A stretch of 64,000 nucleotides of DNA. Source: Candidatus Calescibacterium sp. Its GTDB lineage: Bacteria > Calescibacteriota > Calescibacteriia > Calescibacteriales > Calescibacteriaceae. The stretch covers positions 62,001 to 126,000 of the forward strand of contig JANXBU010000004.1 in NCBI GenBank assembly GCA_025060505.1, written 5' to 3'. Shown piece by piece: positions 1-64,000 of this stretch. The notes beneath the pieces were generated by a model. The model saw only the letters and a program-made list of their open reading frames with translations, did not search any database and was not told the origin of the DNA. Numbering within the stretch: the first letter of the stretch is position 1; each line of letters opens with the position of its first letter. Both the position numbers and the translations under genes were made by a program.

Positions 1-2321
1 ATTATGAAATAAACGGTCAATATCAGCAGCAAAAGCAATAAGCTCTCAGTAGAAAAAGATCTGCATTGACATCCAGAAGCGACGTCTTCTTGTTTTTGGT
101 CTAAGCTATCTATTCCCATATATTTGAGCGACTCAGGATACCTTAGAGCAATTGATGTAAGACAGGTCAAAGTAGCTTCCCATATATGTGGCATAGCAAT
201 TCTGTTTTCATATCTGTATCTTCCATTCTCATCAACAAATACTCTTACAACTTCACCCATGTGCTTTGTTGATGTTGGAACTTCCTCAACAAGAATCCTC
301 AAAAACTTCTCAGCTTCTCCGCGAAACTCCTGATAAACCTGAAATCTTCTTTTCTTCAATCTTTCAGCAGCAACTATAACAGACATTATCCACTTAGCCT
401 CATATATAAGATACTTTGCTTCATAGAAGTTATAGTATAGAACTCTTATAGCAGATCTCCCGTAATTTTCCACCCAATCATCGCTCATTGGAAGGTCTGC
501 CGGAAACAGAACATAAGACATACCCTGATGAGGATCATCCGGTACAAAAATAAAACCGCTTGATGGATCCGCATAGTTCTTGAAAATCGCGTTTTCAAGC
601 TCAATCTTTCTTGCTTCAAGATCTTTGTAAAGCTTGGTATCACCAATAATTTTTGCGATTTTCATTGCAGCTCTAATTCCGGCATAAACCGTTCCACTAC
701 CTACCATAGTTATAGAAGAATAAACCTGATCATCCTCGTGAGCCAAGCACTGTAGCCCAGTTCCTCTATCGTCTTTGCAGTTTATCAGAACTTCGTATGA
801 AGAAAGTTTCAGAGCATCATATATTTTTCTTACAAACTCAATTTTGTTCTTTGTAAAGTTCAAGTGATTAGCCCAGCTCCAAAGAACAAAGCCAACCTGG
901 TCTATTTCAAAATCCCACGGACCACCGATCATACCATCTGCATAGAAGTTCATACGCCAAGTTCCAGCTGGTATTTCACCTTCTTGCTCCTTGCTCTGAA
1001 CCTTCTCATAGAAAATGTTTCGCTCTTCCGCTAAATCGGAAAATCCAGAAAGCCCCAAAAACAAATTAAAGTATGCCCCATCTCTTGGCCAATCTTCTGC
1101 ATACGGTGGCTGAGTAGATATAGAAGCAACTGTTGCCTTTGTTTCTCGATCTGTTGCCTGAATCAAAGATATAAGCGCTCTCTTACAAAGTTCCTTCTCT
1201 GCCTGATTAAGATAACCGAAAAACTTCTGAGATTCAAGGATTTTTACATTACTTTGCCAAAATAAATCAGTTTGTGATTCAAAAAGTTGAACCTTTTCAT
1301 AACTCAAAGACCTTATATTTGAAAGAGCAGAATCAAGTGTTTTTCCGGCAGATAAAACAAAAAACACGTCCTCACAACCACCTTGCGAACAAGCTTTCAC
1401 AGCAGAAAAAGCATCAGCAGAGCAAAGACTATAACTTCTATCAGAAACAAAAATATCTTTGTTCAAGATTCTAGAAAATGCACTAGCTGAAATCACAGAA
1501 GGAATAGTTCTACCATCACCACATCTTTGATCAAAACCAACATAACTCCAATCTCCTTTTGTTCCGAAAAATTTAAATGCCAAAAATATACCAGTCATTT
1601 CAGAAGAGTATTTGAGAAGCTGATCATAAGTGTAACCCTTTATCTTTTCATACTCAGATCTCAGAAAATCCCTGTCTTTTGAGAAAGGAACAAATTGAAC
1701 AGAAATTCCATCATCTGTTGTAAAAGCTGCAAAATCATTTCGTGTGTCATCTTGCCAATCTTCAAGTGGAAGCTTTGGAACCTTTATAGTTGTTGGAGCA
1801 AGGTTCAAAAAATGAACAACATAAAAGTCAGAATCTTTTGCAGTCTCTATCTTTATCCTTCTAACAAAAATATCAGAGACAGGATAAACAAAATCATAAA
1901 CATAAACTTTTGTATCTTTGTCAACATAATACTCAGTTACAAGAACACCGGAGTCTTGACTCTTATAATATTGCTTTATGTTTTGAATATCAAGATCTCT
2001 CAAAGAGATCATATTTGAGCCATCATATACGAAAATAAAACCTCCCTGATTTTCAAGCGCTCCAAAATACTTCAATCTTCTTGATCTTTCTCCTTCCTTG
2101 GTTTTGTAATCAAGTTGATCCCAAAATGAAGGAGAAGGATATCTGAGAACTGTTATTTCCCCCCACTGAGATATACCAACACTCAAAGCACCATTTCCAA
2201 CTGTTCCGTTTACTCTGGTCGGACCAAAGATTTCAGCATCTCCTTCAAAATCCTCTGAATCTTGCGCAAAGACGGAAATATGTAAAAAGACGAGAAAAAG
2301 AAAGAAAAAGAGTCTAAGCAT
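1..2321 (-). CDS. Secreted GH15-like (glucoamylase/glucodextranase-type) glycosidase, runs off the left edge; C-terminal Cys + TM tag
   Basis: Manual reverse-strand translation from ATG at 2321: MLRLFFFLFLVFLHISVFAQDSEDFEGDAEIFGP..., internal ...ATVASISTQPPYAEDWPRDGAYFNLFLGLSGFSDLAEER..., ends ...SGCQCRSFSTESLLLLLLILTVYFI at the edge. Missing from the ORF track because no stop lies in the window. Confidence 0.75.
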   Translation of the reverse strand, partial: MLRLFFFLFLVFLHISVFAQDSEDFEGDAEIFGPTRVNGTVGNGALSVGISQWGEITVLRYPSPSFWDQLDYKTKEGERSRRLKYFGALENQGGFIFVYDGSNMISLRDLDIQNIKQYYKSQDSGVLVTEYYVDKDTKVYVYDFVYPVSDIFVRRIKIETAKDSDFYVVHFLNLAPTTIKVPKLPLEDWQDDTRNDFAAFTTDDGISVQFVPFSKDRDFLRSEYEKIKGYTYDQLLKYSSEMTGIFLAFKFFGTKGDWSYVGFDQRCGDGRTIPSVISASAFSRILNKDIFVSDRSYSLCSADAFSAVKACSQGGCEDVFFVLSAGKTLDSALSNIRSLSYEKVQLFESQTDLFWQSNVKILESQKFFGYLNQAEKELCKRALISLIQATDRETKATVASISTQPPYAEDWPRDGAYFNLFLGLSGFSDLAEERNIFYEKVQSKEQEGEIPAGTWRMNFYADGMIGGPWDFEIDQVGFVLWSWANHLNFTKNKIEFVRKIYDALKLSSYEVLINCKDDRGTGLQCLAHEDDQVYSSITMVGSGTVYAGIRAAMKIAKIIGDTKLYKDLEARKIELENAIFKNYADPSSGFIFVPDDPHQGMSYVLFPADLPMSDDWVENYGRSAIRVLYYNFYEAKYLIYEAKWIMSVIVAAERLKKRRFQVYQEFRGEAEKFLRILVEEVPTSTKHMGEVVRVFVDENGRYRYENRIAMPHIWEATLTCLTSIALRYPESLKYMGIDSLDQKQEDVASGCQCRSFSTESLLLLLLILTVYFI

Positions 2322-2387
2322 ATCCTAAAATTATAAAAATTTCCTAAAAATTTTGCTCAAAGTCGCTTTCTCACGAGAAATAAGGAA

Positions 2388-3170
2388 TCATGACACTCTG
2401 AATTCCTCTATAATAGATATATTTGCTCTTTTGAATATATCAAAAACGAGCTTTTCCTTCTCCATAAGGTCTTTTACAATTTCTCTTGGCCCAAAGAGTA
2501 TCAGTTTACCAAAGAATAAAACAGCAATATTATCGGCCATTTTGAAAGCAGAAAATGGATCGTGTGTTATTATTATGAATGAAGTTTCTGGTTTCTGTTT
2601 TTTCACATTTATTATAAGAGCTTCTATGTTCTCTGTAGTTATTGGGTCCAAACCCGTTGTTGGCTCATCGAGTATTATAACCTCGGGTTCTGTCACAAGA
2701 GCTCTGGCAAGCGCAACTCTTCTCCTCTGTCCACCGGAAAGCTGGGACGGATACCGTCTTGCGAAATTCTTTAATCCTACGTTCTCAAGGTAAAACATAA
2801 CCCTTTCTCTAATTGTATTTTTCGGAAATTTTCTTAAAGTTAGAGGGAAAGCTACATTCTCCTCAACAGTCATTGAATCAAAAAGCGCCCCATCTTGCAA
2901 AAGTAAGCTGAAATTTTTTCTTATCTCATATATCTGAGAGTCATCTAGCCTAAAAATATCTATACCCCTGTAAAAAACACTCCCTGATGTCGGTCTAAGC
3001 AACCCCAAAAGATGTTTGACAAGAACAGACTTACCAGATCCAGAAGGTCCGACTATTGTTGTTATTTTACCAGCCTCCACCCAAAAATTAACATCAGATA
3101 TTGCTGTTACCTCACCGAATTTTTTAGTCAGATTTTCAACAACTATTATCTTCTGAATCTCGTCTTTCAT
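2388..3170 (-). CDS. ABC transporter ATP-binding protein, MlaF/Ttg2A-like
   Basis: Walker A GPSGSGKS, signature LSGGQRRR, Walker B VIILDEPTTGLDP; overall MlaF-like. Confidence 0.85.
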   Translation of the reverse strand: MKDEIQKIIVVENLTKKFGEVTAISDVNFWVEAGKITTIVGPSGSGKSVLVKHLLGLLRPTSGSVFYRGIDIFRLDDSQIYEIRKNFSLLLQDGALFDSMTVEENVAFPLTLRKFPKNTIRERVMFYLENVGLKNFARRYPSQLSGGQRRRVALARALVTEPEVIILDEPTTGLDPITTENIEALIINVKKQKPETSFIIITHDPFSAFKMADNIAVLFFGKLILFGPREIVKDLMEKEKLVFDIFKRANISIIEEFRVS

Positions 3171-3312
3171 AAAACTTAATTTAGTATTCTGAAAGTAAAT
3201 TTTCTAATATTCGCTTATAGCATTTGATCAAAGACACTTAGTTAATCTTGATTCCACGATAAAGAAAGTCTCTACGATGATGAACTAATATATCAAATGA
3301 TGATGGAAATCA

Positions 3313-3759
3313 TATGCTGTGTCCAGTAATGCTCTCTGATGTCTGATATTCAGCTACTTCAGAATTTGAGTCTGATTGATTTTATAAAACCATCACAAAT
3401 TAGGTACGAAATTATTAGGCAATTTCTGGACACAGTAGGTGATTACTGGCAACAGGACAAGGAATGAGGTGGTAAGAGCAATCAGGAAGGGCAAAAAGAA
3501 ATGGAGAGAGGGTTATGGAAGGCGTTGGCACGTGGAGATTTTCTTTTCCTCTTTCAAGCGATGGTTTGGAGAGTATGTGAGTAGCGTGAAGTTTGAGAAC
3601 ATACGGAAGGAGCTAACCTTCAAAGTTATGATAACGAGCATGTTTTTAAGTGGTGGTGTGGGTATGTTGGTGAGTCGAGTTGATGTTATGGTTATGTAAG
3701 TGGGTTATAGGGGTGTGTGGGTGTGTTGGAGGATATTGAACCCTTTATTGGACACAGCA
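3313..3759 (+). mobile_element. Degenerate insertion sequence remnant with TIRs and target-site duplication
   Basis: Left end tgctgtgtccagtaa, right end ttattggacacagca (inverted); flanking direct repeat gaaatcata(t); internal copy ctggacacag near 3427-3436; contains a transposase C-terminal fragment. Confidence 0.65.
3439..3699 (+). pseudogene. Transposase C-terminal fragment (DDE, IS4/IS5-like)
   Basis: GRRWHVEIFFSSFKRWFGEYVSS is typical of the C-terminal part of DDE transposases; only 86 aa. Confidence 0.65.
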
Positions 3760-3864
3760 GAAATCATATATTGATGATGGAAATCATATATCAATACAAC
3801 AAAACAAAAAAAGACAAATTAAACAAGGATTTTTTAAATTTTTTATATATAGGGAGAAAATGTG

Positions 3865-4272
3865 ATGGAAGAGAAAAAAGAAAAATTAGGTATAGATGTT
3901 TTAGACCCGCAGATGAAAGAGGCCTTGTCAAGAGCAATAGAAGAGGTAGCCGCAGAGGAAGAAGAAGAGAAAAAACAAGAGCCGAAAAAAGGAGAAGAAA
4001 TAATCCCTGAAGTTCTGCGCTCACTCCTTGATATACCCCTTGAAATTTCTGTTGAACTCGGAAGAACAAAAATGCTCATCGGTGACCTCCTGCAAATAAC
4101 ACAGGGCTCTACAATAGAGCTCGATAAATTTGAAAACGAACCGGTCGAAATACTGATAAACGGAAGGCATATAGCAAGAGGCGAAGTAATACTGATTGGA
4201 GATAAATTCGGAATAAGAATAATAGATATAATAAGCCCAGAAGAAAGAATCAAGAGACTCGGAAAGATATAG
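3865..4272 (+). CDS. fliN: Flagellar motor switch protein FliN
   Basis: LLDIPLEISVELGRTKMLIGDLLQITQGSTIELDKFENEPVEILINGRHIARGEVILIGDKFGIRI is the canonical FliN core; upstream gggag SD. Confidence 0.92.
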   Translation: MEEKKEKLGIDVLDPQMKEALSRAIEEVAAEEEEEKKQEPKKGEEIIPEVLRSLLDIPLEISVELGRTKMLIGDLLQITQGSTIELDKFENEPVEILINGRHIARGEVILIGDKFGIRIIDIISPEERIKRLGKI

Positions 4273-4366
4273 AATTAAAATTTCAAAAACAAGAATATTC
4301 TTCCCACTATAAGATTAACTAACCAAAAACAACAAGAAGCATAAAATTTATAATCATCTTTCTAGA

Positions 4367-5293
4367 ATGTTGGATACCAAGAAATTACAAACACTCAAGA
4401 ATATTTACCTATATATTGATAGCGGTTTTTCAATAGAAAAAGCACTTGAAAAATCAAGCCAGCAGATGTTCGAGAATCTTCAAAGAGGATTGAGCCTTTC
4501 CGAGATCCTAAAAAACTCGGGGTTTCCAGAGTTTGTCGTCCAAAATATAAAAATAGGTGAAGAGACAGGAAAAATCAAAGATATAATCAAAAACATCATA
4601 ACTATCTTGGAAGATTCAATTGAAATTCAAAAGAGTGTGAGGTTATCTATTCTTACTCCATACATAACTCTTTCCCTCGCTATCTTAATACTATTTTTCA
4701 CAATAACATTTGTTATACCGGAAATTCACTCAACAGTATCACAAATAGGAGTAACAACATCAGGAATAGTAAAAATTATATCAGATTTTGGTCTGCTTCT
4801 ACGTGAATATTTGTATATATCGTCCGCTATTCTGGTATTATCAATATTGGCCATAGGATACGCGATTTTCTTCCGCAAAATACCTATTTTCAGAGATTTT
4901 ATCATTTCATTCATATTGAAGTCAATCTCAATATGTCTCAAAAATGGCATTGAACTACAAAGAGCATTTCCGATAGTATCCGAAACGGTTCAGATAAATA
5001 ACATCAGAGAAGAGCTTATCAAAGAAAGCGTAAAGTTGATGAAGGGGCAAGAACCAGATTTTTCATTTGTTCCAGATTTCTCTGACGAGATAAAAAGAGG
5101 ATATGAAACAGGAAAACTAGACACTGTGCTTGAAAAAGTATCAGAAATTATTGATCAGAGAACCAGAACTAAAGTTGAGATAATAAAAAAGATAATCGAA
5201 CCTCTGTTTTTCATCGTAATAGCTTCAATAATAGTTTTCATTGTGATATTCATATACGGTCCGCTTGTAAAAGATATGATGAAGATGATATAG
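4367..5293 (+). CDS. GspF/PilC-like type II secretion / type IV pilus inner-membrane platform protein (short)
   Basis: SGFSIEKALEKSS..., GLSLSEIL, IGEETGKIKDII, repeated in the C-half (GYETGKLDTVLEKVSEIID); multiple TM helices. Confidence 0.8.
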   Translation: MLDTKKLQTLKNIYLYIDSGFSIEKALEKSSQQMFENLQRGLSLSEILKNSGFPEFVVQNIKIGEETGKIKDIIKNIITILEDSIEIQKSVRLSILTPYITLSLAILILFFTITFVIPEIHSTVSQIGVTTSGIVKIISDFGLLLREYLYISSAILVLSILAIGYAIFFRKIPIFRDFIISFILKSISICLKNGIELQRAFPIVSETVQINNIREELIKESVKLMKGQEPDFSFVPDFSDEIKRGYETGKLDTVLEKVSEIIDQRTRTKVEIIKKIIEPLFFIVIASIIVFIVIFIYGPLVKDMMKMI

Positions 5294-5380
5294 TCTTGGG
5301 TATCTGAGGTTTCAGAAGTACTTTATTTCCAGTTTAAATTTTGAGATTGCTTTTTTAAATTTTGAGATCGTTCTTTAAAA

Positions 5381-7441
5381 TTACTTCTCTTGGAGCCATT
5401 TTCTTATAACAAGGATTGCAATATCTTTATTTGTAGATACTATATCTCTTGCTACTGAGGTTATTGTTTCTATATCTTCCTCTGGCAATGGAGGAGGAGC
5501 TGCTATTTCTATTGACGGAAGTTCAAAAGTAGGCGGAGGAGCTATTTTTATCTGAGGAAATTCTTCGGGTGGTGGCGGAGGTGGTTTTACTTCTTCCCTT
5601 GGAATCTCTGGTATCTTTATCTCCTCAATTACGACTTCCTCGGGTTTTACTTCTTCAACAGGCTTTACTTCAATTACCTCTGGAGGCTTAACCTCAACCG
5701 GAGGTGGTTTCACTTCCTCAACAGGCTTTACCTCCTCCGGTGGCGGCTTTATTTCCTCAACAATTACTTCTTCTTTTGGAGGAGGTGGAGGAGGTTTATA
5801 CTCTGGGATCTCAACAGGTGGAGGAGGAATTATTCTTATCTCAGGAGGAGGTGGCGGTGGCGCAAGCTCCTCTACTTTAATCTCAATAGGTTGAGGTGGT
5901 GTTATCTCTATAGGAGTAACCGGTGTCGGAGGTGGTGGCACTTCAAAAGCTACTGGGATCTCTATCTTCTCCGGAGGCTGTTTCTCAAACTTTGGTATCA
6001 CAACCTCTACTTCCTGTGGTAATCTCCTTTCAAAAAGTTTCTTGAATATGAGATAAAGCGAGATAAAAAATCCAATGGCAGCGATGGCTAACCATTGGTA
6101 CATACTAGCTCTTTCCTTTGAAAGTTCCGAAAGCTCAAACATAGCAAGCCTTTCCGCATACCTGAATGATCCTTCAAATGGGACTGAAACTACAGAAACT
6201 TGATCTCCTCTCTCTTGCCTTATTCCAACAGCAGATACAACAAAGGAACGAATTCCCTCAAGCTGAGTATCAGGCAAAGGAATGAATTTTACATAAGGTT
6301 TGTTATCTTGCCTTTCTACTTCATACTGACCATCAACCATAACAGCAACAGAGATTCTCTTTATGTCACCAACTTCCTCCTCAACATGCTCAACTATCTT
6401 TGATATTTCATAGTTCCTTATCCTCTCATCTCTTTCGTATTCAGATTTACCGGGAAGAGGCTCTATACCTATGTCTGGTGGAACATTTTCACGCGTTCCC
6501 GGTGGTCCAACTGGAACAGCTCCAACTCCCTTAAATCTTTCTTGAATGGTCTGCTCACTACGAACTGCTGTTTCAAAAGGATCATACCTTTCAGAAACTC
6601 TTTTGACTTTCGTGAAATCAAGTTCAGCGTCAACTTTAACAGCAACCCTCCCCTCACCAACGCTTTTTTCAAGTAGTTCCGTAAGTCTCTCTTCAAGATC
6701 TCTCTCAAATTTTCTTTTGAGCTGTATCTGGGCTTCTGAAGCCTCAACGTGCATTAGTTCTTCTTCCTCCTGCTTTCTCGGTGCAAGAATTCTACCACGC
6801 TGATCTACAACGGTCACATTCTCTGGTTTGAGCCCTTCAATAGAAGATGAAACAAGATGAACAATACCTTTAACCGAACCTGCTGGCATGGAACAACCCG
6901 GAGTAATCCAGAGCATTACAGAAGCTGTTGGATCTTTTTCCTGCTCGGTAAAAAGCTTCTTTTCCGGAAATGCTATATGAATTCTTACATTTTCAACACA
7001 TTGAATTTTTGCTATGGTTCTTTCAAGCTCCCCCTGAATAGCTCTCTGATAATTGACTCTCTGCATAAAGTCTGTCATACCAAAACGAGGAGTATCAAAT
7101 ATCTCAAGCCCCGCTCTTTCTTGTGGAAGACCTTTCTGTGCCAGAGTATTTCTGATCTCAGGTATAAGCTCCTGCGGAATGAAAATAGAATCCGCAGCTT
7201 CAGAAACCTTATACGGAACTTTCATTCTCTCGAGCTCATCAACTATTCTTGAGAGATCCTGAGATTTCAGATCAGTATAAAGTATTCCCCACTTTATTTC
7301 TGGTTCCTTTGTTCTTGATAGATAAATAAATGTGATACCAATACCCAAAGCTAGGAAAAGAGCAGCCGCACCAATAAGAAACGGAAGCGGAATCCTTCTT
7401 ATACCATATGATATCGATTCAAATATTTGTCTTGCTCTCAT
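5381..7441 (-). CDS. fliF: Flagellar MS-ring protein FliF with proline-rich cytoplasmic insert
   Basis: ILYTDLKSQDLSRIVDELERMKVPYKV, GLEIFDTPRFGMTDFMQRVNYQRAIQGELERTI; second TM; C-term VIRKWLQEK FliG-binding tail. Confidence 0.95.
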   Translation of the reverse strand: MRARQIFESISYGIRRIPLPFLIGAAALFLALGIGITFIYLSRTKEPEIKWGILYTDLKSQDLSRIVDELERMKVPYKVSEAADSIFIPQELIPEIRNTLAQKGLPQERAGLEIFDTPRFGMTDFMQRVNYQRAIQGELERTIAKIQCVENVRIHIAFPEKKLFTEQEKDPTASVMLWITPGCSMPAGSVKGIVHLVSSSIEGLKPENVTVVDQRGRILAPRKQEEEELMHVEASEAQIQLKRKFERDLEERLTELLEKSVGEGRVAVKVDAELDFTKVKRVSERYDPFETAVRSEQTIQERFKGVGAVPVGPPGTRENVPPDIGIEPLPGKSEYERDERIRNYEISKIVEHVEEEVGDIKRISVAVMVDGQYEVERQDNKPYVKFIPLPDTQLEGIRSFVVSAVGIRQERGDQVSVVSVPFEGSFRYAERLAMFELSELSKERASMYQWLAIAAIGFFISLYLIFKKLFERRLPQEVEVVIPKFEKQPPEKIEIPVAFEVPPPPTPVTPIEITPPQPIEIKVEELAPPPPPPEIRIIPPPPVEIPEYKPPPPPPKEEVIVEEIKPPPEEVKPVEEVKPPPVEVKPPEVIEVKPVEEVKPEEVVIEEIKIPEIPREEVKPPPPPPEEFPQIKIAPPPTFELPSIEIAAPPPLPEEDIETITSVARDIVSTNKDIAILVIRKWLQEK

Positions 7442-7443
7442 TT

Positions 7444-7767
7444 TTAGAACTGAGCCCTTATAATATTTTCAAAAGCTTGCACAGCTCTGTTCCGTACTTC
7501 AAGAAACAACTGAAACAGAACTTCTGCTTTTTCCCTCGCAATCATCACATCGTGAATATCTTCTATTTCTCCCAAAATCAGTTTAACAGATTTCTCCTGA
7601 GCTTCTTTTCTTGCCTTTGAAACCTCAGTAATTGAAGAAACAAGATCTTGAAAGAAACTTCTTTCCTCTTTCTTCTCAACTTTCTTATCGTGTATTTTTC
7701 TTATGTTATCTTCATAGATTCTATCTATTATTTTTGAAGATGGGACATCTGGAATAATTTTTTCCAT
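7444..7767 (-). CDS. fliE: Flagellar hook-basal body protein FliE
   Basis: SFFQDLVSSITEVSKARKEAQEKSVKLILGEIEDIHDVMIAREKAEVLFQLFLEVRNRAVQAFENIIRAQF; start chosen at MEKIIPD. Confidence 0.88.
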   Translation of the reverse strand: MEKIIPDVPSSKIIDRIYEDNIRKIHDKKVEKKEERSFFQDLVSSITEVSKARKEAQEKSVKLILGEIEDIHDVMIAREKAEVLFQLFLEVRNRAVQAFENIIRAQF

Positions 7768-7808
7768 ATTACATATTTTACAAAACATCTGGGAAATTTA
7801 TCCCCACT

Positions 7809-8030
7809 TTAAAATTTGTCCTTATTAACTTCTTCATCCTCAACTTCAAATACGATATTTCTTGGAAGATTTTGTACAAAAAGCTTTATATTTTCCCTAC
7901 TATCTGACGACTTCACAGAGTCAAGCTCATGTTTCAAAAACTTTGAAAAATCCTCCTTCGGTATATCCTTAATCTTCAAGGATACAGAATTTATCGACTC
8001 AATAATCTCAGATATTTTCTTTGTATCCAT
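7809..8030 (-). CDS. Hypothetical 73-aa protein between flgC and fliE
   Basis: Same strand and tight spacing in a flagellar cluster; no recognised motif. Confidence 0.5.
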   Translation of the reverse strand: MDTKKISEIIESINSVSLKIKDIPKEDFSKFLKHELDSVKSSDSRENIKLFVQNLPRNIVFEVEDEEVNKDKF

Positions 8031-8153
8031 ATATCTAAAATTTAATCATCGCTTATAAAAACTTTTATTTTAGCTTTAACTTGAATTTCTATATTATACA
8101 AATTATTAACTCTTGCCAAACTCTCATCAATGCAACACCAATCAGCTATAAAG

Positions 8154-8687
8154 CTATGTTCTTCTTCCAATTTCAAGAGCAAAGTTAGCAATCTGTCTTG
8201 TGACATTTATAGCATTAACATTTGCTTCAAAAGCTCTCTGAGCAGATATCAGATTAACCATCTCTTCTATTGGATTTATATTCGGATAAGCCACATAACC
8301 TTGCTCATCAGCATCGGGATGACCCGGTTCATATTTCATAATCGGTGGTCTTGGATCCTCAATAACACCTTCAACCTCAACTTTTGAGAACGAATAATCA
8401 ACAGGAATCTTAGTCTCCCTTAAGTTATACTCTATTCTATCTCTTATGAAATCCGGTAGGTAAAATATGTGGAAAACAAGGGGTCTCAAAAACATTTTGT
8501 TTTCATACCAGAATTTTTCATAAATCGGTTTCGCTTCAAATAAAACTTCTTTTCTGGTGTATGGACCACCCTCAGGAGTTCTTGTTGTGTTTATGTTAGC
8601 AAGGTTAGAAGCAATAGTGTTTATTCTTACTCGCTCGGCTCTTAAAGCAGAAGAAGAAATCTCCCAAGACTTTAAAATCGCCCTCAC
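8154..8687 (-). CDS. flgC: Flagellar basal-body rod protein FlgC
   Basis: SSALRAERVRINTIASNLANINTTRTPEGGPYTRKEVLFEA and C-term YVAYPNINPIEEMVNLISAQRAFEANVNAINVTRQIA; GTG start. Confidence 0.93.
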   Translation of the reverse strand: MRAILKSWEISSSALRAERVRINTIASNLANINTTRTPEGGPYTRKEVLFEAKPIYEKFWYENKMFLRPLVFHIFYLPDFIRDRIEYNLRETKIPVDYSFSKVEVEGVIEDPRPPIMKYEPGHPDADEQGYVAYPNINPIEEMVNLISAQRAFEANVNAINVTRQIANFALEIGRRT

Positions 8688-8786
8688 ATCAAATTCTGTG
8701 AAAAAAACGTTCCCTAGGAAAATCTTTCCTATCGGATTGTTCTAAAAAAATAAACACCTGTGAACCTCAATAAAAATTATAACAAA

Positions 8787-9512
8787 ATGAAATACATTAC
8801 ACCCCTGTTCTTTCTGATAGCTATAATAAGTTGTTCTCCAAAGAACAACACAGATAACTTCATTGGCTCTATTATACCGATATATGTTTATCCTGAACCA
8901 AATAATCCAGAGTATAAAAAACTGCTCAACATTTTCGTCTCAAAAATAGTTTATGTTATTATGAACCCCTCAGATGGTCCCGGCAATACCGTAGATACAA
9001 ACTTCAAAAGTGTAATGGAGAATCTAAAACAAAAAAATTACAAGCTCATAGGATATATTTACACAAAGTATGGTATAAGAAGTATAACAGATGTGATAAA
9101 TGACATAGATACGTGGTACTCACTATATCCAACAATAGATGGAATATTTGTTGATGAAGTAAGCTCCGGTAGTGAATCTATTTATTACTACACAACACTG
9201 TACAACTATGTGAAGTCTAAAAACCAATCTGATACTGTTGTTCTTAATCCAGGAGTAGTACCGGATACGAAATATTTTGAAATATCAGATATAATTATAG
9301 TTGCAGAGATAGACGAAAAAACCTTCTTAGAAGAATGGAATGCTGAAAAAATTAAAGCGGAGAAATCAGCTATTCTTATATACGGTGTGCTGAACAAAGA
9401 TAGCGTAATCAGAAAAGCAATTTCCAACAACATTGCATACATTTACATAACCGACGAAAACCCAAATACTTGGTATAAGATAAGTAAGTATCTACAAGAC
9501 ATTGTTAAATAG
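8787..9512 (+). CDS. Lipoprotein with spherulation-specific family 4 (spherulin-4-like) domain
   Basis: Lipobox FLIAIISCSP; IIPIYVYPEP..., NYKLIGYIYTKYGIRS, DGIFVDEVSS, VVLNPGVVPD pattern of spherulin-4/TIM-barrel proteins. Confidence 0.75.
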   Translation: MKYITPLFFLIAIISCSPKNNTDNFIGSIIPIYVYPEPNNPEYKKLLNIFVSKIVYVIMNPSDGPGNTVDTNFKSVMENLKQKNYKLIGYIYTKYGIRSITDVINDIDTWYSLYPTIDGIFVDEVSSGSESIYYYTTLYNYVKSKNQSDTVVLNPGVVPDTKYFEISDIIIVAEIDEKTFLEEWNAEKIKAEKSAILIYGVLNKDSVIRKAISNNIAYIYITDENPNTWYKISKYLQDIVK

Positions 9513-9610
9513 CTCTAATATATCTGACACAAAAACTAACCTCTGTAGCTTTTAGATTAAACTTATCTTGATTTTGATAAAAATTATACCGACTGTTCAA
9601 ATTTCTTTGT

Positions 9611-10396
9611 ATGTATGAGACAATAATTTTTGAAAAGACTAATGAAAAAGGAATAATAACCCTCAATAGACCGGAAAGAAGAAACTCAATATCACCTAAG
9701 ATGACGGAAGAGATACTGGATGCTTTTGAAAAGCATGACAAGGACCCAGATGTAAAAGTGGTCATAATAACAGGTTCCGGAGATAAATCATTTTGTGCTG
9801 GTGGAGATCTTGCACCAGACCCATCTGGTCCGCAGTCATTTTTAGATAGATACGAATCTTCAAGGAAGTTCGCAGAAATTTTCAGAGTTTTTGAAAAATA
9901 CACAAAACCTATCGTTGCAAGAATAAACGGTGATGCTCTTGGCGGTGGTTTCGGACTCGCTGTTGCTTGCGACATCTCAGTAGCAGTAGACACAGCAAAA
10001 CTTGGAACACCCGAAATAAATATCGGACTCTTCCCCTATGTCATAATGGCTACTCTAATAAGAAACACATCCAACCCAAAAAAACTCCTTGAAATGATGC
10101 TAACCGGAGAAAGAATCTCCGCAAAAGAAGCTTGTGAACTCGGATTCATAAACTATGTGGTACCGCCAGAACAACTTGATGCAAAAGTCAACGAAATCGT
10201 AGAAAAACTTCTTTCAAAAAGCCCAGCTATACTGAGACTCGGAAGAAGAGCGTACTATACCGCAAGAGAACTTGAATTCTCAAAATCTCTTGAGCTGCTT
10301 TCATCTATGCTCTCTCTGAACACTATGGCCGAAGACCTAATAGAAGGAGTCTCTGCATTCTTCCAGAAAAGAAAACCCGAGTGGAAAGGAAGATAA
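9611..10396 (+). CDS. Enoyl-CoA hydratase/isomerase family protein
   Basis: ITLNRPERRNSI, GSGDKSFCAGGDL, INGDALGGGFGLAVACDISVA. Confidence 0.93.
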   Translation: MYETIIFEKTNEKGIITLNRPERRNSISPKMTEEILDAFEKHDKDPDVKVVIITGSGDKSFCAGGDLAPDPSGPQSFLDRYESSRKFAEIFRVFEKYTKPIVARINGDALGGGFGLAVACDISVAVDTAKLGTPEINIGLFPYVIMATLIRNTSNPKKLLEMMLTGERISAKEACELGFINYVVPPEQLDAKVNEIVEKLLSKSPAILRLGRRAYYTARELEFSKSLELLSSMLSLNTMAEDLIEGVSAFFQKRKPEWKGR

Positions 10397-10483
10397 TCAA
10401 CAGAATATGAAGATAATCAATAGAAAATATTCAATTCAATAAAAATATCCGCAACCCGAACGCATCTGAGAAGATCAAAAGAT

Positions 10484-11377
10484 ATGCTTGTATGCGGAAT
10501 AGATGAAAACGGTCTTGGTCCTTTTCTAGGTCCTCTTATAATAACAGCCTATGAACGCGAAGAAAAAAATACAGATCCAACAGAATACAGCAAAATAAAA
10601 GACAGCAAAGAAATTTTTTCCCGCAAACCCAACGACTTTGAAATTATAGAAGAATTTTTTCTGAAAGAGCTTGGCAAAACTCAAAACCTATACGAGATCT
10701 TCAGAAGATCAATATTCAGAAACTGGATAGAGAAAGTTTGTCCAATCTCCCCAAAAACACTTTGTTTTTCTGATGTAAAAATACCCCAATGGATAAATCA
10801 TTCTGAAAACTTAAAAGATTCTATTACAGATAAAGCAAATAAAAATATACGGTTTGCGATAATATGTCCTCACATTCTAAAAATCAAAGTACAGGAACTT
10901 GGAAGTAAATTTTCAGCAAATGCTTACTTCGTATGCTACATGGCACTTAAATCAAACTCCGAAAAGGTTATCTGCGGCAAATCTGGATTCAAAAAAAACT
11001 ACGAATATGAAATGATGAAAGCTATGCAAGACATAGGAATAAAAGCTGATCTCAAAAAAATACAAGAATCAAATGAGATAAGTTCATATATAGTTCAGAG
11101 CGAAGATACGACAAAACAAATTCATTTTGTAAAAGATGCCGACTCAAAATTCCAAGAAGTTTCCTTCGCATCAATAATAGGAAAATACATAAGAGAACTA
11201 TGCATGCTTTCTATAACAAAATTTCTGGATCCAAAAAGAAAATTTCCAATATCAGGATACGGCAAGAAAAACGAGATGAAAAATACTGTATATGAAATCC
11301 TGAAAAAAATACAGTCAAATCACACGGTAGAAGACATAAACAAAATAAGGGATTTTTGTATAGAGAGAAACTATTAG
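10484..11377 (+). CDS. Divergent RNase HII-like protein
   Basis: N-term CGIDENGLGPFLGPLIITA cf. RNase HII GIDEAGRGPLAGPVV; KDSKEIFSRK; DADSKFQEVSFASIIGKYIREL cf. DSKYPAVSAASIIAKVTRD. Confidence 0.7.
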   Translation: MLVCGIDENGLGPFLGPLIITAYEREEKNTDPTEYSKIKDSKEIFSRKPNDFEIIEEFFLKELGKTQNLYEIFRRSIFRNWIEKVCPISPKTLCFSDVKIPQWINHSENLKDSITDKANKNIRFAIICPHILKIKVQELGSKFSANAYFVCYMALKSNSEKVICGKSGFKKNYEYEMMKAMQDIGIKADLKKIQESNEISSYIVQSEDTTKQIHFVKDADSKFQEVSFASIIGKYIRELCMLSITKFLDPKRKFPISGYGKKNEMKNTVYEILKKIQSNHTVEDINKIRDFCIERNY

Positions 11378-11379
11378 AT

Positions 11380-12288
11380 TTACCTCTCAAAACAAAATGC
11401 TCTGAATTTAGCACTTCTTGAACGGGGATTCAAGATTATCTCCTCCTCGGAAGGAGTTACAAGCTTTTTTGTGATGATTTTTCCCAAAAACTGATCCTGC
11501 CAGCTTGAAAATTTTTTCTTCACAATCCTATCTTCCAACGAGTGAAATGAAATTATTCCTATCTTAGTACCATTTTTTACAAATGATGGAATTTTTTCAA
11601 GAAGAGCTTCAAGATTTTCAAGTTCTTTGTTTACAAATATACGCAAAGCCATAAAAGTTTTTGTTGCCGGATGTATTTTCGGAAAAATTCCACAAGATCT
11701 ATATACTTTTTGAACAATCTCTGCAAGCTCCAAAGTTGTACTTATCTTTTTCTTTTGTCTGACTTTTACTATCTCTTTCGCTATCCTTCTTGAAAGCCTC
11801 TCTTCACCATACTTCCGGAGTATCTCCTCTATTTGTTTTTCTGGAAAGTTCATTATAACATACTCTGCGGTCAGACCAGATCTTGAAAGCCTCATATCAA
11901 GTGGTCCAAGTTTGTTCAAAGAAAAACCTCTTTCTGCCCAATCAAAATGATAAGATGAAACTCCAAGATCGGCAAAAAATATATCGGGAGTTCTGCTTAA
12001 ACCCTCCTCTGAATTCAACTTCTCAATTATTTGGTCAATATATGAAAAGTTTGAATGGACAAGAAAAATCTGTGGTCTCCTTGATTCTTCAATACTCATA
12101 AGTTTCTTTTCGGCAATTTTTAGCATTTCTTCGTCGGTATCAACTCCAACAAGTATTCCTTTCTTTCCAATTTTGTTCGCAAACTCAAAAGCGTGGCCAC
12201 CAGCTCCTACTGTTAGATCAACAACAAAATCTCCTTCTCTCGGCTCAAGTATTTCGACAACTTCTTTTAGCAGTACAGGAATATGCAC
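11380..12288 (-). CDS. rsmH: 16S rRNA (cytosine1402-N4)-methyltransferase RsmH/MraW
   Basis: MHIPVLLKEVVEIL, DLTVGAGGHA, DLGVSSYHFDWAERGFSL, PATKTFMALRIFVNKELENLE, SFHSLEDRIVK. Confidence 0.96.
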   Translation of the reverse strand: MHIPVLLKEVVEILEPREGDFVVDLTVGAGGHAFEFANKIGKKGILVGVDTDEEMLKIAEKKLMSIEESRRPQIFLVHSNFSYIDQIIEKLNSEEGLSRTPDIFFADLGVSSYHFDWAERGFSLNKLGPLDMRLSRSGLTAEYVIMNFPEKQIEEILRKYGEERLSRRIAKEIVKVRQKKKISTTLELAEIVQKVYRSCGIFPKIHPATKTFMALRIFVNKELENLEALLEKIPSFVKNGTKIGIISFHSLEDRIVKKKFSSWQDQFLGKIITKKLVTPSEEEIILNPRSRSAKFRAFCFER

Positions 12289-12351
12289 CTTTTTACTCTG
12301 AAATAGCTTTTTCTTTTAGCATGTTCTGGGAAATTTTCAAAACATTATTCA

Positions 12352-14697
12352 TCAGTACTCCTCAAACTCTGGATAGAAAGTAAAAAGACCAAGAGAAAAA
12401 TCAAAGATTCTTGTCTGATCTCCTTTTTTCTTCACTACGGGGAAACCAAATGAGAATCTCAGTGGTCCAAATGGAGAAATCCATCTGAGCTCAAATCCTG
12501 TGGACAGTCTGAAATCAGAAGGATCTATCATCTGCTGTTCTCTGAAAACTTGTCCGATATCTGCAAATGGAACAAAAAATATTCCCAACTGTTTTGATAT
12601 TGGAAAAACAAGCTCGATATTTGATATGAACATTTTATTTCCTCCGAGCACAATTGATCTGACCTGATTATCGTATGTATAACTTTCTCTTGGACCAAGT
12701 GTAAAGTAATCAAATCCTCTCATTGTATATATACCACCTGCAAAAAATCGTTCTGGATAGGGAAGAAACCGAGAAGATGTAAGTCCGAAACCGAGTCCAA
12801 GCCTGAAAGAAGGAGCAAAAACCGAACCCAAAAATCCAGTTGGTATGTAAAAAGAAGTTATATTTCCAAGTTTCAGGAAGTACAAATCTCCACCGAATGC
12901 ACCACCTATTTTGCTCCAAAAAGTAATATACCTACCTTTTGTTGGAGCCAAAACACTATCTCTTGAATCGTTTATGACTTCAATCCGAAGAAATCTTGAA
13001 TCACTTCTTCCAAAGCCCGCCCCAACATCATCTTGATACAACGGAATTCGTTCTCCTGCTCTGCTGTATACATTCATTATTTCAAAGCCGGGATACATTA
13101 TGACTTTCGTTCTCCTCGAAACAAAAAGACCAAAATTAGGTTTTGCCCCAAGCGTTCGTTTGACAAAAGGAAGAAAAACACTTTGATAACTGAAAACATT
13201 TATTCCAGCTATATAATCCGTATCAAATATATGTTCATCACGGAGATAGAAATTGAAGAAAGCTATTCCACCTCCAAAAAGAACATAGAATCCCAGATTC
13301 TGCCCAAGTCCTCTGAAATTTGCAATGTTGCCCTGAAACATAAGAAACAAAGATTGAGCTATTTTTCCAAATTGCGGAGAAAAACCTCCCCCAAGAGAAA
13401 CAGCTCCAACCCTTCCTTCCTTAACATTGACATTTATATCTGCACCCCCATCCTGAAGAAAATATGGATTGATCTCAACATTCTCAAAAAACCCAGTTCT
13501 CATAAGACGAATATATGAATCAAAAAGAGAAGTTCTCCCAAAAGCCTCTCCCTCAAGAAGAGAAATCTCCCTTCTTATAACAAAATCGCGAGTTCTTGAA
13601 TTACCGGTTATGCTTATTCTCCTTACATAAAACATCCTGCTCCTTTCAACTTTAAAGTCTAAAGAAACATATCCAAAATCTTGATTCGGACTCCCCTCCA
13701 ATTTTGATATTGAAGGTATTACTAATGTTTGAGCAAATCCGACATCTTGGTAAAGTGATGAGATCCAATCTATATCCTCAATAACTTTTCTTCTTGAAAA
13801 AAAATCCTCAGTTTTTGACCTGAGATTCCGAAGAATTTGATCTTTTGGAAAAAGTATATCTCCGTATATGTCTAAGCTTCTGATCTTGTATCTTATTCCC
13901 TCACCTACGTTGTAGATCAGTACAGCTTCTCGCTTGACCGGATTAAACAGAACTACGGGCTCTTCTGTTTTGACATCCAAAAAACCGTTATCAAGATAAA
14001 CAAATTTCAACTTTGTACTATCTCTCTGGACTTTCAAAAGATCAAGTTTTGATTCCCCGCCTATGTTTCTCAAAATGTTCTGTTCCTTTGTTTCAAGCTC
14101 GTCCCTTACTTCCTCCTCCCGAAGCTTTCTCGCACCTGATATTATAATTTTTCTGACCAGAAATTTTTCTCCTTCTTTTATTCTCAAAGTTATATTAACT
14201 CTGTTTTCTGCTTCTATTCTTTGAACTTCTGGAATAACATCAGCTAAAATAAATCCCTCTTTCATATATTCCTCTTTTATCTTCTCAATCTGATTCAGAA
14301 CTCTCTGCTCATCATAAAAGTCGCCCTTCTTCAAAATAATAGCACCTTTTAGCTTTTCTTCATCAAGTTGATCCCTACCTTCTATCTTCACATCAGAAAT
14401 GATCGGTTTCTCTTTGAACCTGAAAACCAAAATTCCTGCTTCAAACGATACAGATATATCCTCAAAAAAACCGAGCTTAAACAATCTTTCTATATCTTTT
14501 CTGATTTTGATGCTATCTGGTTTTTCTCCAACCTGAATTTGAATAACAGAAAGAACGTATTCTAAACTAACTCTTTCAAGACCTTCAATTCTTATCTCTT
14601 CAACAGCCCGCTCATCTGACGCAAAAGAAAAAGGAGAAATATACAACAAAAACATAATTGACATGAACCAAAGAACAAAAGAAAGCCTCAGAAACAT
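12352..14697 (-). CDS. bamA: Outer membrane protein assembly factor BamA
   Basis: Signal peptide, several POTRA repeats, C-terminal Omp85 barrel (GGIYTMRGFDYFTLGPR..., terminal PLRFSFGFPVVKKKGDQTRIFDFSLG). Confidence 0.95.
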   Translation of the reverse strand: MFLRLSFVLWFMSIMFLLYISPFSFASDERAVEEIRIEGLERVSLEYVLSVIQIQVGEKPDSIKIRKDIERLFKLGFFEDISVSFEAGILVFRFKEKPIISDVKIEGRDQLDEEKLKGAIILKKGDFYDEQRVLNQIEKIKEEYMKEGFILADVIPEVQRIEAENRVNITLRIKEGEKFLVRKIIISGARKLREEEVRDELETKEQNILRNIGGESKLDLLKVQRDSTKLKFVYLDNGFLDVKTEEPVVLFNPVKREAVLIYNVGEGIRYKIRSLDIYGDILFPKDQILRNLRSKTEDFFSRRKVIEDIDWISSLYQDVGFAQTLVIPSISKLEGSPNQDFGYVSLDFKVERSRMFYVRRISITGNSRTRDFVIRREISLLEGEAFGRTSLFDSYIRLMRTGFFENVEINPYFLQDGGADINVNVKEGRVGAVSLGGGFSPQFGKIAQSLFLMFQGNIANFRGLGQNLGFYVLFGGGIAFFNFYLRDEHIFDTDYIAGINVFSYQSVFLPFVKRTLGAKPNFGLFVSRRTKVIMYPGFEIMNVYSRAGERIPLYQDDVGAGFGRSDSRFLRIEVINDSRDSVLAPTKGRYITFWSKIGGAFGGDLYFLKLGNITSFYIPTGFLGSVFAPSFRLGLGFGLTSSRFLPYPERFFAGGIYTMRGFDYFTLGPRESYTYDNQVRSIVLGGNKMFISNIELVFPISKQLGIFFVPFADIGQVFREQQMIDPSDFRLSTGFELRWISPFGPLRFSFGFPVVKKKGDQTRIFDFSLGLFTFYPEFEEY

Positions 14698-14930
14698 AGA
14701 TTATTTTTGGGAACTTGAAGATCCAGAAAGATTTTTTTTAGGATTATTGATGGACAAAACAAAAAACCCAAGCGATACAAGAAATGTCTCGGAACCCGCA
14801 GAATAATATAACTTTCAAAAAACCCGCAAGATAGATTTCTGGTTCCTGAAAAACGAATAAAAAGATCGCTCTGTTATAGATAATCTTTGACTAATAAGAA
14901 TCCCTGATCAAGTGTAAATTTGACAAAACT

Positions 14931-15785
14931 TCAGCTGTTTATTCTCTGTGCAAATCCAAGAGCGCCGTATGCACCGGAAAACTCACCGAGTTTCGCTGGA
15001 ACAATTCTCAAGGTTTTATATATTGGCTTTATGAGTGTGGTCCTTATAAAATCGTCTATAAAATTATACACTTTTGGAAAGTGGTGAATAACCCCTCCTG
15101 AAATAACAATAGCATTCGGATTAAATATATGAGAAAGTATCTGTATCACCTTCGATGAATATAAAGCGAATTTCTTCAAAGACTCCAAAGCATCAGCTTG
15201 GCCACCATTTGCTCTTGAAACTATTTCCTCTGGTGTAAGTTCATTCCCTGTTATCTCCTTATAATACCTCACAATAGCTCTTGAAGAAACGTATTCCTCA
15301 GTGCAACCATATCTACCACAAGAACAAACTCGTGTCTTATCTTCTGTCAGTGGTATGTGACCTATTTCCATAGAAACTCCGTCGGCTCCCAGAAATGGTT
15401 TTCCATCTATCACCAAACCTCCTCCAAGACCGGTTCCAAGAGTTATACATACGACAACTCCACTTTTACTCCATTTTTTTGCGGAACCAAACATAACCTC
15501 TCCATAGCATGCAAGAGTTGCATCATTAGCTACAACAGTTTTCTTACCCGCAATCGAAATTCTCTTACCGTTTATGTAAGATATGTTTGGAGATTCATAT
15601 ACAAAACCTTTGCGATTGACGAAACCAGCTACCGCCACACCAACTTTGTTATAGTTTTTAGATATATCCTTCAGAGTCTTAATAAGATCAGCAAAGTTCC
15701 CGGGATTTTTCACCTTAAATCTCCTACCTCTGTAATCGACCGCTTTTATGTAAGAACCGCCTATATCTATACCGATTGTTCCCAT
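14931..15785 (-). CDS. ROK family sugar kinase (glucokinase-like)
   Basis: GTIGIDIGGSYIKAV, VVANDATLACYGE, ITLGTGLGGGLVIDG, EIGHIPL, CSCGRYGCTEEYVSSRAI zinc motif. Confidence 0.92.
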   Translation of the reverse strand: MGTIGIDIGGSYIKAVDYRGRRFKVKNPGNFADLIKTLKDISKNYNKVGVAVAGFVNRKGFVYESPNISYINGKRISIAGKKTVVANDATLACYGEVMFGSAKKWSKSGVVVCITLGTGLGGGLVIDGKPFLGADGVSMEIGHIPLTEDKTRVCSCGRYGCTEEYVSSRAIVRYYKEITGNELTPEEIVSRANGGQADALESLKKFALYSSKVIQILSHIFNPNAIVISGGVIHHFPKVYNFIDDFIRTTLIKPIYKTLRIVPAKLGEFSGAYGALGFAQRINS

Positions 15786-15874
15786 TCTCACAGAAAATCT
15801 TATGCAAATTATCAACTTCTTCAAATGTTCTGGTTTTTTGGTGTAAAGAAAGACAGCTTTGCAAATTTTCTTTC

Positions 15875-16933
15875 ATGAATTATCCATTTGCAGAAAGATA
15901 CGATGATTCACAGTACATACTTTTAAACTCAAACATAAATCCATTCGGTCCCTCACCTCTGGCTCTGAAAGCAATAAACGAGAATCTCCGTAAGATAAAC
16001 CTTTATCCCTCTCGAGATGAACACTTGGAGCTGAAAAAACAACTTGTGATCAAGCTCAGAGAAGAAAAAATTAACACAACACCCAAAAATATAGTTCTTG
16101 GAAACGGCTCCGATGAAGTCATAGAGTTTGTTGTAAAATTAGCCATCCTGAAATTCAAAAAACCAAAAGTAATAGTTGGGGAGAAAACCTTCGCATTTTA
16201 CGAATACTGCGCAAGAACTTACGGACTCGATGTTCTGAAGGTCAAACTCAAAGAATACAGCTACGATATAAACCAGATTCTGGATGTTGCAAGTAAAAAC
16301 CAACCATGCATAATTATGTTGTGCAACCCGATAAACCCAACAGGGAAAATAATAACCAAAAAAGAATTGGAGTACCTTATAGACAACCTTCCAGATGACA
16401 CTTTTCTACTCTCAGATGAAGCATACTTTGAATTCGCTTTTCATCTGAATAACAAGGATTGGAGAAGTGACGATTACAGAAGTGTTCTACACATATCATC
16501 AAAACCTAACATTTTCGTTTCAAGAACTTTCTCAAAAGCTTATGGACTTGCCGGTATAAGGCTCGGATACCTGATAAGCGATTTCTCAGAAGAAATAGAA
16601 CACACAATAAGCCCGCCCTTTAACGTAAACTATCTGGCTTTGAAAGCGGGTATCTATGCTCTAAAAGACAGAGATTTTGTACAGAAAACACTAGAGAACA
16701 ACTTAATGGGAATGAGAATTCTTGAATCAATAGAAGAATCCGTGCCCTCCTGGGCGAACTTTGCGCTCATAAAACTAAAAAAAAACACAACATATAACGA
16801 ACTAAAACAAAAAGGAATATTGACCAGAGATATGAGTTCCTACGGATTTGATAACCTTATAAGGGTAAGCGTTGGAAAAATAGAAGATATGGAGCTATTT
16901 CAGAAAATTTTCCGAAAAATAGAAAATCAATAG
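15875..16933 (+). CDS. hisC: Histidinol-phosphate aminotransferase
   Basis: NINPFGPSPLALKAI, NIVLGNGSDEVIEFV, CNPINPTGKIITKKEL, SRTFSKAYGLAGIRLGYLI; start at MNYPFAERYDD. Confidence 0.9.
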   Translation: MNYPFAERYDDSQYILLNSNINPFGPSPLALKAINENLRKINLYPSRDEHLELKKQLVIKLREEKINTTPKNIVLGNGSDEVIEFVVKLAILKFKKPKVIVGEKTFAFYEYCARTYGLDVLKVKLKEYSYDINQILDVASKNQPCIIMLCNPINPTGKIITKKELEYLIDNLPDDTFLLSDEAYFEFAFHLNNKDWRSDDYRSVLHISSKPNIFVSRTFSKAYGLAGIRLGYLISDFSEEIEHTISPPFNVNYLALKAGIYALKDRDFVQKTLENNLMGMRILESIEESVPSWANFALIKLKKNTTYNELKQKGILTRDMSSYGFDNLIRVSVGKIEDMELFQKIFRKIENQ

Positions 16934-16968
16934 ATTGAATTGCTAACAATTATTAGTTTAAGCAAGTT

Positions 16969-18183
16969 ATGAAAAGAAAAAAAGAAACAAAGAAGCAAGT
17001 AAGGAAAAATAACGGGAAAAAAGTTGAATCTCGAAGAATAAAAAAAGAACAAGTAGAAGAAATAGAAAAGGGCGAAGAAAAAACAAACGGCTCCGGGGGC
17101 ATAGAAGATATACTCTCTCAGAAACTAAAACTCAAAAAGAGCCCGGATATTATCAAAAAAGGAAATCAGCAGTTGAAGGAGAATCTCTCCAAAACACCGT
17201 TTGCATACCTTCTGAAGGAAGTTTCTAAATATCCTTTGCTCAGTCCTGAAGAAGAGAGAAAGTTAGCTATAAGGTTCAAAAAGTATGGCGATAGAGAAGC
17301 TGCAAAAAGACTCGTTCTGGCAAACTTAAGATTTGTTATAAAAATCGCACTTGACTACAAAAACTGGGGAGTTCCCGTTGAAGATTTGGTTTCGGAAGGA
17401 ATTGTTGGGTTGCTTAACGCTATGAAAAAATTTGACCCGAACAAAGGTGTGAAGTTCATCTCATATGCTTCATATTGGATAAAAGCCTTTATACATAACT
17501 ACATTCTTTCTAACTTCTCAATAATAAAACTGGGAACAACTCAGGATGAAAGAAAAATATTTGCCAACATATTCAAAATAAGAGAAGAATCGTTTGAAGA
17601 AGATATAAAGGAGCAGGTCAAGAAACTCGGAGTTGATGAAGAGAAAATAAAGCTTATGTCATCTCGTGTAAGAGCAAGGGATATTTCTCTTGAAAATCCT
17701 CAGGATGAAGAAGGAAGTTTGAAGCTTGCAGACATACTGAAAGCCGATGAAAGCTACGAGCCAATAACAAGAGTTGAGCTTGAAGACTCCCGCGATTTTA
17801 TACAGTCCAGATTAAACGATGTATTCTTGCACCTGACATCTCAGGAAAGACAGGTGATTCAGCAGAGATACCTGAGTCCAAGACCGAAAACTCTGAAAGA
17901 ACTTTCAGATGAACTCAAAATATCAAAAGAGAGAATAAGACAAGTTGAAAAAAGAGCCTTTCAGAAACTCAGAACAATTCTTTCCAAATACGCGAAAACT
18001 TTCAGAATAGATATGCTCAAAGATAAAGTTAGAAGAAAGAGAAGAACAAAAGAAGAAATGGAACTCGCAAGAATGATTCAAGGGGAAATAAAGCAGAAAA
18101 AGAGAAGAAAAAGAAGATCAATAACAAAAATTGAACCTAAAACAACTGAATTTTTTGATCTAAAAGATAACCTAACAGAGTGA
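16969..18183 (+). CDS. Sigma-70 family (RpoH-like) RNA polymerase sigma factor with basic N- and C-terminal extensions
   Basis: LANLRFVIKIALDYKNWGVPVEDLVSEGIVGLLNAMKKFDPNKGVKFISYASYWIKAFIHNYILSNFSIIKLGTTQDERKIF; region 4 LKISKERIRQVEKRAFQKLR. Confidence 0.92.
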   Translation: MKRKKETKKQVRKNNGKKVESRRIKKEQVEEIEKGEEKTNGSGGIEDILSQKLKLKKSPDIIKKGNQQLKENLSKTPFAYLLKEVSKYPLLSPEEERKLAIRFKKYGDREAAKRLVLANLRFVIKIALDYKNWGVPVEDLVSEGIVGLLNAMKKFDPNKGVKFISYASYWIKAFIHNYILSNFSIIKLGTTQDERKIFANIFKIREESFEEDIKEQVKKLGVDEEKIKLMSSRVRARDISLENPQDEEGSLKLADILKADESYEPITRVELEDSRDFIQSRLNDVFLHLTSQERQVIQQRYLSPRPKTLKELSDELKISKERIRQVEKRAFQKLRTILSKYAKTFRIDMLKDKVRRKRRTKEEMELARMIQGEIKQKKRRKRRSITKIEPKTTEFFDLKDNLTE

Positions 18184-18382
18184 ATTTTTAAACTAAACCT
18201 ATCTTCACTGCATAGAAAATTCACTAAAAACTTTATCTCAAACCTGAAACTTTAACTCAAACTCATGTCACAAAGTTTAAATAATACAAATGTTCTGGAA
18301 GTTTTTAAATGAAAACTTTTAGAAAACTTTCAGGAATCAAAGCTTACATTCTAGATGATTTAAGAAATTTTAAGTATGAGTC

Positions 18383-18844
18383 CTATCTACTTGCAAAAAG
18401 TTCCAAACCCGCTATAATAGATATTATATACCCACCCATTGGTCCAAGATGTGCAGAAAAAGAAGGATTTATAAAACCAACTAACCTCAGAGGGACTATA
18501 TAAGTCCCAACTTTTAAACCAGATGAAAGAGCAAGGTTAGCATAATTTTTCTTTTCTCTAAATACTAAAGAAGGCCCGAGAGCTCCCAATATTGATGCGG
18601 AAAAGCTTTCTGAATCAAACCTCAGACCTATATCTGCAAGAAGTGAGAAAAGATTCAAAGATGGGAAGAAATTAAAGTTTGCTCCAACTGAGAAATTATC
18701 ATATTCAGACATACCGAGTCCAACAGAGATCGCGGCAGAGTTTTTTTTATCCCCGGCAATATCCTGATACGGGATAGCTAAACCAGCCGATCCGGAAAGA
18801 TAGAACTTATATGAGAGTATTAATGTTGCAAAGACTAAAACCAT
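18383..18844 (-). CDS. Small putative outer-membrane/secreted protein
   Basis: N-terminal hydrophobic segment; alternating beta-rich, Gly/aromatic composition. Confidence 0.5.
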   Translation of the reverse strand: MVLVFATLILSYKFYLSGSAGLAIPYQDIAGDKKNSAAISVGLGMSEYDNFSVGANFNFFPSLNLFSLLADIGLRFDSESFSASILGALGPSLVFREKKNYANLALSSGLKVGTYIVPLRLVGFINPSFSAHLGPMGGYIISIIAGLELFASR

Positions 18845-18851
18845 TTATAAG

Positions 18852-18939
18852 TGGTGGGGAGGGAGGGATTTGAACCCCCGTAGGCGCTGGGGCCACCCGG
18901 TTTACAGCCGGGCCCGATTGGCCGCTCCGGCACCTCCCC
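18852..18939 (-). tRNA. tRNA-Tyr (anticodon GTA), CCA encoded
   Basis: Acceptor GGGGAGG/CCTCCCC, anticodon stem-loop CCCGGCTGTAAACCGGG, long class-II variable arm, GGTTCAAATCC T-loop, 3' ACCA. Confidence 0.95.
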
Positions 18940-18940
18940 T

Positions 18941-19702
18941 CTATGCAGTTGCCATAAATTTCTCCAACTCCTCATCTTCTATTTCAAAATTAGCCCAAAC
19001 CTTGTTTACATCATCATGTTCATCAAGAACCTCCATAAGCTTCAGAATGCTTTCCGCAACCTTCCCTGAAACCTTTACGGTATTCTTTGGTATGTATGTA
19101 ACCTCAGCAGATTCCCAACTAAAACCTGCATTATTCAATTTTTCTTTAAGAGCTTCAAAATTTTTTGGATCGCACATAACATATATGTTGTCTTTATCCT
19201 CATTTATATCATCAGCTCCGCTCTCTATCGCAGTATCTGTAAGCAAATCTTTTTTATCTCCAAGCACTCTTTTTGAGAAAGTTAAAACCCCCTTCATCTC
19301 GAACATCCAAGAAACTGAACCTGCTTCAGCAAGAGTTCCTCCATACTTAGAAAATATAGATCTTATCTGCGAAGAAGTTCTATTCCTATTATCTGTAATA
19401 GCAGAAATATACATCGCAATTCCGCCAGGACCATATCCTTCAAAGAGAACTTCGTCCATATTTTCACCTTCCGCGCCACCGGTTGCTTTCTTTATGGCTC
19501 TCTCAACATTGTCTTTTGGCATGTTCACTTCCTTTGCCATCTCCATCGCTAATCTCAATCGTGGATTATTATCTGGATTCGGTCCCCCTTGCTTAACGGC
19601 AACATATATCTCTCTCATTATTTTTGTAAAAATTTTTCCTCTCTTCTGATCCTGAGCAGCTTTCTTATGCTTTATATTATGCCATTTTGAGTGTCCTGCC
19701 AT
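18941..19702 (-). CDS. yebC: YebC/PmpR family protein
   Basis: MAGHSKWHNIKHKKAAQDQKRGKIFTKIMREI..., hallmark YebC sequence. Confidence 0.96.
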   Translation of the reverse strand: MAGHSKWHNIKHKKAAQDQKRGKIFTKIMREIYVAVKQGGPNPDNNPRLRLAMEMAKEVNMPKDNVERAIKKATGGAEGENMDEVLFEGYGPGGIAMYISAITDNRNRTSSQIRSIFSKYGGTLAEAGSVSWMFEMKGVLTFSKRVLGDKKDLLTDTAIESGADDINEDKDNIYVMCDPKNFEALKEKLNNAGFSWESAEVTYIPKNTVKVSGKVAESILKLMEVLDEHDDVNKVWANFEIEDEELEKFMATA

Positions 19703-19953
19703 ACTTTTACAATTTAATTAGCAAAAATTCAAAGCATCCAAAATCCGAGATTTTTTTGCAATTGCTCACACCTAATCATAAACCCAATCATAAAACTTTT
19801 CTTATACTCTCCTGAAACCTAAATTCGGAGAAGATTTTGCCAAAAATTAAACAAGTAAATGATCAGAAATCTGAAATAAATTGGAACGAAAAAGATTCGC
19901 AAATCTGTGTAGAACCGAGTATCCATACAAAAAACAAATAAAAGAACAATCCG

Positions 19954-22900
19954 CTACCTTGAGATATTTGAAGTACCGTCAGAATTAAGCCTTACCCTAT
20001 AAATCGTTCCATCTGCATCCTGCACCTCGCCACTCCCCGATCCATCCGGTAAAACCAAATATCTTCCTCTTATAAACCTTCCATCAAGAGTTACAAGATC
20101 AACACTGAAAGACATTGAACCATCCTCCTGAGAGTCTCCTTTAATCAAAAATGTTCCGTCCGCGCTCACAAATCTTCCAGACATTTCTGATTTACCGGTT
20201 CCTTTGTAATTGCTCACCTTCATCGTTCCCTCCAATCCCTTGTCAGTTCCCCTAATCTTCAAGTCAAATGATTGTTTGGTCGAGTCCTCAGCAAAATCAA
20301 AAACTTCAATATCTGTTTTCTTCTGATCATCACAACCGTATATTGAACAAGACCTGAAATCTGCCTTTGCCTTCTGCGAACATAAATTATAAGATGAACT
20401 TTTCCTATCTCCTCTTATGTATTCATATCCATCCTTCACCTTTTTTATACTTACAAATTCCCCTGTTTTTGCATTAACGATCTTCAAACAGTATCCCGCA
20501 ATCTCATCGGATTTATACTCTGGTGCTCCAAATAACAGGCCCTGACATTTATCAAAACCCTCACAGCTTCCATATCCTGAAAGAGAACAGTTCGACTTTA
20601 TGAACTTTTCTAAATCTTCTCCTTTTTGTGGGCAAGAATCTATCTTGCAAATACCGAGTTCCACATTACACCTTATTCCAGATGTAGCTTGTGAAACGTA
20701 GGTCACCGGTCTATCTATCAGAGATTCATCCACACTACAGTATGCAACCGCAGATGAGCCATCCGGCTTTATAATAGCTATGGTGATCCTACGAGATGTC
20801 CTGAAGTCACTTGGCAAAATAGATATAATGATTTCTTCCTTCTTATCGTTGTCAAAATCACCTCTCCAGCAGGTTTTTCCACCCTCAAGATAGCCTGAAT
20901 CCTGCCACTTGCATCCGGAAGGATTACAATCAAATGAGCATTCTTTTCCTTCGTAAAATTTGCAGTTACCTGCTTGACACTCTGATTTTCTTGCTCTGCC
21001 ATCTCTCTTTACAGCCACAGAATATCGCTGACCACCACAAGCTCCACTGATAATTTTACTCGGAACACCATCTGTTTCAAAATTGTTCTGCACACAAGAC
21101 TGGTAAGGTTCTCCAGCTTTACCGTTGCCAGTGTATGAACCAACATTTTTCATATCGCATGTAGAAATAATTGATTCAATGTATTCTATAGCTTGATCTA
21201 TCGAGTATCCAAAATCTTTACAAGAAGAAGCTGGGAACTTACATTTACCTTTTCCAACCTCAGCGGAGGACATATAATTGTAACACTGACCCTCACCGAA
21301 ACACATAGTAATCATAAGATAATTACCTTCCCCGTATATGTTTTTTCCAACCCAGATATCAATTGAAAATCCATCTTTCTGCTTGATATAAAAGCCATCA
21401 GGCTTTCCATCTTTGTTCCAGTCTATAAGGTAACAACTGTTGTAGTTATCCCATTTTACTCCGGAACCCTCGTAGTTGGTCTTGCAAGAAGATATAAGAT
21501 TTTTCAAATAATCCTGATTCCCACTACAAGCAAGATCCTTTATGAAACCCCTATCTATATTTGAGCAACTGTATTCAGCTATGGTACAATCCATTTTATT
21601 ATAGTAAGAGCAAGAGTCAACATATACTTTGCCCTCAGATATATCTACTTTGTACTCTCTCTCTTGAGAAGAGTACTTGTATGAGATCTCCGATTTTAAA
21701 GCATCATACGAACACTTATCACCAGAACTTATGTGAGTTATGTTGCAATCCTTTGTAATACTGTTCAGATAATTCTCGAACACATCACATCCTAGATTCT
21801 TTACAAATCTATCATCCATACCGGAACAAGAATATTTAGTGAAAACACAGCTACTGCCCTGATTAGAGCATGAAACCTCTTCTACTTTGCCCACAGCCAC
21901 ACTGATTCTCCTTCCACCACCAGCAGTAGAGTACCTGTAAGAAATCCCCGGATTCAAAGCGTCATACGAACAAACTTTTCCTTCCGGATATCCTGAACTA
22001 TAACTTCCACCCTCTATTGAGCAGTTTTGTGTAAGACTTCGTAAAAAAGAATTAATACTCTGATAGTCATACATATTTACACAGCTCAAATTTGGCATCG
22101 GCTTGCATCTTAATCTAACAGAAGCGTTTTTTGAACCAGAAATAAAGTTTATATCAATTTTACCCTGATCATGGTCAGCAGATAAAAACACATCACAAGT
22201 TACGGAAGAACTGAATATCTTTGAAAATTCACAAGATGGTAGGTTGGAAAACTTTATGAAATCTACTTTGCTATCTTGATTACTGTCAGATGATGAACAT
22301 ATGCCTCCCTGACAGTAGTTGTCTAATATAGATTCAAAATCGTCATCATATCTATGACAACTTATTTTTATCCATTCATGATCTGGGACCTGACAGATAC
22401 GTTCAATCAAGGTACACTGTGTATATCCTTGTCCAAAACAAAAACTTTCCCTAGCAGTTGTCCGGTTTATTGTAATATAGCGTGTCGCCGAAGAACCATA
22501 AACAGAGTATGAGACACTTTGAGCATCATTCTCAATCAAACAGTAATTCATAACTTCATCTGGATCAGTTTCAGTATTGGTATAACTCACATTTTCTACG
22601 GAACAGTAGTACAAGAGCCCTTGCAAAAATGACCAGAAATCTAGGTCATTGTGTTTTCCACAGCAGCAGTTGAGATTAGGCAATGAAGTACACAAAAGAG
22701 AAACAGATGCATAATCCACCCCAGATATGAAAACAACGTCAACCCTGTTGGAGCCAACAATAAATACAGATACGGTACAGCCTTGATGAAAATTATTCCT
22801 GAAATAGAACATGTAATGTGGATGATAGTAAAGTGCAGAAGTAACATATTTTGGGAAATTACAATGAAAACCAGACAGTTGAACAAAATTTACACTTTCA

Positions 22901-23079
22901 GGCTTTCCATCGTTGTTATAGTCGCATTCGCTACATTTTCCAATGGAAGAGCAACTACTTGCCTGCTTTTCTCCAAGTCTCGGAGCAGAAAGAAATGGAC
23001 AATAGCCTGATTGCGAAAGATAATTCAGTCTTGGCGCCGTTTGAGGCTGTATCCTTCCTGTAACCATTTGATCGCTCAA
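19954..23079 (-). CDS. Giant Cys-rich modular protein with repeated units and D-x-N-x-DG motifs
   Basis: 1041-aa ORF; repeats such as CSYDALNPGISYRYS.../CSYDALKSEISYKYS..., SCSGMDDRFVKNLGC/SCSNIDRGFIKDLAC; Ca-loop-like YNNDGKPE, DWNKDGKPDG, DFDNDKKEE. Exact start uncertain. Confidence 0.75.
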   Translation of the reverse strand: MSDQMVTGRIQPQTAPRLNYLSQSGYCPFLSAPRLGEKQASSCSSIGKCSECDYNNDGKPESVNFVQLSGFHCNFPKYVTSALYYHPHYMFYFRNNFHQGCTVSVFIVGSNRVDVVFISGVDYASVSLLCTSLPNLNCCCGKHNDLDFWSFLQGLLYYCSVENVSYTNTETDPDEVMNYCLIENDAQSVSYSVYGSSATRYITINRTTARESFCFGQGYTQCTLIERICQVPDHEWIKISCHRYDDDFESILDNYCQGGICSSSDSNQDSKVDFIKFSNLPSCEFSKIFSSSVTCDVFLSADHDQGKIDINFISGSKNASVRLRCKPMPNLSCVNMYDYQSINSFLRSLTQNCSIEGGSYSSGYPEGKVCSYDALNPGISYRYSTAGGGRRISVAVGKVEEVSCSNQGSSCVFTKYSCSGMDDRFVKNLGCDVFENYLNSITKDCNITHISSGDKCSYDALKSEISYKYSSQEREYKVDISEGKVYVDSCSYYNKMDCTIAEYSCSNIDRGFIKDLACSGNQDYLKNLISSCKTNYEGSGVKWDNYNSCYLIDWNKDGKPDGFYIKQKDGFSIDIWVGKNIYGEGNYLMITMCFGEGQCYNYMSSAEVGKGKCKFPASSCKDFGYSIDQAIEYIESIISTCDMKNVGSYTGNGKAGEPYQSCVQNNFETDGVPSKIISGACGGQRYSVAVKRDGRARKSECQAGNCKFYEGKECSFDCNPSGCKWQDSGYLEGGKTCWRGDFDNDKKEEIIISILPSDFRTSRRITIAIIKPDGSSAVAYCSVDESLIDRPVTYVSQATSGIRCNVELGICKIDSCPQKGEDLEKFIKSNCSLSGYGSCEGFDKCQGLLFGAPEYKSDEIAGYCLKIVNAKTGEFVSIKKVKDGYEYIRGDRKSSSYNLCSQKAKADFRSCSIYGCDDQKKTDIEVFDFAEDSTKQSFDLKIRGTDKGLEGTMKVSNYKGTGKSEMSGRFVSADGTFLIKGDSQEDGSMSFSVDLVTLDGRFIRGRYLVLPDGSGSGEVQDADGTIYRVRLNSDGTSNISR

Positions 23080-23110
23080 ACCACCTCCAGAGTAAACATG
23101 TTGAAAAACA

Positions 23111-23314
23111 TTACCATATGACCTTAGTCTGCTTTATAGCCGATGTCGTATACTTCACAGAATCTAGAACGGAAAGAGCTGTTTTTAACGCACTGGTAGA
23201 GGAATCAACAGATTTGTTTGTTATATCACCTTTCTTATCCGTTCTACAAGCTAAAATAAATAAAACCGCAACCCCAAGAGATATTCTTGATACTATCCTA
23301 AACATAATCTTCAT
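23111..23314 (-). CDS. Short putative lipoprotein (67 aa)
   Basis: MKIMFRIVSRISLGVAVLFILACRTDKK signal/lipobox; AGAGGAGG SD upstream; directly upstream of the Cys-rich ORF. Confidence 0.55.
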   Translation of the reverse strand: MKIMFRIVSRISLGVAVLFILACRTDKKGDITNKSVDSSTSALKTALSVLDSVKYTTSAIKQTKVIW

Positions 23315-23348
23315 CCTCCTCTTTCAATGCCGAAGGATTATGTTTAGA
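23296..23348 (-). promoter_or_regulatory. Predicted 5'UTR hairpin pairing the start codon of the 67-aa lipoprotein ORF
   Basis: Minus strand CTAAACATAATCCTT-cggcattgaaagaggaggatg-AAGATTATGTTTAG: about 14 of 15 pairs; SD AGAGGAGG lies in the loop. Confidence 0.5.
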
Positions 23349-23527
23349 GAAAATGGTACTATTGCCTAACACCACTCCTCCAACATAATTCTTCAACACC
23401 TAAGTATCCCTCTCTGCATTGATTTTATCTTAATATTTTTTTCTAAAAACAAGAAAATCTTTCAACAAAACATTTTTTTATCAGTTAAACTAAAATTGAA
23501 AGTATAGAAATAAGGAGGAGTAAAGAT

Positions 23528-26409
23528 ATGAATACAGTTCAGAGGGATAGATATACAAAAAAATAATGGCGTTTTTCTTGTTGTTGATCAGCTCAAGAGC
23601 TTTTGCTGAAGAGATATGCCCGGTTCCATCGACAGGTAGCATAGGAACAACAACTTTCTCAACATTCTTTGATTTTGGCTTCCGTTTTGATCCTGAAGAT
23701 ATAACCACAGCAGTTAAAGTGATAAATAGGACATCAAATAGCAGGGTTTCTCCAGCTCTCAGGGGTTGGGTTGATCTACATACTCATCCTATGGCTCACC
23801 TTGGCTTTGGACGCAGAGTATTCCATGGAGCTCCAGATGTTGACATTCTTATGCCGCACCCCCGGGGAGATTGTAAAGGATTATACAGACCAACAACTCC
23901 GGAACAGGCACTCCATAACTGCAATTATACACACGGCGGATGGGGATTTGATAACGGGTGTGGAAATCATATCCGCGCTATAGTAATTAACCACGCACTT
24001 GATAGCAAATTTCGCGAAGATTGGGGAGGTAGCGGTAATGTACACGGAGATCATCACCATCATGGTTTGAGCGAAGGACTTCCTTTTTGGCCTCATCATA
24101 GCTCAAAACTTCATCAGCAGATGTGGTGGGAATGGTTAAAGAGAGCAAGAGACGGAGGACTCAGAGTAATCGTAGCTCTTACGGTAAACAATGAGTTACT
24201 GGCAAGAATAACAAACGGCGATCCACCATTTGATGACAAATCTGTTGCAGATATGCAGATAGATGAAACTATAAGATTTGTAAGAAGACACCAAGATTTT
24301 ATGGAAATCGCCTACTCCGCCGCTGATCTAAGACGCATAGTGAGCCAGAACAAAATAGCAGTCATATTAGGTATGGAAGTAGATAAATGGGGAAACTTCG
24401 GAGCCGGAGTAGAGCCAACTGAAGAAGCTGTGGTTCAGGAAATAATAAGACTATATCGAAAAGGTGTAAGATACTTCTTCCCAGTGCATCTTATAGATAA
24501 CCCATTTTCTGGAACAGCACTATACAATTATCTGTTCGCCCTAGTCAATAAACGTCTAAATGGATACTGGCCAGAACTTGAATTAAGCGCAGATACGCGG
24601 ATCAACTTTAATTTTGGATCTGTTGGCGCGCTAGGTGCTATAGAACGATTTGCCGAAATAGGACAGTTCTTCCCTGGTCCGTATGGAGCTATCTCAAAAG
24701 CTATTATGGATACGGTCCGTGCCATTATTATAGGCCTTGAACACGCGCCCGGATGTGTTGAATGGCCATTTGAATGTGTCGTACCTGGAGCTGCTTTTTT
24801 TCCACATACATGTTGTCCTGAGCCTTTTGGTTTTCTAAAATGTTGTGCAGAGTACAGAGAGATAAAGAGAGTTCTTGAGGATCTTCCTCCACCTCACTAT
24901 ATAACTAGCGGAGGCGTGATAAACAGACGTGGGCTAAGCGATATAGGAAGAGTAGCTATATTTGAGATGATGAAGCTCGGTATGCTTATAGATATTGACC
25001 ACATGTCTCTGAAGGCTCAGCGAGATACAATTGCTTTCGTAAGAGGTTTCGGAGGCTACCCACTTATAATGGGACACAACAATATTATCAAACCAGAGTT
25101 AGGCAGAGAAAGAGATGCTCTCCCAGAGATTGTAAGAGAAATAAGCGAAATGGGCGGTATGTTCGGTATAGGAACCGTTCATTCTACCCCGGGGGAGTTT
25201 ATAAGGCGATTTAAAGCTGCTTGGGAGGCTATGGGGAGACGCGCAGTAGCTATAGGTTCAGATGTGAACGGCTTTGAAACACTACCACACCACGAACGTC
25301 CCAAAACCAGACAAAGCTCCCACGAATTCTATACAGATTTCTTTGCTACATATCCATACATCCTATCACCAGGTTTAACAGCAGCAAACGTTGAAGAATT
25401 CAAAAGACAATTCCCAGCAATTACAACAATAGACAGTACACCAACCGGTGCAAGACTTAACAGAAGAACCTTCAGTCCAAATATGTGGGACTACATAGCA
25501 GAAGGTGGAGTATCACATTATGGCCTTATGCCCGAATTTCTTTTTGATGTTTACCGACAAGGAAGAGAAGGAATGGAAGTAATAGAGGCTTTGATGAACT
25601 CAGCGGAATACCTTGCCCAAACATGGGAGACAGCAGAAAGAAGAGCAAGAGAAATTCTTGGAGTATCGGCGGAAGGAAGAGGCACAATCACTGTTAATCT
25701 ACCCCCAATAGAAAACCTATGCCCCTACGGAAATCCTAATCGGGGTGATAGAGAATTTGATGGTCACGGACCGAGAATTATAATGACAGTATCTGTTGAA
25801 GTCTACCCACGCGATAGAAGATATCTACAAGCTACTGTTCGCTTTAGAGCAGAAGAAACTACACACGACTGGTCTACCATACAGAAAGAATGGACAATAG
25901 ATACTTTTGGTCCTCCAGCACCACCTGGAACAGTTTATCATAGAGTCGTGGGCGAAAGCGGCAGCTCAATAGACGTAGTACTGCATGGACATAACTGCCG
26001 ACACGAAATTATTCCACGCTCCGGTCCAGTTGCAAAAATTATACTTGTTGGAGATACAATGGGAACCGATATTAATGAAGATCCAAACTGTGCCGATTGT
26101 GATGATACTCGAATTGTAAGAATTGAATTCAGACCAATACAAGTGGAAGTCGGTCCTCCGGGGGAAAGACCGTTTGAAGGTATGAGAACAAGAGATCGAT
26201 ATATGTACGGTCAGATAGATGGAGCAAACTCCGGAAACAATTCTGAGCAAAATTCCGAAAGCGGATTAGAAACTAGTTCATATGCGAATAAGAATTACGG
26301 TTGTTCTATATTCTCCTTTGGCTCTATATCATCTGCTATACTGTTTTCAATCATCATACTGTACATGCTAATGAGAAAAAGGAAAAGTATATTCAAGCAA
26401 AAAATATAG
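23528..26409 (+). CDS. M19 (membrane dipeptidase)-like surface protein with C-terminal GC + TM tag; apparent frameshift in A7 run near the signal peptide
   Basis: GWVDLHTHPM, VILGMEVDKWGNFG, LIDIDHMSLKAQRD, PLIMGHNN, AIGSDVNGFE match M19 metal-ligand blocks; SD AAGGAGGAG + ATG at 23528 is out of frame with the body by 1 nt. Uninterrupted ORF is 23566..26409. Confidence 0.75.
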
Positions 26410-26624
26410 GAAACAAATAATAACAAAATAAATCCGTGCTTTTTTGTAGTTCCTATCCCCACGAATATAAATTCTTCTCTCCTATTGTAAACACCTCTTT
26501 CGTTGCAAACATCCCACACTCTTTGTGAAGAGAGCACCGGACTTCAGGCGCTGAAAAATATTATTTCACTTACAATAAATCAACAGTTCACTTTTCGACT
26601 GACTTTAGTTGTGAGAAATTTTTA

Positions 26625-27809
26625 TCACTCAATCTCTTTACCAGATAAACCCAGTATAGCTCTTGCAACTATAGTTCTTTGAACCTCAGATGTTCCTCCG
26701 CCTATAGTTATGAGACGAACATCTCTGTAACCCTTTTCTATTTTTGACTCACGCATGTATCCGAGTCCGCCCAAAATCTGTATGGCTTCGTATATATGTT
26801 GAACGATACTATCTCCCCAGAAGAGCTTAAATGACGAAGCTTCAACAAACGGAAGCTCTCCTCTATCTATGTGCCAAGCTATTGTGTATAAGTAAGAGCG
26901 GGCAACTTCAAGTGTTACCTTCATATCAACTATCTTTTTCTGTATAGCTTGAAAATAAGAAATTGGCTTTCCAAAAGCAGTCCTGTTGTTGGCAAAAGCC
27001 ATAAGAGCTTTTATCACCGTTTCAAGAGAACCAACAGATGGAGAAAGCATAACAGACCTTTCCCATCCAAAAATTGTTCTGACAATCTGAACGAACCCCA
27101 TATTGACTTCACCCAAGACGTTTTCTTCCGGAACTTCACAATCTTCAAAAACAATCTCACCAGTTGGAGAAAGTCTGTTTCCCATTTTCTGGAGCTTTCT
27201 TGAAACCGAAAAACCCTTGAAGCCTTTCTCAACCAAAAAAGCAGTTATACCAGCTGAGCTTAGAGATTTATCTGTTGCGGCTAAAACCAAAAACAGGTCT
27301 CCTATGGGAGCGTTTGTTATGTAGAGTTTTGAGCCGTTCAGAATCCATCTATCGCCCTTCTTGACAGCTGTTGTTTTCAGGTGTATTGAGTCAGAACCAC
27401 CGTGAGGCTCAGTTATAGCGAAACAGCCTATCATCTCGCCTGTTGCGAGCTTTGTAAGATATCTCTTCTTCTGATCCTCGCTCCCAAATGTCATCAAAGG
27501 TACTCCACAAAGTATTGTATGAGCAGAAAGAGACATAACCATTCCACCGTCAACTCCGGCAAGCCCAAGTGCTTCCCAAGCTATGGTTGTGGCCAAAGCA
27601 GAAGCTCCCTGACCTCCATACTCCTGCGGAAAAGGAAAACCAAGAAGCCCGAACTCTTTGAATTTCTCCCATATTGGCCAAGCAAACTCTTCCTTTTCAT
27701 CTAATTCAAGCTGAATCTTTTCTTGTATCGGAATTATGTTGTCTGTTGCGTAGCGATACACCGAGTCTTTAAGCTGAATTAACTCCGGTTCAAGTGAAAA
27801 ATCAATCAT
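26625..27809 (-). CDS. Acyl-CoA dehydrogenase
   Basis: CFAITEPHGGSDSIHLKTTAVKKGDRWILNGSKLYITNA, QILGGLGYMRESKIEKGYRDVRLITIGGGTSEVQR. Confidence 0.95.
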   Translation of the reverse strand: MIDFSLEPELIQLKDSVYRYATDNIIPIQEKIQLELDEKEEFAWPIWEKFKEFGLLGFPFPQEYGGQGASALATTIAWEALGLAGVDGGMVMSLSAHTILCGVPLMTFGSEDQKKRYLTKLATGEMIGCFAITEPHGGSDSIHLKTTAVKKGDRWILNGSKLYITNAPIGDLFLVLAATDKSLSSAGITAFLVEKGFKGFSVSRKLQKMGNRLSPTGEIVFEDCEVPEENVLGEVNMGFVQIVRTIFGWERSVMLSPSVGSLETVIKALMAFANNRTAFGKPISYFQAIQKKIVDMKVTLEVARSYLYTIAWHIDRGELPFVEASSFKLFWGDSIVQHIYEAIQILGGLGYMRESKIEKGYRDVRLITIGGGTSEVQRTIVARAILGLSGKEIE

Positions 27810-27940
27810 ATCTTTTAATTATTACTCAACGAAAACTATACAGACACATTTAACAAAAAAATTGACCAATTGTTCGATAATTTACCATAACTTTTCAGAT
27901 TTTTCGTAAAAACTCGGCAACAAAAATAACTCTAAAATCT

Positions 27941-29140
27941 ATGCTTGAAAGAATTCCTTTGGGGAAAGCAGACGTTGAACCTGGAACACCGGTCAAGAAG
28001 ATGAAAGCTGTTGTGGTACGCCCTGATAGATTAGGAGATCCGATAAAATCAATGAAAGTCGAAGAAGTTGATGTTCCCGAACCAGGACCAGGAGAAGTTT
28101 TGGTTTATGTAAAAGCAGCTGGAGTTAATTTTGATGGAGTCTGGGCAGCTCTGGGCAAACCCATCAATGTTATGAAGTATACCGGATACGATTTTCACAT
28201 CGCTGGCTCAGATGCATCAGGAATAGTATGGAAAGTTGGTCCCGGTGTTAAGAATGTAAAAGTTGGAGACAAAGTAGTTATACACTGCAATCAATCATGT
28301 GGACAGTGCCCTCAATGCAATGGACTTGACCCTATGGCTTGTGAAGAGCAGAAAATATGGGGTTATGAATCAAACTGGGGCTCTTTTGCTCAGTTCTGCT
28401 TAGTTCAAGCTCAACAAATTTTACCGAAGCCAAAGCATCTGAGCTGGGTAGAAGCTGCAAGTTATCCACTCACATATTTTACAGCTTGGAGAATGCTTGT
28501 CAAGCACGCAGAAATAAAACCGGGAGATGTTGTTCTTATATGGGGTGCAGCAGGAGGACTTGGAATATTCGCTACACAGATATGTCTTATATCAGGAGCT
28601 ACTCCTGTATGTGTTGTATCTTCACCGGAAAAATCTGAGATCCTCAAATCATTTGGAGCAAAACTCTTTATCAACAGAAAAGACTTTGACATTGCACCTA
28701 AAAACGGCAAAATAGACGAAAAAACAGCTAAAGAAATGAAAAAATTCAGAGATGAAATAAGACGTCTTACCGGCGGGAAAGATCCTGATATTGTATTTGA
28801 ACACGTTGGACAGGAAACATTCCCAACCAGCGTCTTTGTAGTTGACAGATTTGGTAAAGTCGTTATATGCGGAGCAACTACCGGATACAACCTTATGTTC
28901 GATGTAAGACACCTTTGGGTAAGACAGAAGAAAATTATTGGTTCTCACTTTGCAAACGCATACGATGCCCACAGAGCAAACGAACTCGTTATGCAGAAGA
29001 AAATAAAGACTTTCGTTTCAAAGGTTTTCGAATTTGAAGAAACTCCGCTTGCTCACCAACTTATGTATGAAAACAAACACTACGGAAAAATGGTTGTGAA
29101 AGTTCAGGTTGAGGACGAAAATGAAGGAAGAGAAGAATAA
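27941..29140 (+). CDS. Crotonyl-CoA carboxylase/reductase-like zinc-independent MDR oxidoreductase
   Basis: NGLDPMACEEQKIWGYESNWGSFAQFCLVQAQQILPKPKHLSWVEAASYPLTYFTAWRML, GASGG-type AAGGLGIFATQ, HFANAYDAHRANELV; Ccr-family pattern. Confidence 0.82.
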   Translation: MLERIPLGKADVEPGTPVKKMKAVVVRPDRLGDPIKSMKVEEVDVPEPGPGEVLVYVKAAGVNFDGVWAALGKPINVMKYTGYDFHIAGSDASGIVWKVGPGVKNVKVGDKVVIHCNQSCGQCPQCNGLDPMACEEQKIWGYESNWGSFAQFCLVQAQQILPKPKHLSWVEAASYPLTYFTAWRMLVKHAEIKPGDVVLIWGAAGGLGIFATQICLISGATPVCVVSSPEKSEILKSFGAKLFINRKDFDIAPKNGKIDEKTAKEMKKFRDEIRRLTGGKDPDIVFEHVGQETFPTSVFVVDRFGKVVICGATTGYNLMFDVRHLWVRQKKIIGSHFANAYDAHRANELVMQKKIKTFVSKVFEFEETPLAHQLMYENKHYGKMVVKVQVEDENEGREE

Positions 29141-29275
29141 AGAAGAAAGACAGAAATCACTGAACAAAAAACAAAAATACAGAAAACCTTTAAATCAGAA
29201 TATCGATTGCTAACGGGTTGTAGTAAAACAGAAATCTGCATTGAATAAAAGAAACACACAACTCAAATACAAAAG

Positions 29276-31003
29276 TTATGATTCCATATGGTTGAGTAAT
29301 TCCTTATAATATGGATAGCCACTTGTTAATTCTTTTACTTCATTCTTAACAGAGTTTATAACATTGCTATCAAATTTTGAAGCTATGACCTTATTTATAA
29401 GCTGTACTATCTTTCTTGCTTCTTCTTCTTTCATACCACGTGTTGTTATTGCAGCAGTTCCAACCCTTATTCCAGAAGGATTCATCGGAGGTCTCTGATC
29501 AAATGGTATGACATTCTTGTTCAAAACTATTCCAGAGTTGTACAGGGCAGACTCAACTTCGGCACCACTAACACCTTTTGGAGTTACATCAACCAAAACT
29601 ATATGTGAATCTGTACCACCCGTAATGACATTATATCCAAGTTTCAGAAATTCATCGGCCATCGCTCTTGCATTTCTTATAACTTGTGTGCAGTAATCTT
29701 TGAAATCATCCTCCATTGCTTCTTTGAAAGCCACAGCTTTTGAAGCTATAACATGCATAAATGGTCCGCCTTGTGAGCCCGGAAATACGGCAGAGTCTAT
29801 TTTTTTCGCATGTTCAGACTTTGAAAGAATCACAGCTCCACGCGGTCCCCTTAATGTTTTATGAGTAGTAAACGTAACAAAGTCTGCAAACGGAGTTGGG
29901 TTCGGAAATACCCCAGCAGCAGCGAGTCCAGCTGGATGAGCAATATCTGCCAAAAAGTAAGCTCCAACTTCCTTTGCTATTTCAGAAAAAGCTCTGAAAT
30001 CTATTGCTCTTGGATACGATGAAGCTCCAGCTATTATTATCTTCGGTCTCTCCCTCAAAGCGATCTCCCTGACCTCGTTCATATCTATCAGATGAGTCTG
30101 TTTGCTCACAGTGTATGAAACAGATTTATATATTTTTCCAGAGAAATTAACTTTTGCTCCATGAGAAAGATGTCCGCCAGATGAGAGATCAAATCCTAAT
30201 ATTTTATCTCCAGCTTCACAAAAAGCTAAATAGACCGCCTGATTTGCCTGAGTTCCAGAGTGTGGTTGAACATTAGCGTGTTCCGCCGAAAACAGTCTCT
30301 TCACCCGTTCTCGTGCAATTTCCTCAACCTGATCAACAAACTCACATCCCCCATAGTATCTCTTTCCGGGATATCCCTCCGCGTACTTGTTATTCATCGG
30401 ATTGAACAGAGCGATGAGCGATCTCAAAGAAATCATGTTTTCAGAAGCTATCAGATTTATCATATATTCCTGTTTCTTAATCTCACCAACGATAGCTGAA
30501 AAAACCTCCGGATCAAATTTTCTCAGGGAAGAAAAATATGGAAAAGCAGATTCCAAAATCTCTCTTTCTATGTCTGCTATTTTTTCTACTCTTTTTCTGT
30601 GTCTTGAATCCGAACTGAAAGACGACTCCATAAAAGTCTTCAGAAGTTCCTTCACATACTCAAAATCGAAAATTCTACCAGAGAAAGCTAAAAGATTTGC
30701 GTCATTATGCATTCTTGACATTCGTGCTGTGTACTCGTTGAATATCAAAGCTGCTCTTACACCAGGGAACTTGTTTGCAACTATAGACATTCCAATACCA
30801 GTTCCACATATAAGAACCCCAAAATCCGCTTTCCTCAAGCTTATCTCCTTTGCAACGGCAGAAGCTATATCTGGATAATCTGCAGAGTTGGTAGAAAAAA
30901 CCCCTTTATCTTCACAAATCACACCTATTTCATCAAAGTATTTTTTTACCTTCTCCTTCAACTCAAAACCAGCATGATCTGAACCTATTACAACACGAGT
31001 CAT
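29276..31003 (-). CDS. Fusion: ribose-5-phosphate isomerase B (RpiB) + serine hydroxymethyltransferase (GlyA)
   Basis: N-term MTRVVIGSDHAGFELKEKV...LICGTGIGMSIVANKFPGVRAAL; C-term MINLIASENMIS...EGYPGKRYYGG...FTTHKTLRGPRGA...; one uninterrupted 575-aa frame. Confidence 0.95.
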   Translation of the reverse strand: MTRVVIGSDHAGFELKEKVKKYFDEIGVICEDKGVFSTNSADYPDIASAVAKEISLRKADFGVLICGTGIGMSIVANKFPGVRAALIFNEYTARMSRMHNDANLLAFSGRIFDFEYVKELLKTFMESSFSSDSRHRKRVEKIADIEREILESAFPYFSSLRKFDPEVFSAIVGEIKKQEYMINLIASENMISLRSLIALFNPMNNKYAEGYPGKRYYGGCEFVDQVEEIARERVKRLFSAEHANVQPHSGTQANQAVYLAFCEAGDKILGFDLSSGGHLSHGAKVNFSGKIYKSVSYTVSKQTHLIDMNEVREIALRERPKIIIAGASSYPRAIDFRAFSEIAKEVGAYFLADIAHPAGLAAAGVFPNPTPFADFVTFTTHKTLRGPRGAVILSKSEHAKKIDSAVFPGSQGGPFMHVIASKAVAFKEAMEDDFKDYCTQVIRNARAMADEFLKLGYNVITGGTDSHIVLVDVTPKGVSGAEVESALYNSGIVLNKNVIPFDQRPPMNPSGIRVGTAAITTRGMKEEEARKIVQLINKVIASKFDSNVINSVKNEVKELTSGYPYYKELLNHMES

Positions 31004-31098
31004 AAATTATAAAATATGGAGATTTCAAATGGAAAGAGTAAAATTCAAGTTTATGAAGTTATTTTGGCTTGCTAAATCCATACGAAATTTGACGAAAT

Positions 31099-31704
31099 CT
31101 AAGTTTTATGAGCTGGTTTAGTATCCAAAAATACTCTGAATATGTAAGGATTCAGTATAACCCATATTTTTTTATCTAACTCCACTTCAACAAAAGGTAT
31201 GTTGATACCCTGAAAAAGTATTTCTATTTCGTTTCCAAATGTTTCTTCACCTTCAACAAAAACAGATGTTATTTCAGATGAAACTTTTTTCTTACCAACC
31301 TCTTTCCATTCACAAACAGCTGGTCCGATTTCCTCAAATTTGAAAGGTATAGTGAATCCAAGTTCAGTTTTAAGTTTTTCTATCTCCTTTTCTCTCTCCT
31401 TCCACTCCTCATCCTGGTATTCAGTTGGTAAACATCTGAAAACCTTTATTTCTCTTTCTTTCTTCAAGATTGAAATTTTTACTGGCTTCTTATTATTCAG
31501 AGATTCCCTGAGTATATCTGAAAAAACTGAAGCAAACAATCTAGCGTCAGACTTTGCTTTTTCCTGAGAAACAAAAGGCAAAGAAGGGAAAACCAATCCT
31601 AAAAAAAGTGATATAATTCCCAAAACAATAGCTAACTCTATCAATGTAAATGAGCGAAAAACTTTGGAAGTAGGAACATTTCTGCAACATTTCACCAATT
31701 TCAT
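31099..31704 (-). CDS. GspH-like type II secretion pseudopilin
   Basis: RSFTLIELAIVLGIISLFLGLVFPSLPF class III/prepilin N-terminus; next to the GspG-like gene. Confidence 0.78.
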   Translation of the reverse strand: MKLVKCCRNVPTSKVFRSFTLIELAIVLGIISLFLGLVFPSLPFVSQEKAKSDARLFASVFSDILRESLNNKKPVKISILKKEREIKVFRCLPTEYQDEEWKEREKEIEKLKTELGFTIPFKFEEIGPAVCEWKEVGKKKVSSEITSVFVEGEETFGNEIEILFQGINIPFVEVELDKKIWVILNPYIFRVFLDTKPAHKT

Positions 31705-31749
31705 AAATCTATAAGTCTCTCAAGAATATATATCAAAATCGAATTGTTT

Positions 31750-32145
31750 TTATTGCGCAACCTGAGATTCTGTAGATATATCATCTTGCGTTCCGATTGA
31801 TTTATCTGGACCAGCCGATTTCAGTGTAAAAGTCTTACCGTCTGAAACATAGTAATACTCGCTTCCCCACGGATCCTTTGGAATTTCCTTTCCCTTGAGA
31901 TATCCACCCTTAACAAGTGATCCTACGCCCTCATCTGTAGTTGGATATCTTCCCTGCTCCATTTTATACAATTCAAGAGCTTGCTCTATCATACTTATTT
32001 GGGTCTTCGCTGTTCTTTCTCTCGCTCTTTCAAAATATCTTACAACATTTATACCTACAAGTCCTGCCAAAAGTCCCACAATAAGAACAACAACCATTAT
32101 CTCTATCAATGTAAATGCTTTCATCTTTCTATTCTTCCTTTCCAT
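31750..32145 (-). CDS. gspG: Type II secretion major pseudopilin GspG
   Basis: MKAFTLIEIMVVVLIVGLLAGLVGINVVRYFERARERTAKTQISMIEQALELYKMEQGRYPTTDEGVGSLV...PKDPWGSEYYYVSDGKTFTLKSAGPDKSIGTQDDI. Confidence 0.95.
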   Translation of the reverse strand: MERKNRKMKAFTLIEIMVVVLIVGLLAGLVGINVVRYFERARERTAKTQISMIEQALELYKMEQGRYPTTDEGVGSLVKGGYLKGKEIPKDPWGSEYYYVSDGKTFTLKSAGPDKSIGTQDDISTESQVAQ

Positions 32146-32413
32146 AATAAAAAATATAAAAACTAAGAAACAAAAATGTGAATAGATAGTAAAATGTTTA
32201 ATAGAACATTTCATAGAGCTGTGAATTGAAAAAAATGATTACTCATTATACTTTTTCTCATCTTCTTCTCCAGAGATAATGCTTCAGAGATTTCAAAGAC
32301 AAGATTTACTCTGACAGAGGTTACATTGAAGGGAGGGTTGTAGGTTCGGACAGTTTTACTTTATTTTTTGTATTTATTTTTTTGAAATTTTGAATGAAAG
32401 GAATGAGAAAGAG

Positions 32414-32437
32414 AAGGGGGGATTTTGTTCCCCCCTT
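32414..32437 (-). terminator. GC-rich hairpin downstream of the 1377-aa ORF
   Basis: AAGGGGGGA-ttttgt-TCCCCCCTT inverted repeat a few nt past the stop codon. Confidence 0.65.
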
Positions 32438-32443
32438 TTGTTA

Positions 32444-35400
32444 TTATCCGTTAATCCTTCTTCTTATGATAGCTAATGAAATCATCACACCTGCGAATAC
32501 AATCCAGGAAACAGAGGCAGTAGAACAACCAAGTATTCCTGCATTTTCTGTTACAAAGAATCTGTGTGTATATTGTGATATATTTCCTACATCATCTTTT
32601 GCTTTTATCTTCAGAATATGTTCACCTTTTGAGAGTCCGCTAAGTTCTATTGATGTAAGCTCATTAGCCGGAACCCACTGTGACCACTCTCCATCATCTA
32701 CAGCATAAGATACGAGAACCTGATCGGCCGAAGCCTGTGCGTCCTTCACATCTGCAAAGAATACTGCTTTAGAACCTCTTACTACCTCTGGAGCAGTTAC
32801 ATTTATATCTGGACCAAGCGAATCGACTCTGAATACAAACTTAGCCGGAGTTGGATCTATAAGTTTTTCTCCATCCTTTGCTCTAACCTCAAAGACATGC
32901 CATCCCTCTAGCAGGTGTGTTAGAACAACGGAATTTTCTTCAGACCAAAGGTTCCATGTTCCACCATCAAGCCTCCATGAGTATCTTACCTTGTCTGAGT
33001 TTGGAGACCAACCGGAAAACTCTATTCTTGTATAAAGTGCACTTGGATCTGATGTATGCGTTATGAATGTTTCAGGTGGTGTTATCATTTTTCCATTGCC
33101 ATTGACAGTGTAATCAGCAAACCTAACATTCATTGGAACACCCGGAGCAAGACCAGCTATACTACCAATTGTGTCAACAAGGTCAATACCAAGACCGTTG
33201 AGGAGTTTTACTATATTACCAAATGTTGGTCTTCCACGCCAATGTATAAACATTTCAAAGTAGTCTCCTATACCATCTGTTGTTGCACCAGGCGCATTGT
33301 GTGGGAACGCGGTATCCCAGGGCAGATTACCAAACTCAGGGCCAACCCACGGGAAGTTGAATTCCATAGGTATCTGTAGTAAAGCAGCAGGATCAAGTGC
33401 AACTCTTAGCTTTGCTCCAGCGAGTCCGTTAAGAACAACCGGGAGGATATTTCCAAGTATCTCTGCCCAGTTTGAACCAGAAAGTCCCAAAGCATTAGAG
33501 TTGTATGCAATGAAGTATCTCACATCTGGATCAACATATAGTGTGAGATCTATAACTCTTGCAAATGTTCCTCCCTGTGGGAAGTAGTTTCCACCTCTAT
33601 CCGTGGTCTGACCAGTGTAATAGTTCCTGTAGAATGATGTTAGAGGTTGCGAAAAGTCAGTAGAGTCTATATTCGGGAACCTCACAGTTCGTGCACAATC
33701 TGGTGAAACACAAGGGACTATATCTATATCAACAGAAAGCATCAGACCAACCGTTAATCCAAATACTCTCATCCAATTGTGGTTTGCATTAGTAATATTT
33801 CCTGTTGTTACAACATTAAACGAAAGGTCTATGTATGGAAGGTCTATTAGCAAATCAGCTGTATCGAACCATGTTGTTGGTGAAACAAACATTGTGAATC
33901 CACTTCCAAATGTCGCATTCTGTACAAATTGATCCCAGAAGTTATTTCTTGTTGAACCTGTAGAGTATACGGAGAGAACTGGTCTGAATGTAGGTCCTCC
34001 GGTTTTTGAATATGCCACAACCGATAGCGGTCTATTATACGTTGCAGCTCCACCGCTATTACCAGAAGGAGAACCAGGATCTTTGTAGTTTGGTATTATC
34101 TCGATTGCCATTTCCTTGTTTGGGAATGAGTCTTTGAGTTTTGGCATAAAGAAAGCAAAAGAATCTGTATTTAAGAATCCACCTGCAAAGCTTCCAAGCA
34201 TTGGTGTATATTTGTCCACCCATATACAAGCTATACCGTCTCCAACAACTTCGTATAATATTCTTGATACAAGGTTATGGTGTATTCCTACTCCAACATA
34301 GTAATTTGTTACAGAATATCCATATCTACCTTCTGCAAGTGTTGGTGCCACTGGATACTGCGGTAAGAACTGCGAGGAGAAGACATGTGGGAACTGTCCG
34401 TTATTTGCGTTAAGATTACCTGTACATTGAGCAACGGTTCTTATAGTTGACGGACAACCTGTTTGAGGAACACACTCTCTTATAGGAATGATCTGGCTTG
34501 TTGCAGCCTTAGGCATAGGAGTAGCAAACTGAACACAGGATGTAACGTATTGATTGAAGCTTGCTCTCTTCACGTCTGAGAGGCTCGTAGCAGAAGAGTT
34601 CCATATAACATACCTTATATCTGTTGCAACATTCATTGCCAAAAGAATTCCCGCCGAATCTGCCCAAAAGTCATTAGTGAATCCGAGATCTATGAATATC
34701 TTATTTGGTTTATGCTCATAGTATGTAGTAGCTCCAACATAAACTACTTCTTCCATAGGATGTTCTATTGGGTTCAAAGATTCAAGTATATCTTTCAAGT
34801 CAAAAACCTGACCCGGGAACAAGAAGTATGCTATACAAGTATCGTACTGATTCACCGTAGTTTTTCCGCTTACACAGCTTACATTAAAGTTATCAATTGC
34901 AATCAATCTCAAAACAGCATCAAGCCATAACAATGTTCTTGCAACCTTCTGTGAAACTCTGTATTCTGGACAGTACTGCGCTGATCCTACTGTGTTCCAA
35001 GCAATGTTTCTGCAAGCAGGAGTAGTTACAGAGGCAGCCATTGGAATCATATCATAAGCTATTCCTGCAATGACATCCAAACCTTTCAAGTTTATACCAA
35101 GACCTCTTACGACCTGCGCCCAATCTGTATGGTCTGTGAAATTACCCTTAATTTGGATTCCAAGCCTTAAGCCCAAAATCGGTATCCTTAAATAAACTCT
35201 ACCATTTACATAGTTTGATATAACACGGGATTCATCATATGTGAATGTTGTATTATTTGGCGTCTCCCACTGTGGATCACATATATGCCTGTCATTTATG
35301 GCGTCTCTATTCTTGAAACAATATGAAAGAGCGTTGGGGAAAGAAGTTACACCAGGGTTAAATTGACAAACATTTCCCACCCAAACACAATCTACATATC

Positions 35401-36469
35401 TTGTCTGCGAATCAACATAAGGAGACGAAAATGTCAGTGCAAGCTCAAAGTTTCTCAGCTCAACTGATATATCAAGTCTATCATCTGATGTATGTTCTGT
35501 AAGATCTCCTTCACAAGTTGCAGTTGCAGGGTAGTCCGTTCCTATATCTTCGTTTAATCTTACCGTAACAGCATCTCTTTTGTAATCAACAATTAGCCTA
35601 TTATAGGTCACTCGGTCTAAGAAGAAAAATGGATCCCAGCTTTGTGGAGGCGATATAGGACAAAATGTATTAGCATTATCTAATCCACATTTTCCAAATG
35701 GTCTCCATGACCATCCACCCATTGCAAACGTTATCGGATTTGAAGATGTTCCAACTCTTTTATCTCTTTCCTGTCCCCATATCACACCATTCAAACATAT
35801 AGGAGCTCCTTCATCGTTTAGAAGAGGAATCGGTAAACACAAAGAAATAAGTCCTTTTCCATCATCTTTACACTGATTAGTTCCTTCATCCCAAGTTCCA
35901 GTTGGGTTATATCCTGCTATATATTCAAAGTAAATATCATTACCGAAACAGTGAGTGACTCCTTCTCCAAGGCTAAAATTCGGAGCAGTTGTTGTTATAC
36001 CACATGCAGCAGTCGAGTTATTCCAGTAATATGAATATGTTGGATTATTTGGATAGTTATTTGTAAGCCATTCTTGAAATTCTTGTAAGTTATCCCAGAA
36101 ATCTGCAACAACCTTAGTGTCTGTACATCTGTCAAGAAATGTCATAGCCAAGTAATTAACAAGATTTGCAACCGACGGATCTCCGGAAAGAATATCTGAT
36201 ATAAGTTCTCCGATCTCGTTTAAACCAGATTTTGTAAGTCTTACAACAACGTTGTGCTTTTCAAACTGGTTTCTGTAAAGAATAGAAGTAACACCATCAA
36301 GTCCTCCCCAGGTAATCGGATTTCTAAAACCGGCTGAATATGGGTTAGCTGATGTTTCATTAAGACTCCTCCTTCTTTGAGCAGATGCGTCTGAGACAAA
36401 GATAAGAACAAGACCTACAAAGAATGAAAAGACCGCAAAAGCCCTTGCCTTCTTTATTATACCTGCCAT
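32444..36469 (-). CDS. Large exported protein with BPI/LBP (TULIP)-like segments, C-terminal Ig/Y_Y_Y-like domains and GC + TM tag
   Basis: Start at MAGIIKKARAFAVFSFFVGLVLIFVSDASAQ with SD GGGAGG; NVVVRLTKSGLNEIGELISDIL; VGVGIHHNLVSRILYEVV...LNTDSFAFFMPKLKDSFPNKEMAIEIIP; C-term LGCSTASVSWIVFAGVMISLAIIRRRING. Track ORF starts at 36577. Confidence 0.75.
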   Translation of the reverse strand: MAGIIKKARAFAVFSFFVGLVLIFVSDASAQRRRSLNETSANPYSAGFRNPITWGGLDGVTSILYRNQFEKHNVVVRLTKSGLNEIGELISDILSGDPSVANLVNYLAMTFLDRCTDTKVVADFWDNLQEFQEWLTNNYPNNPTYSYYWNNSTAACGITTTAPNFSLGEGVTHCFGNDIYFEYIAGYNPTGTWDEGTNQCKDDGKGLISLCLPIPLLNDEGAPICLNGVIWGQERDKRVGTSSNPITFAMGGWSWRPFGKCGLDNANTFCPISPPQSWDPFFFLDRVTYNRLIVDYKRDAVTVRLNEDIGTDYPATATCEGDLTEHTSDDRLDISVELRNFELALTFSSPYVDSQTRYVDCVWVGNVCQFNPGVTSFPNALSYCFKNRDAINDRHICDPQWETPNNTTFTYDESRVISNYVNGRVYLRIPILGLRLGIQIKGNFTDHTDWAQVVRGLGINLKGLDVIAGIAYDMIPMAASVTTPACRNIAWNTVGSAQYCPEYRVSQKVARTLLWLDAVLRLIAIDNFNVSCVSGKTTVNQYDTCIAYFLFPGQVFDLKDILESLNPIEHPMEEVVYVGATTYYEHKPNKIFIDLGFTNDFWADSAGILLAMNVATDIRYVIWNSSATSLSDVKRASFNQYVTSCVQFATPMPKAATSQIIPIRECVPQTGCPSTIRTVAQCTGNLNANNGQFPHVFSSQFLPQYPVAPTLAEGRYGYSVTNYYVGVGIHHNLVSRILYEVVGDGIACIWVDKYTPMLGSFAGGFLNTDSFAFFMPKLKDSFPNKEMAIEIIPNYKDPGSPSGNSGGAATYNRPLSVVAYSKTGGPTFRPVLSVYSTGSTRNNFWDQFVQNATFGSGFTMFVSPTTWFDTADLLIDLPYIDLSFNVVTTGNITNANHNWMRVFGLTVGLMLSVDIDIVPCVSPDCARTVRFPNIDSTDFSQPLTSFYRNYYTGQTTDRGGNYFPQGGTFARVIDLTLYVDPDVRYFIAYNSNALGLSGSNWAEILGNILPVVLNGLAGAKLRVALDPAALLQIPMEFNFPWVGPEFGNLPWDTAFPHNAPGATTDGIGDYFEMFIHWRGRPTFGNIVKLLNGLGIDLVDTIGSIAGLAPGVPMNVRFADYTVNGNGKMITPPETFITHTSDPSALYTRIEFSGWSPNSDKVRYSWRLDGGTWNLWSEENSVVLTHLLEGWHVFEVRAKDGEKLIDPTPAKFVFRVDSLGPDINVTAPEVVRGSKAVFFADVKDAQASADQVLVSYAVDDGEWSQWVPANELTSIELSGLSKGEHILKIKAKDDVGNISQYTHRFFVTENAGILGCSTASVSWIVFAGVMISLAIIRRRING

Positions 36470-37317
36470 GGTATTTACCTCCCTTGATATTTTTTCTAAG
36501 GATTTCATACCAAAACTATAATCATTCATTTTTAAAAAGTCAAGCAAAAGTGACACTATCTTCGCCTTATTTTTCAAGGGATCCAGAATTCAGAATTTGC
36601 AAATTCACAAAAAATCATCATTTTGTGCACAATTTGGCCATTTATTATCTACACGGAGAATAATCCACAAGAGTTAAAATTAGCATAGCTAATTTTTAGC
36701 ATAGATAACACTGGGAGGAACGGAGAGCGGATATGATTTCATGAATTATTTTTGCATATGAAATAATATCCTTTTGATATTTTCCACAGAAGGTATCAAA
36801 TATCTGCAATAAACAAAAGAACTAAGGAATCTACACCAGTTTTTCTATGCTTAGCAAAACAATATCAAAAGCTCTGGCCGAGCCATAACCTGTTGTATAT
36901 TCAAAAATGCTAACAAAAAATTTTATCTCAAGCTTACCTATAGGACAAATAACCAATATTACAACTATCTCATAAAACCATTTGTCCCTTCATCAGCTCC
37001 ATTATCTCGTTTTTCCGGAAAATCACTTTTCTTCCCCATAATGGAGACGTCCCAATAAAAAATCTAATTCAGATCCACTATAGCATAAAATAAAAGACAC
37101 AATGGAGTATTAAAAATTTGCCACGGTTCTTCTATTTCATAGCAAATCGGCAGTTTTATCATTACAAGATCTATTTATCATACACGATTATACACAAGCC
37201 TTTTCTCGATTCTCGGATATCTACTCTTACAATCTAGGAACTATTTTTTGTTTGCAGCAAAGTCAATAAGCTACAACACTTCCCAAAAATCTAAAACAAA
37301 TCAAGGTCTTTGAGAAA

Positions 37318-38844
37318 TTATATGCTTTTCAATAGAGAAGAAAAATATGTATCAAATTCATCAAGAACTTTCTTGAGTCGCTCTTCAATTTCCTGTGTCA
37401 ACTCCTTTTTATCTTTTATGGTTTTCAGAACATCTGGATATTTTGATTCCAAGAATTTGTATAGTTCTTCTTCGTATTTTTTACAGACCGCAACAGGATA
37501 CTTATCAAGATACCCTCGCGTTCCAGCGTAAATTATCACTATTTGCTTTTCAACAGGTAGAACCTCGTGAACACCTTGTTTGAGAATCTCTGTAAGCCTT
37601 CTCCCTCTTTCTATCTGTTTCAAAGTAGCTGGATCAAGATCTGAGCCGAACTGAGCAAAAACTTCCAGTTCCCTGTATTGAGCGAGCTCGAGTCTCAGCA
37701 TTCCGGCAACCTTTTTCATTGCTTTTATCTGGGCATTACCTCCAACACGCGAGACTGATATTCCAACGTTTATAGCTGGGCGAACACCCGCATAAAATAA
37801 ATCAGGTTCAAGATATATCTGACCATCTGTAATAGAAATAACATTTGTTGGTATGTAAGCCGAAACATCTCCTGCTTGAGTTTCTATTATTGGGAGTGCT
37901 GTGAGAGAACCGCCTCCGAGCTCATTTGAAAGTTTCGCCGCTCTTTCAAGAAGTCTTGAGTGTAGATAAAAAACATCTCCGGGGAAAGCTTCTCTTCCCG
38001 GTGGTCTTCTGAGCAAAAGCGCAAGAGCTCTGTAAGCCTGAGCATGCTTTGTAAGATCATCATACACCACAAGAGCGTGCATCCCGTTATCTCTCAGGTA
38101 CTCCCCAATTGTACAGCCAACATAAGGTGCGATGTACTGCAAAGTCGGTGGTTCAGATGCAGACGCAACCACAACAGTAGTGTAATCCATAGCTCCATAA
38201 TTTTTTAGTGTATCAACAACCTGAGCTATTGTTTGGAGTTTCTGTCCTATTGCTACATATATGCAGTAAACTGGGGGCTCCGCATATTTCTGATTTATAA
38301 TAGTGTCAACAGCTATGGTGGTCTTACCAGTCTGTCTATCTCCTATTATAAGCTCCCTTTGACCTCTTCCAATTGGAATCATTGCATCTATGGCTTTTAT
38401 TCCTGTTTGCAGTGGTTCTCTTACAGGTTGTCGCATTATAACACCCGGTGCTTTGACCTCCACTCTTCTTGTTTCTTCATAACTTATCGGCCCGAGTCCA
38501 TCTACTGGTTCCCCGATAGCATTTATAACTCTACCTAAAACTGCTTTCCCAACCGGAACCTCAAAAAGCTTATTAGTTCTTTTAACAATATCTCCTTCCT
38601 TTATATGTTCAGTGTTACCCATAACCGCTATTCCAACTGACTCCTCCTCCAAATTCAATATCACACCTTTTTCACCTGATTGAAATTCAACAACCTCCCC
38701 TGCCATAGCCTCTGAAAGCCCAAAAGCTCTGGCTATGTAATCTCCAACATAAGTAACTACACCGGTGTGTTCAAACCTCGCTTCAAGATCTACTCCCTTT
38801 ATTCTTTCTTTTATTATAGAAGAAACTTCTTCTGCCCTGAACAT
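37318..38844 (-). CDS. atpA: F1F0 ATP synthase subunit alpha
   Basis: [63 protein letters not shown]. Confidence 0.98.
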
Positions 38845-38908
38845 ATTTCCTTTTCTTAATTACTCCGAAAATGAAAGATACAAAAACAACTTTTTTATTT
38901 ATATTCTT

Positions 38909-39397
38909 GTGAATATCAGATTTGTCTTGCGCGACATAAGAGAAGCAAGAATATTAAAAGGTATCCTTGAAGAAAACGGATTCAATACTGAAATCTACGA
39001 AAACATTGAAGATATATACTCAGATATAGAAAAAACAGAAATTATATTCATAGATATACTACGTATTGATGAGAACAAGATCATCGGTGGAAACAAAATA
39101 AATCAGGACATAGAAGCAAAAAAAGAAGAAATAAAATCAAATGAAGAGAAAAAAAGAATAAAAGAAATATGGATAGTATTCATTGTTCCCTTCTGGATGC
39201 GATTCAACTCGGAGAAAGCAAGAGAGCTTGCAAGAAAAATTGGATTCAGGTCTGCCAGATACATAAAAAGACCTTTCACTGCTCAAGAGATCGTTGAATA
39301 CTGCAAAAAAATATTGCAACAGAAAAGGAATAACAGTGATAACAGAAACATTAAAAAGAAAAATCAATCAATAGAAAAATTATCTTTTGAAGAATAA
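38909..39397 (+). CDS. CheY-like receiver-domain protein (degenerate), single domain
   Basis: RFVLRDIREARILKGILEENGFNTEIYENIEDIYSDIEKTEIIFIDIL ... ARYIKRPFTAQEIVEYCKKIL resembles REC N-term, D-containing strand and K-P-F C-term; start (GTG) uncertain. Confidence 0.5.
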   Translation: MNIRFVLRDIREARILKGILEENGFNTEIYENIEDIYSDIEKTEIIFIDILRIDENKIIGGNKINQDIEAKKEEIKSNEEKKRIKEIWIVFIVPFWMRFNSEKARELARKIGFRSARYIKRPFTAQEIVEYCKKILQQKRNNSDNRNIKKKNQSIEKLSFEE

Positions 39398-39428
39398 TAA
39401 AGAAAAATACGAAATATAGAAAAAGGAT

Positions 39429-40700
39429 ATGAAAAAAGTAAAAGTTGCAATACTCGGATGCGGGAATGTAGGAAAATATGTTGTCAAGAACCTAAATCAG
39501 CTTAGTGATTATATAAAGAGCAAAGAGGGGATAGAATTAGAGATAACAAAGATTCTCGTTAAAGATAAAACAAAACCGAGACAAGCAAACGGCTTTAAAA
39601 TACCAAAAGAACTTCTTACAACAAGTTTTTCAGATATTATAAAGACGAAACCAGATATAGTAGTAGAGCTAATAGGAGATTATGAAAATTCAAGAACATT
39701 TATCAAATCTTGCATTTCTGATGGAATAAAGGTAGTCACTGCAAACAAGTTTTTACTTTCCATGGATGATGATATAATACAGAGTCCACTTGTTTTTTTC
39801 GACGCTGCGGTTGGAGGAGGAATACCTATAATAAGAACATTACAGAATGCGGTTTTTGATGAAGTTTACGAGATAACAGGAATACTTAATGGAACAACCA
39901 ATTTTATTCTCACAAAGCTGGAAGAAGGTATGAATTTTCAAGAGGCTCTGGAACTAGCGCAAAAACTAGGTTATGCAGAACCTGATCCGTCATATGATAT
40001 AAACGGGATTGATGCTTTACAGAAAATCTGCATTCTTTCAACCGTATATTTTGGAATAAGACCCGATACTAAAAAGGCTGTGCGTGAGGGTATATCTGGA
40101 ATAGACAAGATAGATATAGAATTTGCAAAAGATTTCGGATACACTATAAAGCCAATAGCAACAGCAAAAATAGAAAGTGAGCAGACAATAAACATTTCAG
40201 TATTTCCAATGCTTGTGCCAATGAGCTCGAGTTTAGCAGCCGTTAAAGGAAATCTGAACGCTGTTTTAATAAGGGGAAAAAGAATAGGAGAACTATTTAT
40301 AAAAGGACAAGGTGCAGGCGGAGAACCCACTTCCATATCTGTAATATCTGATATAATAGAAGCAGCACGAACTTCTGAACCAAAACAAAGAGTATTCATA
40401 ACCAACAAATTCAAAATCGCAGTTCAAGATGAAATAACATCAAAGTTCTATGTAAGAATAGAAGTAATAGACAAACCCGGAGTTTTAGCAAAAATAGCAG
40501 ATAGCTTCGGAAGAAACAATGTATCAATAGAATCAGTACTACAAAAGCATAGAGCATACAACAGAGGAGTACCAATCTTTATAACGACTCATGAATGCAA
40601 GGAAAAGAATATGAGATCAGCTCTTGAAGAATGCTCAAAATTAGATGTTGTTCTTGAAACACCGTTTTTCCTGCGAGTATATAGCGAAACAAAATCTTAA
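39429..40700 (+). CDS. hom: Homoserine dehydrogenase with ACT domain
   Basis: VAILGCGNVGKYVV, VVTANKFLL, FDAAVGGGIPIIRTLQ, GILNGTTNFILTKLEEG, GYAEPDPSYDINGIDALQK. Confidence 0.96.
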   Translation: MKKVKVAILGCGNVGKYVVKNLNQLSDYIKSKEGIELEITKILVKDKTKPRQANGFKIPKELLTTSFSDIIKTKPDIVVELIGDYENSRTFIKSCISDGIKVVTANKFLLSMDDDIIQSPLVFFDAAVGGGIPIIRTLQNAVFDEVYEITGILNGTTNFILTKLEEGMNFQEALELAQKLGYAEPDPSYDINGIDALQKICILSTVYFGIRPDTKKAVREGISGIDKIDIEFAKDFGYTIKPIATAKIESEQTINISVFPMLVPMSSSLAAVKGNLNAVLIRGKRIGELFIKGQGAGGEPTSISVISDIIEAARTSEPKQRVFITNKFKIAVQDEITSKFYVRIEVIDKPGVLAKIADSFGRNNVSIESVLQKHRAYNRGVPIFITTHECKEKNMRSALEECSKLDVVLETPFFLRVYSETKS

Positions 40701-40832
40701 TACAAACCAATCAAGACACAAACTAATCGAGCTTCATACTTTTTTGATTTTTATATATCTCAGGAGCAAGTCTCATAACTTAATAGTAATTAAGCTATCC
40801 ACAGCAAATGATAAATTTTTTAGTGAATAGAT

Positions 40833-43208
40833 ATGGCAGTAGAAAACAAGAAAGAAAGTGGAACAATAATAATAATAAAAAAGAAAAGAGATGAAGAAAC
40901 TAAAACACCAGAAACACAAAAGCAAACAACAGCTGAACAGGAAGAGATAAAAAGAAAACCGGATTTCAAGAGAAAAAGTATAGAACATCCAAAAGCATAC
41001 AAAACATATCAACAAGATAGAACAGATCAACAAAAAGAAATACAAAGACCTACAAAATTTGATAGGAAACCATCTTTCAGAGAAAGATACGAAGAGTTAA
41101 GAAAAACAGAAAAAAGAGAAGAAATAAAGAAAGAAGAAGAAAAAAAGGAAGAAGAGATAAGAATCAAGGAAGAAGAAAAGAGAATTGTTGAGGAAACAGA
41201 AAAAAAGGTAGATGTTGAAAAAAAACTTGAACAAACAGAAAGCACGCTCCCTGAACAAGTAAAGGAATCTGAAGAAAAGAAAGAACAAGAGGGAAGCAGC
41301 GAAGGAGTAAAGTTTGGAGATGTAGAGATTTTCTCTGGAAGAGAAGATATAATCCCGTTCAGAGCCAAAAGATTCTTCAGCTACAAGAAAAAGAAAAAGA
41401 AAAAATTTCAGAAAGCAGAAGAATACGAAGAAGAGATAAAAAAGGAAGAGAAAACAGAGCCAAAGAAAATAAAAATATCTGGAATTATAAGAGTAGCAGA
41501 TTTATCTAAAATCACTGGAATAAAATCATCTGAAATCATAAAAAAGCTTCTTGAGATTGGGAAGGAGGTTACAATAAATCATTTTATAACATCAGAGGAA
41601 GCTGAATTAGTTTGTCTTGATTACGGAATTGAAGTAGAAAGGGAGGAATTTGACGAAACAAAGTTTTTCGATACATCTACTGACTCAGAAGATTCTCTTA
41701 AGAAAAGACCACCTGTTGTTGTAGTTATGGGACATGTTGATCACGGAAAAACTACCTTGCTTGACTCAATAAGAAAAACAAACATAGCAGAAACAGAGTT
41801 CGGTGGAATAACACAAAGTATCGGAGCATACACAGTTGAGATAAATCAACAAACGATAACATTCATAGATACCCCGGGTCATGAAGCATTCACAGAGATG
41901 AGAACGCGAGGAGCAAAAGTTGCAGACATAGCAGTCTTGGTTGTAGCAGCAGACGAAGGTGTAAAACCACAGACAGAAGAAGCGATAAGTCACGCAAAAG
42001 CGGCGGAGCTTCCAATAATAGTTGCAATAAACAAAATAGATAAACCCGGAGCGAATCCTGATTTCGTCAAAAATCAACTTGCTCAGCTTGGACTTATTCC
42101 GGACGATTGGGGTGGAGATGTGCTTTACGCGAACATATCTGCCAAAAAAAAGATAGGAATTGATGAACTACTTGAAAAAATACTTCTACAAGCTGAAATA
42201 CTTAATCTGAGAGCAAACCCTTCAAGATTAGCGGAGGGAGTAATAATAGAATCAAGCATAGATAAAGGACTTGGAGCAACAGCAACTGTCATAGTTCAGA
42301 GAGGAACTCTGAAAAAGGGAGACGTCTTTGTCGCCGGACTTATGTGGGGAAGAGTAAGAAACATCTTCTCAGATAAAGGAAACGTATTGAAGGAAGTTCC
42401 ACCTGGATTTCCTGCAAAAATAGTTATCGGAGGAGAACAAATACCTTATGCAGGGGATAAGATTTACGTCGTCAAAGACGAGGAAATAGCGGCAAAGATA
42501 GTTGAAGAAAGGAAACTCAGAGAAGGTAAAAAAACACAACAATCAATTTCACTTGAACAGATTTTTGAAAAAATTAAAGAGGGGAGTCAAGATAAAGTCG
42601 TTTTACCTTTAATATTGAAATCATCCTCTGCTGGATCTCTTGACGCACTTGAGAAAGAGATAACCGCTATAAAACATCCGAATGCTGAAATAAAGATAAT
42701 ACTCAAAGGAATAGGGATAGTATCTCAGAGCGATGTTAATCTCGCGGCAGCCTCTGGCGGAATAATAATAGGATACGGAGTTGGAGCAGATAAGAATGCA
42801 CAAAACCTGGCCAAAATGCATAAAGTACAAATAAGACTATACAGAATCATCTACGAAATAGTTGATGACATCAAGAAAGCCCTACAAGGTATGCTTAAAC
42901 CAAAGGAGAGAGAAATTGTATTAGGGAAAGCAAAGATCTTAAAAATTTTCAAATTATCTGTTGGAAAGGTTTTAGGATGCTTTGTTGAGTCTGGAAAGCT
43001 CATACAAGGAACAAACGTAAGGGTTAAAAGAGATGGAGAAGAACTAGGAGTAGGAAAAATAATTTCGCTCAGAAGATTCAAGGACACAGTACAGGAAATA
43101 ACCGAAGGTAACGAATGTGGATTGATAATAGAGGGTGTTCAGGACGCTAAAGAAAATGACATAATCGAATGTTTCAGAATAGAGAAGGAAGAAATAAGTA
43201 TAGCGTAG
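40833..43208 (+). CDS. infB: Translation initiation factor IF-2
   Basis: [66 protein letters not shown]. Confidence 0.98.
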
Positions 43209-43213
43209 GATAG

Positions 43214-43287
43214 TGCGCCTGGCGGGACTTGAACCCGCAACCTTCGGATTCGAAGTCCGACGCTCTATCCTGTTGAGCTACAGGCGC
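43214..43287 (-). tRNA. tRNA-Arg (anticodon TCG)
   Basis: GCGCCTG acceptor stem, TCGGA-CTTCGAA-TCCGA anticodon arm, GCGGGTTCAAGTCCCGC T arm; CCA not encoded. Confidence 0.95.
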
Positions 43288-43333
43288 TTGAGCTAAAAAA
43301 CTCCCAAATCCCAATAGATAACTTATAACAAAT

Positions 43334-43615
43334 TCAACAACTCTTCTTTATAATATAATATGTGCACTTACCACTTCTGATTTTATCAGAAACGAATTCC
43401 TTACTGCTTATCATCTTATATATAACCCTCAAAGGAATTCTCAGTTGATCTGAAAGCTCACGAGCAGTTCCATATACATATCCCTTCTTTGAAAGTTCCA
43501 TCTCCATTCTCAACATATAATTATCTGGTATTCTACTATCATCATGAAGTTTTTTCTTCGTCTTGCTTTTGGCTTCCATTGATCTCTTTTTACCTTTCTT
43601 CCTTCCTCCGATCAT
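43334..43615 (-). CDS. Small basic protein with putative winged/HTH segment
   Basis: YGTARELSDQLRIPLRVIYKMISSKEFVSDKIRSGKCTYYIIKK resembles an HTH; overlaps the upstream ORF by 4 nt. Confidence 0.5.
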   Translation of the reverse strand: MIGGRKKGKKRSMEAKSKTKKKLHDDSRIPDNYMLRMEMELSKKGYVYGTARELSDQLRIPLRVIYKMISSKEFVSDKIRSGKCTYYIIKKSC

Positions 43616-44112
43616 TCTCCTAACCTCCTGTTTTTGTCTTCCTTCAAAAATTTCTCCGGAGACTCAACAAAATACTTCATAATCTTCCTCACGAAAAGAT
43701 TCAAAGGTTCATTTATTTTATCCTTGATATTATTATAGATATACATTGAAATCTTCAGAGAAACTGTTTTATTCCTCATTATCTTTTCTTTTGGTTTTCT
43801 TATTTTACCTCCGATTTCTATACCAAAAAATTTTGACAGAACATTTACAAGCATGCCACTGGCAGAATATCCTAATCTTTCGGCGGTCTGAATAAATTCT
43901 CGCACTGTTTCATCAACTTTCATTTCTATCTTCTTCTGACGAGGCTCAAGTGAAACCTTATTCTCTTTCCTCAAATTCATCTGCTCCTCTGCCTTCTTTT
44001 CTATAACGTAGGTTAAAAAATCAAAAATATACGAAAGCTTCTCTTCATCATCCCCACAATATTCAATAGAAGCTTTCACAATGTTTCTCAAATGAAATTT
44101 CTTTTTTTTCAT
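43612..44112 (-). CDS. Putative DNA-binding protein with two ribbon-helix-helix-like segments
   Basis: KIEMKVDETVREFIQTAERLGYSASGMLVNVLSKFFG and KTVSLKISMYIYNNIKDKINEPLNLFVRKIMKYF have RHH-like strand-helix-helix pattern; start at MKKKKFHLRN (track ORF begins 44247). Confidence 0.5.
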   Translation of the reverse strand: MKKKKFHLRNIVKASIEYCGDDEEKLSYIFDFLTYVIEKKAEEQMNLRKENKVSLEPRQKKIEMKVDETVREFIQTAERLGYSASGMLVNVLSKFFGIEIGGKIRKPKEKIMRNKTVSLKISMYIYNNIKDKINEPLNLFVRKIMKYFVESPEKFLKEDKNRRLGE

Positions 44113-44188
44113 CTTATCAAAATTCTTGACAAAAAAACAAAAGGTGATTAATATATAATAGTAACTTGAATAAAATATTTTTATTGAT

Positions 44189-44470
44189 ATGAGAACGGGC
44201 ATAAAAAAATTAAAGTTGCTTTTCTTATGTTCCTTTTTTGTGTCCACTATGCTTTCCTTTCCAAACTTGGTCTACGCCCAGCAAAAGAAAGCTCCGCAGA
44301 AAAAAGTTATAAAGTTAAAAGAAATAGTGATAAAACAGAGAGTAATAAAGCCACAGGCTATGTTTATCCTATCAAAAAGTCAGCAGGCAAATGTAAAATC
44401 AGATATAACAACATCGCAAACATTCTCCCAAGAAACATTGAAAACAATAAATGAAGATTTCCTAAGATAA
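44189..44470 (+). CDS. Small secreted protein (93 aa)
   Basis: Signal peptide MRTGIKKLKLLFLCSFFVSTMLSFPNLVYAQ followed by basic KLKEIVIKQRVIKPQAMFILSKSQQ. Confidence 0.6.
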   Translation: MRTGIKKLKLLFLCSFFVSTMLSFPNLVYAQQKKAPQKKVIKLKEIVIKQRVIKPQAMFILSKSQQANVKSDITTSQTFSQETLKTINEDFLR

Positions 44471-44500
44471 GTTACCTTCAAAATGATTTGTATGCTCAAT

Positions 44501-44740
44501 CTATGGAATAAGTATGAATATTTCTTTACCGTCTGTATGTAAAATTCCTTGTCTACCTTGAAGGTCTATTTCTTTGAGCGTCCCTCCTTTTTCTTTGAGC
44601 TTTATTTTACCGACAACAATAGAGGAAAGTTTAGCGTGCTCCTCAAGAATTTCGGCATCTCCAACAGTAGTCGTAACGTATACTGAATCAACATCTCCAT
44701 AATAGATTTTCGAATATGGATTTTGAACGAGCAACTTCAT
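44501..44740 (-). CDS. atpC: F1F0 ATP synthase epsilon subunit, short form (beta-sandwich domain only)
   Basis: DVDSVYVTTTVGDAEILEEHAKLSSIVVGKIKLKEKGG...; immediately downstream of atpD; only 79 aa. Confidence 0.8.
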   Translation of the reverse strand: MKLLVQNPYSKIYYGDVDSVYVTTTVGDAEILEEHAKLSSIVVGKIKLKEKGGTLKEIDLQGRQGILHTDGKEIFILIP

Positions 44741-44742
44741 AA

Positions 44743-46302
<1,560 letters not shown>

Positions 46303-46373
46303 TTATTTTCTAATATAAGAAAAGTAACTGTGATGTTTTTGAAACTTGACCAACTCTATAATAATTTATTCTA

Positions 46374-46985
46374 ATGCTGAAACTTAAAAGATGGGATGAG
46401 GTAAAATCAAAGTCATCTACAATAAGAGATATCTATGAAAAAGGTGGGGGAATAATCTTTGCCGACAAAGTTCTGGACAAAAATTTTCTAACTCTTGCAG
46501 TCTGTCCGTTTATCTCAAAGTCATTCGAAGATTTTACAAAAGCAACAAGGGAAGCAAGAAATCCTCCTCCATACCTTTATATAAAGGATGAAAAATATAT
46601 ATCAAAATTCTTTTTCCTCAAAAACTTTGAGGAAGTAATTTTAAGAAAAATATTAAATACTGAGGAATTCATTTTTGTATCTGTACCAAACCTGAAAATT
46701 TCACAGAAAAAAATAGGAATAAGATTACATAGAGATAAAGATATAAACGAATTAATAGGAATCCTCGGAGGTTTAGCATTATGTATACCAATAAGTTCAC
46801 AAAAACTAGAAATGTTTAATCACAGAGCCGATATTGTTCTGATAGGAGATGAGAACATACAGAGTAATTTTCCAACTTTTCTGGAGTGCGTTGATGAAAA
46901 TTCTGTCAGAATTTTTTATGAGGGAAGCTTCTCAAAATACTATGTATCCGAAAAACTTACACAATATGGAATAAAAGTAACATAA
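46374..46985 (+). CDS. Divergent TsaC/YrdC/Sua5-like protein
   Basis: IRDIYEKGGGIIFADKVL, KIGIRLHRDKDINELIGILGGLALCIPISSQ, ADIVLIGD, SVRIFYEGSFS parallel YrdC-domain blocks. Confidence 0.6.
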   Translation: MLKLKRWDEVKSKSSTIRDIYEKGGGIIFADKVLDKNFLTLAVCPFISKSFEDFTKATREARNPPPYLYIKDEKYISKFFFLKNFEEVILRKILNTEEFIFVSVPNLKISQKKIGIRLHRDKDINELIGILGGLALCIPISSQKLEMFNHRADIVLIGDENIQSNFPTFLECVDENSVRIFYEGSFSKYYVSEKLTQYGIKVT

Positions 46986-47037
46986 CATTTCACAGATTAT
47001 ACAACAAAGTTTTTGTTTTCACTAATATGTTTGTTTT

Positions 47038-47784
47038 ATGATTATTCCGAAAACAGAAGCTGAGATAAAAAAGATGAAAAAATCAGGCAAAATTGTAGCG
47101 GAGTTTCTTGAAAAGGTAGAAAAGTTGATAAAACCCGGTATATCTGCAGACAAAATAGATGCTCTTGCTTGGGAGATAACAAGAAAAAGAGGCGGACATC
47201 CTTCATTTTACAAATATCAAAACTACCCAGCATCGGTTTGCGTTTCTATAAATAAAGAAGTTATTCATGGAATACCTTATAAAGAAAAGGTAATAAAAGA
47301 AGGTGATTTGGTCTCGGTTGACTTCGGAGTAATATACGATGGCTATCATGCTGACGCAGCAAAAACATTTATAGTTGGTGATGTTGATGAGAAAACAAAA
47401 CTGCTTGTTGAGGTGACCGAAAAAATTCTGTATGAAGCGATAAATTACCTAAAACCAAACATGAGAACCGGTGATCTTGGTAGCTTCATAGAAAATTATG
47501 CAAAACAATACGGATTTTCCGTCGTTAAGGAGTTCTGCGGACATGGAATAGGGAGGAAACTTCATGAAGACCCACCTATTTTGAACTATGGAGTTGAGGG
47601 CAAAGGCGTAAAGATTATAGAGAATTTAACAATATGTATAGAACCTATGATATGCGCAGGAAGCAGCGATGTTCAAATACTTGAAGACGGATGGACTGTT
47701 GTGACAAAAGATGGGTCTCTTTCTGCTCACTTTGAACACACTATTGTGGTTAGAAACGGTGAAAATGAAATATTGACAATATGA
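47038..47784 (+). CDS. map: Methionine aminopeptidase type I
   Basis: GHPSFYKYQNYPASVCVSINKEVIHGIP, SVDFGVIYDGYHADAAKTF, EFCGHGIGRKLHEDPPILNYG, TVVTKDGSLSAHFEHTIVV. Confidence 0.97.
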   Translation: MIIPKTEAEIKKMKKSGKIVAEFLEKVEKLIKPGISADKIDALAWEITRKRGGHPSFYKYQNYPASVCVSINKEVIHGIPYKEKVIKEGDLVSVDFGVIYDGYHADAAKTFIVGDVDEKTKLLVEVTEKILYEAINYLKPNMRTGDLGSFIENYAKQYGFSVVKEFCGHGIGRKLHEDPPILNYGVEGKGVKIIENLTICIEPMICAGSSDVQILEDGWTVVTKDGSLSAHFEHTIVVRNGENEILTI

Positions 47785-47888
47785 AAATTAAAATAACAGA
47801 AAATCACTGAGATAAATAAAACATGAATGAATCCACGAATTGATGTGAGGAAAATATAAAAACAACAGAGATAAAGTAAAAAAATACA

Positions 47889-49109
47889 ATGAAAAACAGC
47901 AAAATAAAATTTTCTCCGTTTTTTCTTTCTCTCAGATACTCAAAAGGTAGATCTCCGTTTCTGAGATTCATGAATGCTCTCTCAATTCTTGGGATATCAA
48001 TCGGAGTTGGTACTCTCATAGTTGTTCTCTCTGTTATGACAGGTGTAAGGGAAGAGCTCAGGAACAAAATCCTTGGAATAAACCCACACATACTCATAAT
48101 AAAATCTGGCGGTCTAATAGATGATTGGCAGAAAGTTACAGAAAACCTAAAAAAAATGAACGGAGTTTCTGACGTGTTCCCACTTTTTGTAGGAAACGCG
48201 ATAATCAGAAAAGAAGAGCTCACCTCTTCTGTTGTAATACAGTGCATCCCATCTGAGTTTGTTAAAAATTCTGATGGATTCAGGAGACTTTTGAAGTCAG
48301 GTGAACCATTTGAAGATAACAGAGCAGTAGTCGGTGCTGTGCTATCTAAGAATTTAGGACTTGAAGTCGGTGATAAAATCACAATTATTTCTCCATATGG
48401 TGAATCCACAATGTTTGGATTTGTTCCAAACACAACAGAAGCTTTTATTTCTGGAATAATTGAGGTTGGAATCTTTGATTGGGACTCCGTATTTTTGTTC
48501 TTGGATTTGAAAAAGTGTGATGAACTTTTTGAAACAAAAAACTGGGTCAGCTCAATCGCAGTTATGCTCAAAAATCCAGAAGAAGCGGATGCAAAATCAT
48601 ATGAGATTCAGGAAAAGTTGAAGTATCCATTCTTTGCGCTACCATGGACCAAGACACAGAAGAACTTGTTCGCAGCGATGCAACTTGAAAAAATTGGTAT
48701 GACTGTTATTCTGACCCTGATAATACTTGTTGCTTCATTTAACATACTTTCAACCCTCGCAATCTTACTAAGAGATAAATCAAAAGACATAGCAGTACTA
48801 AAAGTTTTTGGATTCTCGCTTTCAGAAATAAGAAGGGCTTTCTTAGGCGTTGGTATGATAATTGCAACAAAGGGAATAATTTTGGGAACAGCTCTTGGAT
48901 TAGGAATCTCTTTCCTGATCTCAAAATACAAAATAATTCACCTTCCTGAGGATGTATACTTTATCTCAACGCTACCGACCAAACTCAAAATACAAGATAT
49001 AATACTAAGTTGGATAATAGCACTAACAACATCCTTCATTTCATCAATAATACCAGTTCAAAGAGCAATAAAGAAAGAACCATTTGAAATACTAAGAAAG
49101 GAATTATAA
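47889..49109 (+). CDS. LolC/LolE-type lipoprotein-releasing ABC permease
   Basis: RYSKGRSPFLRFMNALSILGISIGVGTLIVVLSVMTGVREELRNKILGINPHI; C-terminal FtsX-like TM domain. Confidence 0.92.
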   Translation: MKNSKIKFSPFFLSLRYSKGRSPFLRFMNALSILGISIGVGTLIVVLSVMTGVREELRNKILGINPHILIIKSGGLIDDWQKVTENLKKMNGVSDVFPLFVGNAIIRKEELTSSVVIQCIPSEFVKNSDGFRRLLKSGEPFEDNRAVVGAVLSKNLGLEVGDKITIISPYGESTMFGFVPNTTEAFISGIIEVGIFDWDSVFLFLDLKKCDELFETKNWVSSIAVMLKNPEEADAKSYEIQEKLKYPFFALPWTKTQKNLFAAMQLEKIGMTVILTLIILVASFNILSTLAILLRDKSKDIAVLKVFGFSLSEIRRAFLGVGMIIATKGIILGTALGLGISFLISKYKIIHLPEDVYFISTLPTKLKIQDIILSWIIALTTSFISSIIPVQRAIKKEPFEILRKEL

Positions 49110-49118
49110 TTAGAAAAC

Positions 49119-50102
49119 TCAAATATCTGAAAATTCCATGGAATCAATTTGATTTTTTATGAAATCCAAAAATTCTCTTACAACAAAATCTGGTTTGAGA
49201 TTTTTCATACAAGCAAAATGCGACCTTGGGCAGGTGTTAGGTCCGTGCAAAGAACAGGGTCTGCACGGTAAGTCGGTCTGCAAAATCCTGTAAGCTGAAA
49301 AATTTGGGAAGAAACCGAACTCCGGCACAGTTGGTCCGAAAATAACAAAACAAGGTTTTGAAAGAGACGAGGCAATGTGAGATATGCCATTGTCAACTCC
49401 CAAGAAAAAATCAGAAATATAAAGTATAGCTACAACATCTTTGAGAGTAGTTCTGTTGAGAAGATCAACAACATTTTTATTTTTTAGTGCATATCCGGTT
49501 GTTTTTGTTTGCCCAACAAGAATAAAAAGTATATCATCTGGTAAGAAATCAAAAAGCTCCTTCCAATACACATAAGATTTTGTTTGCCAGTTAGAAAATG
49601 GTGCAAAGACCACTTTTTTTCTAGAAACGAAGGGTTTCAAAAACTTCCTCCATTTTTCTACATAATGTTTATCAACAAAAATCTCCGGCTTACCTGCCTT
49701 CAGACCAAGAGGTTCAAGTATTCTTGAAATTCTCTGCGACTCGCTTTCAAGGTCTTTACCGAATTTTCTGACCTTTTTAGTAAATAAAAAAGATAATGTG
49801 TTTTCTTCAAATCCTACTCTTTCCTTTGCTCCAGACAAAAGAGATATAATGGCAGATGTAGCAGAAAGATGCGGAACAATACAAATATCAGGTTCGAGAG
49901 CATTCAGATGAACAACAAGCTTGAGTAAATTCATATACTTTGATCTTTCCTTTTGAAACTCTATCACTTTATTTGATGTAAGTTCCTTTGCAAATGGTCT
50001 TGCTACGAGATACACATTATCCTTCCCGAAGGAAGAATTCAGAGAACTAATGACCGGAGTAGTAATTACAAAATCTCCTATGAAAGCAGTTTGAACGAGC
50101 AA
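49119..50102 (-). CDS. Glycosyltransferase family 9 (heptosyltransferase-like)
   Basis: IGDFVITTPVISSLNSSF, VDLLNRTTLKDVVAILYISDFFLGVDNGISHIASSLSKPCFVIFGPT, PCRPCSLHGPNTCPRSHFACMK. Confidence 0.92.
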   Translation of the reverse strand: MLVQTAFIGDFVITTPVISSLNSSFGKDNVYLVARPFAKELTSNKVIEFQKERSKYMNLLKLVVHLNALEPDICIVPHLSATSAIISLLSGAKERVGFEENTLSFLFTKKVRKFGKDLESESQRISRILEPLGLKAGKPEIFVDKHYVEKWRKFLKPFVSRKKVVFAPFSNWQTKSYVYWKELFDFLPDDILFILVGQTKTTGYALKNKNVVDLLNRTTLKDVVAILYISDFFLGVDNGISHIASSLSKPCFVIFGPTVPEFGFFPNFSAYRILQTDLPCRPCSLHGPNTCPRSHFACMKNLKPDFVVREFLDFIKNQIDSMEFSDI

Positions 50103-50435
50103 TACTTTGTCTTTTCGATATATCAGTGTATTTTTACTCTTATGAAATTTTGAAAATGAGTAATATTGAACGGGAATTTTGTGAGAAATTCTCCCTGCTG
50201 GAATACAGCCCTGAAGAACTTCTCTGAATTACTCTGCCACAATCATAGTGTTACCTCCCGCATCGGAATGAAATCTAGGACTCTCTACAAGAAAATTGGA
50301 ATAAAGAATTTGATGATTGCTTACCTTTATATCGGATTAGCTTTTGTGTTTTTATCCAGAGAAGAACTTAGCTCTGTAAAATAACATTCAAAAATCAATA
50401 GCTTCCACAAGAGAGTATTTGTACCGGAGAGAATA

Positions 50436-51389
50436 TCAAGAAGCGGAAAGCTCTTTGATTTCAGGTTTTTGGGAGTTTTTCAGAAATCTTAGAACCTCAT
50501 TTATGTAAGGGATAGAACTAAAAGCTCCTTTTTTGGTTGTAGAGATCGCTCCAGCTGCGGACGCATAAACTACCGCTTCTTTTATGCTATATCCTCTGCT
50601 TATGAACGAAGCAAAGTAGCCGCAGAAAGAATCCCCAGCTCCAACGGTATCCACACTTCTTACAGAAAAAGCTGGCATATGGAAAAACTCTTTTTTGTTG
50701 CAGAATATAGCTCCTTTTTCCCCAAGAGTAATAAGAGCTCCACCGGAAACTTTATCTGCCAAGTATCTTGCTATGTGTGATGTATCTGAATTAAGTTTAA
50801 GCCTGCTGGCAAGCGCTGATGCTTCAAGCTCATTCATAACAACAAAATCAGCAAGATGATATACATCTTTGACCCATTCCTTAAATGGAGCAGTGTTGAG
50901 AAATACTCTTTTTCCATTTTTTCTTGAAAAATGAATACACATTTCAACTATATCCTCCTCAAGCTCACATTGAAGCAAAATAGAATCAAATTTTGATCTT
51001 TTTAGCTCTTGGTAAACTTTGCTTTTGTTTATCCTTTTGTTTGCACCGGGGGAGACAACTATTTCGTTTTTCCCATCATCTGATCTGACAGTTATAAATG
51101 CGCAACCGGTTTTGCCTTTTGATACAATGAGAGTGTGCTGGAAATTTTTGTTTTTCTTACTTTCCTGTTTCAGAAAATCCAAAAGCATATCTGCGATAAT
51201 ATCGTCACCAACACAGCCGATGAATTTGGTTTTTGATCCAGCCCTTGCGCTTGCAACAGCTTGGTTAAGCCCCTTTCCTCCGGGCGATTCAAACAGAGTT
51301 CCGTCTGTTACAGTTTGACCAACTTCTGGGAAACGGTCAACATATATGGTGAAGTCATAGTTGATAGAACCGACAACAATGTTCATCAA
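50436..51389 (-). CDS. rbsK: Ribokinase (PfkB family)
   Basis: VVGSINYDFTIYVDRFPEVGQTV, SPGGKGLNQAVASARAG, VDTVGAGDSFCGYFASF. Confidence 0.9.
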   Translation of the reverse strand: MMNIVVGSINYDFTIYVDRFPEVGQTVTDGTLFESPGGKGLNQAVASARAGSKTKFIGCVGDDIIADMLLDFLKQESKKNKNFQHTLIVSKGKTGCAFITVRSDDGKNEIVVSPGANKRINKSKVYQELKRSKFDSILLQCELEEDIVEMCIHFSRKNGKRVFLNTAPFKEWVKDVYHLADFVVMNELEASALASRLKLNSDTSHIARYLADKVSGGALITLGEKGAIFCNKKEFFHMPAFSVRSVDTVGAGDSFCGYFASFISRGYSIKEAVVYASAAGAISTTKKGAFSSIPYINEVLRFLKNSQKPEIKELSAS

Positions 51390-51395
51390 TAGTTG

Positions 51396-51467
51396 TAGGC
51401 GGGAAGGGAATCGAACCCTTGACCTTCGGCTTGTAAGGCCGACGCTCTACCTCTGAGCTACCCGCCC
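51396..51467 (-). tRNA. tRNA-Val (anticodon TAC)
   Basis: GGGCGGG acceptor (G1-U72 wobble), TCGGC-CTTACAA-GCCGA anticodon arm, AGGGTTCGATTCCCT T arm. Confidence 0.94.
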
Positions 51468-51559
51468 GACTTTCTTTAAAATTAGCAAATAATCAAAAAA
51501 TTTCCTGAAGCTCAAAATATTTGAGTTCAAAAAAGCAAAGAATCTTAAACTCTATCATT

Positions 51560-52584
51560 TCAGTATACTTTTTGCATAACTATGCTCTCGATCCGCTGAT
51601 AGGTTGGTACCAAAAATTTTCCTCTCAGACCTTTTATCTCTCTCTTTTCCACATTACCCATTCTGATTTCAAATGATCCAATTCCGGGCCAGCAATTCAG
51701 ATCTTTATCGCAACCAAATATTTCAATAACTGGAAATATCCCAAAGGAAGAATCTATAACACCTATAATTCCCTCAAAAGAAAATTCGATCTCATAGAGA
51801 AGATTAGAAGAAAAGATTATATTTTTCTTTTCCCTGTTTTGTTCTAAAATGCGCTTCTGTACTCCATATTCCACTGTTCTTAGGTCTTTGATCTCCAACG
51901 TAAGCTCATCTGTATAGAGCTTTGCTCCTTGCTTAACATCATTGATGATAAAATCGTAATATAAATCATATTGTTTCATAGCATTTTCAGTAACAGGATA
52001 CTTGTATGAGAACTCATCAGATCCACATATTACATGATCAAGACCATCTGAACATATGTAGAACCTTGATTTTTGGTAGTAACAGTCAAAGAAGCATAGA
52101 CCATCAACTCTCGCAGGCTGATATATCAAGAAAATCAATTTTACTCCGGGAGTAACAGCAAAGAAGTATTCCACTTCCTTTTTATATGACCCCCTACTGA
52201 TCGTGCGAACTCACAAGCCTGATCTATAACGCAGTAATACAGATATAAATCAGCTGAAGTTTCTATCTTAACAATATATCCTTCCCACTTGTCTGGAATT
52301 ATATACTCCGTATCCAAATCAAATACTCTTGTGACCTTTCTTGGAGCATGAATGAAAAGCTTTGTTCTTGGCTCTCCTATATCATCAAAATAGTACTCTT
52401 TATCAAACTCTAATCTTTCAAAGTATTTTTCGGATGAGAACATCTCCTTCCAGCTTGAAGAATTTTCCCCGAAGGGAGCTATATAATCTGATTCAGAAAG
52501 AACTTTCCTCTTTATTCTTTCCTGAGCACAACCTAAGTTTAAAGAAACAAAAAGCAAAATCAAATATTTCACCACCCCTTTCAT
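51560..52584 (-). pseudogene. Frameshift-split lipoprotein gene (two overlapping ORFs 52584..52141 and 52174..51560)
   Basis: ORF1 starts MKGVVKYLILLFVSLNLGCAQ (lipobox). Adding one G to the G5 run (+ strand C5 at 52190-52194) fuses ...ARSVGGSYKKEVEYFFAVTPGVKLIF... into one frame. Confidence 0.65.
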
Positions 52585-52691
52585 TTTTTTGCAAAGATAG
52601 TTTTATATTTCTAATATTGAACACAAAAACAACCTGAAACAAACAAAACAAATAAACAAAAAATCAAAATGTATCAAAATTCTTGCAATAG

Positions 52692-55600
52692 ATGCCCAAA
52701 AGGAAAGACATAAACAAGATACTGATCATAGGTTCAGGTCCAATCGTAATAGGTCAAGCAGCAGAGTTTGATTATTCTGGAACACAAGCCATAAAGGCGC
52801 TGAAAAAGGAGGGATACAAAATAATAGTTGTCAACTCAAATCCAGCAACAATAATGACTGACCCAGAAATAGCTGATAGAACATATATAGAACCGCTTAC
52901 AGCTGATTTTGTAGAGAAAATAATTAAGAAAGAAAGACCAGATGCACTGCTTTCAACTCTTGGAGGACAAACAGCTCTGAACATCTCATCTGAGTTGTGG
53001 GAATCCGGAGTTCTGAATCAATACTCAGTTGAGTTGATTGGAGCAAAATACGAGACTATAAAGAAAGCAGAAGATAGAGAAGAATTCAGAAAGTCAATTG
53101 AAAAAATAGGACTTGAAGTTCCAAAATCTTTTTTTGTAGATTCTCCAGACAAAATACAGGAAGCAATTAGAAAAGTCGGAGTTCCCTGTGTTATTAGACC
53201 ATCTTATACTTTGGGGGGTACAGGAGGAGGAATCGCATGGACCGAGGAAGAATATTACGAAAAAATAAATTTCGCTCTCAGAATAAGTCCAAAAGGATCG
53301 GCAATAGTTGAGGAGTATCTTGACGGATGGAAAGAATACGAACTTGAAGTTATGCGAGATAAAAATGATAACTTCTCTGTGGTCTGCACAGTAGAAAATC
53401 TTGATCCAATGGGTGTGCACACTGGTGACTCAATAACAGTAGCTCCAGCCCAAACTCTTACAGATAAAGAATATCAAGCAATGAGAGATGCCGCAAAAAG
53501 AATAATGATTGAGATAGGAGTTGATACTGGTGGTTCAAACATACAGTTCGCAGTAAATCCTAAAAATGGAAGAATGGTAGTTATAGAGATGAACCCACGA
53601 GTTTCAAGAAGCTCCGCTCTTGTTTCAAAAGCAACTGGATTTCCCATAGCCAAAATAGCTGCTTTACTAGCGGTTGGATACACCCTTGACGAGATACCAA
53701 ACTTCATCACGCAAAAAACACCTGCTTCATTTGAACCTTCAATAGATTATGTTGTAGTCAAAATCCCAAGATTTGATTTTGAAAAGTTTCCGGAAGTTGA
53801 CCCATTTTTGGGGACACAGATGAAATCAATAGGAGAAGTTATGGCAATCGGAAGAACTTTCAGAGAGGCTCTACTCAAAGCAATAGAGTCAATAGAAAAG
53901 AAGCCATCGTTTCCTGAACACCTGAAAAAACTTACACAGAGCGAAATTGAAAACTATCTTAAACCACACCCTATGAGAATTTTTGTGATATTTGAGCTTC
54001 TCCGAAGAGGCGAGACTCCTGAAAAAATTTCAGAAAAAACCAGAATAGATCCTTGGTTCATACGACAAATGAAGAAAATAGTTGAGATTGAGAAAAAAAT
54101 ACAAACCGCAAAATTTGATGAACTTAGACCTGAACTTCTTAAAGAAGCAAAAGAAAATGGATTTTCAGATAAATACATAGCTTACCTTCTCGGTAAGTCG
54201 GAGGACGAAGTAAGAAGGATTCGCTACGAAAAATCTATAAAACCATCTTTCAAATGCGTTGATACTTGTGCAGGAGAGTTTGAAGCATACACACCTTACT
54301 ATTACTCTACCTATGATTATGAGAACGAATCTTACGTTGTGTCGGGTAAGAAAAAAGGAGTAATCATAGGTGCTGGACCAAACAGAATAGGTCAGGGAAT
54401 AGAGTTTGATTACTCATCTGTTCATGCGATAGATGTTCTCAAAGAACTCGGATACTACTCAATAATGATCAACTCAAATCCTGAAACAGTTTCAACGGAT
54501 TATGATGTTTCAGATAGACTCTATTTTGAACCTTTATCTTTTGAAAGAGTTATTGATATACTACATCATGAGAAACCAGATCTCGTGTTTGTAAGCTTTG
54601 GAGGGCAGACACCCCTGAACATCGCTAAAAAGATTGCATCAGAGGGTTTCAACATAGCCGGGACTCCTCCGGATTCAATAGATATAGCAGAGGATAGAGA
54701 GAAGTTCAGAGAGCTTCTTGAAAACTTAGGGATAAAACAACCTAAATCTGACATAGCATTTTCACTTGAAGAAGCAAAAGAAAAAGCAAGAAAAATAGGA
54801 TATCCGGTTCTCATAAGACCATCTTTTGTTCTTGGTGGAAGAGCAATGTCTATTGTAGGAAATGAATCTGAGCTTGAGTTCTACATACTTTCCGCAATAG
54901 AAGCCTCGCCCGGCCAACCCATACTCATAGACAAATTCATGGAAGGAACTATTGAGGTAGATGTTGATCTTGTGTGCGACGGAAAAGATGTTCTTTTTGG
55001 CGGAATACTCAGACACATAGAGCCAGCCGGAATACATTCTGGGGACTCCGCAAACATAATTCCAGCAAATGACCTGCCAAGAAAAATCAAAGGAGATATT
55101 GTTGATATAACTTACACTATATCAAGGTGGCTCGGTATTGAGGGAATTGCCAATTTTCAGCTGATAATTCATGATGGCGATGTATATGTTCTTGAAGCAA
55201 ACCCACGAGCGTCAAGAACTGTTCCTTTCATTTCAAAGTCAATTGGAATACCGCTTGCGAAAGTTGCAACAAAAGTGATGTGTGGATACACCCTCAAAGA
55301 CATTGGGATAAGAGGTTATATGGAATCAAAATTTTTCTCTGTCAAAGAAGTTGTTCTACCGTTTCTGAAACTGAGGCATGACCCGGTTCTCGGACCAGAG
55401 ATGCGCTCAACCGGAGAGGTTATGGGAATTGATTTCTCACCATTCATCGCATTTTACAAATCTCAACTTGCATCGGGAAACAAAATACCAATCTCCGGAA
55501 GCGTTCTTTTTACAGTCAGAGATAAAGATAAAGAAGAAGCATACAAAATAGCTTATGAATTTGAAAAACTTGGATTCAGAATATTCGCAACAGCTGGAAC

Positions 55601-55934
55601 ATACGAGTACTTCAGAAGAAAAGGTATAAATTGTACCGTTGTAAGAAAACTCGGAGAAGGTAAGCCAGATATAGTTGATATTATAGAAAGCCGTAAAATA
55701 GATCTCCTTGTAAATACATTTGACTTTGACAGAAAAGCAATATCTGATTCCGGATACATAAGAAAGTCTGCTCTTTTTTCCGGAATATGCTATTTTACGA
55801 CAATAGAAGCAGCGAAATTTGCTATGCTATCTATAAAAGAAATAAGAGAAAAACTTAATGGAGATATTTCCAGAATAAATGTATATTCACTACAAGAACT
55901 CTACTCAATAGAGAAAAACTATGATGTAATATAG
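52692..55934 (+). CDS. carB: Carbamoyl-phosphate synthase large subunit
   Basis: [75 protein letters not shown]; duplicated ATP-grasp and C-terminal MGS domain. Confidence 0.98.
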
Positions 55935-55976
55935 ATTTAATACAATAGCTTAAAACATAATTACCAAGACAAATTA

Positions 55977-57095
55977 TCAACCAAAAAAGTAAGGGTATCT
56001 GAAAACTCCATCCTCTGTTATTATAGCTGTAATAAGTTCTGGAGGAGTTATATCAAATGAATAGTTTAGAGCTTTGGCATCGTCTGGAGCAATCTTTACT
56101 CCAAAGATCTCCTTGACCTCGACATCACTTCTTTGTTCTATTGGTATTGATTCAGAATTTGGGTCTATTGTCGTTTTTGGAGCACACACATAAAAAGGTA
56201 TTGAGAAATAATGAGAAGACACAGCAAGCATAAGAGTTCCTATTTTGTTTGATGTTGTTCCATCTCTCAGAATTCTATCTGCACCGGTGATGACACAGGA
56301 GTTTTTATGTTTTGACATAAGAAAAGTTGCTGATGAATCAACAATTATTCTGAAATCTATTTTGTTTTTCAGAAATTCCCATGCGGTAAGACGAGAACCT
56401 TGTAGATATGGACGAGTTTCAAGAGAGTAGACCGTGAAGTTTTTTCCTTTGAGCTTTGCTGTTCTTATTACAGAAAAGGCTGTTCCCCACCCTCCTGTTG
56501 CAAGAGCACCAGTATTGCATATAGTAAATACATACCCTCCGTCCGGTATAAGTTCTGAACCATTTTCACCAATAAGGTAACAAGAAAGATAATCATAAAA
56601 CCATATTTCTTTTGCTTTCTGTTCCATCTTTTCAACAACATCTTCTGGTGATGAACTAACAAAAACACTCTGCATATCATCAATGGCTTTCTTGAGGTTG
56701 TACGCAGTGGGTCTTGTGTTGAGGAGTTTATGTTTCATTTCTTCAAAATCCGAAAAATTTACTTTTCCTCTATTCTCCAATCTTTTTCTGATTCCGTATA
56801 AAATACCAAATGCAGCAGATATACCTATTGCTGGAGCACCACGAACAACCATACTCCTTATAGCCAAAGCTACATCGTTTTCATCAAAGCACTCAACCCA
56901 CTTTTCACTGTGAGGCAGAAACCTCTGGTCAAGAAACTTTATACTGCTGTCAGATAATTCAAACCATATCCATTTTTTTACACCTTCTGTTTCTTCATAG
57001 AATATTTTTTTTATTTTATCCAGATCTATCTTATCCTCCTTCAAGTACACTCTCCATTCATTCAAATACATTTCTTTGTTCATTTCTATCTTCAT
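55977..57095 (-). CDS. mtnA: S-methyl-5-thioribose-1-phosphate isomerase
   Basis: IRSMVVRGAPAIGISAAFG, TICNTGALATGGWGTAFSVI, SLETRPYLQGSRLTAWEF, VITGADRILRDGTTSNKIGT. Confidence 0.95.
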   Translation of the reverse strand: MKIEMNKEMYLNEWRVYLKEDKIDLDKIKKIFYEETEGVKKWIWFELSDSSIKFLDQRFLPHSEKWVECFDENDVALAIRSMVVRGAPAIGISAAFGILYGIRKRLENRGKVNFSDFEEMKHKLLNTRPTAYNLKKAIDDMQSVFVSSSPEDVVEKMEQKAKEIWFYDYLSCYLIGENGSELIPDGGYVFTICNTGALATGGWGTAFSVIRTAKLKGKNFTVYSLETRPYLQGSRLTAWEFLKNKIDFRIIVDSSATFLMSKHKNSCVITGADRILRDGTTSNKIGTLMLAVSSHYFSIPFYVCAPKTTIDPNSESIPIEQRSDVEVKEIFGVKIAPDDAKALNYSFDITPPELITAIITEDGVFRYPYFFG

Positions 57096-57139
57096 GCTTT
57101 TCCTGATTATAATTCTAAATATAAAAATTAAAACTGAAT

Positions 57140-58432
57140 ATGATCTTTTTATTAAAGCTTGTTCTATTTGTAATTTCTGCTGCTACGACATTATTCTTAT
57201 ATAATCTGGGGAGTATAGCTTACAGAAGTATACTTGTTATATCTTCTCTGAATTTTGTCATAGCTCTACTGATTTATTATTTGATTGGTTTTGATTTATT
57301 GTCCATAATTCTATTAATAATTCTCTTTGGAATATATGTGTTCATATTCTACCAGAAGTATATAAGACCTCAAGAAGATTTAGGTAAGAAAATAGATTTG
57401 ATAAGTGCAGAAATAGACAAAGAGAAAAATCAAGAGAAAATAATACAACATATTTTAGATATCAACATTTCCACTGATAAGACAACTCCGCTTATAAAAT
57501 TTTTCAAGGAAATAGCAAATTTCTTACTATCTGAAAAACAAAAATTTTCCAGAATGCAAAAAATGTTTATACTGCTTACAAACTTTGCAAGATACTCTTT
57601 TTCCGAACAAGATAAAGAAAAACTCATAAAAGAACTAAGCAATATGATATCGTACACATTCCCAGAGAAAAAGTTTTGGGTTATCAAGCAGAAAGATATA
57701 CAAACAAGTCAGGTCTTAGGTCCGAACTTTGATGAGGAAGATCTATCAAATATAAGAATGGGGAAGTTAGAAGGGAAGACATACACATCTTTCCCCATAT
57801 TAGAAAATGGAAGTGCTTTTGCTTATATCATTATAAAAAATGGAAGCATAAATGAGTATGAAAAACTCTTCTTTTACCTGATATCTAAGTTTTCAGAGTC
57901 AGTCATAAAGAGAATAGATAGAGAGAAGGAAATTGAAATCAAAGCAATAACAGACCCTTTAACAGAGCTTTACAACAGGAGGTACCTTGTTCAACATCTT
58001 GAACAAGCTTTTGCTAAATTTAGAAGACTTGGTAATATCTACTCTCTTGCGATATTTGATATAGATGGCTTCAAAAAGATAAACGATAACTATGGACACT
58101 ATGTTGGCGATGAGATACTCAGAGAATTTTCAAAGATATTGAAAAGCAGTGTTAGAGCTTATGATATTCCAGCAAGGTTTGGGGGAGATGAATTTGTCCT
58201 CTTTCTTGATGGAACAAGTAAAGATGATGCTGTAAATGTAGCGAAAAGAATAGCAAAAAAGTTCTCAGACTTTTCTCCGTCCAGAGAAATGATAAAGGAA
58301 AATTTATCTGTAAGCTGGGGTTTAGCAACCATAAATGAAGCTCCAGGACATTTCGAAGATATAATAAAATTGGCAGATAAGAGACTTATCAAATCGAAAC
58401 TCTCTGGTAAGGGAAAAGGAAGCTGGGAATAA
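57140..58432 (+). CDS. Membrane-anchored GGDEF diguanylate cyclase
   Basis: TM segments; DPLTELYNRRYLVQHL, AIFDIDGFKKINDNYGHYVGDEILREF, ARFGGDEFVLFL. Confidence 0.94.
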   Translation: MIFLLKLVLFVISAATTLFLYNLGSIAYRSILVISSLNFVIALLIYYLIGFDLLSIILLIILFGIYVFIFYQKYIRPQEDLGKKIDLISAEIDKEKNQEKIIQHILDINISTDKTTPLIKFFKEIANFLLSEKQKFSRMQKMFILLTNFARYSFSEQDKEKLIKELSNMISYTFPEKKFWVIKQKDIQTSQVLGPNFDEEDLSNIRMGKLEGKTYTSFPILENGSAFAYIIIKNGSINEYEKLFFYLISKFSESVIKRIDREKEIEIKAITDPLTELYNRRYLVQHLEQAFAKFRRLGNIYSLAIFDIDGFKKINDNYGHYVGDEILREFSKILKSSVRAYDIPARFGGDEFVLFLDGTSKDDAVNVAKRIAKKFSDFSPSREMIKENLSVSWGLATINEAPGHFEDIIKLADKRLIKSKLSGKGKGSWE

Positions 58433-59495
58433 GATCTAAATCTCCTAAAATAGGCATTTTATCAACAGATTCTTGAACAAAACCATCTACAATCAACTTT
58501 TTAGCAAGATCTTCACTCAGACCACGACTCATTATGTAAAAAAGTTCGGTTTCAGAAACCTTACTTATTGATGAACTGTGTTTAGCCTTTACTAAATTTG
58601 TATCTATCTCCATAAGGGGGACAAAATAGACTTTGGCTTTATCTGACATCTTTATAGCTTTAAGCTCAACATAAGAATCAGAATTTACAGCATTACCCTT
58701 AACCCTCGCACCACCAACATAATTTACAGAAGATGAATCATACATAACTGCTCTGGCAGACAAATATCCAGTGGAACCACAACCTATGTGTTCAATTGTT
58801 GAATTAAATTCTATAAATTTATTTCTTCTACCTAATATAACATCGCGAACGGAACAAGAGCTATATTCTTCAAGAAAATAATCTTCAAAAGAAAAAATTC
58901 TTGAATCCCCGAGCCAAATTCTACCAAGATTCAATCTTGAACCTTTTTTCAAATCAAATTCCTTACTCAATACCAAAGAAGAATTCGTATTTTCAGATGA
59001 AAAAAATTCAAGCTCAGAATTCTCAAGAACATTAATTCTTAAAGAACTCACAGCTGAAAAATACGCCCTTTGATCAAATAACTCGATGACCTGAGCTGAA
59101 CCTTTCACGGAAATTTCCAGTCTGGAAGCAAAAACTTGTTTTGAATCTTGATTAGACTCCATATAAAACAATACTAATATCTTTTTTTCATCCTTCGCTT
59201 CAATCATTAGAAAATCTGATTGCTCCAACAGAAAGTCTGATACGCTACTTGAAGAGTTTTGTTTTTTTCCTGAATCTGATCCTTGAGGTAAAATACTAAA
59301 ACCAATACCATCTTCACAAAAAAATTTCTTCTGCAAGGGTAGTATAATAATATTGAACTTATCTGGTTTTTCGAAACCTAGAGATTTAAGAGTTTTGTAC
59401 ATATCTACAGAATTTACATTAGACCAGCTTTCAGATATTACTTTTGAGTCGTCATCTATTCTAACTCTTGAATATCTGGTTCTGGCAAGTTCCAT
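58389..59495 (-). CDS. SufB/SufD family Fe-S assembly protein (SufD-like)
   Basis: FNSTIEHIGCGSTGYLSARAVMYDSSSVNYVGGARVKGNAVNSDSYVELKAIKMSDKAKVYFVPLMEIDTNLVKAKHSSSISKVSETELFYIMSRGLSE. Confidence 0.88.
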   Translation of the reverse strand: MELARTRYSRVRIDDDSKVISESWSNVNSVDMYKTLKSLGFEKPDKFNIIILPLQKKFFCEDGIGFSILPQGSDSGKKQNSSSSVSDFLLEQSDFLMIEAKDEKKILVLFYMESNQDSKQVFASRLEISVKGSAQVIELFDQRAYFSAVSSLRINVLENSELEFFSSENTNSSLVLSKEFDLKKGSRLNLGRIWLGDSRIFSFEDYFLEEYSSCSVRDVILGRRNKFIEFNSTIEHIGCGSTGYLSARAVMYDSSSVNYVGGARVKGNAVNSDSYVELKAIKMSDKAKVYFVPLMEIDTNLVKAKHSSSISKVSETELFYIMSRGLSEDLAKKLIVDGFVQESVDKMPILGDLDLIPSFLFPYQRVSI

Positions 59496-59594
59496 CTTCT
59501 AAAAATACTTAATGATGATATGAAGTTTGAGTATTTCAGAAATGTATTCCCGGTTCAATGCAAAAATCTCCAACTGAGAAAAGTTAGAGAATTA

Positions 59595-60380
59595 CTATCC
59601 GATAATCGACGAGAAATCAGGAACTGTATATTTTGAAGAATAACCACGAGGTGTAAGCATAATTCCATTCTTGTATATTGTCGTTGAATTTCCAACGATT
59701 ATAGTTGTAAGCATTCCGAGGTTTTCAGCGTTTGGCATATCTTTTAGAGTTGTAACCTTTATTTTCTGTCCTTCCCGGAAAGCACTTTTAATAACTGCAA
59801 CAGGAGTATCTGGTGATCTGTACTCCATAATTATGTCTCTTGTTTTCTGAAGCTGCCAAGTTCTTTTTTTGCTCAAAGGATTGTATATAACTATAACAAA
59901 ATCCCCAGCAGCAGCAGCTCTTACCCTTTTTTCTATAAGCTCCCATGGAACGAGCAAATCACTCATAGATACCACAGCGAAGTCCAAAGATAAAGGTGAA
60001 CCAACTAAAGCAGCGCATGCGGAAGCAGAAGTTATTCCGGGAACCACCTCAACATCTGGGTTCATACCCGGCCTCCATCCGGATTCCAGAAGAATCTCGT
60101 AAATCAAAGCAGCCATCCCATATATTCCAGCATCACCCGAAGAAACTATTGAGACTATATTACCAGATTGAGCTTTTTCAACAGCCATTTTAGCTCTATC
60201 TATTTCCTCCGTCATACCTGTTTCTATCACTTCTTTACCATCTAAAAGATGTCTTATCAGATCGATGTATGTTTCGTATCCTATAACAACATTACTTTTT
60301 TCTATACAATCACGAGCCCAGAAAGTCATGTTTTTTTCATCTCCGGGACCGAAGCCCACAACAAAAAGTTTTCCACTCAT
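59595..60380 (-). CDS. cobJ: Precorrin-3B C17-methyltransferase (CobJ/CbiH)
   Basis: LFVVGFGPGDEKNMT, VVIGYETYIDLI, SSGDAGIYGMAALIYEI, VEVVPGITSASACAALVGSPLSLDFAVVSMSDLLVPWE, VIYNPLSKKR. Confidence 0.92.
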   Translation of the reverse strand: MSGKLFVVGFGPGDEKNMTFWARDCIEKSNVVIGYETYIDLIRHLLDGKEVIETGMTEEIDRAKMAVEKAQSGNIVSIVSSGDAGIYGMAALIYEILLESGWRPGMNPDVEVVPGITSASACAALVGSPLSLDFAVVSMSDLLVPWELIEKRVRAAAAGDFVIVIYNPLSKKRTWQLQKTRDIIMEYRSPDTPVAVIKSAFREGQKIKVTTLKDMPNAENLGMLTTIIVGNSTTIYKNGIMLTPRGYSSKYTVPDFSSIIG

Positions 60381-60497
60381 AGTAAATCAGGAAATTTTAC
60401 ATCCAAAAGGAGAAAAACAACAAAAATTCAAGAATGGTTTGAGCAAATTTACTGAAATTTTTTATGGACGAGAAAAGAAGATCTCAGGCAGAGATTC

Positions 60498-61031
60498 TCA
60501 AAATATTCCAGCAGCAATTGCTACATTCGGGAAGAGATATTTTTTAATTCTCTTACCGTTCTCTTCTATCCAACGCTCTCTTGCTGCATCCATAGTTTTG
60601 ATTATGGTCTCGTATTCGATTTTATCCTCTGGGAGCAATATAACTGTCCATTCATTCGGGTATTGTTGCTTTATCTCCCAGAGTTTATCGTTTAGAGCTT
60701 GAAAATCATATTCACCATTTGTTTTTTTCGGAATGGTAGGTTCACCTGCTCTCTCTTGTAGAATAGCACCCGCACCTCCTATGTAAAATCCCTTTTCTGT
60801 TATAGCTATGGTTAGGTCTAACCTTTCCTCTTGTTGTTGCTGTTGTTGCGCTTGTTCAGCGGTTTGAGCTTCCGCACCACCAGCACGAGGCATTGATGAC
60901 TCTACAATACCAAGATTCATAAAACTTGCAACCATAATCAAAAATATAATGATAACAGAAAGCATGTCTATAAAGGGTATGACGTTTATATCACCCGAAA
61001 CTGCCAGTTCTCTTTTCTTAGATCTTAACAT
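60498..61031 (-). CDS. ExbD/TolR family biopolymer transport protein
   Basis: INVIPFIDMLSVIIIFLIMVA TM with conserved Asp; periplasmic domain LTIAITEKGFYIGG. Confidence 0.88.
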   Translation of the reverse strand: MLRSKKRELAVSGDINVIPFIDMLSVIIIFLIMVASFMNLGIVESSMPRAGGAEAQTAEQAQQQQQQEERLDLTIAITEKGFYIGGAGAILQERAGEPTIPKKTNGEYDFQALNDKLWEIKQQYPNEWTVILLPEDKIEYETIIKTMDAARERWIEENGKRIKKYLFPNVAIAAGIF

Positions 61032-61172
61032 ATTTTTCTATTTCTATTTATTCACTTCTGAAGTTATCTAAAAATTTTTCAACAAATTTCAGAAGAAAAC
61101 AATCAAGTTATCAGAAAAAACAGATTTTTAAAATTTTAAAATAAAGGTAAATAAATCAGAATAACTCCTGTT

Positions 61173-62453
61173 ATGGTGTATTTATCAAAGAGCATTCTTA
61201 GAGGAGAAGTTGAAATATCTGGTTCAAAAAATGCTTTCTTCCCAGCAGTTGGTGCAGGAATAACACTTGGAGCTAAGAAAATAACAATAAAGAACACACC
61301 CCTTGTTCGAGATATTTATGTAATGCTGAAAATAATAGAGGAACTCGGGGGAAACTTTGAAATAGAAGGAAACAAAGTTTCTATATACACTGAAAAAATA
61401 GAACCCAAGCTAATTGATCAAGAAACATTTAGCAGAATAAGAGGTGGAGTTGTAATATTTGGGGCACTCCTTTCAAGATTTGGGAAAGCATACATACCAT
61501 ATCCTGGGGGATGCAAAATAGGTAAAAGACCGATCGATCAACATGTGAAAGCAGCCAAAGATCTTGGATTCTATGTTGAAGAAACCGAATATGGAGTAAA
61601 AGCATATGGAGAAATCAAGAAAAATAAAATCTCATTTGACATAAAAACTGTCACCGGAACAGAAAACGCAATACTCATGTCAATCAGATCTAGTAAAGAA
61701 GTAGAAATCACAAATTATGCAAAAGAACCAGAAGTTCAGGAGCTTATAAAATACCTTGAAAAATATGGTGTCAGATTTATAAAGGAAGAAGATAAAATAA
61801 TAATTGATCCAACGAGCAAAGAAGAACAAGAAGAGGTAGAATTCGAGCTGATACCAGACAGAATAGAGGCTGGAACATTTCTCATAAGTGCTGCATCAAC
61901 TGAAGGAAGAGTGAGAATTAAAAATGTCATACCGGAGCACCTTGAAATAGTAATACAAAAACTAAAAGAAGCCGGAGCAAAAATACATATAAGCCAAAGC
62001 GAAATAGAAGTAGAAGGAAAGCCGATATATGACCCCCTTTACATAGTAGCAGATTCATATCCCGACTTTGCAACAGATCTGCAACCACAGATAACAGTTA
62101 TGCTTCTGAAATCCAAGAGTAAAAGTGTGATAGAAGAAAGAGTTTTCCCAGAGAGAGTAAACCATGTATTTGAGCTCAGAAAAATGGGAGCACAAATAGA
62201 TATATCTGGTAATAAAATAATTATCTACCCTGGGAAAATATATGGAGGAACCTCTGTTGAAGCGAAAGATCTAAGAAGCGCAGCATCTTTGGTAATAGCT
62301 GGACTTATTGCAGAAGGTGCTCCCACTTTCATTAGAAACTTTGAAATCATAGAAAGAGGATACGAAAAGTTCTTAGTAAAAATACAGAAACTCGGTGCTA
62401 AATTCTACAAAGAATTAAAAGAGGGGATTAAAGATGTACCCAATTTTGCTTGA
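61173..62453 (+). CDS. murA: UDP-N-acetylglucosamine 1-carboxyvinyltransferase
   Basis: LRGEVEISGSKNAFFPAVGAGI, YPGGCKIGKRPIDQHVKAAKDLG, VIEERVFPERVNHVFELRKMGA, DLRSAASLVIAGLIAEG. Confidence 0.96.
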   Translation: MVYLSKSILRGEVEISGSKNAFFPAVGAGITLGAKKITIKNTPLVRDIYVMLKIIEELGGNFEIEGNKVSIYTEKIEPKLIDQETFSRIRGGVVIFGALLSRFGKAYIPYPGGCKIGKRPIDQHVKAAKDLGFYVEETEYGVKAYGEIKKNKISFDIKTVTGTENAILMSIRSSKEVEITNYAKEPEVQELIKYLEKYGVRFIKEEDKIIIDPTSKEEQEEVEFELIPDRIEAGTFLISAASTEGRVRIKNVIPEHLEIVIQKLKEAGAKIHISQSEIEVEGKPIYDPLYIVADSYPDFATDLQPQITVMLLKSKSKSVIEERVFPERVNHVFELRKMGAQIDISGNKIIIYPGKIYGGTSVEAKDLRSAASLVIAGLIAEGAPTFIRNFEIIERGYEKFLVKIQKLGAKFYKELKEGIKDVPNFA

Positions 62454-63405
62454 CCTCGGCCAGATAAAAATATATACTTACGGTGTATTTCTTGCATTAG
62501 CTTTTATTCTTGCTACAGACTATGTTTCAAGAGTATCAGATGAACTCAAGGTTCCACCAAAAGATATAATTGACCAAATAATATGGCTACTTATAGCCGG
62601 ACTTCTTGGAACTCGTATAGTATACATAATTCAGAACATAGGAGAATACATAGAAGAACCAATAAAAATACTCAAAATATGGGAGGGAGGATTAGCCTGG
62701 TACGGTGGAGTAATTTTCGGAATAATTTCAGTATATATATGGTCTAAAAAAAACCAAAAAGAGTTCCTAAGGGTACTTGACCTTGTTGCACTTGGTGTTA
62801 TTTTAGGTCTCGCAATAGGAAGATGGGGATGCTTTTCAGCCGGATGCTGCTACGGAAAACCAACAGACTTTTTCACATCGGTTATATTCAAAAACCCAAA
62901 GACCTTAGCGATACAGGGAGTTCCAATACACCCAACCCAAATATATGAAGCTTTGGGAATGTTTTTTGCATTCCTATTCGCAAGAGGAATTATGGTTGGA
63001 ATTTCTGGAACGAAAAAAATATTTGAGCTCAAAACAGATATATTTATTGCATTCGAACTCATCCTGCTGAGGTTCTACTACCTTTGGTATTCAAAAGGAA
63101 TATCATTTCCATCAATAACTGACCTATGGTTCATTCCTGCTTTTATATTGATAACTTATCTGACGAAGTACATCGGTATAAAAATCGGAGAAGGTAAAAA
63201 TTATTTCCCAGGTCTAATTACAGGGTTTTACTCTATATCTTACGGAGCACTAAGATTCTTTCTTGAATTTGTAAGAGATCCTTCTGGTCTCTCTGGATTC
63301 ATAGTAGACAAAGTTATAACAGCAAATCATATCGTATCGGTTATCCTTTTCTTATTTGGAATGTATATACTTTTGTTCAGGAGTGCCAAAGCGGAGGGAA
63401 AATAA
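62434..63405 (+). CDS. lgt: Prolipoprotein diacylglyceryl transferase
   Basis: LLIAGLLGTRIVYII, IWEGGLAWYGGVIFGI, AIGRWGCFSAGCCYGKPTD, HPTQIYEALGMF, GALRFFLEFVRDP. Confidence 0.95.
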   Translation: MYPILLDLGQIKIYTYGVFLALAFILATDYVSRVSDELKVPPKDIIDQIIWLLIAGLLGTRIVYIIQNIGEYIEEPIKILKIWEGGLAWYGGVIFGIISVYIWSKKNQKEFLRVLDLVALGVILGLAIGRWGCFSAGCCYGKPTDFFTSVIFKNPKTLAIQGVPIHPTQIYEALGMFFAFLFARGIMVGISGTKKIFELKTDIFIAFELILLRFYYLWYSKGISFPSITDLWFIPAFILITYLTKYIGIKIGEGKNYFPGLITGFYSISYGALRFFLEFVRDPSGLSGFIVDKVITANHIVSVILFLFGMYILLFRSAKAEGK

Positions 63406-63485
63406 TATTCCAAAAAATTCCTGAATCCTTCACTCTTATTTACTAAGTATTTCACAGCATCAACAGCAGTAAGAATCTGAAAAAA

Positions 63486-63938
63486 TTACCGCTGAAATTC
63501 AATTGTATCCTTACCATCAAAAGGAGGACTAAATATAACTATCGCATAGACACCTTTTCCTCGTGCTAAAAAATAGTGAGGAGTACCTCTTTGAACAAAC
63601 ACAGAATCACCCTTTTTCATATCATATTTTTTATCTCCTACAAAAAATACACCTTTACCTTTCAAAATAATCACAAAAAGATCGTGTTTTTGATGTACAT
63701 GTGGTTTCTCTCCTGTATCAATTCTTACTAAATGAAAACTCAGGTCTTGTGTTCTGTGTAGCTCCTTTCTTCCTATTCCATCTGACCAAGAAAGTTGCTC
63801 ATTTTCTACAATAAATGTTTTATCGCCGGAAGCAAAATATATCTCTTTTTTACTACAAGAATAGATTAGAGATGACGAAACCAATGTAAACAGAGCAAAA
63901 AACAAGAACAGGAAAAATTTGAAAGAATTGGGAGTCAT
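63486..63938 (-). CDS. Exported cupin-domain lipoprotein
   Basis: Signal FFLFLFFALFTLVSSSLIYSCSKK; cupin motifs HVHQKHDLFVIILKGKGVFFVGDKKYDMKKGDSVFVQRGTPHYFLA. Confidence 0.8.
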   Translation of the reverse strand: MTPNSFKFFLFLFFALFTLVSSSLIYSCSKKEIYFASGDKTFIVENEQLSWSDGIGRKELHRTQDLSFHLVRIDTGEKPHVHQKHDLFVIILKGKGVFFVGDKKYDMKKGDSVFVQRGTPHYFLARGKGVYAIVIFSPPFDGKDTIEFQR

Positions 63939-64000
63939 ATCAATAGAGATTTTAAGAAAAATTTAATGTATATCAATAGAGATTTTAAGAAAAATTTAAT
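63937..64000. repeat. Tandem direct repeat, two copies of a 33-bp period unit at the window edge
   Basis: atatcaatagagattttaagaaaaatttaat occurs at 63937-63967 and 63970-64000, separated by gt. Confidence 0.9.

Follow-up and report, generated by a model that had tools for sequence, protein, structure and literature searches.

Results

Genes and tails of the window

The stretch of DNA analysed here (hereafter, the window) is 64,000 nucleotides long and corresponds to positions 62001-126000 of contig C60 in the genome G000. A preliminary description had noticed that three large exported proteins encoded in the window end in Gly-Cys, a single hydrophobic helix and basic residues, and all of these tails were indeed present. 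The features concerned are as follows:

about 1-2321, minus strand: GH15-like exported protein, 787 amino acids in full, with its 3' end beyond the window (full open reading frame at L003 5958-8321, the same contig read beyond the window)
1-77, continuing past the edge, minus strand: C-terminal tag of the GH15-like protein
23566-26409, plus strand: peptidase M19-like exported protein, 947 amino acids (PF01244, 58.1 bits; cut-off, 26)
26296-26409, plus strand: C-terminal tag of the M19-like protein (YGCS, helix, RKRKS)
31099-31704, minus strand: gspH-like minor pseudopilin gene (TIGR01708, 29 bits; below the cut-off of 80)
31750-32214, minus strand: gspG, type II major pseudopilin (TIGR01710, 102.1 bits; cut-off, 88.85), directly downstream of the gene for the 1377-residue protein
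32444-36577, minus strand: 1377-residue exported protein with a weak Ig/Y_Y_Y-like match near its end
about 32447-32533, minus strand: C-terminal tag of the 1377-residue protein (LGCS, helix, IRRRING)
62434-63405, plus strand: lgt, prolipoprotein diacylglyceryl transferase (TIGR00544, 130.6 bits; cut-off, 118.9)

The M19-like protein ends in YGCSIFSFGSISSAILFSIIILYMLMRKRKSIFKQKI and the 1377-residue protein in LGCSTASVSWIVFAGVMISLAIIRRRING. The position first given for the former tail stands, whereas the latter tail is encoded on the minus strand, at about 32447-32533, the plus-strand reading being nonsense. The open reading frame of the GH15-like protein (3-2321, minus strand) is cut by the edge of the window; reading of the same contig beyond the edge shows the end SGCQCRSFSTESLLLLLLILTVYFIMMRFTGRYKNFNRV, and the basic end is therefore real also in this tail. 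The N-terminal signals claimed for all three proteins are supported by hydrophobicity and cleavage-like motifs (AFA|EE, DASAQ, and SVFA|Q), from which alone export signals were assigned throughout this study. The GH15-like protein was furthermore matched by the oligosaccharide amylase model TIGR01577 with 76 bits, below its cut-off of 820.7.

Elsewhere in the window, a Cys-rich protein of 1041 amino acids with a weak FG-GAP match, no C-terminal tag and an uncertain start is encoded at 19954-23079 on the minus strand, and a Spherulin4-family protein (PF12138, 144 bits) with a lipoprotein-like start (FFLIAIISC) at 8760-9512 on the plus strand. Open reading frames at 5381-8687 on the minus strand resemble, by eye, flagellar FliF, FliE, and FlgC. 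The G+C content of the genome is 36.7%, and flagellar-looking and beta-oxidation-looking genes are found in it; these features would agree with the published description of Calescamantes (PMC4791363), an assignment that is a guess. Among the genomes compared, only four are closer to G000 than the same domain, and all of them belong to the same family; the phylum is thus isolated there, and it is not Myxococcota.

Distribution of the tag

As an unbiased sample, contig C60 and 267 kb of contig C27 (about 19% of the genome) were examined, which promptly gave a fourth tagged protein of 1868 amino acids ending in GEVGCSYTNSYLMLVLIIYAVVLLLIRRAK. A single C-terminal helix with basic residues was found in 9 of the 264 sampled proteins with at least 200 amino acids, and four of the nine had Gly-Cys at 26-44 residues from the end. 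Given the expected rate of 0.014 per protein for Gly-Cys in that position, the probability of finding at least four among nine is 5e-6; this value measures the observation and is no fresh test, because the three proteins of the window that prompted it lie inside the sample.

Models of the tail were then grown stepwise from 4, 9, 17, and 28 tails, and every candidate C-terminus was read. The model made from four tails of G000 picked up tagged exported proteins in the sister genomes, and the tag of the M19-like protein was recovered by the successive models. The preliminary description had proposed to scan the genome for more tagged proteins and had regarded a lack of them as evidence against a sorting system; instead, eight further C-terminal tags and two internal ones were found. 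C-terminal tags in G000 hence number 11, namely those of the M19-like, 1377-residue and GH15-like proteins and of proteins with 1868, 1586, 758 (partial), 621, 1958, 681, 1800, and 763 amino acids, while the two internal tags are in proteins of 1356 and 2673 amino acids. Tags were also found in all four other genomes of the family. When the 17-tail model was applied to 60 genomes and we counted those matches that begin with Gly-Cys and lie in frames no shorter than 300 amino acids, 27 matches were obtained in the five family genomes versus one in the 55 unrelated genomes. Most of the 27 were training tails, and the remaining held-out matches were true C-terminal tags; the lone unrelated match was a MYXO-CTERM protein in a myxosortase-bearing genome. 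Several other candidates (L064, L065, L098, L101-L103, and others) were rejected as chance matches that are not at C-termini. Also, three loci in the sister genome G002 (L142, L143, and L144) encode nearly identical tails of 40 residues including the linker (GTSQTDQTEFTSDQDQELTSKFGCSVSGFGYLIF...), which suggests that the tag module may have been copied recently.

The preliminary description had also raised the question of whether existing TIGRFAM sorting models match these tails. None of the NCBIfam sorting-signal models (TIGR03901, JDVT-CTERM, Synerg-CTERM, LPXTG, and others) reached its cut-off on the tags tested: the highest scores were 9.5 bits with JDVT-CTERM (cut-off, 27) and 15 bits with Synerg-CTERM (cut-off, 22.5). 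The MYXO-CTERM model TIGR03901 had no match in G000 even at an E-value of 10, and its best scores in the sister genomes were 15.7-16.0 bits (cut-off, 20) for the orthologues of the 1377-residue protein in G001 and G003.

A candidate processing enzyme

One CPBP protease exceeding the Pfam cut-off was found in G000:

contig C38, about 28692-29351 (L008 10693-11352), minus strand: CPBP (glutamic intramembrane) protease, 219 amino acids (PF02517, 74 bits; cut-off, 22.4)

Each of the other four family genomes has exactly one CPBP protease like this. A candidate for the co-occurring sorting protease, the search for which had been proposed as a check, is hence present as one myxosortase-type CPBP in each of the five genomes, although in five genomes of one family co-occurrence is not separable from shared ancestry. 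With the Mrt_core model (NF040914), the five family enzymes score 86.9-98.6 bits, just under the cut-off of 100, versus 44 bits or less for generic CPBPs. The enzyme of G000 scores 101.7 bits with MrtP, 97 with Mrt_core, 92.8 with MrtC, and 76 with MrtX, all below the cut-offs. Indeed, the family enzymes are far under the cut-offs of MrtX, MrtC, MrtP, MrtS, MrtZ, and MrtJ; for example, MrtJ gives 49.8-57 bits (55.6 for G000; cut-off, 75), and MrtS gives 60-73 bits (73.3 for G000; cut-off, 130). The residues E128, E129, R133, H170, and H206 are invariant in the alignment (A5), and the motifs EExxxR, FxxxH, and H are intact.

The best matches of the enzyme in the 55 unrelated genomes are bimodal, with either 82-142 bits (eight genomes) or 44 bits or less. 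MYXO-CTERM-like tails (E-value up to 1) were detected in seven of these eight high-scoring genomes and exceeded the cut-off in five; this finding supports the view that enzymes of this branch are paired with Cys tags. In a phylogenetic tree, all of the 13 myxosortase-like rows are placed together, apart from the generic CPBPs, with support of 93/88 and in 96% of bootstrap trees, and the five family enzymes form their own clade (100/99). Among the unrelated genomes, one of 1.5 Mb (G014; L278 and L279) encodes a myxosortase-like enzyme (82.5 bits), and proteins of this genome that contain CxxCH haem motifs end in MYXO-CTERM-like tails. No tagged gene was found near the CPBP gene, the neighbours of which are not conserved, and a search of solved structures with the CPBP alignment retrieved no relative but only a weak unrelated match.

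The preliminary description had supposed that this lineage has its own Cys-type tag and sorting enzyme. While the shared tag and a candidate enzyme are borne out, the enzyme is not of a new kind but lies within the myxosortase branch of CPBP, and "its own" is therefore to be understood as a variant that has diverged within the MYXO-CTERM/myxosortase type. One may go further and regard the tails as plain MYXO-CTERM, merely AT-rich, with a laterally acquired MrtX, as would fit both the position of the enzyme inside the myxosortase clade and the TIGR03901 scores of the 1377-residue orthologues. No tag in the five genomes, however, reaches the cut-off of TIGR03901, and those of G000 are not matched even at an E-value of 10; furthermore, the MrtX model gives only 68-78 bits on the family enzymes against a cut-off of 180, and a clade of their own makes a recent transfer unlikely. 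Plain MYXO-CTERM is hence considered to be rather unlikely.

Conservation of the tag and its cargo

The tag begins in most cases with Gly-Cys, which is followed by a few polar residues, a single hydrophobic helix, and basic residues at the end. Cys is invariant in some 35 tags from the five genomes and is mostly followed by Ser, while Gly is replaced in two, namely by Ser in an orthologue (L285) and by Ala in a model match (G003_1466), with Cys retained in both. Because the models were seeded on Gly-Cys, its conservation among the model matches is partly built in, and the sample and the orthologue comparisons are more independent points than those matches. Between the 1377-residue protein and its G003 orthologue (L232), the body is 68% identical, while only 11 of 26 residues are identical in the tail; nonetheless, LGCS is retained, as it is in the G001 orthologue (L233). 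Similarly, the GH15-like protein and its orthologue (G003_801) share 54% of the body and 8 of 24 residues in the tail, with the Cys tag retained. GGC is also retained in members of the 621-residue family from all five genomes.

These observations bear on the possibility that the tails merely anchor the proteins in the membrane by their C-termini and are not cleaved, with a Cys residue that is incidental or in a disulfide. The helix and the basic end would alone suffice to anchor a protein, and five of the nine single C-terminal-helix proteins in the sample lack Gly-Cys; these five are, however, short (203-344 amino acids) and look like a different class, whereas all four large exported proteins in the sample have Gly-Cys. 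Also, orthologues retain Cys although their helix sequences diverge, and Cys is replaced in none of the tags (in part a matter of selection, as described above); both points argue against a plain anchor, which we thus regard as very unlikely. Similarly unlikely is cleavage of the tag by a rhomboid protease in the manner of rhombosortase and GlyGly-CTERM: each of the five genomes has one rhomboid that exceeds the cut-off, and GlyGly-CTERM is likewise tripartite and linked to type II secretion (PMC3237569), but rhomboids occur in 14 of 14 control genomes, the one tested (L257) matches no NCBIfam model, rhombosortase included, at an E-value of 1e-5, and an invariant Cys, as found in the tag, is what characterises the myxosortase group.

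The tag is missing from M19 homologues in other organisms, of which the one from Larkinella stops where the linker begins; the tag is therefore an added module. Indeed, it sits on unrelated domains (M19, GH15, M6, S8 (subtilase), MopE metal-binding, RCC1, FG-GAP, PKD, and Ig), and its cargo consists largely of hydrolases and adhesin-like proteins, as has been reported for MYXO-CTERM (PMC11980579). The MYXO-CTERM layout, i.e., an N-terminal signal (judged by hydrophobicity only) and a tripartite tail with invariant Cys, helix, and basic end, is thus found in this family.

Probable export route, double signals, and internal tags

The GspD secretin of the type II system exceeds its cut-off of 351.35 bits in all five genomes (460-477 bits), and the gene of the 1377-residue protein is directly upstream of gspG and the gspH-like gene on the same strand in G000, G001, and G003. 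Lgt, encoded in the window, has been proposed as the likely acyl-transferase for MYXO-CTERM (PMC11980579), and by analogy the lgt product may be the Cys-lipidating enzyme here.

Of the 23 tagged proteins for which the start could be read, 13 have a lipoprotein-like Cys residue after the N-terminal helix, whereas in G031, a myxobacterium-like genome, this was seen in 2 of about 12 (Fisher p = 0.03); the count was made by a simple rule of our own, with slightly different thresholds per set and one case judged by eye, and the excess is hence to be treated as a lead. Loci noted for tagged proteins with a start of this type are L017, L135, L189, L190, and L192 in G000 and L138, L139, L142, L144, L146, L193-L195, L283, and L284 in the sister genomes. 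Proteins with both signals would possibly be lipidated at both ends.

Internal tags followed by a second signal peptide occur in the two proteins of G000 mentioned above (1356 and 2673 amino acids) and in chains of G001 and G003:

L136 3026-7096, minus strand: internal tag, second signal peptide, OmpA C-terminus
L287 601-8622, plus strand: internal tag, second signal peptide, OmpA C-terminus
L286 2718-9434, plus strand: internal tag, second signal peptide, OmpA C-terminus
L138 2960-9145, minus strand: internal tag, second signal peptide
L197 3157-8499, plus strand: internal tag, second signal peptide

In the three chains that finish in OmpA, choice-of-anchor D/VesB-like Ig domains precede the tag. 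The same internal-tag layout is known in MXAN_5598, which has been likened to TraA plus TraB (PMC11980579).

Discussion

The tails described here are very probably C-terminal sorting signals of the MYXO-CTERM type, belonging to a divergent MYXO-CTERM/myxosortase-type system. Sequence provides an N-terminal export signal, a flexible linker, the tag, one myxosortase-type CPBP per genome, a type II system, and Lgt; from these, we infer cleavage of the tag by the CPBP enzyme, lipidation of Cys, and delivery to the surface. Namely, Sec would export a tagged protein, which would stay in the inner membrane through its tail helix, the tag Cys would be lipidated, possibly by Lgt, and the CPBP protease would cut just after Cys to free the helix. 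The protein, now anchored by its lipid, would then be brought by the type II system to the outer surface of the outer membrane. In the chains in which an internal tag precedes a second signal peptide, this cleavage together with that by signal peptidase may yield two halves, of which one would be an adhesin at the surface and the other an outer-membrane/OmpA part.

This system resembles that of MYXO-CTERM and MrtX in Myxococcus xanthus (PMC11980579) in the signal peptide, the invariant Cys, the helix, and the basic end, in the large adhesin and hydrolase cargo, and in the CPBP enzyme and type II secretion. The internal-tag/barrel/OmpA architecture is also as in MXAN_5598, where the barrel is assigned to our chains by analogy, with no match to a barrel model. 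In contrast, the family tags are under the TIGR03901 cut-off, with Cys mostly followed by Ser rather than in GCGC, the enzyme is under the cut-offs of both Mrt_core and MrtX in a lineage outside Myxococcota, and N-terminal lipoprotein-type signals seem to be commoner in the family. JDVT-CTERM is also a Cys-type tag, and its enzyme, MrtJ, is a CPBP protease from the same branch (PMC11980579), while Synerg-CTERM is paired with the related MrtS according to the NCBIfam description; the tags and enzymes of the family are nonetheless under the cut-offs of those models, and each family genome has many substrates, none of which was found beside the enzyme. GlyGly-CTERM with rhombosortase shares the tripartite tail, an intramembrane protease, and type II cargo, and a VesB-like Ig domain (PF22544) is found on some tagged proteins of the family, but the family differs in the invariant Cys, the protease family, and the lack of a match to the rhombosortase model.

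It is also conceivable, although less likely than not, that the lineage has a Cys tag of a separate kind, together with a myxosortase subfamily of its own, and uses the tag both on doubly lipidated proteins, with lipid at the N-terminal lipoprotein Cys and at the C-terminal tag Cys, and as an internal cut site, which would split one chain into a lipid-anchored adhesin and an outer-membrane/OmpA partner as a one-gene analogue of TraA/TraB. The internal-tag chains provide a natural test of myxosortases as polyprotein-splitting enzymes. In addition, the gene of a tagged protein adjoins those of type II pseudopilins in a conserved order.

In conclusion, Cys-type C-terminal sorting would extend to an isolated and apparently uncultured lineage. 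No curated tag model fires there, and the surface proteome of this lineage is therefore invisible to present annotation, for which our analysis yields a model of the tail and one candidate enzyme for testing.

Follow-up and report, generated by a model that had tools for sequence, protein, structure and literature searches.

Does a bacterial gene encode a surface counterpart of animal BPI and LBP, which in human blood bind bacterial lipids, and if so, what would such a protein do there? The question arises from a locus of the hot-spring bacterium Candidatus Calescibacterium sp., within a 64,000-nt stretch (the window) of contig JANXBU010000004.1 (GCA_025060505.1), whose positions serve as coordinates throughout unless another locus is named. 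Bacterial TULIPs are already known; the ones described, YceB, DUF4403 and P47 among them, show a relationship to BPI that is barely within reach of detection, and the origin of the BPI/LBP pseudo-dimer is an open question (PMC6791001; PMC5507252). No description of the window's BPI-like family was found in the literature searched, which consisted of open-licence papers.

The gene and its orthologues

The gene is preceded by an AGGGAGG ribosome-binding site upstream of its ATG start, and its product consists of a signal peptide, an ectodomain of about 1100 residues, two Ig/PKD/Y_Y_Y-like domains and a MYXO-CTERM-like tail (Table 1). A preliminary description of this DNA had proposed a BPI/LBP-like surface protein at 34075-36253; translation places all the segments that it quoted in the same frame of one gene, but the gene extends further, over 32444-36469 on the minus strand. 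Orthologues about 70% identical are encoded in four further genomes of the Calescibacterium family, and an equally similar one (~70%) in a Candidatus Calescibacterium nevadense record, which may equal one of those four assemblies. The five orthologues share every one of the 25 cysteines, of which 24 lie in the ectodomain and the last in the tail.

The signal peptide, read from the sequence without a prediction program, has a positive N-region, a hydrophobic stretch and an AxA-like end. The region before the tail matches PKD (E 6.6e-5) and Y_Y_Y (E 8e-4), both under the Pfam cut-offs, and this Ig/PKD-like pair is proposed to be a stalk or presentation module. Elsewhere in the window, on the minus strand, a 575-aa ORF (29276-31003) appears by eye to be a fusion of a ribose-5-phosphate isomerase B-like N-terminal part with a serine hydroxymethyltransferase-like remainder.

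Table 1. Positions of the BPI-like gene, its predicted parts, the segments quoted in the preliminary description and the two genes downstream
Feature	Residues	Window position	Strand	Basis
BPI-like surface protein, whole gene, 1341 aa	1-1341	32444..36469	-	ORF, RBS, orthologues
Signal peptide, MAGIIKKARAFAVFSFFVGLVLIFVSDASA	1-30	36380..36469	-	read by eye from sequence
Probable N-terminal TULIP barrel with large Cys-rich insertions	69-716	34322..36265	-	profile matches
Quoted segment FEKHN..SDIL	69-94	36188..36265	-	translation
Claimed echo, first member	614-632	34574..34630	-	translation
C-terminal TULIP barrel, BPI/LBP C-domain homologue	717-1077	33239..34321	-	profile matches
Quoted segment VGVGIHH..WVD	725-752	34214..34297	-	translation
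Quoted segment LNTDSF..YKDP	766-798	34076..34174	-	translation
Claimed echo, second member	979-997	33479..33535	-	translation
Two Ig/PKD/Y_Y_Y-like domains	~1129-1303	32561..33085	-	sub-cut-off Pfam matches
MYXO-CTERM-like sorting tail, AGILGC(1315)STAS, transmembrane stretch, RRR		32447..32536	-	Cys conservation
gspG, type II secretion major pseudopilin, next gene downstream		31750..32214	-	T2SSG E 2.5e-21
gspH-like minor pseudopilin		31099..31704	-	N-terminal methylation motif

Homology of the C-terminal domain to that of BPI and LBP

Searched directly, the window protein and two of its orthologues gave no match at E<=10 to the Pfam LBP/BPI/CETP models (PF01273/PF02886), and phmmer searches of the PDB with the window protein or one compact relative returned no TULIP match. 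Distant relatives were obtained by whole-genome searches, and their best-conserved stretch coincides with the middle segment singled out in the preliminary description, the second and third segments quoted there being the best-conserved part of the family across phyla. Two C-region profiles were compared: A2, built from 18 C-regions of the window family, and A4, built from compact relatives of about 520 aa together with others that carry the same domain pair. Neither A4 nor the corresponding N-region profile, A5, includes the window protein.

Among 177,635 distinct PDB sequences, the sole protein that A2 retrieved was human BPI, in two entries, with E 0.11 and the match lying at BPI 291-318. 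The top PDB matches of A4 are human BPI (255-429, E 7.7e-8) and LBP (255-465, E 1.5e-7), and A2 and A4 align with each other in hhalign at a probability of 99.3% and E 2e-20. A4 also scores the window protein itself, at 25.0 bits over residues 721-794, the best of 1000 shuffles reaching 6.9. Two relatives exceed the cut-off of the Pfam model LBP_BPI_CETP_C, L071 with E 6e-9 and L092 with E 1.5e-8 over profile positions 40-234 of 238, and the model matches several others at the homologous place, under its cut-off. Because those two pass, some relatives would already bear the LBP_BPI_CETP_C label in databases. By these profile comparisons the predicted C-terminal barrel is established as a homologue of the BPI/LBP C-domain, through relatives and with significant E-values, as had been suspected from the middle segments; the TULIP match that profile comparison had been expected to return was thereby obtained.

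The N-terminal half and the fold

The N-terminal half is less conspicuous. In the PDB, A5 has human BPI 2-213 as its top match (E 2e-6), followed by LBP (7e-5) and then BPIFA1 (PLUNC), and A6, the profile of the window family's own N-region, has a sole credible match, the LBP N-domain at 107-198 (E 0.0034). Weak matches in the relatives place an N-domain before a C-domain, the order seen in BPI. In a profile-profile alignment (E 0.0004, probability 36%), the N-terminal motif to which the preliminary description had drawn attention falls on the beginning of the N-domain of the compact BPI-like proteins, which is suggestive. A8, the N-barrel core without this start motif, matches neither the PDB nor A5, so that support for the N-barrel is only moderate; the large Cys-rich insertions may conceal a signal there. 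The profile chain through the relatives, and those among them that pass Pfam's cut-off, give the C-barrel good support and make a TULIP barrel in the N-terminal half probable.

An internal echo between the two halves, which had also been claimed, found no significant support. The best local alignment of the N-half with the C-half scores 42, a value equalled by 161 of 500 shuffles, and it does not include the claimed segments. In BPI itself, too, sequence comparison hardly reveals that the two halves are homologous (PMC6791001).

AlphaFold2 models of residues 32-1126 and ~712-1124, each built from three sequences, reached pLDDT values of 26 and 28 and speak neither for nor against the fold, which therefore rests on homology and not on a model. 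A large beta-rich adhesin, only locally similar to BPI and not of TULIP fold, could also carry Ig/PKD-like domains, escape every direct Pfam TULIP match, reach BPI directly at no better than E 0.11 and yield no usable structure model. This reading is given the smallest probability of those weighed here: the profile chain from A2 through A4 to BPI/LBP has E-values of 2e-20 and 8e-8, the latter across the whole C-domain, no competing fold was returned, and two relatives lie over Pfam's cut-off.

Sorting tail, protease and export

In Myxococcus xanthus, proteins with a MYXO-CTERM tail undergo processing of that tail by myxosortase and travel to the surface through the type II secretion system, T2SS (PMC11980579). 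The tail of the BPI-like protein has the same three parts, with Cys1315, present in five of five orthologues, followed by a hydrophobic stretch and a basic end. In the genomes of the family, the TIGR03901 (MYXO-CTERM) model reaches at best 16 bits against a cut-off of 20, a score given solely by the tails of the orthologues from G001 and G003, and it finds nothing in the window's own genome (G000). Each of the five genomes encodes exactly one CPBP/Rce1-type protease. In the window's genome this enzyme retains both the EExxxR and the HxxxN motif, and it scores best against myxosortase models, always below their cut-offs: Mrt_core with 97 of 100 bits, MrtP with E 5.8e-29, and likewise MrtC and MrtX. 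The order TULIP-gspG-gspH is kept in four of the five genomes.

The likeness to the MYXO-CTERM/myxosortase system (PMC11980579) thus covers a tripartite tail with an invariant cysteine, a CPBP glutamic protease and the T2SS, while the host lies outside the Myxococcota, the tail stays under the TIGR03901 cut-off and the protease passes no equivalog model. Since the tail, the myxosortase-like protease and the adjacent gspG-gspH pair occur together, the BPI-like protein is likely to be lipid-anchored at the surface, with lipidation at the tail cysteine as a putative step. Together with the signal peptide, they support the surface location proposed in the preliminary description.

Similar ends occur on other proteins. 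A protein of 947 aa that contains a Peptidase_M19 (dipeptidase) domain, encoded at 23566-26406 on the plus strand of the window, ends in a comparable tail (YGCSIFSFG, a transmembrane stretch and RKRK), and the sorting tail therefore seems to serve several proteins. Six members of the TULIP family without a transmembrane segment, from four genomes including the window's own, end two to four residues past the tail cysteine (L056 6138-10079, L057 5409-8042, L058 4192-6816, L097 2523-6386, L053 90-3275 and L101 1959-5156). Their ends read FGCGK, FGCQAR, FGCSSYK, FSCIAN, FFGCVQVP and WGCTQVPY, and no transmembrane helix of the usual type is encoded in any frame just downstream. To judge from their sequences, these ends look like a ready-cut, CaaX-like version of the sorting tail.

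Distribution, paralogues and neighbouring genes

Relatives that carry the C-domain are spread over at least four phylum-level groups beyond that of the window, often several per genome; viral contigs searched for more family sequences yielded none. The window's genome holds two more TULIP paralogues, C49 (L059 4798-11382) and C22 (at L056, listed above), with open frames of 2195 aa and 1314 aa, the longer one containing 97 cysteines. Seven genomes, from five families other than that of Calescibacterium, share a conserved arrangement in which the gene for a BPI-like CTERM protein precedes those for one or two beta-propeller (BNR-like) lipoproteins of about 400-680 aa, homologues of one another that amount to 14 distinct genes (loci L045, L048, L049, L050, L052, L053, L054, L055 and L060). 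Behind other paralogues lie genes for larger lipoproteins, some of which match PKD or, weakly, LVIVD.

No such beta-propeller gene neighbours the window gene or its orthologues, and in four of the five gspG-gspH takes that place; no gene for an uptake partner adjoins the BPI-like gene. The stretch 19957-23079 (minus strand) encodes a repeat protein of 1041 aa, very rich in cysteine, for which a weak FG-GAP match was the only one. It was considered as the missing propeller partner and set aside, as phmmer searches with the partner proteins did not find it.

These surroundings bear on two further readings. The protein might serve the envelope of its own cell, shuttling or buffering LPS or phospholipid of the outer membrane and not collecting lipid from outside: the gene adjoins the housekeeping gene atpA and is present in all five family genomes, and the bacterial TULIPs YceB and DUF4403 have been placed in the diderm envelope (PMC6791001). 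Such a role is unlikely, as the signal peptide, the CTERM-like tail and the T2SS adjacency point outside the cell, and the Ig/PKD-like stalk, the many Cys-rich insertions and the several paralogues per genome resemble surface equipment. It is considerably less probable still that the BPI fold acts as a weapon or shield, binding the LPS of competitors or neutralising hydrophobic toxins. Hot-spring streamer communities are dense, which would suit such a use. Animal BPI and LBP, for their part, bind LPS (PMC5507252). Around the window gene, however, nothing could be recognised as an immunity, toxin or defence gene, and the gene order indicates secretion machinery, not conflict.

Proposed function

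With a probability of roughly 0.7, the gene encodes a surface-displayed, pseudo-dimeric TULIP of the BPI/LBP type that is exported by the T2SS, anchored on a stalk and captures a hydrophobic ligand for uptake. The protein would be exported by the Sec pathway and folded in the periplasm with disulfides among its 24 ectodomain cysteines. A lipid would then be attached at Cys1315 and the tail removed by the genome's single CPBP/myxosortase-like protease, after which type II secretion, whose pseudopilin genes adjoin, would carry the protein across the outer membrane to be anchored at the cell surface on its Ig/PKD-like stalk. There the two tubular barrels may accommodate a hydrophobic ligand, whether a lipid or another compound, supplied by the medium or by adjacent cells, and would most likely capture it and hand it over for uptake. 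The protein's role is most likely surface binding of such a ligand. That binding would serve acquisition is probable because the Calescamantes are heterotrophic diderms that carry genes for beta-oxidation (PMC4791363).

Comparison with known TULIP proteins

With animal BPI and LBP (PDB 1EWF, 1BP1, 4M4D; PF01273 and PF02886) the window protein shares a probable N-C domain order, predicted export and a C-domain including the L-x-T..F..P.L...P segment, matched through the compact relatives. It differs from them in being three times longer, in its Cys-rich insertions, Ig/PKD-like stalk and bacterial surface-anchor tail, and in falling itself under the Pfam thresholds. Among bacterial proteins, DUF4403 is a tandem (pseudo-dimeric) TULIP proposed as a full-length BPI homologue (Levine 2019, PMC6791001); the window family is probably likewise a tandem TULIP in bacteria, with a different length, anchor and setting. 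YceB/DUF1439, DUF2140, DUF2993 and P47/OrfX2, the last with domains that pack side by side (PMC6791001), likewise have the TULIP fold in bacteria, and are set apart from the window family by a Pfam scan. The Pfam models DUF4403, YceB, DUF2140, DUF2993 and P47 had no match among the window protein, its orthologues and the relatives scanned.

Implications

The BPI/LBP-type design for handling lipids is far more widely spread in bacteria than the literature searched describes. Ordinary profile HMMs derived from bacterial proteins of several phyla retrieve human BPI and LBP across both domains, and the origin of the pseudo-dimer therefore becomes testable by trees and structures. It is a possibility rather than an expectation that these pseudo-dimeric TULIPs of many bacterial phyla are the nearest known prokaryotic kin of animal BPI, LBP and CETP, and that their long form is a CTERM-anchored, T2SS-exported surface module for lipid handling, paired with a beta-propeller lipoprotein. 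The occurrence of the same architecture on apparently surface-sorted proteins suggests that several poorly known phyla possess a lipid-handling layer external to the outer membrane.
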